Part shown: positions 1-39,680 of the stretch, in pieces
How the letters are laid out: each line of letters starts with the position of its first letter
How positions within the stretch are numbered: position 1 is the stretch's first letter
Assembly: GCA_024639325.1 (NCBI GenBank)
Contig: JAHEIO010000030.1
Location: 1 to 39,680 of the forward strand
Direction: 5' to 3'
Origin: Gammaproteobacteria bacterium
GTDB taxonomy: Bacteria > Pseudomonadota > Gammaproteobacteria > Arenicellales > JAANXG01
Length of the DNA stretch: 39,680 bases
Made by a program: the position numbers and the translations under genes
Notes under the pieces: model-generated
What the model was told of the DNA's origin: nothing
Seen by the model: only the letters and a program-made list of their open reading frames with translations
Databases searched by the model: none

Positions 1-60
1 TCCAAGACACACTGTTTTTCAGTCGAAACCAAATAACCTACGGAAGCTCTGATTAATTGT

Positions 61-164
61 GTCATTGCGAGGAGCGTGCCGAAGCTGCAAGCGAAGCGTG
101 GCAGGACGCGGCGTCAGAAGTTCTTGTATGACAACAGTGCCGGATTGCTTCACTTCGCAATGAC
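61..164. repeat. MITE-like interspersed repeat with inverted ends
   Basis: The ends are inverted: GTCATTGCG at 61-69 pairs with CGCAATGAC at 156-164, and the inner flanks (GAGGAGCG on the left, GATTGCTTCACTT on the right) follow the pattern of the GTCATTGCGAGGAGC...GATTGCTTCGC...CGCAATGAC repeats that are scattered between genes in many proteobacteria. There is no coding capacity. ATTAATT occurs just outside both ends (52-58 and 175-181), which could be a target duplication, but it is AT-rich and nearly palindromic, so that is weak. The right copy overlaps the stop codon of the neighbouring enoyl-CoA hydratase gene. Confidence 0.65.
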
Positions 165-179
165 GAAATACTGAATTAA

Positions 180-980
180 TTAGAGTTTCCAGGCCGGGCT
201 GCGCTTTTCGATGAAGGCGTCGATCCCCTCCACGGTATCTTTGGCCATCATGTTCCGTGCCATAGTGTCGGCGGCGAAGCGATAGGCCGACTCGAGATCC
301 TTGTCCAACTGTTTGTAGAACATCCGCTTGCCGGTGCGCACCGCGACCGCGGGGCGCGTGGCGATGTGGACCGCCAGCTCATTCACTTCTGCATCCAGCC
401 GATCCGGTTCCACGACCCGGTTGACCAGCCCCAGCCTGGCAGCGGTGTCTGCATCGATGAAGTCCCCGGTCAACAGCATCTCCATGGCGTGCTTTCTCAA
501 CATGTTCCTGGCAAGCGGCACACCGGGTGTGGCGCAGAATAGACCAAGGTTCACGCCGGATGTCGCAAACGTCGCGTTGCTCGAGGCGACGGCGAGGTCT
601 GCATTCGCGACGAGCTGACAACCCGCCGCCGTCGCAATGCCGTGCACCCTGGCGATCACCGGCTGCGGGATACCCGTCATGGTCAGCATCATGTCGCTGC
701 ACTTATTGAACAGGTACCGGTAGTAGTCCTCGTCGGGCTGGGACCGCATCTCCTTCAAATCGTGGCCACCGCAGAAAGCCCTGCCCGTACCGGCAATCAC
801 CACCACCTTCACTGAATCATCCCGCGCGACGCCATCCAGCGCATCCTGCAGGGCGGTCAGCAGGTCTTCGGACAATGCATTGAATTTACCGGGCCGGTTG
901 AGGGTCAGCGTGGCGATGTTCTCGGCATCCTCCCTCAGCAGAACGGGCTGCGTATGAATGTTCTCGGCGTTTGTGCTCAT
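180..980 (-). CDS. Enoyl-CoA hydratase/isomerase family protein
   Basis: 266-residue crotonase-fold protein, the usual family length, predicted to hydrate an enoyl-CoA in the cytoplasm. Visible motifs are the N-terminal LTLNRPGKFNALS strand, the oxyanion-hole segment AFCGGHDLKEM and the second oxyanion segment VHGIATAAGCQLVANADLAVAS; the C-terminus ends in the typical FIEKRSPAWKL. The reading frame stays open upstream to 1415, but that part runs antisense to the next gene and has no family similarity. The start at 980 (MSTNAEN) is preceded by an AGGAGA ribosome binding site. The gene is divergent from an acyl-CoA synthetase, so the pair may act together in fatty or aromatic acyl-CoA breakdown. 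The exact substrate cannot be told; the GGHD variant of the first oxyanion motif occurs in several crotonase subgroups. Confidence 0.9.
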   Translation of the reverse strand: MSTNAENIHTQPVLLREDAENIATLTLNRPGKFNALSEDLLTALQDALDGVARDDSVKVVVIAGTGRAFCGGHDLKEMRSQPDEDYYRYLFNKCSDMMLTMTGIPQPVIARVHGIATAAGCQLVANADLAVASSNATFATSGVNLGLFCATPGVPLARNMLRKHAMEMLLTGDFIDADTAARLGLVNRVVEPDRLDAEVNELAVHIATRPAVAVRTGKRMFYKQLDKDLESAYRFAADTMARNMMAKDTVEGIDAFIEKRSPAWKL

Positions 981-1103
981 TCGCTTGTCTCCTGGCTTTG
1001 CGGCATTTTGCTTCGGAAGCGCCCGATGTTCAAGGTCCGTCCGTCGTTGTGAAATTCTTCTGCATACGGAATTGGGATAAGCTCTGCAGGACGTCGCCGG
1101 ACA

Positions 1104-2738
1104 ATGACCATGCAGATCATCGACCCAGAGTACACCGACTTCGACCAGGTGAGGAGAGAGTTCCAGTGGAACATACCCCGTCACTTCAATATGGCGTGGG
1201 CCGTATGCGACAAACACCGTGGTCTGGATACGAGCCCCGCACTGCTGTACGAGCAGCAAGGAGGTGCACTGGAAACCTACACGTTTGGCGATCTCAGGAC
1301 GCTGTCGAACCGACTCGCAAATGGACTGGCAGCCATCGGTATCGTCAAGGGGGACCGCGTAGGGATCATCCTGCCGCAGCGGATCGAAACCGGCATTGCC
1401 CATATCGCGATCCACAAAACCGGTGCGATTTCTCTACCGTTGTCCATACTGTTTGGCCCTGAAGCCATCGAGTATCGTCTTAGGGACAGCGGCGCGAAAG
1501 CGGTGATCACAATCGGCAGACACGTCGAGATGATCCAGGACATGAAGGACCAATTGCCCGAGCTCGAGACCGTCATCACCTGCGCGGGCGAACAAGGCGA
1601 TCAGGAGCTATGGGCCTTGATCAACAGGGGTGGGGACAGCTTCGAAATGGTGGATACCCTTGCCGATGATCCGGCCCTGCTGATCTATACCTCCGGTACG
1701 ACCGGACCCCCAAAGGGGGCGCTGGTAGCCCACCGATCCCTGATCGGGAATCTGACCGGCTTCGAAATGTCGCAAAACTTTTTTCCCCGGGCGGGCGATG
1801 TCTTCTGGACGCCGGCGGACTGGGCCTGGACCGGTGGACTGCTCGATGGCCTGCTGCCGACATGGGTATACGGACGGCCGATCGTCGCTTTCGAAGGCGG
1901 CAAGTTCGACCCGGAAAAAGCGTGCAGTGTGATGGGACGGCACCGGGTTACCAATGCCTTCATACCCCCCACGGCGCTCAAAATGATTCGGCAGGTGCCC
2001 GACATCGATCGCTATCGAATAGGTCTTCGCGGCGTCATGTCCGCCGGAGAGGCCATGGGCGCCGAGCTCTACGAGTGGGGCAGGGACGTGCTCGATGTGG
2101 AGATCAACGAGATGTGGGGCCAGACCGAGTTCAATTATCTGGTCGGAAACTGCAGCGCCATTATGGCGGTCAAACCAGGATCCATGGGCAAGCCGTACCC
2201 GGGGCATGATGTAGACGCTATCGACGAAGCGGGTAATCCCGTGCGTCAGGGGGAGCAGGGGGAGCTGGCAGCCCGCACTGGTGATCCCGTCATGTTCCTC
2301 GGATACTGGAACAATGAGACGGCAACCGAACATAAAATCGTCAACGGCTGGTTTCGCACCGGGGACGTCGGTTACCGTGACGACGGCGGTTATATCTGGT
2401 TCCTGGGCCGCAAGGATGACGTCATCAGCACCGCGGGGCACCGGGTCGGGCCGGGGGAGATCGAGGACAGCCTGCTCAGGCACCCCGCGGTGGCGCAGGC
2501 GGCGGTGATAGGCAGTCCGGACGAGCTTCGCGGCAGTATCATCAAGGCATTCATCGTGCTCGCCAAGGGGCTTGCCGGGAGTGAAGACCTGAAAAAAGAG
2601 ATCCAGATGTTCGTCAAGGATCGGCTCGCGGCCCACGAGTATCCCCGCGCGATCGAATTTATCGACCGTATGCCCATGACCACCACGGGCAAAGTCAGAA
2701 GGCTCGAACTGAGAAAATTTGACCAGGGTAAGAATTGA
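1104..2738 (+). CDS. AMP-forming acyl-CoA synthetase
   Basis: 544-residue ANL-superfamily ligase that would activate a carboxylic acid to its CoA thioester through an acyl-adenylate. Motif A3 (YTSGTTGPPKG) lies near residues 194-204, the WFRTGDVG / GRKDDVI core near 415-440, and the C-terminal catalytic lysine in TTTGKVRR near residue 529. It resembles medium-chain acyl-CoA synthetases of the acetyl-CoA-synthetase-like (MACS) branch rather than long-chain FadD. The start at 1104 has a loose AGGAC upstream; a second ATG two codons later is equally possible. It is divergent from the enoyl-CoA hydratase with 123 bp between them, a likely shared promoter region. The acyl substrate is not evident. 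Confidence 0.9.
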   Translation: MTMQIIDPEYTDFDQVRREFQWNIPRHFNMAWAVCDKHRGLDTSPALLYEQQGGALETYTFGDLRTLSNRLANGLAAIGIVKGDRVGIILPQRIETGIAHIAIHKTGAISLPLSILFGPEAIEYRLRDSGAKAVITIGRHVEMIQDMKDQLPELETVITCAGEQGDQELWALINRGGDSFEMVDTLADDPALLIYTSGTTGPPKGALVAHRSLIGNLTGFEMSQNFFPRAGDVFWTPADWAWTGGLLDGLLPTWVYGRPIVAFEGGKFDPEKACSVMGRHRVTNAFIPPTALKMIRQVPDIDRYRIGLRGVMSAGEAMGAELYEWGRDVLDVEINEMWGQTEFNYLVGNCSAIMAVKPGSMGKPYPGHDVDAIDEAGNPVRQGEQGELAARTGDPVMFLGYWNNETATEHKIVNGWFRTGDVGYRDDGGYIWFLGRKDDVISTAGHRVGPGEIEDSLLRHPAVAQAAVIGSPDELRGSIIKAFIVLAKGLAGSEDLKKEIQMFVKDRLAAHEYPRAIEFIDRMPMTTTGKVRRLELRKFDQGKN

Positions 2739-2853
2739 CTGCTCGTCACGATTCGTTGCTTGTACGGCAGAGTCAGGCTATCCGGTCGAACTCTACCTCG
2801 CTTCAAGAACATCTCTGGAAACAACCGGAATCACTCCGCTGGCCCGGATCTCG

Positions 2854-3681
2854 TCAGGGCAGTATGTTATCGAATTCTTCCTGTAGCTGATCGAAGCCGC
2901 CGTACTCGAGACGGTAACCCGGCGTGTCGCGTGCCAGCCGCGCCGCTTCGTCGAAGCCGTGACCGTTGAGGTTGCGCGCATTCACCAGCGATTCCATCAA
3001 TGCGAGCCCGGACTTCGCTTTGGTTAGTTTTTCCAGCTTGAGGTCGGAATTTTTTATGAACCTGGGGAACAGTATCAAGTCGACCGTCGGGTTTTCCTGT
3101 ATGTTTTCGGGGTTCAACAGACGGAAAGGGATCATTGCGACATGTTTGCCCTGGATGGTCTGGTCTTCGTGTTTGTCCATGTCGAAAAAATGCTCCAGCG
3201 CCGCTTCGATGCCCCTTACCTTGACATTGGGTGGCCGCGCGAATGCCTGCATCGTGTTCGCGTTATGCCGGATGAATACGTACTCGTCGGTCAGATAGTT
3301 GAAGCCCCGTGCAGCCAGCCAGGTGCTGAGCGAGGTCTTTCCGCTGCCGCTTTGTCCCGGGATCAGTATGCCCCTGCTGTTTCTTGACAATGCCGCAGCA
3401 TGCAATGCCATGCCGTCCGCGTTTCGATCGATGAGTTGATGGATCGTCTCGCGAATCAGCGTCGTTGCCAGTGCTGAATTCTCGTTGCCCCGATACAATT
3501 GTTTATCACCGCAATGCAAAGTTAGTTCGCCGTCCTCCTCGCGTACGCTCAGGGTGGCATCCGGAGAATCCGACGGATCGGCATTGGTGTCGCCGTATAG
3601 AAATTCGATCAGTTCCGAGAAATCGGGGCTGTACTCGATGGATAAACTTTGGCCTGCGAAATTGACGTAGCGTGTTTTCAA
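2854..3681 (-). CDS. HprK-like serine-kinase-fold ATPase
   Basis: 275 residues related to the catalytic domain of HPr kinase/phosphorylase. The P-loop GQSGSGKT is at residues 109-116, preceded by the HAAAL segment (His94) seen in HprK relatives and followed by a Walker-B-like LTDEYVFI near 130-137. The family N-terminal DRTGG-like domain of true HprK is absent. The first 90 residues are a small domain of unknown role. HprK-like kinases next to PqqD-like proteins are known from peptide-modification and HPr-rel cassettes, where the target is not HPr. The gene is the last of a minus-strand set, 12 bp after the PqqD-like gene. I infer it phosphorylates a small molecule, peptide or neighbouring protein; the target is unknown. 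No hairpin with a T-run follows it. Confidence 0.85.
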   Translation of the reverse strand: MKTRYVNFAGQSLSIEYSPDFSELIEFLYGDTNADPSDSPDATLSVREEDGELTLHCGDKQLYRGNENSALATTLIRETIHQLIDRNADGMALHAAALSRNSRGILIPGQSGSGKTSLSTWLAARGFNYLTDEYVFIRHNANTMQAFARPPNVKVRGIEAALEHFFDMDKHEDQTIQGKHVAMIPFRLLNPENIQENPTVDLILFPRFIKNSDLKLEKLTKAKSGLALMESLVNARNLNGHGFDEAARLARDTPGYRLEYGGFDQLQEEFDNILP

Positions 3682-3693
3682 TATCGTGTGAAC

Positions 3694-3963
3694 CTATAAA
3701 GTTATCGCACCGTGATCGCTGAACATTTGCAGCGTTGCCTCGACGTCTTTCTCGACTCCGCTATCGGCCTCGGGATAAGAATCCTTGATCAGGCTTATGA
3801 TCTCGTTGACCGTGCGTTCACCATCGCAAAGCCGCCATATGATTGATGCGGTCTGGTTCATATACACGGTGGTCGTCTTGGCCGGGTGATAGAGCAGTAG
3901 CTCGTTGTCCAGCTCCTCGAGGGTGAACTCTTTGTCGGGCAGGGGTACGCTGTTGGCATCCAT
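3694..3963 (-). CDS. PqqD-like peptide-binding chaperone
   Basis: 89 residues with the PqqD/RRE fold pattern: an N-terminal beta segment, then LYHPAKTTTVYMNQTASIIWRL matching the family's LNETAALIW core in layout, then DGERTVNEIISLI and a C-terminal helix. In PqqD and related RiPP systems this winged-helix domain holds the leader of a precursor peptide and presents it to the modifying enzyme. The gene sits between a degenerate ABC transporter and an HprK-like kinase, so the three probably form one transcript. No radical-SAM enzyme, cyclase or convincing precursor gene is near. It may instead recruit a protein partner. The ATG at 3963 has only a weak ribosome binding site, and a 14-codon minigene lies just upstream. 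Confidence 0.82.
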   Translation of the reverse strand: MDANSVPLPDKEFTLEELDNELLLYHPAKTTTVYMNQTASIIWRLCDGERTVNEIISLIKDSYPEADSGVEKDVEATLQMFSDHGAITL

Positions 3964-3993
3964 TGTAAGGGCTCTGTTCTTGACAAACTTGGA

Positions 3994-4038
3994 CTATAGC
4001 AAGTCCGGTGGAGCCGCGAAAAGCGGCAATGGATGCAT
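3994..4038 (-). other. 14-codon minigene / possible leader ORF with strong RBS
   Basis: Between the ABC gene and the PqqD-like gene an ATG at 4038 opens a 14-residue frame (MHPLPLFAAPPDLL, TAG stop). It is preceded by GGAGGG at 4049-4044 with a 5-nt spacer, a better ribosome binding site than that of the PqqD-like gene 30 nt downstream. It could couple translation into the PqqD gene, attenuate the transcript, or encode a tiny peptide substrate. It is shorter than normal RiPP precursors and no homologue is recognised, so chance is a real alternative. Confidence 0.3.
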
Positions 4039-4062
4039 TCGTGCCCTCCGGCGGGATTTACG

Positions 4063-6738
4063 CTACTCCGCCCGCAGCAGATTCTGCAATGCGCCCCCGG
4101 ACGCACTCAGTTCATCGGCCCGGCCCTGCTCGATGACCCTGCCGTGTTCGAGCACGATTGTGTGTTCGAACTTCCGGGCAAGCTCCACACTGCTCAATGC
4201 GGCTATCAATCCCTTGCCGGCCATGTGTTCGATTAGGTTATCGATCATCTTGTTTTCCGCGGCGGGGTCCAAAGGACTGGTGGCGTCATTCAGGATGAGT
4301 ACATCGGGATTTTTTATCAAACCTCGGGCGATCGCAAGCTTCTGACGCTGCACCAGCGAAAGGCGCGAACCACCTATGCCGACCTCGAACTCCAGGCCGG
4401 CTTTCATGATGTCCCGTCGCAGTCCCATCGATTCTACCGTCTCCCGGATGAGTTCTCCGACGCGAGCCTGCGCGCGCGCCTTGCCGTACGCGAGGCGTCC
4501 GAACAGGATGTTGTCCTGTATCGTGATTGCGTGATTGAACTTCTCGAGGTCGAAGAAACTGACATATTCGTTGTTATCTCCGAGTTCGCCGTGGAGGGCT
4601 GCACGAGCGCTAACCAGGCGCTCCATCATGGAGTCGTCAATGAGCCCCAGGCGATGGCGGGCGGGAATGAGTTTGAACGGCAGCGACAGCAGCGAGACAC
4701 GATCCTCTCCTTTGAGGTCTTCCAGCTGGCTCTCCTCGGTGCGGTTCAATAGGCCGTGGAACATGGACAGATCGTCCGCGCTGATGAAGCTGAACTGCTC
4801 GAACAATTCACTGTCTGACGGGACGTCGGTAAACAAATCGAGCATCACATCCGCGATCTTTCGACCGATGCTCAGGAGCTCCGGGATCAATCCACACTGT
4901 TCGAGCACGGTTATGATCTGCGGATTTTTTGACAGGTTCTCGACATCGAATGACGGATCAATCGCGGTCCCGAACAGCAGGTTTTCCGCCACCGACATGT
5001 TGGTGTTGTAGTGTTCGCGGTCGAAAAATTCGACGAGGTCTTTCATCCCGGGATCGGAAAGTCGTTCGTGCAGAGCTTGCCGGGCTTCCAGGACGCAATT
5101 GGTCAGAGCGGTGTGGCTTTCATTTTTCGCAATGGTTCCGTTCAGCCCAAGCTTGTAAATATCATCCTCGAGACCGGTAACCTTGAATACTTCGAAAACC
5201 CGTTGGACGAGCTTCGCGTCGTCTTCTACGCCGGCGGCGTCGTAGTCGATCCAATCCGCGTCGACGTCGTCGGTGCTGGTTCCGGAGGCCCGCGCTTCTT
5301 TCAAATCCCGCCTGCGTTGTTTTGTCCGCTCTTCGTCGTAATCGGGTTCGATGAGCGGGCGGTGCTTGAGGCCGTAAAGAACGTTGTCCATGACCGTGCC
5401 GGCAAATATATGTGCGTTCGGTCCGACGTAAGCAGTTCTCCTTCCCAGCACCGCCTCGGGCATTTCGCTCAGGTTTTTGTCATTGATGATCAAGCGGCCC
5501 GCGGTAGGGAAGATCAATCTGGCAACCAATCTGATTACCTCGTCCGTGCCGCTGCCGGTGACGCCAACAGCGCTGGTGTGGTTGCCCAGATCGAGGCGAA
5601 AGCTTGCGCCATCGACCAGCTTCACCACCTGGTCCTCGGTGTAACTCAGATTATTTGAGAGCAACGTGCCTTTGACCGGTTCTATGTTTTCCGGGGCCTC
5701 GTTCTGCAGCTCGAGCCGCAGCATGTTCTCGGGCTGAAACTGTTCGATTATCTGGGCATATTTGACGCGGACGTCTTCCGTGATCTGGTAGAACTTCAGC
5801 AGTTCGCTCCAAGGCGGACCGATGTCCTTGTAGGCCGCCAGCACGGCAACCAGTGCGCCCAGCGACAGATCGCCCACGATGACGAAATAGCCGCCTACCG
5901 CATAGAAAAAAAAGGGCGTCAGCTGGCCCAGAAAATTGTTGAGGAACTTGATGAAGAACTTGCGCTGGTAGATCTCAAAACGAATGTCGTAAATGGTGCC
6001 GAGCTTCTGCGAGATTTTCGCCCGCTCGAAGAAGGAGGTATCGTTTGCGTGGATCTCCGTGATTCCCGAAACCGATTCACCGACGCCGTCCGCGAGTTTG
6101 CGCACCGTCTGTACTCGCTGTTTTGCCAGGACGTTGACCTTCTTCTGCAGTTTGGGTATGACATATATCTGGATCGGGTAGAGGGAAATGGCCGCCAGCC
6201 CCAGCCAGGGATCCTGGACGAATATGAATGACAAATATGTCAGCAGCAGCCCGCCTTGGAATGCGGGCAAGGCAAATGCATCGCCGATGAAGCCGCCCAG
6301 TGGTTCCGTTTCGGCAGTGATCATGGGAATGATTTCTGCCTGTGAAAGGCGCTTGAAGTGCGGCAGTGGAAAGCGGAGGATCCTGCTGTACAGCTCGAAC
6401 CGGAACCGCCGCAGCATGCGTTCACCAAGAACCCCGCGATAAACGTTGATAACGTATTTCAGGCCGCCGCCCACCAGCACCAGAGCGAGATAGAAGAAAG
6501 ACAGGGCGAGCAGATAGGAAATCTGATCGACCTCGAAACCCAGAATGTCCTCGGGTAGGTTTACACCGCCGATCGCCTCGTTGATGATGATCTTGGGAAT
6601 CTCGAGGGTGATATATACCAGCGGCATGGATAGTACCGTCAGCAGGAAGAGATATATCTGGTCTTTAGAGGTGTGCTTCAGGATGTACCGGTATATCGAA
6701 GGATCCAGTACATCCTGTCCGGCCGGATTCTTAGACAT
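4063..6738 (-). CDS. ABC exporter-like protein with degenerate, expanded ATPase domain
   Basis: 891 residues, much longer than the ~600 of a normal exporter half-transporter. Residues 1-330 form an ABC type-1 membrane domain with about six hydrophobic segments (near 29-50, 74-98, 155-175, 178-196, 265-302). An ATPase-like domain follows. Its Walker A at 392-399 is GVTGSGTD, with T and D where K and S/T belong. The signature at 793-797 is LSLVQ instead of LSGGQ. The Walker B region LILND ends in Ala819 where the catalytic Glu belongs, and the H-loop position reads SS (849-850). Between the two halves is an insert of roughly 330 residues in which a unit of about 40 residues is duplicated (551-590 and 710-747). 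It probably acts in the inner membrane as a scaffold, or as a transporter that does not hydrolyse ATP in the usual way. It leads the operon with the PqqD-like and HprK-like genes. Confidence 0.85.
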   Translation of the reverse strand: MSKNPAGQDVLDPSIYRYILKHTSKDQIYLFLLTVLSMPLVYITLEIPKIIINEAIGGVNLPEDILGFEVDQISYLLALSFFYLALVLVGGGLKYVINVYRGVLGERMLRRFRFELYSRILRFPLPHFKRLSQAEIIPMITAETEPLGGFIGDAFALPAFQGGLLLTYLSFIFVQDPWLGLAAISLYPIQIYVIPKLQKKVNVLAKQRVQTVRKLADGVGESVSGITEIHANDTSFFERAKISQKLGTIYDIRFEIYQRKFFIKFLNNFLGQLTPFFFYAVGGYFVIVGDLSLGALVAVLAAYKDIGPPWSELLKFYQITEDVRVKYAQIIEQFQPENMLRLELQNEAPENIEPVKGTLLSNNLSYTEDQVVKLVDGASFRLDLGNHTSAVGVTGSGTDEVIRLVARLIFPTAGRLIINDKNLSEMPEAVLGRRTAYVGPNAHIFAGTVMDNVLYGLKHRPLIEPDYDEERTKQRRRDLKEARASGTSTDDVDADWIDYDAAGVEDDAKLVQRVFEVFKVTGLEDDIYKLGLNGTIAKNESHTALTNCVLEARQALHERLSDPGMKDLVEFFDREHYNTNMSVAENLLFGTAIDPSFDVENLSKNPQIITVLEQCGLIPELLSIGRKIADVMLDLFTDVPSDSELFEQFSFISADDLSMFHGLLNRTEESQLEDLKGEDRVSLLSLPFKLIPARHRLGLIDDSMMERLVSARAALHGELGDNNEYVSFFDLEKFNHAITIQDNILFGRLAYGKARAQARVGELIRETVESMGLRRDIMKAGLEFEVGIGGSRLSLVQRQKLAIARGLIKNPDVLILNDATSPLDPAAENKMIDNLIEHMAGKGLIAALSSVELARKFEHTIVLEHGRVIEQGRADELSASGGALQNLLRAE

Positions 6739-6794
6739 TGATATTAGCGGCGTGGCGACAACACTATGGATGAATTCGCATAGGATAGCTTATA

Positions 6795-8099
6795 TTGTTA
6801 CATGATGCTCACAGCGGCTCGAATATGGAACCATCGCAACAGAGTGTAACCGTAGTCGTCAAAGGTTACCCTCGTTTGTCCGAGACCTTTATCGCGCAGG
6901 AGATATACGCTTTGCAGTGCCGCGGACTCAGGATGCGAATCGCCTCTCTGCGACGACCCACGGACCCCGCGTCACATCCAGTGCATGCGGAAATTCATGC
7001 ACCGATTCTGTACCTGCCGGAGTACCTGTATGAGGACCCTCGGCGGGTGCTTAGCGCCTGGCGATGGTGCCGCCGCAGGAAAGGCTACCGGGTCGCACGC
7101 AACGCCTGGCTGTCGGATTTGTCGAAGGACCCCACGCCGAACCGTGTGCGCCGTTTTGGCCAGGCGCTGGTTTTGTCGGCGGAACTGCCCGACGATGTCG
7201 GCTTTCTCTATGCGCATTTCCTTCATACACCGGCATCGGTGACGCGCTATGCCAGTTTGATGTCGCAGATTCCTTGGGCCTGCTCGGCACATGCAAAAGA
7301 TATCTGGACGACGCCTGAATGGGAAAAAAGACAAAAACTCCGAGAGTGCCGGTGGCTGGTAACCTGTACCGCCGCGAACCTCGACCACCTGCGATCTATC
7401 TCCGACGACCCTGGGAAGGCAAGCCTGGTTTACCATGGTCTCGATTTCGGTCGTTTCGACGACCCGGGCCCGCCCGTTGAATCAGTGGTATCAAGTGGGC
7501 ATGCTGCCGGCCCGGTTGAGATCGTCTCCGTCGGGCGCGCGGTTGAGAAGAAAGGGTATGGGGATCTGCTCGAGGCGCTGTCCAGATTGCCGCGAGACCT
7601 GGACTGGCGTCTCGTGCACATCGGCGGGGGAGCACTAATCAACCGGCTGCGGAGCGCCGCCGGAACTCTGGGCATTTCGGACCGGATCCAATGGCGCGGA
7701 CCTCAGCCGCACGATGAAGTCCTGCGTGCTTATCGCGCTGCCGATATTTTCGTGCTGTCGTGCAGGGTCGCCGAAGACGGTGACCGGGACGGGCTGCCCA
7801 ACGTCCTGCTCGAAGCGCAAAGCCAGAGGCTGCCATGCGTTTCTACCCGCATCTCCGGCATTCCCGAACTCGTAGAAGACGGCGTTACCGGTTTGCTGGT
7901 CGCACATAAAGACCCCGACTCCCTTGCGCGCGCGCTCCAATCGCTTGTCGAGAACCCCGAATTGCGTAAGCGCCTAGGCCAGGCGGGGTTCGAGCGCGTG
8001 CGCGAACGATTTTCCCTGACCAAGGGTATTGATACACTCGTCCGAATGTTCCCGGAATCCGTGCTCCCCGTTGAAGATCGCATATTACGCACCGCTTAA
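6795..8099 (+). CDS. GT4 family glycosyltransferase (ExoL/WcaL-like)
   Basis: About 424-434 residues with the GT-B fold: an N-terminal VTVVVKGYPRLSETFIAQEI typical of ExoL/WcaL/AmsK-type exopolysaccharide glycosyltransferases, the central VSVGRAVEKKGYGDLLEAL of the donor domain, and the DGLPNVLLEA nucleotide-sugar motif, where Asp replaces the first Glu of EX7E. It would add a sugar to a lipid-linked or other acceptor at the cytoplasmic face of the membrane. The start is uncertain. TTG at 6795 has AGGA nine bases upstream; ATG at 6825 has no clear ribosome binding site but places the conserved N-terminus closer to the start. It is divergent from the ABC gene (56 bp) and overlaps the next glycosyltransferase by 29 bp, pointing to translational coupling. 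Confidence 0.9.
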   Translation: MLHDAHSGSNMEPSQQSVTVVVKGYPRLSETFIAQEIYALQCRGLRMRIASLRRPTDPASHPVHAEIHAPILYLPEYLYEDPRRVLSAWRWCRRRKGYRVARNAWLSDLSKDPTPNRVRRFGQALVLSAELPDDVGFLYAHFLHTPASVTRYASLMSQIPWACSAHAKDIWTTPEWEKRQKLRECRWLVTCTAANLDHLRSISDDPGKASLVYHGLDFGRFDDPGPPVESVVSSGHAAGPVEIVSVGRAVEKKGYGDLLEALSRLPRDLDWRLVHIGGGALINRLRSAAGTLGISDRIQWRGPQPHDEVLRAYRAADIFVLSCRVAEDGDRDGLPNVLLEAQSQRLPCVSTRISGIPELVEDGVTGLLVAHKDPDSLARALQSLVENPELRKRLGQAGFERVRERFSLTKGIDTLVRMFPESVLPVEDRILRTA

Positions 8100-9198
8100 G
8101 TCTCCACTCCACTACCGCCCTTCCGGAGATCGCCTGGTCGCCAGGCTTTTCCAAAAATCAATCGAGGACGGTGGTTTCGATGTAGAGCTGGCCAGTGAGT
8201 TCAGATCGTGGGAGGGGGAGGGAGATCCGGAACGTCAGCAACAAATGCGGGAAACAGGGACCGAACTTGCCCATCGATTGGTCAGGGAGTATTCCGCCCC
8301 CGATAGCCAACCCGCACTCTGGTTTACCTACCATGTCTACCACAAGGCGCCGGACTGGATCGGCCCGGTCGTGTGTTCAAGCCTGAAGATCCCATACGTC
8401 ATCGCTGAAGCGTCTTTTGCCCCCAAACAGATTAACGGGCCATGGCATATCGGGCACGAGCAGTGCCGGGCGTGTATTCACTCGGCCGATGCGGTGATCA
8501 GTTTGAACCGGCAGGACGATCCCTGCCTTCGGGGCGTTTTGAAGCCGTCTTGTGAACTGGTTGAATTGAAGCCGTTTATCTCGCTTGAAGGCATTGACAC
8601 GATATCTGCTGACCGCGCGCAGGTGGCGCAAAGGTGGGGGGTGGCGGCTGATACGCCGTGGCTCGTTTGCGTGGCAATGATGCGTGAAGGGGACAAGCTT
8701 GCTTCATATCGCGAACTGGCCCAAACGCTGACCCTGGTGGAACAGGACAGCTGGCACTTGCTGATGATAGGTGACGGCCCCGCCAGGCAACGGATATCGA
8801 ACCTGTTCAAGCCGTTTGCGTCTCGTACGACGGAAACGGGGCTTTTGTCACGACAAGAAATCTACACCGTTTTGAGATCCAGTGACCTTTATGTCTGGCC
8901 GGCTGTCAACGAGGCATATGGCATGGCACTGCTCGAGGCGCAAGCCTGCGGTTTGCCGGTGGTGGCATCAGCGGTCGGGGGCATCCCGCAGATCGTTGCG
9001 CATGGAACTACGGGTCTGTTGGCACCGTCGAATGACACGCAAACGCTGAGTCGGTACATTCGCGAATTTATTCACAATCCGGATCTGGGGAAGAAAATGG
9101 GTGCGCGCGCACAAGAAAAATGCATGAGAGAGCACAATATTCATCACGCCACGACCGTCCAGGCAGAACTTTTTTCCAGGCTTATCGACAAAGCATGA
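8071..9198 (+). CDS. GT4 family glycosyltransferase
   Basis: 375-residue GT-B glycosyltransferase. The donor-binding EX7E motif is intact in NEAYGMALLEAQACGLPVVAS, followed by GGIPQIV and the LLAPSND loop. The frame is open from TTG 8029, but I chose TTG at 8071 because it begins MKIAYYAPLKSP, and many members of this group begin M(R/K)IAYYAPLK followed by a PSGDR-like loop, seen here as RPSGDR. There is no clear ribosome binding site; the 29-bp overlap with the upstream glycosyltransferase suggests coupled translation. The next gene starts on its stop codon (ATGA). Sugar donor and acceptor are unknown. Confidence 0.88.
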   Translation: MKIAYYAPLKSPLHYRPSGDRLVARLFQKSIEDGGFDVELASEFRSWEGEGDPERQQQMRETGTELAHRLVREYSAPDSQPALWFTYHVYHKAPDWIGPVVCSSLKIPYVIAEASFAPKQINGPWHIGHEQCRACIHSADAVISLNRQDDPCLRGVLKPSCELVELKPFISLEGIDTISADRAQVAQRWGVAADTPWLVCVAMMREGDKLASYRELAQTLTLVEQDSWHLLMIGDGPARQRISNLFKPFASRTTETGLLSRQEIYTVLRSSDLYVWPAVNEAYGMALLEAQACGLPVVASAVGGIPQIVAHGTTGLLAPSNDTQTLSRYIREFIHNPDLGKKMGARAQEKCMREHNIHHATTVQAELFSRLIDKA

Positions 9199-9776
9199 CT
9201 TATTTCGTAATGGTTCGGCACGGTCGTACTGAATGGAACGCGGCGGGCCGAATACAGGGACACACCGATGTTCCGCTCTCTGAAGAGGGCCGGAGGCAGG
9301 TCAGCAGACAGAGAATTCCCGGCCACTACAAAAATGCCAGATGGGTGAGCAGTCCGCTGGTGCGTGCCGTTCAGACGGCGCAATTGATGGGCTGCAGTGA
9401 TCCCGAGTTGGAACGGGCGTTGATGGAGATGAACTGGGGTGAATGGGAAGGCCTGACGCTGTCGGATTTGCGGCAAAGGCATCGGAATGCGATGCGGCAC
9501 AATGAGGACCGCGGTCTGGACTTCAGGCCCACGGGTGGAGAGAGCCCGCGGGATGTTCAGGAGCGCGTGATGGAATGGATGGGAAAGAAGGTCGACGCGT
9601 CGACGCCGGTCGTAGCCGTAACTCACAAGGGCGTGATTCGCGCGACGCTGAGCAAAGCCACCGGCTGGGACATGATCGGTCCGCCCCCCCTGGTGCTCGA
9701 CTGGACCTGTGCGCATGTGTTTTCGATGGATGAAAACAAATTTCTGAAGCTGTCCATGGCTAATGTCCCGTTGTAG
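9195..9776 (+). CDS. Histidine phosphatase (RHG) family protein
   Basis: 193-residue member of the phosphoglycerate-mutase-like phosphatases, with the phospho-accepting VRHGRTEWN near the N-terminus, the RAVQTAQ segment, the general acid region MNWGEWEG and the second catalytic histidine in AVTHKGVIRA. The start at 9195 overlaps the stop of the preceding glycosyltransferase as ATGA; the longer frame from 9120 overlaps that gene and lacks similarity. Relatives of this size (CobC, GpmB, PhoE types) remove phosphate from sugar phosphates or cofactors. Because it closes a glycosyltransferase operon, dephosphorylation of a sugar phosphate or glycosylated intermediate is a reasonable inference; removal of a phosphate placed by the nearby HprK-like kinase is possible but untested. 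Confidence 0.9.
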   Translation: MTYFVMVRHGRTEWNAAGRIQGHTDVPLSEEGRRQVSRQRIPGHYKNARWVSSPLVRAVQTAQLMGCSDPELERALMEMNWGEWEGLTLSDLRQRHRNAMRHNEDRGLDFRPTGGESPRDVQERVMEWMGKKVDASTPVVAVTHKGVIRATLSKATGWDMIGPPPLVLDWTCAHVFSMDENKFLKLSMANVPL

Positions 9777-9865
9777 CCGGAGATGGTCAAGCACGAAGAC
9801 GGCGCCGCTCACACGCCGACCCGGAGTAGCTGGAATCGTAACGTCAGTACTGAATCAGCGGTTAG

Positions 9866-10492
9866 TCAGCTGCAGGAACTTTGCAATAGTGCGATCTGTT
9901 TTCGCATGTTGTCCCTCGCCGGTGCCTCCAATTGTGCCTTGAAAAACTCCGTGGAGTACACGCTCGGCCTGTCCAAAAGCATCCGCAGGAATCCGATGTT
10001 TTTTTGCGCAAACTCCCGATCGCTCATTGCCGGAAACTCGTTTCTCACTTTGCGACTGTCTATCACAAACTCGTTCCAGGGAAGCCCGAAGCTCGACAGA
10101 TCGATATCGACGACGTATTGCTCGTCAGGCACCTGCGGAGCGTAGTCATGGATCGTCGCCATGATCAGGCGACAAACCTGCTCCACGAGGTCATCGCTCA
10201 TCATTCCCGTGGCGCTTCTTTTGAATCGCTCCGCGCTTTCCTGCTCGTTGTTGGGGGATTGCGGGTCGTACTCGACATCGTGGAACCACAACGCAAGTTC
10301 AATGGCGTTTGCATCTTCCATTGAATCGCGCGCGCGATCGAACTGCCGCAGACAGTGTTCGATATGGGCGCCGGTATGGTAGTGGCGATGCGGTTCGCTA
10401 TAGCTGTCTTCGATACCCATGAACAGGGCATCCGCCGAATCTCTGCGCCCGCAACACCGGGACCAGAGCGCGACGAACCTGTCCTGATCCAT
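9866..10492 (-). CDS. HD-domain protein, predicted metal-dependent phosphohydrolase (COG4339 type)
   Basis: 208 residues with the pattern of the COG4339 family of small HD proteins: RHYHTGAHIEHCL near residues 36-48 and LALWFHDVEYD near 66-76, giving the His...His-Asp metal ligands, with a further HDY near residue 114. Members are cytoplasmic and their substrates are poorly known, though nucleotides or phosphoesters are likely for the superfamily. It is the third gene of a minus-strand set behind a MurG-like glycosyltransferase and a cNMP-binding-domain protein, 16 bp after the latter. It converges with the histidine phosphatase gene (89 bp between them, no clear terminator). The pairing with a cNMP-binding domain hints at a nucleotide-related role, which is only inference. 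Confidence 0.85.
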   Translation of the reverse strand: MDQDRFVALWSRCCGRRDSADALFMGIEDSYSEPHRHYHTGAHIEHCLRQFDRARDSMEDANAIELALWFHDVEYDPQSPNNEQESAERFKRSATGMMSDDLVEQVCRLIMATIHDYAPQVPDEQYVVDIDLSSFGLPWNEFVIDSRKVRNEFPAMSDREFAQKNIGFLRMLLDRPSVYSTEFFKAQLEAPARDNMRKQIALLQSSCS

Positions 10493-10508
10493 GGCAAGCA
10501 GTCGTTTT

Positions 10509-11000
10509 CTACTCAGAGTCTCCGACTTCCTCGAGCCGGTTTTGCAGACGCTCTATCTCCTGGCTGAGGTTTTGCATCATGTTCGTGGATTCGGCCAGTT
10601 TGAGGCTCAACTGACGCATCACGTCCAGCGCGACTTCCGGGCTGTTGGACAGCAGTTTCAAAAAAGCATCGTTTGATATTCGCAGGGTACGGACAGGGCC
10701 CTTGGCACGCAGCGTAGCCGATCGGGGTAAATTGGTAAGGACCGCCATTTCCCCGATTATTTCATTCTTACCCCGGGTTACCACGGGCACCATGCCCTCG
10801 TCCGTCTCCACCAGGATCTCGACTTCTCCGGACATGATCACGTAAGCGCTGTCCGACGGATCGTTGATGTGGAACAGAATGTCCTGATCGTGAAATTCCA
10901 CCGCTTCGCTGGTAAATGCCATCAGCTTGAGCTTGGATGCCCCGAGTCTCGAGAACATCGGAACTTTTTTCAGTTCCTCGGCTTCCTGGTACAGATCCAC
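10509..11000 (-). CDS. Cyclic-nucleotide-binding domain protein with C-terminal coiled coil
   Basis: 163 residues from a GTG start. A single Crp-type beta-roll occupies most of the chain (PMFSRLGASKLKLMAF, then the FHINDPSDSAYVIMSGEVEILVE strands, then the phosphate-binding-cassette-like IIGEMAVLTNLPRSATLRA). After it comes a helical tail (about the last 35 residues, LKLAESTNMMQNLSQEIERL) with heptad-like spacing, and no helix-turn-helix. It is therefore not a Crp/Fnr transcription factor; it resembles sensor or scaffold proteins that bind cNMP and dimerise. The cassette carries GEMAVLTNLPRSAT, close to the GELALLxxxPRxAT consensus, so nucleotide binding is possible. The frame extends to TTG 11069; I prefer GTG 11000, which gives VDLYQEAEELKKVPMF as the natural N-terminus. 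Confidence 0.82.
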   Translation of the reverse strand: MDLYQEAEELKKVPMFSRLGASKLKLMAFTSEAVEFHDQDILFHINDPSDSAYVIMSGEVEILVETDEGMVPVVTRGKNEIIGEMAVLTNLPRSATLRAKGPVRTLRISNDAFLKLLSNSPEVALDVMRQLSLKLAESTNMMQNLSQEIERLQNRLEEVGDSE

Positions 11001-11086
11001 AGTTCGCGCTGACCCTGTCTTAAGTGAGTACTGTTGATTAAGACTGACACGCAATGAAAAGCAAATCAAGGCGAACTGTCCGGAAT

Positions 11087-12307
11087 TCAGGTAGCGCGCT
11101 GGGCGACCATCGAAGTTGGTGAGTACTGTTTCTCCAGGAGGTGTTTTACGCGCTGGTGAACAGTGGTTAGCCCGTCCAGGATGCCTCCGATATTCGCTTC
11201 ACTTGGCAGAGGTTGGTCTGGCAGTCGCCTGAGTGCGACAGCCATTGTTTTCCAGTCGCGCGGACCGTCACCATCCAGCATCTTCACCAAGCCAAGCTCC
11301 TGAGCGTGCCGCGCCCTGATCAGCTGCTCCTTGCGGGGGGTCGAACGGGGCACCAGCAGCGCGCGCTTGTTCAGGGAAAGAATTTCGCAGAACGTGTTGT
11401 ACCCGCCCATGGCAACGATACTGTCTGCATGCAGCATGAGCACTTCGATATGGCTCTCGAAGGTGAGCACCGTTACGTTGTCAAGCCGCTCGATGCGCTC
11501 ACGAAATTCATGCTGATCCGACGCCGACATGAATGGTCCCAGAACGATCACCGCTTTTTGATCCAGACCGGCATCGTGCTCATAGGCGCGAATTATCCAA
11601 TCGATCATCGTCGCACCGTCTCCGCCTCCGCCGGCGGTCACCAGAATGTACGGCTTGTCAAGCGATATGGGCTGGGTCAAGGAAGCATCATGCGGCACGT
11701 AGCGCGGCAGGTATCCCGTATATATGGTTTTGTCGCGGACCTCTGCGGGCACGTCTATTCCCTTCATAGTGTCCCCCATGAGCGGCACTCCGTATATCCA
11801 GATCTCGCTGTAAAGATCCCTGAGCGCGGGCATTGCCTTTTTACGTTCCCATTCTTCACGTAATTCCCTCGGGGCATCCATGACGTCGCGCAGACCCAGC
11901 ACGTTGTGAACCCCGCGCCCCTTGAGCATGGCCAGGGTCTCGCCTACTTCCCCGCGCAGGCCCACGGGTTCCTTGTCCACCAGGAACAGATCGGGAGAAA
12001 ACATGTCGGCTGTGTGGCGGATGATCGATGAGCGCAGGGCGAGCGTGTCGTCGAGATCGATGTGCAGTCCCAGGGAGGTGTATTCCCCATTGTGGAGTTT
12101 GATCACGCCCGGTATGCGCACGAAATCGACGCGCGCGCGAAAGTCGAAGCTGCCTATGATGGGTGACCCCGACAGTATGAGAACGCTCAATCCCTTGTAG
12201 CGATCGACGAGATCGTGTGCGATGGCCCGGCATCGCCTCAAATGCCCCAACCCGAATGAGTCGTGGCTGTAGATCAGTATTCGGGCGCCATCCAGGCGTT
12301 CTGTCAT
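11087..12307 (-). CDS. MurG-like glycosyltransferase, COG4671 type
   Basis: 406 residues. The N-terminus ILIYSHDSFGLGHLRRCRAIA is the hallmark of COG4671 predicted glycosyltransferases, GT-B enzymes distantly related to MurG/GT28. The C-terminal half contains the glycine-rich LVTAGGGGDGATM donor loop and MGGYNTFCEILSLNKRALLVPR, matching the family's nucleotide-sugar site. ATG at 12307 is used because the frame upstream of it only offers a GTG at 12352 and carries no similarity. It heads the minus-strand group with the cNMP-binding and HD genes, and lies 72 bp after the ornithine cyclodeaminase-like gene on the same strand. As the third glycosyltransferase within 6 kb it supports a glycan or glycoconjugate role for this region. 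Confidence 0.85.
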   Translation of the reverse strand: MTERLDGARILIYSHDSFGLGHLRRCRAIAHDLVDRYKGLSVLILSGSPIIGSFDFRARVDFVRIPGVIKLHNGEYTSLGLHIDLDDTLALRSSIIRHTADMFSPDLFLVDKEPVGLRGEVGETLAMLKGRGVHNVLGLRDVMDAPRELREEWERKKAMPALRDLYSEIWIYGVPLMGDTMKGIDVPAEVRDKTIYTGYLPRYVPHDASLTQPISLDKPYILVTAGGGGDGATMIDWIIRAYEHDAGLDQKAVIVLGPFMSASDQHEFRERIERLDNVTVLTFESHIEVLMLHADSIVAMGGYNTFCEILSLNKRALLVPRSTPRKEQLIRARHAQELGLVKMLDGDGPRDWKTMAVALRRLPDQPLPSEANIGGILDGLTTVHQRVKHLLEKQYSPTSMVAQRAT

Positions 12308-12379
12308 CGGGGGTTTTGTGCTATCACATGCCGCTGACCGCTCAGGGTACACCAGAAATGCCGCATTTAGCAGTCCCGG

Positions 12380-13330
12380 TCAGTGGTTTTCGTTGATTCT
12401 TTCCATCAGGAAGCGGGTCGTCATCAGGTCCAGATGGCCGCCGCCGCCATTTTTGAACAGCGTGATTTGATCGTCTCCGGCCCTGCCGGTATGCCGGCCG
12501 CGGCACAAATCGTAGAGATCGGCAACGATGTCCTCCTCGTCGATGACCCCGTTGGCGATGGGAATCATGATTTCACCGACATCGTGAACGGTGGTTGCTC
12601 TTGAATCGACGAAGGTCGTTGCGACACGAAAACAATCGTCGTCCGCTTCCCTCATGTCGGGCGTGAAAGCACCGACGAGATCCAAGTGGGTGCCGGGGCG
12701 CAACCACTCCCCCTGAACAAGAGGTTGTTTGGCCATGGTTGCACAGGATATGACGTCTGCCGAGCGCACCGCTTTCTCGAGTACCGCAGCGTGTTCTATC
12801 GTAACCCCGGATAATTCGAGTTCGTCTGCGAGTTGGCGGGCTTTACCTGCCGACCGGTTCCATATCGAGACGGACCGGATCGAAGGTCGGGCCGCGCAGT
12901 GGGCGGATATCAGGTGTGCCGCCATCGCACCTGCCCCGACCATGAGTAAATGATCCGCGTCTTTGCGGGCGAGATACATCGCCCCGAGAGCCGAATCCGC
13001 CGCTGTTTTCCTGAAGGTCAACGCCGTCCCGTCAACCGCAGCCAGCGGAGCTCCGCTGTCGCCGTCGAACAGAACATAGATCGCCTGCACCGCGGGAAGA
13101 GAGCGGGTCGGGTTGCCGGGAAAAATCGTCACCAGTTTCATCCCGACTGCCTTGTCATGCTGCCATGCGGCACGGATCAGCAGGTGGTTGGTCACCCCGT
13201 CGCCGACGGGTTGCGCGAGTAGCAGGTCCCGCATCTCCTGGGTGTCTTCACGGTGAAGTCGATCGAGTCCTCTGATCAGCGACGGGAAATCCAGCGCATC
13301 GTGGACCTGCCCGGCATCAATGAATCGCAT
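12380..13330 (-). CDS. Ornithine cyclodeaminase / mu-crystallin family protein
   Basis: 316-residue NAD(P)-dependent enzyme of the OCD/mu-crystallin family, whose members include ornithine cyclodeaminase, alanine dehydrogenase and delta-1-pyrroline-2-carboxylate reductase. Seen are the KLVTIFPGNP and FRKTAADSALGAMYL segments of the catalytic domain and the Rossmann loop MVGAGAMAAHLISAH. The Rx(T)AA(x)SALA-type segment is closer to the ketimine reductase branch than to true ornithine cyclodeaminase, but the substrate cannot be fixed. The start at 13330 (MRFIDAGQV) has a good GGGGAG ribosome binding site; the longer frame to 13384 is unsupported. It is divergent from hyuA with 152 bp between, suggesting joint control with the hydantoinase locus. 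Confidence 0.88.
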   Translation of the reverse strand: MRFIDAGQVHDALDFPSLIRGLDRLHREDTQEMRDLLLAQPVGDGVTNHLLIRAAWQHDKAVGMKLVTIFPGNPTRSLPAVQAIYVLFDGDSGAPLAAVDGTALTFRKTAADSALGAMYLARKDADHLLMVGAGAMAAHLISAHCAARPSIRSVSIWNRSAGKARQLADELELSGVTIEHAAVLEKAVRSADVISCATMAKQPLVQGEWLRPGTHLDLVGAFTPDMREADDDCFRVATTFVDSRATTVHDVGEIMIPIANGVIDEEDIVADLYDLCRGRHTGRAGDDQITLFKNGGGGHLDLMTTRFLMERINENH

Positions 13331-13451
13331 CACTCTCCCCTTTTGATTGTGCGGGCCCATCGGGCCGGGAATTCCGCCACTCACCCCGAAATCAGAATTC
13401 AGCGAAAGCGCGCAGAAGTAGTGTTGTCCGTGGAATTCTGTGGTAAATTTT

Positions 13452-13461
13452 GTGTATACAC
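13452..13461. promoter_or_regulatory. Palindromic candidate operator for the GntR/FCD regulator
   Basis: GTGTATACAC is a perfect 10-bp palindrome 21 bp upstream of the hyuA start, inside the divergent region between the ornithine-cyclodeaminase-like gene and hyuA. GntR regulators of the FadR/FCD group commonly bind palindromes centred on GTATAC or GT-N(2-3)-AC, and such a regulator is encoded at 19682-20431 at the end of the same locus. A related half-site GGTGTAC follows at 13462-13468. Assignment of the site to that regulator is inference. Confidence 0.4.
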
Positions 13462-13482
13462 GGTGTACGCATAGGTTGCTTT

Positions 13483-15552
13483 ATGAGCTGGACTATCGGC
13501 GTAGACGTCGGCGGTACATTTACCGATTTTTTTGTCCTGGATGACGCCTCGCACAAAATCCATGTGGCCAAATGGCCCTCCACGCCCGCGGATCCCGCGC
13601 AGGCGATTCTGCAAGGTCTGCGGAAAATGTCCAGGCAGTTCGGGGTCGTGCTCGAGCAGGCCCGTCATCTGTCCCATGGTACCACGGTCGGCACCAACGC
13701 GTTGATCCAGCGCAAGGGCGGCAGGCCCTTGCTGATCACGACCCGGGGTTTTCGGGACCTTCTCGAGATCGGCCGTCAGACCCGTCCCCATATGTATGAT
13801 CTCAATAAGGACAATCCACCGCCTCTGGTGCCGCGTCGGAGACGTCTCGAAGTGCATGAACGAATCAACGCCGACGGCACCGTGCTTCAGGATATCGATC
13901 GGGAGCAGGTCGAGGACTTGCTCGATTCCATAGATGATGATGTCGACTGCGTTGCCGTGTGTTTCCTGTTTTCTTTCGTCAACAAGAAACACGAAAGGGC
14001 TGTCGCGGAGATGATCCAGAATAAAGCAGATAGAAGGTTCCATGTTTCGATTTCATCGGAGGTTCAGCCGGAGTTCCGCGAATACGAGCGGTTTTCCACG
14101 ACCGTGCTGAATGCTTACCTGCAGCCTGTAATGGCACACTATCTTGAGAACCTCGAGCAGGGAGTGCTCAAGGCGTTGCCTCGAGCTCGCCTCGGTATAA
14201 ACCAGTCCGCAGGCGGACTGATGTCAGCCCGGAGAGCAAGGTCGTTTCCGGTGCGCACCGCTCTGTCCGGGCCGGCGGCGGGGGTTGTCGGTGCGGTATA
14301 CGTGGCGCGCTCGGCCCGGCGCGCCAATGTCATTACGCTTGATATGGGTGGAACGAGCGCGGATGTCGCGCTCGTTCGGGACTACCGTGCGGACGTCGCC
14401 TATGAAAGGCAGGTAGCCGGATTCTCGGTCCGGCTGCCCATGGTGGACATCGAGACGGTGGGTGCGGGCGGTGGTTCGATCGCGTGGTTCGACCGGGATG
14501 GATTGCTGAAAGTCGGCCCGGCGAGCGCCGGTGCCGAGCCGGGTCCGGCATGCTACAACAGGGGTGGGGAAAGGCCCACCGTTACGGATGCCAACCTGAT
14601 ACTGGGCAGGTTGTCCCCCGGGGGGCTGATCGGTGGTGAGATGGAGCTCAGCATGGCGCTCGCACGACAGGCCATGGAACCCATTGCCGCAGAGCTCGGA
14701 AGTTCCATCGAGCATGCGGCCTGGGGCGTACTCGGGATCGTTGTGTCCAACATGGTCCGCACCATCCGAACGGTTTCCGTCGAGCGCGGTCATGATCCCA
14801 AGGGTTTCAGCCTGATGCCTTTTGGAGGCGCGGGACCCCTACACGCACGGGATGTCGCCGTTTCGCTGGGGATGGAAGAGATCGTCGTGCCGCTGTCGCC
14901 GGGCATCGTCTGTGCCCAGGGCCTGATCGTCTCGGATCTCAAAGAGGATTTTGTGATCAGCCATAGAACGTTGGTCGAAAAGGGCGAGGAAAAGAGCTGT
15001 CGATCGATCGTTGAAGAACTGCTCGGTCTTGCGAATGAATGGTTCAAATCCGAACAGATCGACCCTGATCGCAGACATCTGGAACTTCGTCTCGACGCCC
15101 GCTACGTCGGACAGAACTTCGAACTCGAGGTTGGAATTGCGCGGGGAGGCACGCTCGATCCTGAATGTATGCCCGATTCGGAAAGACTGAAGGAGCTGTT
15201 CTTCGAAGCGCATGAAACCAGCTATGGATACTTCAACCCCGATGACGAGGTGGAGGTAATCAACTTCAGGTTGACCGCACGTGCCGGGCGTACATTGGAA
15301 AGCCCATCGGGGCCGTCAGCATCGCGCAGCGGGCAGCCGCAGGTTGCTGCCGTCCGGGAAGTCTGGTTCGAAGACGGCGGACCGGTGGAGACCGGCATCG
15401 TCGATCGCGGTCAGCTTCAGCCCGGTCACGAGATAACGGGGCCCGCGATTATCGAGCAGCTGGATACCACAACGCCGGTGTATCCGGGCGACCGGGCTGA
15501 GGTGGACAAAGCGGGCAATCTGATCATCAGAATCGACGGCAATCAGGAATGA
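13483..15552 (+). CDS. hyuA: Hydantoinase/oxoprolinase subunit A
   Basis: 689 residues, standard for the ATP-binding HyuA subunit of N-methylhydantoinase/oxoprolinase-type enzymes. The N-terminal phosphate loop IGVDVGGTFTDFFVLDD begins at residue 5, GTTVGTNALIQRKG follows near residue 70, and the second ATPase motif TLDMGGTSADVALVRD is near residue 285, with the SVERGHDP and PFGGAGPLHA segments after that. These enzymes open cyclic amides (5-oxoproline, hydantoins, N-methylhydantoin) using ATP, and relatives carboxylate ketones. The start at 13483 (MSWTIGVD) is chosen over the upstream frame start at 13450. hyuB follows after 7 bp. A strand of the acetone/acetophenone carboxylase branch cannot be excluded, but no third subunit is present. 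Confidence 0.92.
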   Translation: MSWTIGVDVGGTFTDFFVLDDASHKIHVAKWPSTPADPAQAILQGLRKMSRQFGVVLEQARHLSHGTTVGTNALIQRKGGRPLLITTRGFRDLLEIGRQTRPHMYDLNKDNPPPLVPRRRRLEVHERINADGTVLQDIDREQVEDLLDSIDDDVDCVAVCFLFSFVNKKHERAVAEMIQNKADRRFHVSISSEVQPEFREYERFSTTVLNAYLQPVMAHYLENLEQGVLKALPRARLGINQSAGGLMSARRARSFPVRTALSGPAAGVVGAVYVARSARRANVITLDMGGTSADVALVRDYRADVAYERQVAGFSVRLPMVDIETVGAGGGSIAWFDRDGLLKVGPASAGAEPGPACYNRGGERPTVTDANLILGRLSPGGLIGGEMELSMALARQAMEPIAAELGSSIEHAAWGVLGIVVSNMVRTIRTVSVERGHDPKGFSLMPFGGAGPLHARDVAVSLGMEEIVVPLSPGIVCAQGLIVSDLKEDFVISHRTLVEKGEEKSCRSIVEELLGLANEWFKSEQIDPDRRHLELRLDARYVGQNFELEVGIARGGTLDPECMPDSERLKELFFEAHETSYGYFNPDDEVEVINFRLTARAGRTLESPSGPSASRSGQPQVAAVREVWFEDGGPVETGIVDRGQLQPGHEITGPAIIEQLDTTTPVYPGDRAEVDKAGNLIIRIDGNQE

Positions 15553-15559
15553 CGAGGCA

Positions 15560-17227
15560 ATGAAAGATCTGGATCCCATCAAGCTCGAAATACTCTGGAA
15601 TGGCCTGCTGTCCATTACGGATGAGACCTTCGTAGTGCTGACCAGATCGGCATACTCGACGAACATCAAGGAGCGCCGTGATCATTCCACGGCGATCATG
15701 GACCGTAACGGCCGGCTCGTGGTCCAGGCCTCGCAGGCCCTGCCGATCCACATCGCTTCCATGAGCGGGCTGATGGCATGTCTCCTCGAGAAATTCGGCG
15801 AGGATATTCAGGACGGAGATTTATTCGTCGCCAATGATCCGCATACCGCGGGGGGTACCCATCTGCCCGACGTCAACATGGCGCGCCCCGTGTTTTCCGA
15901 CGAAGAGCTCATCGGTTTCATGTGCAACATTGCCCATCATGCCGACATTGGAGGCATGGCGCCCGGGAGCATGGCGGGCGGGATGTCGGAAATCTACCAG
16001 GAGGGTTTGCGCATCCCGGTGATCCGACTGTTCAGACGAGGAGAACTGCAGCACGACATCATGGACCTGCTGCTGCTCAACGTGCGCATCCCGGAGGAAC
16101 GCAGGGGAGATTATTTCGCGCAGATCGCGGCCTGCCGACTTGGCAGCCAGCGGTTGTTGGAGATCTTCACAGAGTATGGCAGCGATTTCTTGCTGGCCGC
16201 GTTCGGGCAGATCATCGACCGCACTGAAAAGAGACTGCGCCGCGCGTTGTCAGAAGTGCCGGACGGCGTATTCGAATTCGAGGATGTGATGGACAGTGAC
16301 GGCATAGACGCCTTCGACATACCAATACACCTGAAGCTGGCCATCGATGGCGACCGGGTCCACTTCGACTTCAGCGGGACCTCGAAGCAGGTGCCCGGCA
16401 ACATCAATGTCACCATGAATGCGACCCAGGCCAGTGCGTGCTACGCGTTGAAGGCGCTGCTCGACCCGGACGTGCCGAACAACGAGGGGATTCTGAATGT
16501 CGTGGAGATCACCGCGCCTGAAGGCACGCTGCTGAACGCGAGCTTTCCGTCACCCGTCGCCGCCCGCGCACACACCTGCCAGCGTATCGTGGACGTGGTG
16601 CTGGGGGCTCTCGCCAGGGCGCTTCCGGACCGGGCGGTGGCGGCCGCCAACGGAGCCAATACGACGGCCGTGTTCGCCGGTACCGACCCAAGGACCGGAA
16701 ACGGTTATCTCTACCTGGAAACCCTGGGCGGCGGCCTGGGCGGTCGACCCACACACGATGGCAAGGACGGTGTGCAGGCCCATATCACCAATACCTCCAA
16801 TCTGCCGGTCGAAGCCATCGAAATGGAGTATCCGCTGCTCGTGGAGGAATACAACCTGGTGGAAGATTCGGGTGGGGCGGGCGAATTCCGGGGTGGCATG
16901 GGATTGCGCCGGGTCGTTCGACCGGTAGATCATATCTGCTCTTTCAACGGCGTGGGGGAGCGTTTCCGGCATCAGCCCTGGGGTGTGCACGGCGGCTTGC
17001 CCGGGCGCACCGGGCGATTTCTGTTGCGCGAGGACGATGGTGAAACCACCCGCCTCGACGATAAGCCGGGTGATGTCAAAGTCAAGCAGGACCAAGCCGT
17101 CATTGTCGAGACTCCGGGTGCCGGCGGATTCGGATCCCCGCGACAGCGTTCGCCCGATCGCATCGAGGCGGATCGCGAAAGTGGAAAGTTTTCTGAACAA
17201 TATATCGAGCAGCACTATACGCCATGA
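15560..17227 (+). CDS. hyuB: Hydantoinase/oxoprolinase subunit B
   Basis: 555 residues matching the HyuB subunit: N-terminal DPIKLEILWNGLLSITDE, the FVANDPHTAGGTHLPD metal/substrate segment, CNIAHHADIGGMAPGSM, and the C-terminal GAGEFRGGMGLRRVV and PGAGGFGSP segments. It pairs with HyuA to hydrolyse a cyclic amide or imide, with ATP used by subunit A. GAGG lies just before the start. Its stop overlaps the start of the MttB-like gene (ATGA at 17224-17227), so the two are translationally coupled, which suggests that the methyltransferase homologue belongs to the same pathway. Confidence 0.93.
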   Translation: MKDLDPIKLEILWNGLLSITDETFVVLTRSAYSTNIKERRDHSTAIMDRNGRLVVQASQALPIHIASMSGLMACLLEKFGEDIQDGDLFVANDPHTAGGTHLPDVNMARPVFSDEELIGFMCNIAHHADIGGMAPGSMAGGMSEIYQEGLRIPVIRLFRRGELQHDIMDLLLLNVRIPEERRGDYFAQIAACRLGSQRLLEIFTEYGSDFLLAAFGQIIDRTEKRLRRALSEVPDGVFEFEDVMDSDGIDAFDIPIHLKLAIDGDRVHFDFSGTSKQVPGNINVTMNATQASACYALKALLDPDVPNNEGILNVVEITAPEGTLLNASFPSPVAARAHTCQRIVDVVLGALARALPDRAVAAANGANTTAVFAGTDPRTGNGYLYLETLGGGLGGRPTHDGKDGVQAHITNTSNLPVEAIEMEYPLLVEEYNLVEDSGGAGEFRGGMGLRRVVRPVDHICSFNGVGERFRHQPWGVHGGLPGRTGRFLLREDDGETTRLDDKPGDVKVKQDQAVIVETPGAGGFGSPRQRSPDRIEADRESGKFSEQYIEQHYTP

Positions 17228-18780
17228 CCGTACAGGACAATCAGCAAACATCGGACAAAGGCAGGGTCGTCCGAAGGGGCCGCGAGCAACGGCGCAGAAT
17301 TCGTACCGCGACACCGGTGATACATATGCCGACGCTGGTCCACGAGACGCCACTTTACGAGATACTGGATTCCGAAGGTGTCGAACTCATCCACGATGCC
17401 TCCATGCGTATACTGGAAGACGTCGGCATCGATTTCCGTGACGCCGAGGCCCTGGATATATGGAAAAATGCCGGAGCAGACGTATCCGGTCAGCGCGTAC
17501 GCATGGACAGGGATCTGTTGATGGGACTGATCAGTCTGGCCCCGGAAAGCTATACACTTCACGGCCGCGACCCGCAATGCACCGTCAGTGTCGGGGGACG
17601 CAATACCATTTTCGCGCCCACCTATGGTTCACCGTACGTGGTGGACCTCGACAACCAGCGAAGATACGGCACGCTGGTGGATCTGAATAATTTTCACAAG
17701 CTTGCCTATCTGCTACCGAGCCTTCACGTCACCGGAGCAATCACCTGTGAACCCGTCGACGTTCCGGTGTCAAGGCGACACCTCCACGTGACCTACAGCG
17801 CTCTCAAGCATTCGACGAAACCATTCATGGGAGCGACGACCGCGAGGGAGCGGGCAGAAGACACGGTTGCCATGGCCAGCATCGCGTTTGGCGAGGACTA
17901 TTTGAAAGCGCATACGGTGATGACCTCGGTGCTCAACTGCAATTCACCCCTGGTGTGGGATGCGACCATGCTGGATGCGCTCAAGGTCTATGCACGCAAC
18001 AACCAGGCGGTTCTGTGTTCGCCGTTCGTCATGGCCGGCGCAAGTTCTCCGGCTTCGACCGCGGGCTCGGTGGCCCAGCTCAATGCGGAAGCTCTCGCGG
18101 GCATCGCCTTCGGGCAGCTGATACAGTCCGGTTCTCCCATGGTGTACGGCCACTATCTCGCGACGGTATCGATGAAGTCCGGGGCCCCGATGGCCGGGAC
18201 ACCTGAGATCTCCCAGATGAATTTCATGACCGGGCAGCTGGCGAGGCGCTACCGGCTGCCCTGGCGCTCCAGCGGCATGGTCGCCGGTTCCAAGCTCAAC
18301 GATGCCCAGTCGGCCTATGAGTCCAACATGACCATGTCGGCGGTGCTATTGTCCGGCGCAAACTACGTTTTTCATGCGGCGGGGTGGAACGAAGCCGGGT
18401 TGTCCGCCAGTTTTTCCAAGTTCATGCTGGATGCGGAGCAGGTGGCGATGTTCTGCAAGCTGGCTGCCCCGGTGGACCTGAGCGACCTCGATGAGTGCGT
18501 CGAAACCATACGGGAGGTCGGGCCCGGGGGGCATTTTCTCGGGACCAAACATACTCTCAAAAACTTCGAAACCGCGTTTTTCATGCCTGAATTGCTGGAC
18601 AACAACAGTTATGAGCAATGGCTGGCCGAAGGCGCTGAGGATGCCAACACGAGGGGGTTGAAAGCGGCGCGAGCGGCGCTGGATCGATACGAACAACCCG
18701 CCATGGATCCCGCGGTAGACGAGGCGCTCAGGGACTTCATCGCGCGTAGGGAGAGGGAGCTTCCGGAGACTGTGGGATAG
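17224..18780 (+). CDS. Trimethylamine methyltransferase (MttB) superfamily, non-pyrrolysine type
   Basis: 518 residues, full MttB length. MttB proteins move a methyl group from a methylated amine to a corrinoid protein; the archaeal trimethylamine enzyme uses pyrrolysine encoded by an internal TAG. Here no in-frame TAG interrupts the gene, and the terminal TAG is followed one codon later by TGA, so pyrrolysine can be ruled out. Non-Pyl relatives such as MtgB act on quaternary amines like glycine betaine. Family segments include GVELIHDASMRILEDVGIDF, YGSPYVVDLD, SGSPMVYGHYLA and FLGTKHTL. Coupling to hyuB by a 4-bp overlap suggests a shared substrate route, for example an N-methylated cyclic compound. 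No corrinoid protein or corrinoid-dependent methyltransferase partner lies in the window. Confidence 0.9.
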   Translation: MTVQDNQQTSDKGRVVRRGREQRRRIRTATPVIHMPTLVHETPLYEILDSEGVELIHDASMRILEDVGIDFRDAEALDIWKNAGADVSGQRVRMDRDLLMGLISLAPESYTLHGRDPQCTVSVGGRNTIFAPTYGSPYVVDLDNQRRYGTLVDLNNFHKLAYLLPSLHVTGAITCEPVDVPVSRRHLHVTYSALKHSTKPFMGATTARERAEDTVAMASIAFGEDYLKAHTVMTSVLNCNSPLVWDATMLDALKVYARNNQAVLCSPFVMAGASSPASTAGSVAQLNAEALAGIAFGQLIQSGSPMVYGHYLATVSMKSGAPMAGTPEISQMNFMTGQLARRYRLPWRSSGMVAGSKLNDAQSAYESNMTMSAVLLSGANYVFHAAGWNEAGLSASFSKFMLDAEQVAMFCKLAAPVDLSDLDECVETIREVGPGGHFLGTKHTLKNFETAFFMPELLDNNSYEQWLAEGAEDANTRGLKAARAALDRYEQPAMDPAVDEALRDFIARRERELPETVG

Positions 18781-18789
18781 CTGTGAGTT

Positions 18790-18871
18790 GAATCGGCGCG
18801 AGGCGCGCCTCCTACAAAAGATGTAGACGCCGTGCCGGGTCTTGTAGGAGCGGCGCACCCCGCCGCGATTC
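18790..18871. repeat. REPIN-like inverted pair of GTAGGAG-type REP sequences
   Basis: Two REP-like arms face each other between the MttB-like gene and the SDR gene. The right arm at 18842-18871 begins TTGTAGGAGCGGCG and ends CCGCCGCGATTC; the left arm at 18790-18817 reads, on the other strand, TTGTAGGAGGCGCG...CGCCGATTC. Each arm has its own imperfect GC-rich dyad, and the pair can fold into one large hairpin. This matches the GTAGGAGC-headed REP families of Pseudomonas, Xanthomonas and other gammaproteobacteria. No RAYT transposase gene is in the window. Confidence 0.75.
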
Positions 18872-18907
18872 ATCATAGAATTTACACATCAACAATGCGG
18901 ACTGACC

Positions 18908-19675
18908 ATGCAACTGAAGAATAAATCGACAATTGTCACGGGAGGTGCAAGCGGCGTCGGCCGAGCCATCGCGCAACGATATGCACGGGAGGGAGCAAAG
19001 GTCGTGGTCGCCGACATCAATGAACAGGGCATTGATGAGACGGTTCAAAACATCCGCTCCCAGGGTGGCGAGGCTACGTCCGCCGTGCTGGATGTGTCGA
19101 ATCCGGACGACGTCAACGCGATGATAGATTCCGCCTCCGGACGTTACGGCGGACTGGAGGTCATGGTGAACAGCGCGGCGATTGCGCGGGTACAGCGTTT
19201 CCTCGACATAACCATCGAGAACTGGAACGAACTGCTGGCAATCAATTTGACGGGCGTTTTTTTGTGTGCCCAGGCGGCCGCCAGGTGTATGAAAGAGCAG
19301 GGGGGCGGCGGCCGGATAATCAATATTTCATCGGTGAACGGTCAGCGTGCGATTACCGGCCGGGGCGCTTATTCGGTGGCCAAGGGCGGCCTCGAGATGC
19401 TCACCAGGATCATGGCGGCGGAGCTCGGGGAATTCGGCATCACCGTAAACAGCATTGCCCCGGCCCCGGTGGATACGCCCATGATAAAAAAAATGCATAC
19501 GGAGTCGACGCGGGCCGAGTGGCACAGAGTGCTCCCCGTGAAGCGCTACGCGCGCCCGGAGGAAGTGGCCCACGCGGCGGTTTTCCTCGCGGCCGATGAC
19601 TCGAGTTACATTACCGGACATACGCTCAATGTGGATGGCGGATTCAACGCTGCGGGCCTGCTGCTCGATCTGTGA
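18908..19675 (+). CDS. SDR family NAD(P)-dependent oxidoreductase
   Basis: 255 residues, a classical short-chain dehydrogenase. The cofactor loop TGGASGVGRAIA is at residues 11-22, VNSAA replaces the usual NNAG, and the catalytic set is N (AINLTGVFL), S (ISSVNG) and Y-x3-K (YSVAKGG). Asp following the second beta strand (VVADIN) favours NAD(H) over NADP(H). The C-terminal GHTLNVDGGFNA is typical. It oxidises or reduces an alcohol/ketone intermediate, presumably of the hyu-mttB pathway, though the REPIN-like element between them may separate transcripts. The GntR gene follows after 6 bp. Confidence 0.93.
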   Translation: MQLKNKSTIVTGGASGVGRAIAQRYAREGAKVVVADINEQGIDETVQNIRSQGGEATSAVLDVSNPDDVNAMIDSASGRYGGLEVMVNSAAIARVQRFLDITIENWNELLAINLTGVFLCAQAAARCMKEQGGGGRIINISSVNGQRAITGRGAYSVAKGGLEMLTRIMAAELGEFGITVNSIAPAPVDTPMIKKMHTESTRAEWHRVLPVKRYARPEEVAHAAVFLAADDSSYITGHTLNVDGGFNAAGLLLDL

Positions 19676-19681
19676 AGCGTC

Positions 19682-20431
19682 ATGGACGCTGAGCAGAATC
19701 CTGCGCCGATGAACCCCTCACGCAGAGCGAAGGGTACGAATTCCGCCTGGCTCTATCAGGAACTCAGACGTGAAATCCTGAGCCTGTTGGTGCAGCCCGG
19801 GGAGAACCTCGAAGAGAGGGAACTGGTGGAACGATTCGGCATCTCGCGAACCCCGGTAAGAGAAGCGCTCATCCGGCTGGCGGCGGACGGCCTGGTGATG
19901 TTACTGCCCAATCGCGGCGCCCGCGTTGCGACGGTAGATCTGCATGACTTTCCGAGGTACGTGGAAGCCTACGACCTGATCCAGCGCGCCGTCACACGGC
20001 TGGCGGCAACGCGCCGCGACGACGACGACATCGAGAAGATCAAGGCGGCACAGGAAAGGTTCGAGGCGGCCACTGCCAAACACGAGCCCCTCGAGATGAC
20101 GGGGTATAATCGCGACTACCATGCCGCCATCGGTGATGCATCCCACAATCCGTACCTGTCCAGCCAGTACAAGAATATGCTGGATCAGGGCATGCGGATA
20201 TTGCGCATACCCTTTGCATACGACCCATCAAGTGATGACGGGGTCGGCACGCACCTCAAGAAAATCATCACGGAACACCGTGGCATCACGAAATGCATAG
20301 AGACTCGCGACGCGCACAACGCCGAGCTTCTGGCTCACGACCATAGCCGATTGTTCCAGTCGCGCTGCCTCCAATACCTGCGGGACATCGGTACCGAGAA
20401 TGTTCAGGTCGACATGGCGCCTAAGGATTGA
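19682..20431 (+). CDS. GntR family regulator with FCD effector domain
   Basis: 249 residues. The N-terminal winged helix-turn-helix spans about 22-90 (LYQELRREILSLL, LVERFGISRTPVREALIRLA, GLVMLLPNRGARVA). The helical FCD ligand-binding domain follows, with the metal/ligand residues in NRDYHAAIGDASHNPYL and KIITEHRGITKCIETRDAHNA. Such regulators usually repress the neighbouring catabolic operon and respond to a carboxylic-acid-type substrate or intermediate. It probably controls hyuA-hyuB-mttB and the divergent ornithine-cyclodeaminase-like gene; the palindrome at 13452-13461 is a candidate target. The start at 19682 is the first ATG after the SDR stop; an internal ATG at codon 10 is an alternative. 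Confidence 0.92.
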   Translation: MDAEQNPAPMNPSRRAKGTNSAWLYQELRREILSLLVQPGENLEERELVERFGISRTPVREALIRLAADGLVMLLPNRGARVATVDLHDFPRYVEAYDLIQRAVTRLAATRRDDDDIEKIKAAQERFEAATAKHEPLEMTGYNRDYHAAIGDASHNPYLSSQYKNMLDQGMRILRIPFAYDPSSDDGVGTHLKKIITEHRGITKCIETRDAHNAELLAHDHSRLFQSRCLQYLRDIGTENVQVDMAPKD

Positions 20432-20452
20432 AGTAAGTGATCGAGAACGAGC

Positions 20453-20974
20453 ATGAGTGAAGGCGCGGCGATGACCCCGGAAGAACTGTTTCAACGTCTC
20501 GACGGCATGGGCATCGTGCACAATACCGTCGACCATCCGCCGTTGTTTACGGTGCAGCAGTCCAGGGAACTGCGCGGAGAACTGCCCGGTGCACACGTCA
20601 AGAATCTGTTTCTGCGCAACAAGAAGAGAAAGATGTGGTTGGTGACCTGCCTCGAGGACCGGAAAATCGATCTCAAATTGCTGAGGCAGGAGCTGGGTAC
20701 GAGCAGTCTGTCCTTCTGCAGCCCCGAAATGCTGATGCAGTACCTGGGCGTTGTCCCCGGGGCCGTCAGTCCGTTCGGCGTGGCAAATGACCGCGATTCC
20801 AAGGTGCAGGTCGTTCTTGACAGCGCACTGCTGGAAATCGATCCGTTGAATTTTCACCCCCTGGACAACCGCAGAACCACGGCAGTCTGTGCGCAAGACC
20901 TGGTTAGGTTCCTGGATTCGACCGGCCATCCCCCGATGTTCATGGATTTCGACGCGACCCAAACCGGTTCTTGA
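20453..20974 (+). CDS. YbaK/EbsC-type aminoacyl-tRNA deacylase (prolyl-tRNA deacylase-like)
   Basis: 173 residues of the YbaK/ProX trans-editing family, which remove mischarged amino acids (often Ala or Cys) from tRNA, especially tRNA-Pro. Recognisable are VDHPPLFTVQQSREL, the lysine-centred GAHVKNLFLRNKK that binds the tRNA 3-prime end, and the C-terminal GAVSPFGVAND with DSALLEIDPLNFHPLDN, which match the PrdX/ProXp-ala layout (about 165-175 residues). It lies 21 bp after the GntR gene on the same strand but has no evident functional link to it. Confidence 0.9.
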   Translation: MSEGAAMTPEELFQRLDGMGIVHNTVDHPPLFTVQQSRELRGELPGAHVKNLFLRNKKRKMWLVTCLEDRKIDLKLLRQELGTSSLSFCSPEMLMQYLGVVPGAVSPFGVANDRDSKVQVVLDSALLEIDPLNFHPLDNRRTTAVCAQDLVRFLDSTGHPPMFMDFDATQTGS

Positions 20975-20995
20975 AACTGCCTAAAACCGGAGCAC

Positions 20996-21022
20996 TTTAC
21001 TCATTGGCGGCTCGATTATAAT
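20996..21022 (+). promoter_or_regulatory. Candidate sigma-70 promoter for the thioesterase gene
   Basis: A perfect TATAAT lies at 21017-21022 in the gap before the thioesterase gene. The best -35 is TTTACT at 20996-21001 with a 15-bp spacer, a weak match. Transcription from here would leave a leader of about 40 bases before the ATG at 21070. Confidence 0.4.
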
Positions 21023-21069
21023 TTTGTCTTTGTCATCCATCCCAGCTGAAAAAGAATATTGTCCCCGAT

Positions 21070-21510
21070 ATGTCGCGCACTGAAACCCGCAACGACTACA
21101 AGTATTTCATGACAATTCCAACCCGATGGATGGACAACGATATCTATGGCCACGTAAACAACGTGGTGTACTACTCATATGTCGATACCGTATCGAATGC
21201 ATACCTGATCGAGGAGGGGGGGCTGGATATTCACGGCGATTCTGTTATCGGAATCGCGGTGGAAAGTCATTGCAATTACTACACGCCCCTGGCATTTCCG
21301 GAATCGATCGACGCCGGACTCCGGGTGGGACATCTGGGCAGGACCAGTGCTCGCTACGAGATCGGCTTATTCAGTAAGAGCAGCGATACCGCCTGCGCCG
21401 CGGCCCACTTCGTCCATGTCTTCGTTGACCGCGACACGAACAAACCGGTTCCTATTCCGGAAAAAATAAGGATCTGCCTGGCCCGCATACTGCATCAGCA
21501 TGGCGGTTGA
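21070..21510 (+). CDS. 4HBT family acyl-CoA thioesterase
   Basis: 146-residue hot-dog-fold thioesterase. The active-site segment is RWMDNDIYGHVNNVVYYSY, with the catalytic Asp and the GHVNN turn characteristic of the 4-hydroxybenzoyl-CoA thioesterase/YbgC-like group. It hydrolyses a short or aromatic acyl-CoA in the cytoplasm; the substrate is not fixed by the sequence. It stands alone with its own candidate promoter (TATAAT at 21017) and fits the many acyl-CoA genes around it. Confidence 0.9.
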   Translation: MSRTETRNDYKYFMTIPTRWMDNDIYGHVNNVVYYSYVDTVSNAYLIEEGGLDIHGDSVIGIAVESHCNYYTPLAFPESIDAGLRVGHLGRTSARYEIGLFSKSSDTACAAAHFVHVFVDRDTNKPVPIPEKIRICLARILHQHGG

Positions 21511-21537
21511 TGATGCGGGGCAAGCGCCGCGTGCAAC

Positions 21538-21714
21538 TCAACGCTGTTTCGCCGTTATGCGGCGGCTCAGCCGCTCTCCCAACTCCACCACAAAATTAAA
21601 GAAGCGGCCAACGACTCCTGCAAGACCCCGGCCGGCGTTGTCATACAGTGGCAGGCCCGGGACTATGAGATTCGGATTGAACCAGCTGGATCGGTTGGAT
21701 CGGTCGTCTGACAT
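21538..21714 (-). CDS. Unrecognised 58-residue protein
   Basis: A short frame in an otherwise empty 300-bp gap encodes 58 residues beginning MSDDRSNRSSWFNPNLIVPG. The ATG at 21714 is preceded by AGGAGA (21727-21722) with a 7-nt spacer, one of the best ribosome binding sites in the window. The chain has a polar N-terminus, a WFNPN motif, a mildly hydrophobic amphipathic middle (GLAGVVGRFFNFVVEL) and a basic C-terminus (SRRITAKQR), which could bind a membrane surface or a partner protein. I recognise no family. It reads in the same direction as the dienoyl-CoA reductase gene upstream of it; an 18-bp inverted repeat lies about 70 bp before its start. Confidence 0.6.
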   Translation of the reverse strand: MSDDRSNRSSWFNPNLIVPGLPLYDNAGRGLAGVVGRFFNFVVELGERLSRRITAKQR

Positions 21715-21783
21715 GACAAATTCTCCTGACTAGGTGTCCCTTTTGACAGTGAGCGGCATGTTAGCGGGCGTCTAATCGCGTGT

Positions 21784-21801
21784 ATGTGGCATTTGCCACA
21801 T
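21784..21801. promoter_or_regulatory. 18-bp inverted repeat, possible operator
   Basis: ATGTGGCA and TGCCACAT are perfect 8-bp inverted arms separated by TT. It lies between the end of the dienoyl-CoA reductase gene and the 58-residue protein gene, 70 bp before the latter's start, where an operator or the top of a terminator would be expected. No T-tract follows on either strand. Its binding partner is unknown. Confidence 0.35.
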
Positions 21802-21815
21802 GCCCGACTTCCATC

Positions 21816-24901
<3,086 letters not shown>

Positions 24902-25161
24902 GTTCAACTCCCGATGCTTTGCTGTTGGCGCCATTTCACCCCGGACCCGGCCGCAGATCCATCCGCTTCTTGCTGGGTAATCTATTTGGCAGACAAGTGC
25001 CGTCTTGCTGTGCGCTATGCGGCCGGTGCCCGGGCGAGGGTGTTTCGGCAATCGACGGTCGACCAAAGTCATTCGTACCCGCGTAATGGCGCCGGCGCCG
25101 CCTTGGACGCGGGCGGATGTTCTTCCTATACTCTATCGGGGACAGGTTTGGTAAACAACTG
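24902..25161. other. Divergent gap between ada and the diguanylate cyclase gene
   Basis: 260 bp without a supported gene. It holds the ada ribosome binding site at its left end, no convincing Ada box or sigma-70 promoter that I can see, and at 25071-25119 the decayed second copy of the HMG-CoA lyase 3-prime end. Confidence 0.6.
25071..25119. repeat. Left copy of a 49-bp imperfect direct repeat (HMG-CoA lyase 3-prime remnant)
   Basis: This stretch matches 26841-26889 at 42 of 49 positions, without gaps, including an identical 19-bp block CCTTGGACGCGGGCGGATG. The right copy is the last 16 codons of the HMG-CoA lyase gene; here the same minus-strand frame reads HPPASKAAPAPLRGYE instead of [16 protein letters not shown], so the differences are largely amino-acid changing and this copy is not under selection as coding sequence. 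Similarity stops abruptly on both sides. Confidence 0.75.
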
Positions 25162-26826
25162 ATGCCAGAATCGCAAAAACCGCCGGGCCAAACGGCTCTC
25201 ATGTTGACTCTGTTGGCGGCGCTAATCATCGTCGAGATCGTTACGGTATCCGCGGTCGTGTTTTCCCAGCAAATCAGAACCAATGAAGCGCTGGAAATCC
25301 ATACGTGGCAGCTGCTCGAAGACGCGGTCGACGAGACACGCGAAAATGCCGGTGGATTTCTTACACTCGCCCAGACCGCGGTGCTTCTATCCCAGAGTTT
25401 GTTCGAATCGGGTTTCCTCTCCTTCGAACTAACCGAACCGCTGGAGCGGTACTTCTTTGAACAGCTCAACGTCGTACCGCATATTGATGGGATGTTCTTC
25501 GGAACCCCGGAGGGCCGGTTCCTGTTCACCAAGCGCAGCGCAGAACGCGCCGACAGCCGCTACGTCACCAAGATCATCGACGTCGAGGACAACGCCAGGC
25601 GGGTCGAGCGGCTCTGGCGCGATGAGAACTTTGTCGAAGTCGCCCGTATGCACGATCCGGAGGACATCTATGATCCCCGTGGCCGCCTCTGGTACAAGGA
25701 CGCCACCAGCCAGAGTCGGTTGATTTGGACCGATCCCTATATTTTCTTCACATCCCGTCAACCCGGATTGACCGTAGCGGCACCGGTGTTCACGGCAGGG
25801 GGCGGTCTGTTGGGAGTGGTGGGCGCCGACGTCGAACTGAAGGCCTTGTCCGAGTTTCTTGCCGGTCAAGGGATTGCCTCCGGTGGCGCCGCCTTCATCA
25901 TGCACCGCGATGGCGAGGTGTTTGCGTTTCCTGATGCAACCCAGCTATTGCAACCCACGGAGGATGACCAGTTTCGTTTGGCCAGGCTGAACGAGTTGAA
26001 TGACATCACCATACAGCTCACGGATCAGTTGGCGCGAGACTCCGTAGATCTGGCCAGGTTGAACGGACCCCACTCGCAGAGCTTCAACGCACGGGGTAAG
26101 CTCTACCGGGCCGAGTTCGTGCCGTTTTCGCCGCAGCACGAAGAGAGTTGGATAATGGGGGTATACGCCCCGGATGATTATTTTGTTGGCACGATTCGGG
26201 ATGGCCAGCGCCAGAGCATCGTGCTGGCAATATCCATTAGTGTTCTGATCATAATCTTCGCGTATTTTCTCGGTCCACGCATGATGCGGCCGCTGACGCG
26301 CCTGCAGGAACAGGCGCTGCAGGATACGCTGACCGGGCTGCTGAACCGCAGCGGCTTCATTCAGCTGGCCGTGAAAACGCTGGCCGACGCGAAGCGAAAC
26401 GGGAACGCGCTTTGCGCGGTGATGATGGACATCGATCATTTCAAGTCAATCAATGACGACAAGGGCCACGGCATCGGCGACGAAGCGCTGGCGGTCGTTG
26501 CCAAACGTATCCGAAGAGGGCACTCGGACAGCGACTTGTCGGCCCGGCTGGGTGGGGACGAGTTCGCGCTGCTACTCCCGGATACCGACATCGATCAAGC
26601 GGCCGCAGTCGCAGAAAGAATCAGGCTGCTGATCAGTGAATCACCGCTGGCCACCTCAAACGAGCCCGTGCCGGTTACCATCAGTTTAGGCGTCGCGCAA
26701 TACCAATCCGAGCAGGACAGTTTATCCGATCTGCTGCACAGAGCGGATCAACAATTGCTGAACGCCAAACGACGGGGCCGGAATCAAGTCAGGGTGGCGG
26801 ACCATCGGGTGGCGGCATCCGCATGA
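25162..26826 (+). CDS. Membrane-bound diguanylate cyclase with extracytoplasmic Cache-like sensor
   Basis: 554 residues. A first membrane helix spans about 12-34, a periplasmic sensor of about 310 residues follows (with IYDPRGRLWYKDA and TVAAPVFTAGGGLLGVVGADVEL, typical of double-Cache domains), a second helix lies near 352-371, and a GGDEF domain ends the protein. The catalytic GGDEF at 464-468 is intact, with the DTLTGLLNR and DIDHFKSINDD segments before it, so it should make cyclic-di-GMP from two GTP. The inhibitory RxxD site is missing: the equivalent residues read SDSD (455-458). ATG 25162 (MPESQ) is preferred; ATG 25117 is an alternative that falls inside the left direct repeat. The gene ends 12 bp from the convergent HMG-CoA lyase gene. 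Confidence 0.9.
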   Translation: MPESQKPPGQTALMLTLLAALIIVEIVTVSAVVFSQQIRTNEALEIHTWQLLEDAVDETRENAGGFLTLAQTAVLLSQSLFESGFLSFELTEPLERYFFEQLNVVPHIDGMFFGTPEGRFLFTKRSAERADSRYVTKIIDVEDNARRVERLWRDENFVEVARMHDPEDIYDPRGRLWYKDATSQSRLIWTDPYIFFTSRQPGLTVAAPVFTAGGGLLGVVGADVELKALSEFLAGQGIASGGAAFIMHRDGEVFAFPDATQLLQPTEDDQFRLARLNELNDITIQLTDQLARDSVDLARLNGPHSQSFNARGKLYRAEFVPFSPQHEESWIMGVYAPDDYFVGTIRDGQRQSIVLAISISVLIIIFAYFLGPRMMRPLTRLQEQALQDTLTGLLNRSGFIQLAVKTLADAKRNGNALCAVMMDIDHFKSINDDKGHGIGDEALAVVAKRIRRGHSDSDLSARLGGDEFALLLPDTDIDQAAAVAERIRLLISESPLATSNEPVPVTISLGVAQYQSEQDSLSDLLHRADQQLLNAKRRGRNQVRVADHRVAASA

Positions 26827-26838
26827 GGCGTTTCAGAT

Positions 26839-27747
26839 TTATTCGTACTCGGGTAACAGCGCTCGCGCCACCTTGGACGCGGGCGGATGGCTCAACGCCT
26901 TGGAGATGAACGCGGATGCCTCTAGAAGGGCATCCATGTCCACGCCGGTCTCGATGTCCAATCCGTTCATCATGTATAAAACGTCTTCCGTAGCGACATT
27001 ACCCGAGGCGCCATGGGCGTACGGGCATCCGCCCAGCCCGGAGACAGCGCTGTCGACTCCGCTCACGCCGCACTGCAGCGCGACGAGAATATTTGCCAGC
27101 GCCTGTCCGTGTGTATCGTGAAAATGAACGGACAGTTTTTCGATGGGAATGTAGGTCGCCACCGCCTCGATCATGTATTCCACTTTCCGGGGTGTGCCTA
27201 CGCCGATGGTGTCACCGAGGGAGATTTCGTAACATCCGAGGTTGAATATCTTCTTCGCCACGTCGGCGACCCGGGCTGGATCCACCTCTCCCTCATAAGG
27301 ACAGCCAACGACGCATGAGACGTAGCCGCGCACCCGAATGTCTTGCGCTTTAGCGGCCTCGCAAACCGGCGCAAACCGTTCGATACTTTCTTCGATGGAA
27401 CAGTTGATGTTCGCTCTGGAAAATGCATTGCTTGCGGCACCGAAAACAGCGACTTCCCTGGCACCGGCGGCGGCGGCGTCCTCGAACCCCTTCAGATTGG
27501 GCGTGAGCACCGGATAGCTGATGCCCGGTTTTTTGTTGATTCCGGCCAGTACTTCCGCGGTGTCCGCCATCTGAGGCACCCATTTCGCCGACACGAAACT
27601 GCCGACTTCGATCGTGGACAGGCCGGTCTCAGACAGGATGTCGATGAGCTTTATTTTCGTACCCGTCGAAATAGTCACGGGCTCGTTCTGCAATCCATCC
27701 CGTGGACCGACCTCGAACATTCTGATTTTAGCGGGAAGATTGATCAT
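26839..27747 (-). CDS. liuE: Hydroxymethylglutaryl-CoA lyase
   Basis: 302 residues. It cleaves 3-hydroxy-3-methylglutaryl-CoA to acetyl-CoA and acetoacetate, the last step of leucine breakdown. Seen are the N-terminal [12 protein letters not shown] metal/substrate segment, the [13 protein letters not shown] loop, [11 protein letters not shown], the [13 protein letters not shown] metal-binding histidines and the signature [15 protein letters not shown] with the catalytic cysteine. ATG 27747 overlaps the stop of the liuC gene as ATGA, which decides the start over the GTG at 27768. The final 16 codons are repeated, in decayed form, at 25071-25119 on the far side of the cyclase gene. Confidence 0.95.
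26841..26889. repeat. Right copy of a 49-bp imperfect direct repeat, within the liuE 3-prime end
   Basis: Functional coding copy of the repeat whose decayed partner is at 25071-25119. The segment between the two copies contains just the diguanylate cyclase gene (about 1.7 kb). Both copies have the same orientation. Confidence 0.75.
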
Positions 27748-28541
27748 TTCTCGTTCGATTTGTTCCACCGGCTGTGTCGCTTCTCGAGAAATGCGTTCAA
27801 TCCTTCCTGGCCTTCTTCCGATACACGGACCCTGGCAATCGTTCGGGCGGTTTGTTCCAGCAGCGACCGGGTCACGGGACGATTGTCAACGGAGGCTACG
27901 AGCTGTTTGCTGATTTGTTGCGCGTTCGGGCCGCCAACGAGCAGTGCATTGATGATAGGTTCCAAATCCGCCTCGTCATCGACTATTTCGTGAACCAGAC
28001 CGAGGCGGTGCGCTGCTTCGCAATCGAAGCGTTCCGCGCTCTGGAAGTACCTTCGTGCCGCGCGCGCGCCGATGGCGCGAACGACGTAGGGGCTGATAAC
28101 CGCAGGTACCAGACCCAGTTTGACTTCAGACAGGGCGAACACGGCTTTACCTGCCGCCGCCACGATGTCGCAGCAGCTTATCAGACCCACACCGCCGCCT
28201 AGCGCGGGCCCCTGCACGTAGGCAATGGTGGGTTTGGACAGGTTGTCGAGCGTCGACAACAGTCCGGCCAGCGCCATCGCGTCCTGGAAATTTTCCTCTT
28301 CGCTGAAACCCGCGGCACGTTTCATCCAGTTGATATCGGCCCCGGCGCTGAAACTTCGCCCTTCGGCCCGCAGCAGCACGATGCGCGTCTGATGGTCATT
28401 GTCGAGATGTTGCAACGCCTGCTGGAGCTCCTCGATCATCGTCTCGTCGAATGCGTTGTGTACCTCGGGACGATTGAGCATCAGCGTGGCGATGCCGCGG
28501 GAATCGCCGCCGACTCGCAGGGTGTTGTACGCGGTCTCCAT
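27744..28541 (-). CDS. liuC: Methylglutaconyl-CoA hydratase
   Basis: 265-residue crotonase-fold enzyme. By position between the methylcrotonyl-CoA carboxylase beta subunit and HMG-CoA lyase it is the 3-methylglutaconyl-CoA hydratase of leucine catabolism. Motifs are [15 protein letters not shown], the oxyanion segment [13 protein letters not shown] and [20 protein letters not shown], with Glu and related residues typical of hydratases in [15 protein letters not shown]. The start at 28541 (METAYNTL) is 2 bp after the liuB stop; the longer frame to 28748 lies inside liuB and is rejected. It overlaps liuE by 4 bp, so the three are co-translated. Confidence 0.93.
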
Positions 28542-28543
28542 AG

Positions 28544-30148
28544 CTACATACGGAATACGCCGTAGCCGGATTTCTCGATAGCGGCATTCATCGATGCGGA
28601 CAGCGCTATTCCCAGTGTGGCGCGCGTATTTGCCGGATCGATAACCCCGTCGTCCCAGAGTCTGGCGCTCGCGTAGTAGGGGTGGCCCTGGTGGTCGTAC
28701 TGAGCGCGGATCGTTCGTTTGAATTTCCTTTCCTCTTCCACGGGCCACGTTTCTCCCTTGGCCTCTATACCGTCTTTTCGTACCTGCGCGAGTACCATCG
28801 CCGCCTGTTCACCCCCCATGACCGAAATTCGGGCGTTGGGCCACATCCACAGGAACCGGGGATCATAGGCGCGGCCGCACATGCCGTAGTTGCCCGCGCC
28901 GAAACTGCCGCCGATGATGACGGTGAATTTGGGCACGCGCACGCAGGATACCGCCGTAACCATTTTCGCCCCGTGTTTTGCTATACCCTCCGCTTCGTAG
29001 CGCGCACCGACCATGAATCCGGTGATGTTCTGGAGGAACACCAGGGGAATACCGCGCTGTCCGCAGAGCTGGACAAAATGCGCACCCTTCAGTGCGGATT
29101 CGGAAAACAAAATACCGTTATTGGCAACGATGCCAACGGGAAAACCATGAATGTGAGAAAAACCGCACACCAGGCTGGACCCAAACAGTCGCTTGAATTC
29201 GTCGAACTCGCTTGCATCGACGATCCGGGCGATAACTTCACGGGCGTCGAAGGGTTGGCGGGCATCCGTTGGCACTATGCCGTACAACTCCTCCGGTGAA
29301 TACTTTGGTTCACGGGGCTCCTGGAGCTGGGTCTCGACACGTTTGACCCGGTTAAGGTTAGCCGCAATCCGGCGCGTGATCTTGATCGCCTCGGCATCGT
29401 TTCGAGCGAAGTGATCCGTTACCCCGGAGGTCTTCGAGTGCAGGTAGGCGCCGCCAAGCTGCTCAGCGGTGACGATTTCCCCGGTTGCCGCCTTGAGCAA
29501 CGGCGGACCGGCCAGAAATATCGTGCCCTGTTCCTGGACGATTACCGCCTCGTCGGACATGGCGGGGACATAGGCGCCGCCCGCGGTGCACGATCCCATG
29601 ACGACGGCGATCTGTGGAATCCCCGCGGCCGACATTCGTGCCTGGTTGAAGAATATGCGGCCGAAGTGTTCGCGGTCGGGAAACACATCGTCCTGCCTGG
29701 GCAGGAAGGCGCCTCCGGAATCGACCAGGTAAATGCACGGGAGATTGTTCTGCTCGGCAATTTCCTGTGCCCGCAGGTGTTTCTTTACCGTGATCGGGTA
29801 GTAGGTGCCGCCTTTGACCGTTGCGTCGTTGGCAATGATCATGCACTCGTGGTCCTGTACGCGGCCGATGCCGGTGATGATGCTTCCCGCCGGCACCGGG
29901 TCCTCGTACAACTGATACCCAGCGAACTGGGACAATTCCAGAAAATCGGCGTCATCGTCGAGCAGGGCGCGGACACGCTGGCGCGGCAGCATCTTGCCCC
30001 GTTTGACATGCTTTTCCCTGGCGCGCTCGTCACCGCCCTGTTCGATCATGGCCAGCTTCTGCTTTAGATTACCGACCAGCTTTTTCATTGCGGTGACGCT
30101 GTCCTTGTACTCTTGGGAATCCGTTCGTATTGCGCTCTTGAGTGTCAT
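28544..30148 (-). CDS. liuB: Methylcrotonyl-CoA carboxylase beta (carboxyltransferase) subunit
   Basis: 534 residues, the usual length. Two carboxyltransferase domains are visible, with [17 protein letters not shown] (acyl-CoA/biotin site typical of methylcrotonyl-CoA carboxylase), [33 protein letters not shown] and in the second half NITGFMVG and [20 protein letters not shown]. It transfers CO2 from biotin to 3-methylcrotonyl-CoA. ATG 30148 (MTLKSAIR) is used; the frame to 30262 covers the end of the thiolase gene. The partner biotin carboxylase/BCCP alpha subunit is not encoded in the window, so it must lie elsewhere. Confidence 0.95.
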
Positions 30149-30167
30149 AACGTCAGAGAAATGCGGG

Positions 30168-31355
30168 CTAGTTGAGTCTTTCGACGGCCATGGCGGTGGC
30201 TTCGCCGCCGCCAATACACAGCGATGCCACGCCCAATTTATGGTCGTATTTTTGCATCGCATTCAGCAGCGTCACCAGGATTCGCGCACCGGATGCGCCG
30301 ATCGGGTGCCCGAGCGCGCAGGCGCCGCCATGAATATTGACTTTGTCGGCGGGAAGGTCGAGCTCGCGCATTGCCGCCATGGTCACGACCGCGAATGCCT
30401 CGTTGATTTCGAACAGATCGATGTCCCCCGCCTGCCTGTCGAGAGATTGCAGCAGGTTTTGTATGGCGAACACAGGGGCAGTGGTAAACCAGCCCGGTTC
30501 ATGCGCAAATGTGACGTGACCGAGGATCCTGGCGAGAGGCCGGGTGCCGCTCTTCTCCGCCGCTTCCGCTTTCATCAATACCAGCGCCGCCGCGCCGTCC
30601 GAAATGGAACTGGAGTTCGCCGCGGTCACCGTTCCCCCTTTCCTGAACGCCGGTTTCAGGGACGGAATTTTTTCGATGTTGGCATTGTATGGTTGTTCGT
30701 CATTTTCCACGGTGTGTTCGCCGCGGCGTGTGGACAGGGTTACCGCCGCGATTTCGGATTTGAACGTACCGTTTTCCGTGGCATTCCTGGCGCGCGTCAG
30801 GGAACGTATCGCAAATTCGTCCTGTTGTTCCCGGGTAAAGCCGTACTTTTCGGCACAGTCTTCGGCGTAGGTGCCCATCAATCGACCCTTTTCGTAAGCA
30901 TCCTCGAGACCATCGATAAACATGTGATCGATGACCTCGCCGTGCCCCATGCGCAGTCCTTTGCGGGCGCCGGGCATCAGGTAGGGCGCATTGGTCATGG
31001 ATTCCATGCCGCCACAGACCATGATGTCGTTGCTGCCGGCCTTGATCAAATCGTGCGCCAGCATGGTGGCTTTCATCCCGGAGCCGCACATCTTGTTGAT
31101 CGTGGTACAGCCTGTGCCCAGCGGCAGCCCCGCACCCAGCGAAGCCTGTCTGGCCGGCGCCTGGCCCTGGCCGGCGGGCAGCACACAGCCCATCAGGACT
31201 TCCTGGGGCCGATCGGCATCGAGGCCCGACTGTCCCAATGCGGCTGAAATAGCGACGGCACCCAGGTCCGAGGCGCTGGCTGAACCCAACCCGCCCTGAA
31301 ATCCACCCATGGGTGTGCGCATGGCGCCAACGATTACGATGTCGTCTTTATTCAT
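30168..31355 (-). CDS. Acetyl-CoA C-acetyltransferase (thiolase)
   Basis: 395 residues, standard thiolase II length. The acyl-accepting cysteine is Cys90 in [11 protein letters not shown]; the other catalytic residues are in [26 protein letters not shown] and the C-terminal [16 protein letters not shown] (the usual C-x-G-G-G motif is here CIGGG, with its cysteine). It would split acetoacetyl-CoA, made from the acetoacetate released by HMG-CoA lyase, or work in fatty acid breakdown. It lies between liuA and liuB, with 125 bp to liuA and 19 bp to liuB. No acetoacetate CoA-transferase is nearby. Confidence 0.95.
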
Positions 31356-31480
31356 GTCTGCGATTTTCAACAAATTCGGATTTCAATTCGGTGCGATGTC
31401 TCCGCCTGCGTTCATCGGAATGGCCCCGCCGCGGTCTATCTGTTTGTGCTTCATGATTCGAATCGTGCCGGTTTTTCATG

Positions 31481-32659
31481 TCACTTGGTCAAGTTGAACA
31501 GCTCCCTGCCGATCAGCATCCGGCGTATCTCGCTGGTGCCGGCGCCGATCTCGTAGAGTTTGGCATCGCGCAACAGCCTCCCGGTGGCATAGTCGTTGAC
31601 ATAGCCGTTCCCTCCAAGCGCCTGGATTGCCTCCAGCGCCATCCAAGTGGCTTTTTCCGCTGCATAGAGAATTGCTCCGGCGGCGTCCATGCGGGTTGTC
31701 TTGCCCCGGTCGCAGGCAGTCGCGACGGCGTAGACGTAGGCTCTGCACGCATTCATCGTGGTGTACATGTCGGCGAGCTTGCCCTGCATCAATTGGAAAT
31801 CGCCGATGGGCCGGCCGAATTGCCGGCGCTGGTGTACATACGGCATCACGATGTCCATGCAGGCCTGCATGATCCCCAGCGGACCGGCTGCAAGCACGGT
31901 CCTTTCATAGTCGAGGCCGCTCATCAATACCTGGACCCCGCGGTTTTCACCGCCCATAAGGTTTTCCGCGGGCACCTCGCAGTTGTCGAAAACCAGTTCA
32001 CAGGTGTTGGACCCCCGCATTCCCAGCTTGTCCAGCTTTTGCGCCGTGGAGAAACCCTTGAAACCGCGCTCGACGATGAACGCGCTGATGCCCTGGGAAG
32101 CCGCTTCGGGCGCGGTCTTGGCGTAGACCACCAGCGTGTTCGCGTCCGGTCCGTTGGTTATCCACATCTTGCTGCCGTTGAGCACGTAGCAGTCGTCTTT
32201 CAACTCGGCTTTGAGCTTCATGCTCACTACGTCGGATCCCGATCCGGCTTCGCTCATGGCCAGTGCGCCAACGTGCTCGCCGCTGATCAGCGCCGGCAGG
32301 TACTTCTGCTTTTGTTCCTCGCTGCCGTTGCGCCGGATCTGGTTGACGCAAAGATTGGAATGGGCGCCGTAGGATAATCCGATAGACGCGGATGCGCGGC
32401 TGATTTCCTCCATCGCGACGACATGTTCGAGATAACCCATCCCTGCGCCACCGTAGTCGTCCTCGACCGTAATCCCGAGCACACCGAGATCGCCCATTTT
32501 ACGCCAGAGATCCCCTGGAAATTCGTTGTCTCGATCGATGTCGGCCGCGCGCGGCGCGATTTCTTTTCGTGCAAAATCGTATACGGATTCGCGCAGCATA
32601 TCCACCGTCTCGCCGAGGTCGAAGCCGAGCGAGGGGAACGAAGGTGTCCGATCGTTCAT
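31481..32659 (-). CDS. liuA: Isovaleryl-CoA dehydrogenase
   Basis: 392 residues, an acyl-CoA dehydrogenase. The FAD-binding segments [13 protein letters not shown] and MWITNG, the domain-linking [15 protein letters not shown] and the C-terminal [19 protein letters not shown] are present. The base is Glu252 in [17 protein letters not shown], the helix-G position that marks isovaleryl-CoA dehydrogenases; most other acyl-CoA dehydrogenases place it near the C-terminus. It converts isovaleryl-CoA to 3-methylcrotonyl-CoA and passes electrons to ETF. The ATG at 32659 lacks a strong ribosome binding site. It is 203 bp after the liuR stop on the same strand. Confidence 0.95.
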
Positions 32660-32769
32660 ATTTTTTCAGCTAAAACCATATGCCTCAACACGTGCAATGA
32701 TTACACATTCCGCCATAGCCGGCTTGTGAGAAATACGGGATAGGCCGACCCCGATGACAAAGTGGTCTT

Positions 32770-32812
32770 TTGATCAATCTATCCAAATCGGTGTATTTGT
32801 GAGATAGATCAA
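32770..32812. promoter_or_regulatory. Inverted repeat in the gap upstream of liuA
   Basis: TTGATCAATCTATC (32770-32783) and GATAGATCAA (32803-32812) are inverted, the left arm carrying four extra bases. It lies about 110 bp before the liuA start in the 203-bp gap after liuR, a place for an operator or promoter. It differs from the LiuR-like palindrome at 33334-33349. No clear sigma-70 promoter is seen. Confidence 0.3.
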
Positions 32813-32862
32813 GGGCATAGAAAACGATCACGGCCGTTCTGGCGCAATATGCGGGCTGGATG

Positions 32863-33309
32863 TCATTCCCGAATTTCGCCGAGCTGCCGGCGGCACTGGG
32901 CCTCGATCTGGTCGAGTTCGGTCAGTGTCTGTTCGAGGTCCCGCCGCTGCTGCAGAAGTGTTCGCCTCTGCTCCGCTAAGCGGTTCAGCATGTACCGGAG
33001 TTGACCGATCTCTCCCGGATCGGTGTCGTACATATCCATGATGCCGGCGATTTCGTCGAGCGAAAATCCCAGGCGCTTGCCGCGAAGCACGAGGCGCAGC
33101 CTGACCAGGTCGCGCTGGCCGTATATCCTTTTCATACCCTGCCGCGCGGGATTCAGCAGCCCCTTGTCCTCGTAGAACCGGATGGTGCGCGTCGTAACCT
33201 GGAATTGTCGTGCCAGGTCGCTGATGCCAAAGGTTTGCGAATCGGGTTCGGGTGCTTCCGGTTGCCTGTCGGCGCCGGAATCTTGGGGAGCGGGGATTGG
33301 CGTATTCAT
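32863..33309 (-). CDS. liuR: MerR family regulator of branched-chain catabolism
   Basis: 148 residues. A MerR winged helix starts near residue 28 (GISDLARQFQVTTRTIRFYEDKGLL, split here as GISDLARQFQVTTRTIRFYE and DKGLL) and is followed by IYGQRDLVRLRLVLRGKRLGF and a dimerising coiled coil (LNRLAEQRRTLLQQRRDLEQ). Its layout and position beside liuA match LiuR, which represses the liu/ivd genes in many proteobacteria. The unusual N-terminal 25 residues are Pro- and Asp-rich. ATG 33309 is used; the open frame to 34194 runs antisense to icmF. It is divergent from icmF, with the palindrome at 33334-33349 between them. Confidence 0.9.
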   Translation of the reverse strand: MNTPIPAPQDSGADRQPEAPEPDSQTFGISDLARQFQVTTRTIRFYEDKGLLNPARQGMKRIYGQRDLVRLRLVLRGKRLGFSLDEIAGIMDMYDTDPGEIGQLRYMLNRLAEQRRTLLQQRRDLEQTLTELDQIEAQCRRQLGEIRE

Positions 33310-33333
33310 ATATGACCAAGCAGCTGTTACTTG

Positions 33334-33349
33334 ACGTTTACGTAAACGT
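33334..33349. promoter_or_regulatory. Perfect 16-bp palindrome, probable LiuR operator
   Basis: ACGTTTACGTAAACGT is a perfect palindrome in the 90-bp gap between the divergent liuR and icmF starts. It agrees with the TTTACGTAAA-centred LiuR motif described for gamma- and betaproteobacteria as far as I recall it. One site here could control both directions. Confidence 0.7.
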
Positions 33350-33399
33350 AATACAAAATCAAATGGATTTCCACAACAATCGCAGCGAATACGCCGTTT

Positions 33400-36300
33400 A
33401 TGTCCGCAACAGCCGAGAACGTGTCCGCGCTTAAACCGGAGAAGGGAATCCAGGTTCGTTTCGTCACCGCCGCCAGCCTTTTCGACGGTCATGACGCATC
33501 CATCAATATCATGCGCCGGATACTGCAGTCGTCCGGAGTGGAAGTCGTCCACCTCGGGCACAACCGCTCCGTTGAGGACATCGTCACCGCGGCGCTCCAG
33601 GAGGACGCGCAGGGTATCGCCGTCAGTTCCTACCAGGGTGGGCACATCGAGTACTTCAAGTATATGGTGGACATGCTCCGTCAGCGCGGCGGCAGCCACA
33701 TCAAGGTCTTCGGCGGTGGCGGCGGGGTCATCGTGCCGGGCGAAATAGCTGAACTGCACGAGTACGGCGTGGCACGGGTCTACTCGCCCGACGACGGCCA
33801 CACGCTTGGGCTGCAGGGAATGATAGACGATATGCTGTCCAGAACGCGCTTCGACCCGAGCATCGAGTCCCCCGCCAGCATCACCGAAATTCCCGGGCAG
33901 GGCTGGGTGGCGCTGGCGCGGACCATAACCGCGCTGGAAAACGATACCCTGGTTGACGGGCAGCGCGAGGAGCTGGATCGCATGACCGCCGCTTCGTCCG
34001 CGGTCGTCCCGGTGCTGGGGATCACCGGTACCGGTGGAGCGGGTAAGTCCTCCCTGACCGACGAGTTGATCCGGCGCTTCAATATGGATACCGCTCACGA
34101 TCTGCGCATCGCCATACTGGCTATCGATCCCACGCGGCGCAAGACCGGCGGTGCCCTGCTTGGCGACCGGATCAGAATGAATGCCATCGAGCACCCGAAT
34201 ATCTTCATGCGCTCACTGGCCACGCGGGACACGAGATCGGAGGTGCCCGGGGCACTCGGCGACATCATCGAAACCACGAAGCTTGCCGCGGTTGATCTGA
34301 TCATCGTCGAAACGCCGGGCATAGGACAGGGCGACGCCGGCATCGTGCCGTTCGTTGATGTCTCGCTTTACGTCATGACGCCCGAATTCGGCGCTGCCAG
34401 CCAGCTCGAGAAGATAGACATGCTGGACTTCGCCGACGTGATCGCGATCAACAAGTTCGATCGACGCGGCGGCGTCGATGCCCTGCGGGATGTCAGCAAG
34501 CAGGTGCAGCGCAACCGCGGCAGCTTCGACGCCTCCCCCGGTTCGATGCCGGTTTTTGGGACCATCGCGTCGCGCTTCAATGACGATGGGATGACCGCTC
34601 TCTACCAGGCGCTGCGCGATGCGCTGCGAGGCAAGGGACTGCGTGAATGCGGCGGTCGGCTGCAGCGCGTCGCGGTGCGGCATTCCTCGAATGAGGGAGT
34701 CATCGTACCTCCGCAACGGCAGCGCTACCTGGCGGAGATCGCGGAGATCCTCCGGGGATACCACGGCGACGCGGCCGGGCAAGCCCGGATCGCCAGGGAA
34801 ATACAGCAGCTCGCCGCGGCGCGGGCGATGCTCGAGGAAGATGACGGACCGGACCGCCCTCTGGATAAACTGATCGATGACCGGCAACGGAAACTTGAAC
34901 CGCGATGTCGCAAGCTGCTCGATATGTGGCCCGAGACCAGGTCACGTTACAGTCAGGACGAGTACGTCGTAAAAATCAGGGAGCGCGAGATCAGGACACC
35001 GCTTAAGCACGAAACCCTCTCCGGGCTGAAGTTTCCGAAGGTCTGCCTGCCCAAATATCACGACCACGGTGATCTGCTTACCTGGCTGTGCAAAGAGAAC
35101 GTGCCCGGCAGCTTCCCTTACACGGCGGGTGTATTCGCCTTCAAGCGCGAGGGTGAGGACCCCACCAGAATGTTCGCCGGCGAGGGTGATGCATTTCGCA
35201 CCAACAAGCGCTTCAAAACCCTGTCCGAACACTCCGATGCGAAGCGGCTGTCAACCGCGTTCGATTCCGTGACGTTGTACGGCTGGGACCCGGACCCGCG
35301 CCCGGACATATACGGCAAGGTGGGCAATTCCGGAGTGTCGATTGCGACCCTGGACGACATGAAAGCGATGTACGACGGATTCGACCTGTGCCATCCGAAG
35401 ACATCCGTGTCCATGACCATCAACGGTCCGGCGCCGACCATGCTTGCCATGTTCCTGAACACCGCGATCGACCAGCAGGTGGAAAAATTCCGCAGGGAAA
35501 ACGGGCGTGAACCCACCGACGAGGAAATCATGAAGATCAGGGAATGGACCCTGAACAATGTTCGAGGCACGGTGCAGGCGGATATCCTGAAAGAAGACCA
35601 GGGCCAGAATACCTGTATTTTCTCGACGGATTTTTCGCTGAAGGTCATGGGCGACATTCAGGAGTTTTTCGTACACAATCGGGTACGAAATTTTTACTCG
35701 GTTTCCATATCGGGTTATCACATCGCCGAAGCCGGGGCGAACCCGATTACGCAGTTGGCGTTTACGCTCGCCAATGGGTTTACCTACGTCGAGGCATACC
35801 TGGCGCGCGGGATGCACATCGACGAATTTGCGCCAAACCTGTCGTTTTTCTTTTCCAATGGGCTCGACCCGGAATACTCGGTAATGGGCCGGGTTGCCCG
35901 GCGGATTTGGGCAGTCACCATGCGGGACAAGTATGGCGCCAGCGAAAGGTCTCAGAAACTGAAGTATCACATCCAGACCTCCGGGCGTTCGCTGCACGCG
36001 CAGGAGATGGCTTTCAATGACATTCGCACCACGCTGCAGGCGCTTATCGCGGTCTATGACAATTGCAACAGCCTGCACACCAACGCCTATGACGAGGCGG
36101 TGACCACCCCGACAGAAGAATCTGTGCGGCGGGCCATGGCAATACAGCTTATCATCAACAGGGAATGGGGACTTGCCGGAAATGAAAACCCCAATCAGGG
36201 ATCATTTATTCTGGAGGAGTTGACCGATCTGGTCGAAGAGGCGGTGTTGTGCGAATTCGAACGGATCTCGGAGCGCGGCGGCGTCCTCGGTGCGATGGAG

Positions 36301-36663
36301 CGGGGCTACCAACGCGGCAAGATACAGGATGAATCCCTCTACTATGAAAGCCGCAAGCACGACGGCTCATACCCCATCGTCGGCGTCAATACCTTTCTGG
36401 ATCCCAACCCCGTCCACGAGCCGGGAGAGGTCGAGCTCGCGCGCTCGACCGATCGGGAAAAAGAGAGTCAGCTCGGCCGGCTGGATGAGTTCAAGCAGCG
36501 CAATCAGGTGCAATCTTCCGCCGCTCTGGAGCGACTCACGCATGCCGCTGCATGTAACGAGAATATTTTTAGCGAATTGATGGATGCGGTGAGGTATTGC
36601 TCGCTCGGACAGATCACCCACGCACTGTTCGAAGTCGGAGGTCAGTACAGAAGAAACATGTGA
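33400..36663 (+). CDS. icmF: Fused isobutyryl-CoA mutase (IcmF)
   Basis: 1087 residues joining a B12-binding domain, a MeaI-type GTPase chaperone and the mutase barrel in one chain. DGHDAS (29-34) carries the cobalt-ligating His31. The GTPase P-loop GTGGAGKS is at 210-217, with [10 protein letters not shown] and the NKFD base-recognition motif after it. In the mutase part the substrate-choosing residues are Phe592 (RMFAG) and Gln736 (GQNTCIF), 144 apart as in described IcmF, where methylmalonyl-CoA mutase has Tyr and Arg. It interconverts isobutyryl-CoA and n-butyryl-CoA with adenosylcobalamin and repairs itself using GTP. It is divergent from liuR, which probably regulates it, and would link valine to butyrate metabolism. 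Confidence 0.96.
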
Positions 36664-36720
36664 GCGCGGGGATAGCGGTACACTAGGACGGGCGGCTTCA
36701 ATCAGATAAGATCGGTCGCT

Positions 36721-37653
36721 ATGGAACTATCGCACAGCCCCTGCCTCGAAAAATTCATCGATGTCTCCTCCAAACTGAACGAAGAGGAAACGCTCGACGC
36801 CCAGCGGGAAGCCTACAGTCTGTCTTCGCAATCACTCGGCCTGCGCATGCCCGACGGGATTGAATTCTACGATGAGGTAGTCCAGACCCGCGACCATGCC
36901 GTGCCCGTGCGGCATTATCAGGTTCGCGAAACCGCTCCCGGATCGCTGATCGTTTACTTTCACGGCGGCGGCTGGGTGAAGGGAGACCTGAACAGCCACC
37001 ACGAGGTCGCGGCCGGTATCGCCGCCGCGACGGGCACCGAAATGCTGGCGGTTGACTATCCACTGGCTCCCGAAAACCGCCATCCGGCTCAGTTGTTGAG
37101 CGGCTACGCGGTGCTCCAACATGTCGAAGCCAGACGCGCAGCGGAGGCCATCGACGGTCCCGTTCTCGTCGCGGGCGATTCGGCCGGCGGGCAGATCGCG
37201 GCGGCTCTGTGCATGCTGGCAAGACAGGAAGGCGGCCCCGCGATATGCGGTCAGATACTCATCTACCCCGCGCTGGATCACCGCTGCCATTCCGATTCGT
37301 ACGCGCGCTTCGCCGAAGGGCCGCTGCTGACGCACGCGTCGATGAGGGAGTACTGGAAGGCGTTTATCCCGCAGAGCGGCGATACGGCGCACTTCTTGAG
37401 CCCGCTGCTGGAGAAGAACATGGCCGGGCTGCCGCCTGCGATCATCCAGCTCGCGGAGAACGATGTGCTGCACGACGAGGCCATGGCCTTCGGTATGCGC
37501 CTGCAGAATGAAGGTGTATCGGTCGACGTCCTCGACGGATCCGGAATGGTGCACGGGTTCGTGCGCGCCATAGGCCTCAGTGACGGCGCGAAAAGAGAAT
37601 TCGACCGCATGTGCGTAAAGATCGCCAAACTGATCGATCGGCTCTCGACATGA
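36721..37653 (+). CDS. Alpha/beta hydrolase, hormone-sensitive-lipase family
   Basis: 310 residues with the HSL-family oxyanion motif YFHGGGWVKGD near residue 78 and the nucleophile GDSAGGQIA near residue 143; the acid is probably in ENDVLHDEA and the histidine in MVHGFVRA. It hydrolyses a carboxylic ester, short-chain by family. It starts 57 bp after icmF on the same strand and may share its transcript. No signal peptide is visible, so it is cytoplasmic. The natural substrate is unknown. Confidence 0.9.
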   Translation: MELSHSPCLEKFIDVSSKLNEEETLDAQREAYSLSSQSLGLRMPDGIEFYDEVVQTRDHAVPVRHYQVRETAPGSLIVYFHGGGWVKGDLNSHHEVAAGIAAATGTEMLAVDYPLAPENRHPAQLLSGYAVLQHVEARRAAEAIDGPVLVAGDSAGGQIAAALCMLARQEGGPAICGQILIYPALDHRCHSDSYARFAEGPLLTHASMREYWKAFIPQSGDTAHFLSPLLEKNMAGLPPAIIQLAENDVLHDEAMAFGMRLQNEGVSVDVLDGSGMVHGFVRAIGLSDGAKREFDRMCVKIAKLIDRLST

Positions 37654-37717
37654 GCCGGGTTTGAGCCGCCGGCGGGTGTTCCGTGTTGATCAGAATCGGG
37701 TCGACTGTTGGCGGCAC

Positions 37718-37987
37718 CTACAGCGAGAACATCGCATCGAGGTCGTGGCGTGAATAGGCCCGGAATGCCAGCATGGATTCGGTGCGCGTTATGCCGTCGA
37801 TCTCTTTCATTTTATTGGTAACGAGATCGGATAATTCGTCATTGGATTTGACGCGTACGATCGCGATCAGATCATAGTTGCCGCTGACTGAATACACTTC
37901 GGAAATGCTGCTGATTTCCGCAAGGCGTTCAGCGACATCGTTGATGTGCGTTCGTTCGGCGTTGATCAATATGATTGAGGTAACCAA
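37718..37987 (-). CDS. Stand-alone Lrp/AsnC ligand-binding (RAM) domain protein
   Basis: 89 residues containing only the AsnC-type ligand-binding domain (VTSIILINAERTHINDVAE, SGNYDLIAIVRVKSNDELSD, MKEIDGITRTESMLAF) without a helix-turn-helix. The TTG at 37987 is chosen because GAGGAG (37999-37994) lies 6 nt upstream and the domain begins there; the open frame to 38530 runs antisense to the next gene. Such orphan RAM proteins form rings that bind amino acids and may modulate a full-length Lrp-type regulator or an enzyme. It is divergent from a benzoate-CoA-ligase-family gene, 189 bp apart. Confidence 0.88.
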   Translation of the reverse strand: MVTSIILINAERTHINDVAERLAEISSISEVYSVSGNYDLIAIVRVKSNDELSDLVTNKMKEIDGITRTESMLAFRAYSRHDLDAMFSL

Positions 37988-38088
37988 GTCAGACTCCTCG
38001 CAGGCGAATTGTGGATGCAACCATAACCCAAATGGCCTTCGCATTGCACCCGGGCTGGCGCTGAGTGAAGGCCCTGCCCGGATGTGTA

Positions 38089-38116
38089 TTGAATCAACCG
38101 GCGAATCGCGCATAAT
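38089..38116 (+). promoter_or_regulatory. Candidate sigma-70 promoter for the benzoate-CoA-ligase-family gene
   Basis: TTGAAT (38089-38094) and CATAAT (38111-38116) are separated by 16 bp and lie about 60 bp before the ATG at 38177, in the gap divergent from the RAM-domain gene. Both hexamers are near-consensus. Confidence 0.4.
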
Positions 38117-38176
38117 GAATGCACGATGTATCAGCGCGGACCGGCCAAAACGAACAACAAGGGCAGGAGAGAGTGA

Positions 38177-39680
38177 ATGAGCGACGCCAGTTGTGAAGTC
38201 GATCTCGACGAGATCCCACCCAGTTTCAATGCCGCCAGCTATTTCGTAGATCGACACCTCGAGCAAGGACGAGGTGGGAAGACGGCGTTCATCGATGATC
38301 TGGGCGAATACAGCTATGCGGAGCTGGCCCGGCGCGTCAACAGGTGTGCCAATATGCTCAAGGCACTCGGGCTGCGCCAGGAGTCTCGGATCGCTCTGGT
38401 GATGCTGGATACCATCGATTACCCTGCGATGTTCTGGGGCGCGATCAAGGCAGGCATTGTTCCGGTTTGCATCAACACCCTGCTCACCACCGATAACTAT
38501 CGAAACATCCTGGGCAATGGACGAGCACAAGTTCTGGTGGTCGGTGAACTGTTGTTGCCCGCATTTCTGTCGATGTTAGGAGAGCTTCCGAATCTGGAAA
38601 AGGTTATCGTGGTCGGGTCCGACGGCCAGGGTCATGCCCTGCTGGACGATCTGCTGGCGACGGCATCGGGCGAGTTTCAGGCGGCGGCAACCAGCCGTGA
38701 TGACGTTGCGTTCTGGCTCAACTCGTCAGGCTCCACGGGCAATCCCAAGGGGGTCAGGCACCGCCACTCCAGTCCTTACTGGGCGGCCAAACTGTATGGC
38801 CGGCAGGTGCTCGGAATGCGCGAAGACGATGTGGTGTTCTCCGCCGCCAAACTGTTTTTCGCCTACGGAATAGGCAACGCCAACTTTTTTCCGCTGCTGG
38901 TCGGGGCGACCTCGGTGCTGATGGCCGAACGCCCCACGCCGGACTCGGTGATGGGCGTATTGAGCAGGCACAGGCCGACCATTTTCGGGGGCGTGCCCAC
39001 TCTGTACGCTGCGCTTCTGGCGGATAAGAATAATAATCGCGATGCCGGATCCGATCGCCTTCGTATGTGCATATCGGCAGGTGAGGCACTTCCGGAGGAC
39101 ATCGGTAATACGTGGAAGCAGCGGTTCGGCGTCGACATCCTCGACGGTGTCGGTTCTACCGAAATGCTGCATATTTTCCTTAGTAATCGACCGAACGACG
39201 TCCGCTACGGAACCTCGGGCAAAATGGTGCCGGGGTATGAGGGCAGGCTGGTAGACGACAAGGGGGAAACGGTGCCGCAGGGGGAGCTTGGGGAACTCCT
39301 GGTCAACGGACCATCCGCTGCTGACGGGTACTGGAACGAGCGCGAAAAAACGATAAAAACCTTTGTCGGTGCGTGGACCTACACCGGGGACAAGTATACG
39401 CAGGATGCGGAGGGGTATTATCACTACTGCGGCCGTTCCGATGACATGTTCAAATCCGGCGGCAACTGGGTATCGCCGTTCGAGGTCGAGTCCGCCCTGA
39501 TTGCGCATGACAAGGTGCTGGAAGCGGCGGTGGTTCCCCGGGAGGACGAGCATGGGAACCTGAAGCCTCAGGCCTTTGTCGTGCTGCAGCAGGGTGTCGA
39601 CGCCGGTGAAAGCCTCCGGGAAGAATTGCAGTCATTCATCAGGAACAGTATCGAACTGTGGAAGTACCCGCGCTGGATTG
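38177..39680 (+). CDS. Benzoate-CoA ligase family protein (3-prime end outside window)
   Basis: The frame from ATG 38177 (MSDASCEVDLDEIPPSFNAA) is open to the window end, giving 501 codons, so perhaps 20-30 residues are missing. GGCAGGAGAGAG before the ATG is a good ribosome binding site. The N-terminal IPPSFNAASYFVDRHLEQGRG-type opening, the A3 motif NSSGSTGNPKG, the FFAYGIGNANFFPLLVGA segment, WTYTGDKY and CGRSDDMFKSGGNWVSP are those of the benzoate-CoA ligase family (ANL superfamily). It activates an aromatic or related acid to its CoA ester using ATP. The catalytic C-terminal lysine is probably beyond the edge. Benzoate, hydroxybenzoates or other aromatic acids are possible substrates. 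Confidence 0.9.
   Translation, partial: MSDASCEVDLDEIPPSFNAASYFVDRHLEQGRGGKTAFIDDLGEYSYAELARRVNRCANMLKALGLRQESRIALVMLDTIDYPAMFWGAIKAGIVPVCINTLLTTDNYRNILGNGRAQVLVVGELLLPAFLSMLGELPNLEKVIVVGSDGQGHALLDDLLATASGEFQAAATSRDDVAFWLNSSGSTGNPKGVRHRHSSPYWAAKLYGRQVLGMREDDVVFSAAKLFFAYGIGNANFFPLLVGATSVLMAERPTPDSVMGVLSRHRPTIFGGVPTLYAALLADKNNNRDAGSDRLRMCISAGEALPEDIGNTWKQRFGVDILDGVGSTEMLHIFLSNRPNDVRYGTSGKMVPGYEGRLVDDKGETVPQGELGELLVNGPSAADGYWNEREKTIKTFVGAWTYTGDKYTQDAEGYYHYCGRSDDMFKSGGNWVSPFEVESALIAHDKVLEAAVVPREDEHGNLKPQAFVVLQQGVDAGESLREELQSFIRNSIELWKYPRWI

Follow-up and report, generated by a model that had tools for sequence, protein, structure and literature searches.

An Arenicellales gene set that probably belongs to a PPP-type envelope-polysaccharide locus, with an ABC-exporter-fold protein whose ATPase domain is degenerate

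Likeness to the PPP cluster of S. meliloti

The closest described counterpart of the genes reported here is tied genetically to the phazolicin-protecting polysaccharide (PPP), an envelope polysaccharide of the alfalfa symbiont Sinorhizobium meliloti that acts as a shield against the peptide antibiotic phazolicin. According to Travin et al. 2023 (PMC10128002), PPP requires nine pSymB genes between smb21252 and smb21271, and mutants in smb21252 and smb21265, both of which encode glycosyltransferases, show a fall in the phazolicin MIC from 1.47 to 0.18 ug/ml. That the S. meliloti ABC gene is needed as well would follow from gene order and tag counting. Our literature search for PPP found no follow-up beyond two 2023 papers, and no polysaccharide from any PPP-type locus has been chemically defined so far.

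The window, a 39,680-nucleotide stretch from a gammaproteobacterium of the order Arenicellales, carries between positions 2854 and 12307 nine genes in three sets, on the minus, plus and minus strands. All nine open reading frames of the preliminary description were confirmed and the family scans agree with its assignments, the HprK-like match being distant. Five of the genes have counterparts in S. meliloti, with protein identities of 51% for the COG4671 enzyme, 54% for the glycosyltransferase GT4a, 38% for the ABC protein, 45% for the cNMP-binding protein and 36% for GT4b, the last to positions 20806-21888 of the S. meliloti locus (L197), probably smb21252. Orthologues in A. tumefaciens are reportedly to be found in Perry and Newman 2019. 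Both types of COG4671 enzyme are shared with the PPP cluster, the second lying on another contig, C109, in the window's genome; a deacetylase-like protein, a cyclase and a Yej importer are likewise encoded nearby in S. meliloti and present in the window's genome. In contrast to the PPP cluster, the window's genus has its locus spread over two contigs, with a histidine phosphatase and an HD protein in it and the HprK-PqqD pair next to it; S. meliloti for its part has a polysaccharide lyase and an FkbM methyltransferase in addition. Because the second COG4671 gene and the deacetylase-like gene lie on C109 and the locus is split, we regard it as a relative of the PPP locus rather than a PPP locus proper. 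We also asked whether these could be the S. meliloti KPS genes smb20804 and smb20805 and gave up the idea, because the locus lies near smb21257, the gene of the truncated cyclase.

The question whether the set matches a characterised polysaccharide locus can thus be answered by half: the PPP cluster does match, and it is known genetically, not chemically. Protection from phazolicin through PPP is known for S. meliloti alone. With a probability of about 0.72, we consider that the window carries, in seven of these nine genes, one half of a PPP-type envelope-polysaccharide locus that is conserved, in which an ABC protein with weak or absent ATP hydrolysis exports the product under cNMP gating, and to which the HprK-PqqD pair does not belong.

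A locus conserved across two classes

The plus-strand set consists of three genes. GT4a (6825..8099; Glycos_transf_1 2.5e-36, 125 bits) is followed by GT4b (8071..9198; Glycos_transf_1 3.6e-28, 99 bits), whose start we set at 8071 rather than 8029, as the alignment of homologues begins there, and by a histidine phosphatase (9195..9776; His_Phos_1 9e-46, 156 bits) whose reading frame overlaps the stop codon of GT4b. On the minus strand lie an HD-type phosphohydrolase-like protein of the COG4339 type (9866..10492), a cNMP-binding protein devoid of a DNA-binding domain (10509..11069, exact start uncertain; cNMP_binding 2.8e-19, 69 bits) and the first-type COG4671/GT28-like glycosyltransferase (11087..12307; Glyco_tran_28_C 27.8 bits, cut-off 22). 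The HD protein contains an H...HD motif and matches a PHROG of phage phosphohydrolases (3e-27), with nothing above threshold in the Pfam scan. The cNMP gene is grouped in the window with the HD gene and does not directly follow the ABC gene; in its relatives the Gly, Glu, Arg and Ala of the phosphate cassette are each present in 41/41. The promoter and terminator scans of 2700-12600 gave results no richer than shuffled sequence, and a literature search for COG4671 returned no match.

A search of genome contigs with the ABC gene gave 545 candidate loci. Within the order, the ABC gene occurs in 54 of 109 genomes and GT4a in 55, 53 of these with the ABC gene; that is, both are present in 53, one alone in 1 and 2, and neither in 53; the p-value of this co-occurrence carries no correction for shared ancestry. 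The two genes lie within 8 kb of each other in 40 genomes and at separate sites in 13 more. Gene content was counted at the 42 named ABC loci with full flanks, where GT4b (42) and GT4a (41) are nearly constant, followed by the cNMP gene and the second COG4671 gene (39 each), the first COG4671 gene (38), YejF and the histidine phosphatase (34 each) and the deacetylase-like gene (33); the HD protein (8) and the cyclase (just 6) are uncommon. Seven of the nine genes cluster more than expected by chance, HprK and PqqD not among them. The ABC protein, the two GT4s, the COG4671 enzyme, the histidine phosphatase, the cNMP protein and the HD protein are encoded in a locus that is conserved in both Arenicellales and Alphaproteobacteria. 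The conserved glycan-making set of membrane protein, glycosyltransferases and phosphatase that had been postulated, with no Wzx/Wzy among the nine genes, is borne out by this co-occurrence, and its chemistry is, as had also been stated, undescribed so far.

The usual other half of the locus comprises the cyclase, the second COG4671 enzyme, the deacetylase-like protein, a methyltransferase and the Yej importer. The second COG4671 enzyme and the deacetylase-like protein are absent from the window, and the missing half is carried by C109 of the same genome, with identities to relatives of 61% for the cyclase, 38% for the second COG4671 enzyme, 43% for the deacetylase-like protein, 51% for the methyltransferase and 65-79% for YejABEF. 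Genome G037 of the same genus has its locus split in two in the same way.

This gene content could also be read as that of a pathway to a small phosphorylated glycoside resembling mycothiol or glucosylglycerate, with a GT4, a phosphatase and a deacetylase, in place of a polysaccharide. The histidine phosphatase, whose closest solved structures are of alpha-ribazole phosphatase, also matches glucosyl-3-phosphoglycerate phosphatase, GT4b scores with the models for BshA and MshA, in every case far below cut-off, and a deacetylase-like gene is present at 33/42 loci. However, the four glycosyltransferases of each full locus favour a surface glycan, as do the nucleotide-sugar dehydrogenase and the polysaccharide lyase that adjoin the S. 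meliloti locus and the phazolicin-barrier phenotype; in addition, our search of the S. meliloti locus found no histidine phosphatase. We therefore hold a small glycoside to be improbable.

Less probable still is a role of the ABC protein in exporting or repelling peptides together with the YejABEF importer, with the glycosyltransferases acting separately. YejF-type genes do stand at 34 of the 42 loci, and peptides and muropeptides are substrates of Yej transporters (PMC8406287, PMC9790009). Against this, all 42 loci have GT4b beside the ABC gene and 41 have GT4a, and in Travin et al. (PMC10128002) it is the glycosyltransferases smb21252 and smb21265 themselves that carry the phenotype. Anti-phage defence was also considered and rejected, as the PADLOC matches are generic matches to NBD and cNMP domains only.

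The HprK-PqqD pair

PqqD-HprK pairs are known, by their NCBIfam names, from peptide-modification clusters. Like the HPr-rel-A cassette (TIGR04352 and TIGR04353), the window has adjacent genes for an HprK-like kinase (2854..3681, minus strand) and a PqqD-like peptide chaperone (3694..3963, minus strand). The kinase has an intact P-loop, GQSGSGKTS, and its best NCBIfam match is HprK_rel_A (TIGR04352; 3.8e-27, 95 bits, below the cut-off of 200), with Hpr_kinase_C at 23.7 bits against a cut-off of 33.3. The chaperone matches PqqD (2.4e-14, 53.9 bits, cut-off 23.4) and scores 20.2 bits against TIGR04353, short of the cut-off of 35. In contrast to the HPr-rel-A cassette, neither protein reaches its curated NCBIfam cut-off, and in the window's genome the NTP_transf_5 gene (PF14907), which adjoins the pair at 15/18 loci outside the genus, is found on other contigs only. 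A literature search for an HprK-related kinase with PqqD returned no match.

The preliminary description had placed HprK and PqqD in the glycan set, and this part did not hold. The ABC gene is present in 18/35 genomes with HprK and in 36/74 others (109 genomes, p = 0.84); HprK lies within 20 kb of it, among these genomes, in the window's genus only; and neither HprK nor PqqD occurs at any of the 80 named ABC loci outside that genus. The two genes do occur mostly apart from the glycosyltransferases, whereas the ABC gene is nearly always with them. One could still imagine a single system of all nine genes: a peptide or carrier would be phosphorylated by HprK, accompanied by PqqD and glycosylated, and the ABC protein would export it. 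In favour of this, the window, G039 and G037 all have ABC, PqqD and HprK in this order on the same strand, and such pairs occur in peptide-modification clusters. However, besides the lack of association just given, in G038, of the same genus, the pair is next to an aminopeptidase-like gene on a different contig; the pair's closest relative (PqqD 60%, HprK 50%) is in G035, a genome that has neither the ABC gene nor GT4a; and the gaps of 99 and 12 bases around the PqqD gene are too short for a peptide precursor. Family scans found no lasso or RiPP precursor, cyclase or maturase among the nine genes. A single nine-gene system is thus very improbable, and we rejected it on co-occurrence.

HprK-PqqD is a separate cassette, a local neighbour of the ABC gene outside the conserved locus. 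It would be of the peptide-modification type and would have come to adjoin the ABC gene in this genus. Three members of the genus, with ABC proteins that differ by up to 27%, have the pair next to the ABC gene, so it may have some local function there.

An exporter fold with a degenerate ATPase domain

The ABC protein (4063..6738, minus strand; 891 residues) matches ABC_membrane (65.7 bits) and ABC_tran, and shares its fold of TMD and NBD with exporters of the MsbA, NdvA and PCAT1 types. Its AlphaFold model (pLDDT 81) has ABC exporters as best PDB matches, with a VIA Z of about 29, and its NBD aligns with that of ComA at Z 30.7 (rmsd 1.9 over 239 residues). In contrast to those exporters, its Walker A, Walker B, signature and H-loop are degenerate, it carries an insert of about 300 residues and its conservation profile is inverted; it scores 167 bits against the MsbA-type model TIGR02203, whose cut-off is 602.

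The degeneration extends to the family (n=69). Walker A reads GVTGSGTDE in the window (residues 392-400; 5539..5565, minus strand), and its lysine position holds K in 45 members, R in 16 and T in 4. In Walker B, VLILNDATSPLD (residues 813-824; 4267..4302, minus strand), Asp is replaced by Asn; Asp is kept in 5/69 members, with N in 50 and S in 13. The signature GGSRLSLVQRQK (residues 789-800; 4339..4374, minus strand) stands in place of LSGGQ, the glycines of which are mostly gone across the family. The H-loop His is present in 21/69 and the D-loop Asp in 63/69. In a control of 30 MsbA sequences from genomes of the same order, the Walker A lysine is kept in 29/30 and the Walker B Asp and Glu and the H-loop in 30/30 each. 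Moreover, conservation in the ABC family is higher in the TMD (0.69) than in the NBD (0.43-0.45), the reverse of the control (0.46 and 0.57). The insert (residues ~465-770; 4429..5346, minus strand) splits the NBD between the Q-loop and the signature region and contains a 42-residue internal repeat (40% identical, blastp 1.8e-7). Modelled alone it reaches pLDDT 90; Foldseek gave no match at E <= 0.001, and the top weak VIA matches, to ABC helical subdomains (Z 5.2-5.5, ~75 residues), are too low to trust alone. Family-wide, the NBD is degenerate, and it is interrupted by an insert for which the model predicts a structured fold.

From this degeneration we infer that ATP hydrolysis is weak or absent. 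Given the Walker A lysine in 45/69 members and the D-loop Asp in 63/69, the protein may nevertheless bind ATP and even hydrolyse it slowly. It is tempting to speculate that an exporter fold gave up ATP hydrolysis in two proteobacterial classes, its conserved TMD moving or anchoring a glycan, gated by the cNMP partner and driven by something besides its own NBD, although we offer this tentatively. Held with the same reserve is a conventional account of the export step, in which the protein is the degenerate half of an ATP-driven exporter whose other half, a canonical half-transporter, comes from another locus, the arrangement seen in TM287/288 and TAP. Heterodimeric exporters in which one site is degenerate are among its best structural matches, and the Walker A lysine is often retained; on the other hand, no conserved partner half-transporter was found at the locus, and the Walker B Asp, which known heterodimeric exporters retain, is lost in 64/69.

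For the PPP-type locus as a whole, the GT4 and COG4671-type enzymes would use nucleotide sugars to build the glycan in the cytoplasm, an intermediate would lose a phosphate to the histidine phosphatase, and the deacetylase-like enzyme and the methyltransferase, encoded elsewhere in the genome, would modify the glycan. The ABC-exporter-fold protein would then move the product across the inner membrane, gated by the small cNMP protein, itself presumably fed by the class III cyclase. We propose that the ABC protein is a cyclic-nucleotide-controlled polysaccharide exporter.

Our literature search found no description of a family-wide degenerate exporter ATPase domain beside an intact cNMP-binding protein, and this presumed exporter combines the two. 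Finally, the comparison links a hitherto unassigned gene set of marine Arenicellales to a rhizobial envelope polysaccharide that blocks an antimicrobial peptide, and it defines the locus across two classes.

A conserved gene set divided between two contigs

The nine reading frames of the preliminary description were all found, in three sets and with unchanged coordinates, and family scans bore out their names, the HprK-like protein being a distant member. The minus strand carries the HprK-like (2854-3681) and PqqD-like (3694-3963) genes and that of a long ABC-exporter-fold protein, here the ABC protein (4063-6738). These are followed on the plus strand by two GT4 glycosyltransferases, GT4a (6825-8099) and GT4b (8071-9198), and a histidine phosphatase (9195-9776), and on the minus strand by an HD protein (9866-10492), a cNMP protein (10509-11069) and the first of two types of COG4671 glycosyltransferase (11087-12307). 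One flank holds enoyl-CoA hydratase and acyl-CoA synthetase genes and the other cyclodeaminase-like and hydantoinase-like genes, all named from sequence reading without a family scan. At 12380-17227, the ornithine-cyclodeaminase-like gene faces a hydantoinase-like HyuA/HyuB pair; in G038, another member of the genus, the COG4671 gene likewise adjoins a hydantoinase-like pair. The draft genome, in which the window is contig 78, comprises 4.69 Mb. Among named contigs that carry the ABC gene, the closest (96% identical) belongs to an uncultured gammaproteobacterial MAG, and further close ones are labelled Arenicellales.

The ABC protein, GT4a and HprK were sought in 109 genomes of the order and occurred in 54, 55 and 35 of them, respectively. 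The ABC protein and GT4a were concordant in 106 (53 with both, 53 with neither; Fisher 1.7e-27, uncorrected for ancestry), lying within 8 kb in 40 genomes and separately in 13. Scanning named genomes with the ABC alignment yielded 545 loci, the best 80 of which come from Gamma- and Alphaproteobacteria, including Azospirillum, Nisaea, Thalassobaculum, Skermanella and Motiliproteus. At the 42 of these 80 with full flanks, the neighbours were GT4b (42), GT4a (41), the second (39) and first (38) COG4671 types, cNMP (39), YejF (34), histidine phosphatase (34) and a deacetylase-like gene (33), and more rarely methyltransferase (21), HD (8) and cyclase (6).

Other genera have the core genes in one continuous run with the second COG4671, deacetylase-like, methyltransferase, class III cyclase and YejABEF-type importer genes, in varying combinations. 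Because these remaining genes lie together on contig C109 of the window's genome, the window is one half of a split locus. Identities of the C109 genes to their relatives are 61% for the cyclase, 38% for the second COG4671 enzyme, 43% for the deacetylase-like protein, 51% for the methyltransferase, and 75%, 79%, 65% and 73% for YejE, YejB, YejA and YejF. In the genus member G037, contig C63 is arranged likewise. The peptide importer, examined at L273:4912-10895 alongside the 42 named loci with YejF as the gene tested, lies next to the polysaccharide locus at 34 of the 42, across two classes, which suggests either a functional tie or a very old gene order.

Independence of the HprK-PqqD pair

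The pair had been proposed as part of a single nine-gene system. This grouping does not hold: HprK is distributed independently of the ABC protein, which is present in 18 of the 35 genomes with HprK versus 36 of the 74 others (p = 0.84), and among the 109 genomes the two lie within 20 kb only in the window's genome, G037 and G039, all of one genus. Of the best 80 named ABC loci, one has HprK and PqqD, on a contig of that same genus. In G038, the fourth member, an acyl-CoA synthetase-HprK-PqqD block lies on a different contig from the ABC gene, and the gene upstream is aminopeptidase-like, not ABC. Of 18 loci with the pair outside the genus, 15 also have a PF14907 NTP_transf_5 gene beside it. 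One such trio, in G035, contains the closest relatives of the window's pair (60% for PqqD, 50% for HprK); G035 belongs to the same family and has neither the ABC gene nor GT4a. All four genus members carry NTP_transf_5 genes, on contigs other than the pair's. A TATAGT-like hexamer within the 99-base ABC-PqqD gap of the window and G039 might be a promoter belonging to the pair alone.

Elsewhere in the window's genome (L189:9514-12119, contig C296), a second PqqD-like gene and a small ORF similar to lasso B2-type proteins stand close to an NTP_transf_5 gene, with ribosomal-protein-like and dnaB-like genes adjoining (genes named from sequence). At L178:4370-6775, one frame of 802 residues encodes an HprK-like protein together with glycosyltransferase family 2 and 25 domains.

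Degeneration of the ABC nucleotide-binding domain

The nucleotide-binding domain (NBD) of the ABC family is degenerate. Across 69 aligned members, the Walker A lysine position holds K in 45, R in 16 and other residues in 8, and the Walker B aspartate position N in 50, S in 13 and D in 5; the catalytic glutamate is kept in 41 and the H-loop histidine in 21, while both LSGGQ glycines are substituted in most. The Walker A lysine is gone in the R. etli and S. meliloti proteins. In 30 MsbA proteins taken as a control from the order's genomes, the aspartate, glutamate and histidine were present in 30/30 and the lysine in 29/30. Mean pairwise column identity in the ABC family is 0.69 for the transmembrane domain, 0.45 and 0.43 for the two NBD halves and 0.40 for an insert between them, against the usual order in MsbA (0.46 and 0.57 for transmembrane domain and NBD). 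The YejF encoded at the S. meliloti locus itself has canonical Walker motifs.

The ABC protein was modelled at pLDDT 81 with a normal exporter fold, its NBD matching that of ComA with Z 30.7 and an rmsd of 1.9 over 239 residues. The insert scores pLDDT 90 when modelled alone and contains an internal repeat; since the structures that it matches best, though weakly, are ABC helical subdomains (Z 5.2-5.5), duplication of an NBD helical subdomain may have given rise to it. A paralogous long ABC family (about 840 or 1000-1050 aa; L035, L036, L039-L045, L051) also has degenerate NBD motifs, with no GT4 genes adjoining; mechanosensitive-channel-like and MarC-like ORFs, named from sequence, adjoin it in L043, L044 and L051.

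Relation to the S. meliloti PPP cluster and a possible export route

The ABC family occurs on 331 plasmid records, chiefly of Rhizobium and Sinorhizobium. On S. meliloti pSymB, the genes run in the order cyclase, polysaccharide lyase, Yej-type genes, COG4671 enzyme, GT4, COG4671 enzyme, methyltransferase, ABC, cNMP and FkbM methyltransferase; GT4b and a deacetylase-like gene lie upstream at a distance of a few kb. Compared with the window's proteins, identity is 51% for COG4671 (26% for the second copy), 54% for GT4a, 36% for GT4b, 38% for ABC and 45% for cNMP. SMb21257 carries the annotation of a truncated adenylate cyclase (PMC12542648), and the locus therefore falls between smb21252 and smb21271. 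If tags are counted backwards from smb21271 by the gene order of strain R28, the first COG4671 enzyme would be smb21265 and the ABC gene smb21269. Travin et al. 2023 (PMC10128002) report that PPP, an uncharacterised surface polysaccharide protecting against the peptide antibiotic phazolicin, requires nine genes of the smb21252-smb21271 interval, and that disrupting smb21252 or smb21265 lowers the phazolicin MIC from 1.47 to 0.18 ug/ml. Myxococcus attack induces seven of the nine PPP genes (PMC10315480). Our literature search turned up nothing more recent on PPP.

The S. meliloti locus borders on a cluster of sulfated-polysaccharide genes (L197:1381-16724) that includes three sulfotransferases and is part of a region activated by Clr and cAMP (PMC5498481). 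In S. meliloti 1021 pSymB (NC_003078, L195:15724-18373), the ABC gene is two overlapping frames and in R28 a single frame; the records differ in the length of a C-run near codon 136, which may be a sequencing error, a strain mutation or length variation.

The phosphate cassette of the cNMP protein is intact, its residues being invariant across 41 relatives, and a family scan found no match to a DNA-binding domain in the protein. Several relatives have a cyclase at the locus, as do R. etli and S. meliloti, and in the window's genome one adjoins the other half of the locus; the phosphodiesterase to match it could be the HD protein. We consider it probable (about 0.72) that this is a polysaccharide locus, and rather doubtful that the ABC protein is an ATPase-independent exporter. 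In the mechanism we propose, the glycan would be assembled in the cytoplasm, then processed by the phosphatase and deacetylase, and would leave through the ABC protein, with cyclic nucleotides controlling its export.

Follow-up and report, generated by a model that had tools for sequence, protein, structure and literature searches.

Transport driven by ATP is what defines an ABC exporter, and the gene at positions 4063–6738 (minus strand) of the window, by which we mean the whole 39,680-nucleotide stretch of gammaproteobacterial DNA analysed here, raises the question of what becomes of an exporter when the residues of its ATPase are missing. An earlier note on this DNA had described the gene (hereafter referred to as ABC*) as encoding an ABC protein with degraded ATPase motifs and a partly duplicated insert in its nucleotide-binding domain (NBD), perhaps driven by an HprK-like ATPase.

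An exporter fold with degenerate ATPase motifs and an enlarged NBD

The reading frame encodes 891 aa on the minus strand (the earlier note had named no strand), and its extent, the positions of the GVTGSGTD, RLSLVQR and DNVLYG motifs and both repeat ends proved to be as previously described. Pfam identifies an exporter membrane domain (ABC_membrane, 7e-18) followed by an ABC_tran NBD (1.2e-10) detected in two separated pieces, and with both domains above cut-off the protein qualifies as a type-IV ABC exporter fold. The membrane domain (residues 10–340; 5719–6711, minus strand) is conserved more strongly across the family than any other part and holds most of its invariant columns. The AlphaFold model of the full protein (pLDDT 84.6) aligns over residues 12–891 with BmrA, MsbA and ABCB1 at VIA-align Z scores of about 29–30.

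To fix the motif columns, ABC* was aligned with three canonical exporters encoded in the window's own genome, in which ten of ten motif positions are intact. ABC* retains only two of the ten, against 9–10 in controls, and does not qualify as a functional ABC ATPase: it has neither the Lys nor the Ser/Thr of Walker A, and its Q-loop has lost the Gln, its signature the Gly-Gly pair, its Walker B motif the Asp and its H-loop the His. On the minus strand, Walker A reads GVTGSGTD (residues 392–399; 5542–5565), with Lys replaced by Thr and Ser/Thr by Asp; the Q-loop region is AYVGPNAHIFAG (436–447; 5398–5433), the signature RLSLVQR (792–798; 4345–4365) and the Walker B/catalytic pair LILNDA (814–819; 4282–4299), and the H-loop column is occupied by Ser849 (4192–4194). 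The absence of the H-loop His had been recognized earlier. The Q-loop segment persists as previously claimed, but its Gln column is Pro440, and the Walker B motif is indeed degenerate, but in another register: the alignment with the same-genome exporters places Asn817 in the Walker B Asp column and Asp818 in that of the catalytic Glu, so that the reported "Asp818 then Ala" is an ordinary DEATSALD with DE changed to ND. Judged by these motifs, ATP incompetence of ABC* is a well-supported prediction.

The gap before the signature is as unusually long as had been noticed, with 393 residues between Walker A and signature against 96–101 in the control exporters (some 295 extra). It contains a conserved insert (approximately residues 457–735; 4534–5370, minus strand), for which AlphaFold modelling of residues 457–742 alone gave a pLDDT of 92.5, and three repeat units can be delimited in this part of the minus strand. 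Unit A (430–548; 5095–5451) includes TVMDNVLYG and the Q-loop strand that belongs to the NBD itself, unit B (549–700; 4639–5094), with SVAENLLFG, lies entirely within the insert, and unit C (701–792; 4363–4638), with TIQDNILFG, runs into the signature helix; the corresponding motifs are DNVLYG at 451–456, VEFFDREHYNTNMSVAENLLFG at 569–590 and SFFDLEKFNHAITIQDNILFG at 727–747. Profile-profile comparison with hhalign scored 91.4 for B–C, 39.4 for A–C and 34.1 for A–B, values reached by none of 60 column shuffles each (maxima 22.6, 16.0 and 21.5, respectively), and the membrane domain, compared with the three units as a negative control, scored within noise. The canonical Q-loop-to-signature stretch of an NBD is itself matched by units A (55.3), C (36.2) and, more weakly, B (27.2), with null maxima of about 18. 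Since the units are related to each other and match this stretch, a normally single segment, the helical subdomain of the NBD, exists here as three diverged copies, which supports the earlier proposal that the insert expanded by duplication within the NBD, an uncommon way for a protein to become larger.

Several blocks of the insert (ADWIDY, SVAENLLFG, SFISADDLP, ARHRLGLID and QDNILFG) are conserved across proteobacterial classes. Pfam yielded no match to the insert common to more than one of 48 members, a PDB sequence search gave a best E of about 1, to the NBD of ABCG2, and a Foldseek search of PDB with the insert model alone returned nothing under E 0.7 and no NBD match. A VIA search produced a single row above Z 5, a weak match to BmrC 419–493 (Z 5.3) that is consistent with an NBD ancestry of the modelled insert. 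All 239 residues of the ComA NBD align with the full ABC* model (Z 30.9, rmsd 1.8), spread over residues 353–889, and ABC* is thus one NBD plus an insertion. A second complete NBD inside the insert, which the earlier note had named as an outcome that would count against its reading, is rejected by the ComA alignment, the insert model and the Foldseek search.

Spread and conservation of the ABC* family

More than 60 homologues in the alpha-, beta- and gammaproteobacteria share the ABC* architecture, with near full-length homologues at 32–96% identity. ABC* homologues were identified in 54 of 145 related genomes (E ≤ 1e-60) and in 32 of 398 genomes sampled from the phylum (E ≤ 1e-40), with further homologues in 22 loci from GTDB genomes and in 346 plasmid records, mostly from Rhizobium and Sinorhizobium, where they are annotated as "ABC transporter ATP-binding protein"; with the ATP-cycle residues missing from so large and conserved a family, many such annotations would be wrong. 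Whole-gene dN/dS was 0.05–0.26 in the eight pairs for which it could be computed and 0.02–0.18 in the membrane domain, with purifying selection in every domain. This selection, and an architecture retained across three proteobacterial classes, bear out the earlier view that ABC* is not a decaying pseudogene. A search of open-licence papers returned no description of the family, and ABC* is thus a widespread, conserved and undescribed family of bacterial membrane proteins, built as exporters, that has lost the ATP-burning parts.

The motif losses vary by lineage, but the full motif set is absent from every member. In an alignment of 51 sequences, the Walker A Lys is present in 21 and Ser/Thr in 10, the Walker B Asp in 11 (Asn in the other 40) and the catalytic Glu in 17. 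Across 70 members scored at ten motif positions, the best member retains six, ordinary exporters of the same genome retain 9–10, and none has a complete set. The pseudo-ATPase reading of the earlier note is therefore extended to the family, but its four losses are not the same throughout. A few relatives answer in part to the close homologues with both Walker motifs intact that the note had regarded as contrary evidence: L030 and L032 (~52% identity) retain GSGKS and DE but have no Gln in the Q-loop, no Gly-Gly in the signature and no His in the H-loop, and L077–L079 retain Walker A and Walker B with Glu in much the same way. L068 is the sole member with both signature glycines, but its H-loop His is absent, and no scored member combines this glycine pair with an intact H-loop. 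From their sequences, ATP binding and perhaps slow turnover are possible in relatives that keep Walker A and the Walker B Asp-Glu.

At the margins of the family, L093 and L099 (family f83) are very divergent: they resemble the other members more in the insert than in the membrane domain, and they retain almost no ATPase motif. ABC* is broken across two frames in L097/L132 and L050/L124, a possible frameshift or assembly error, and a putative neighbour cluster ("ABC*2") consisted of antisense shadow ORFs and was discarded. Relatives of about 400 aa comprising the membrane domain without any NBD occur at L090:7679-8920 (plus strand), L091:7540-8781 (minus strand) and L092:7531-8730 (plus strand), on long branches of the family tree. 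Those of L091 and L092 adjoin multicopper oxidase and cupredoxin genes and have an additional His-rich N-terminal region, and the 16-kb loci of these relatives contain no NBD-containing ORF (within ~8 kb). If these proteins are real relatives, the membrane domain is able to serve without an ATPase.

A cyclic-nucleotide-binding partner and its neighbourhood

Analysis of neighbouring genes, in which counts take in related genomes and ORF calling was mechanical, revealed that the constant associates of ABC* are GT4 and GT28-like glycosyltransferases, a histidine phosphatase and, above all, a cyclic-nucleotide-binding (cNMP) protein. In the window, Pfam and neighbour analysis identify two conserved GT4 glycosyltransferases (6795–8099 and 8029–9198, plus strand), a histidine phosphatase (9120–9776, plus strand), which is a frequent neighbour, and a conserved GT28-like glycosyltransferase (11087–12352, minus strand). 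The cNMP gene is separated from that of the phosphatase by a gene for a 208-aa protein (9866–10492, minus strand) that is conserved in this position in close relatives (cluster 13) and looks like an HD-type hydrolase, without a significant Pfam match.

The cNMP protein, which the earlier note had not linked to ABC*, is encoded at 10509–11069 (minus strand). Pfam detects PF00027 only (2.8e-19), with no HTH, and alignment of the ligand cassette GEMAVLTNLPRSAT shows GE...PRSAT to be intact, as in a Crp-type domain; across the family, the partner is a Crp-type protein of about 150 aa without a DNA-binding domain. Its gene follows immediately downstream of ABC*, in the same orientation, in 22 distinct loci (from 23 records, as L058 and L117 represent one genome), with the ABC* stop overlapping the cNMP gene start in L058, L111 and L118, and adjoins ABC* upstream in L050; the adjacency is also annotated in Rhizobium etli (RHE_RS24195/RHE_RS24190) and in Sinorhizobium. 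In at least 14 proteins (L096, L098, L113–L116, L120 and L125–L131) the cNMP domain is fused to the ABC* C-terminus; a quick tree needs two changes for these fusions, its starred branches force only one, and independent fusions are not claimed. In gammaproteobacteria the gene usually lies several genes away in the same cluster (~10 kb in G005, G008 and G009, for example), and in the window it is located ~3.8 kb from ABC*, with opposite-strand genes in between.

Among the 145 related genomes, 49 encode both ABC* and the partner, five ABC* only, four the partner only and 87 neither (Fisher p 6e-28, in a test that ignores kinship), and three of the five with ABC* only (G079, G082 and G088) carry the cNMP domain as a fusion. 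The ligand cassette is well conserved, with Gly in 44 of 44 sequences, Glu in 32 (Asp in eight) and Arg in 43; altered cassettes are found in three fused sequences and two separate partners. The partner may bind cAMP or cGMP, or possibly a different nucleotide, given that ppGpp is the ligand of the comparable HetC domain (PMC10986499).

Of 56 loci, 14, mostly from alphaproteobacteria, have nucleotide cyclase-domain genes near ABC*. On R. etli p42e and one Sinorhizobium plasmid, a single row of genes comprises a cyclase, an Opp-type transporter, glycosyltransferases, ABC* and the gene for the cNMP protein. Two Rhodobacteraceae loci (L055 and L057) contain no cNMP-binding gene within the ABC* locus; the cyclase-domain genes there number three, and both CHASE2 and 2Fe-2S types are among them. 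The genome of the window (4.7 Mb) encodes at least 16 class III nucleotide cyclase domains, which suggests heavy cyclic-nucleotide signalling. A metallo-beta-lactamase-fold hydrolase gene often directly follows the cNMP gene (L052:15459-16292, L054:11273, L101, L102, L109, L110 and L112), and its product could be a phosphodiesterase of the circuit. A role in anti-phage defence was considered and rejected: the PADLOC matches of the cNMP protein are to the cNMP domains of Pycsar effectors, and no Pycsar effector or cyclase neighbour was recognized in the window.

Possible modes of action and known systems

The explanation that we favour, with confidence somewhat above even, is that ABC* is a conserved pseudo-ABC exporter without an ATP-hydrolysis cycle, gated by nucleotide binding to the cNMP partner. 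ABC* would act as a homodimer, since it is the only family member found in the window genome. In exporters the helical subdomain is where an NBD usually couples to the membrane domain, and for this reason the enlarged helical subdomain of ABC* is proposed as the docking and lever surface for the partner. Binding of a second-messenger nucleotide to the partner would then shift the membrane domain between conformations; we infer this gating from co-occurrence and adjacency, which fall short of proof. The output would be a gated membrane protein instead of an ATP-driven pump: a regulator, a channel or a facilitated flippase that works for the glycosyltransferases encoded nearby, probably in relation to their product. 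If so, an exporter fold has been re-used as a membrane device under second-messenger control in culturable models such as Rhizobium etli. Counting against this explanation are the distance between the two genes in the window, the altered cassettes, the L055 and L057 loci in which no partner was found, and the relatives that keep Walker A and the Walker B Asp-Glu.

ABC* might still be an ATP-dependent exporter that binds ATP non-canonically and hydrolyses it slowly, the insert providing the missing contacts. The few relatives with GSGKS and the Walker B Asp-Glu, the well-kept Walker A glycines and the intact NBD fold all speak for this, but the signature Gly-Gly and H-loop His, which the ATP sandwich and hydrolysis require, are jointly intact in no member, and the window protein has in addition lost the Lys, Ser/Thr and Walker B Asp, making this explanation unlikely. 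We regard as quite unlikely a pure scaffold that transports nothing and serves to tether the glycosyltransferases or cNMP sensor to the membrane: it would account for the constant glycosyltransferase neighbours, the missing ATPase and a highly conserved membrane domain, but the conservation of that domain exceeds what anchoring needs, and the NBD-free versions sit in copper operons without these glycosyltransferases.

Power could also come from elsewhere. Opp-type importer genes with an intact ATPase neighbour ABC* in many loci, and ABC* could be the degenerate half of a heterodimer or of a complex borrowing, for instance, a YejF/OppDF-like double ATPase. This is improbable, because the Opp-type ATPases are encoded together with permeases and a binding protein of their own, the window gene and many others have no such genes nearby, and no locus encodes an intact exporter half of this family, which is represented by a single copy in the window genome. 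More improbable still is the driver suggested in the earlier note, in which an HprK-like kinase (2854–3681, minus strand) and a PqqD-like protein (3694–3963, minus strand) would form a working peptide-modification/export complex with ABC*. In the window, L038 and L045, all of one genus, the pair adjoins ABC* in the same orientation; outside this genus it is not found beside ABC*, although ABC* is widespread, and an HprK/PqqD-driven system is therefore not supported. Both proteins also fall below the curated HPr-rel-A cut-offs (95 vs 200 and 20 vs 35 bits for TIGR04352/TIGR04353).

Compared with known systems, the gated pseudo-exporter that we favour shares its membrane-domain and NBD folds with type-IV ABC exporters such as MsbA, Sav1866, BmrA and ABCB1, and differs from them in its lost ATPase motifs, some 295 extra residues, triplicated NBD segment and cNMP partner. 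Heterodimeric exporters (TM287/288, BmrCD, TmrAB and MsRv1273c/72c) also have a degenerate NBD but keep one catalytic site, whereas ABC* is single-copy, with no intact second half in the window or related loci; we reject this assignment, noting that a distant, unlinked partner half may exist. The HprK-related kinase A system is weakly matched by the window's HprK-like and PqqD-like proteins, but that pair is not conserved with ABC*. The ABC* system resembles HetC of Nostoc PCC 7120, in which an exporter fold and a Crp-type ligand domain are likewise combined. In HetC the cNMP domain is N-terminal and binds ppGpp, and the protein also has a C39 peptidase and an ATPase that is essential (PMC10986499), whereas the cNMP domain of ABC* is C-terminal or separate; a HetC/PCAT-type exporter was rejected on the absence of a peptidase domain in the Pfam scan and the loss of complete ATPase motifs. 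ABC* likewise scores far below cut-off as an NHLP bacteriocin exporter (TIGR03796, 172 vs 853 bits), as does the partner as its cyclic-nucleotide protein (TIGR03896, 36.6 vs 161 bits). In SUR and CFTR (ABCC8/9 and ABCC7), eukaryotic ABCC proteins that retain nucleotide-binding sites, the exporter fold is reused as a channel regulator or a channel. A similar logic in ABC*, whereby an exporter fold abandoned ATP hydrolysis and is opened or closed by a second messenger through a Crp-type domain coupled by the triplicated helical subdomain, is a tentative idea, in our judgement rather less probable than not, which if true would place such a device in Rhizobium, Sinorhizobium, roseobacters and many gammaproteobacteria. 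The likeness is a works-like analogy only, with control of ABC* proposed to run via a separate cNMP-binding domain.
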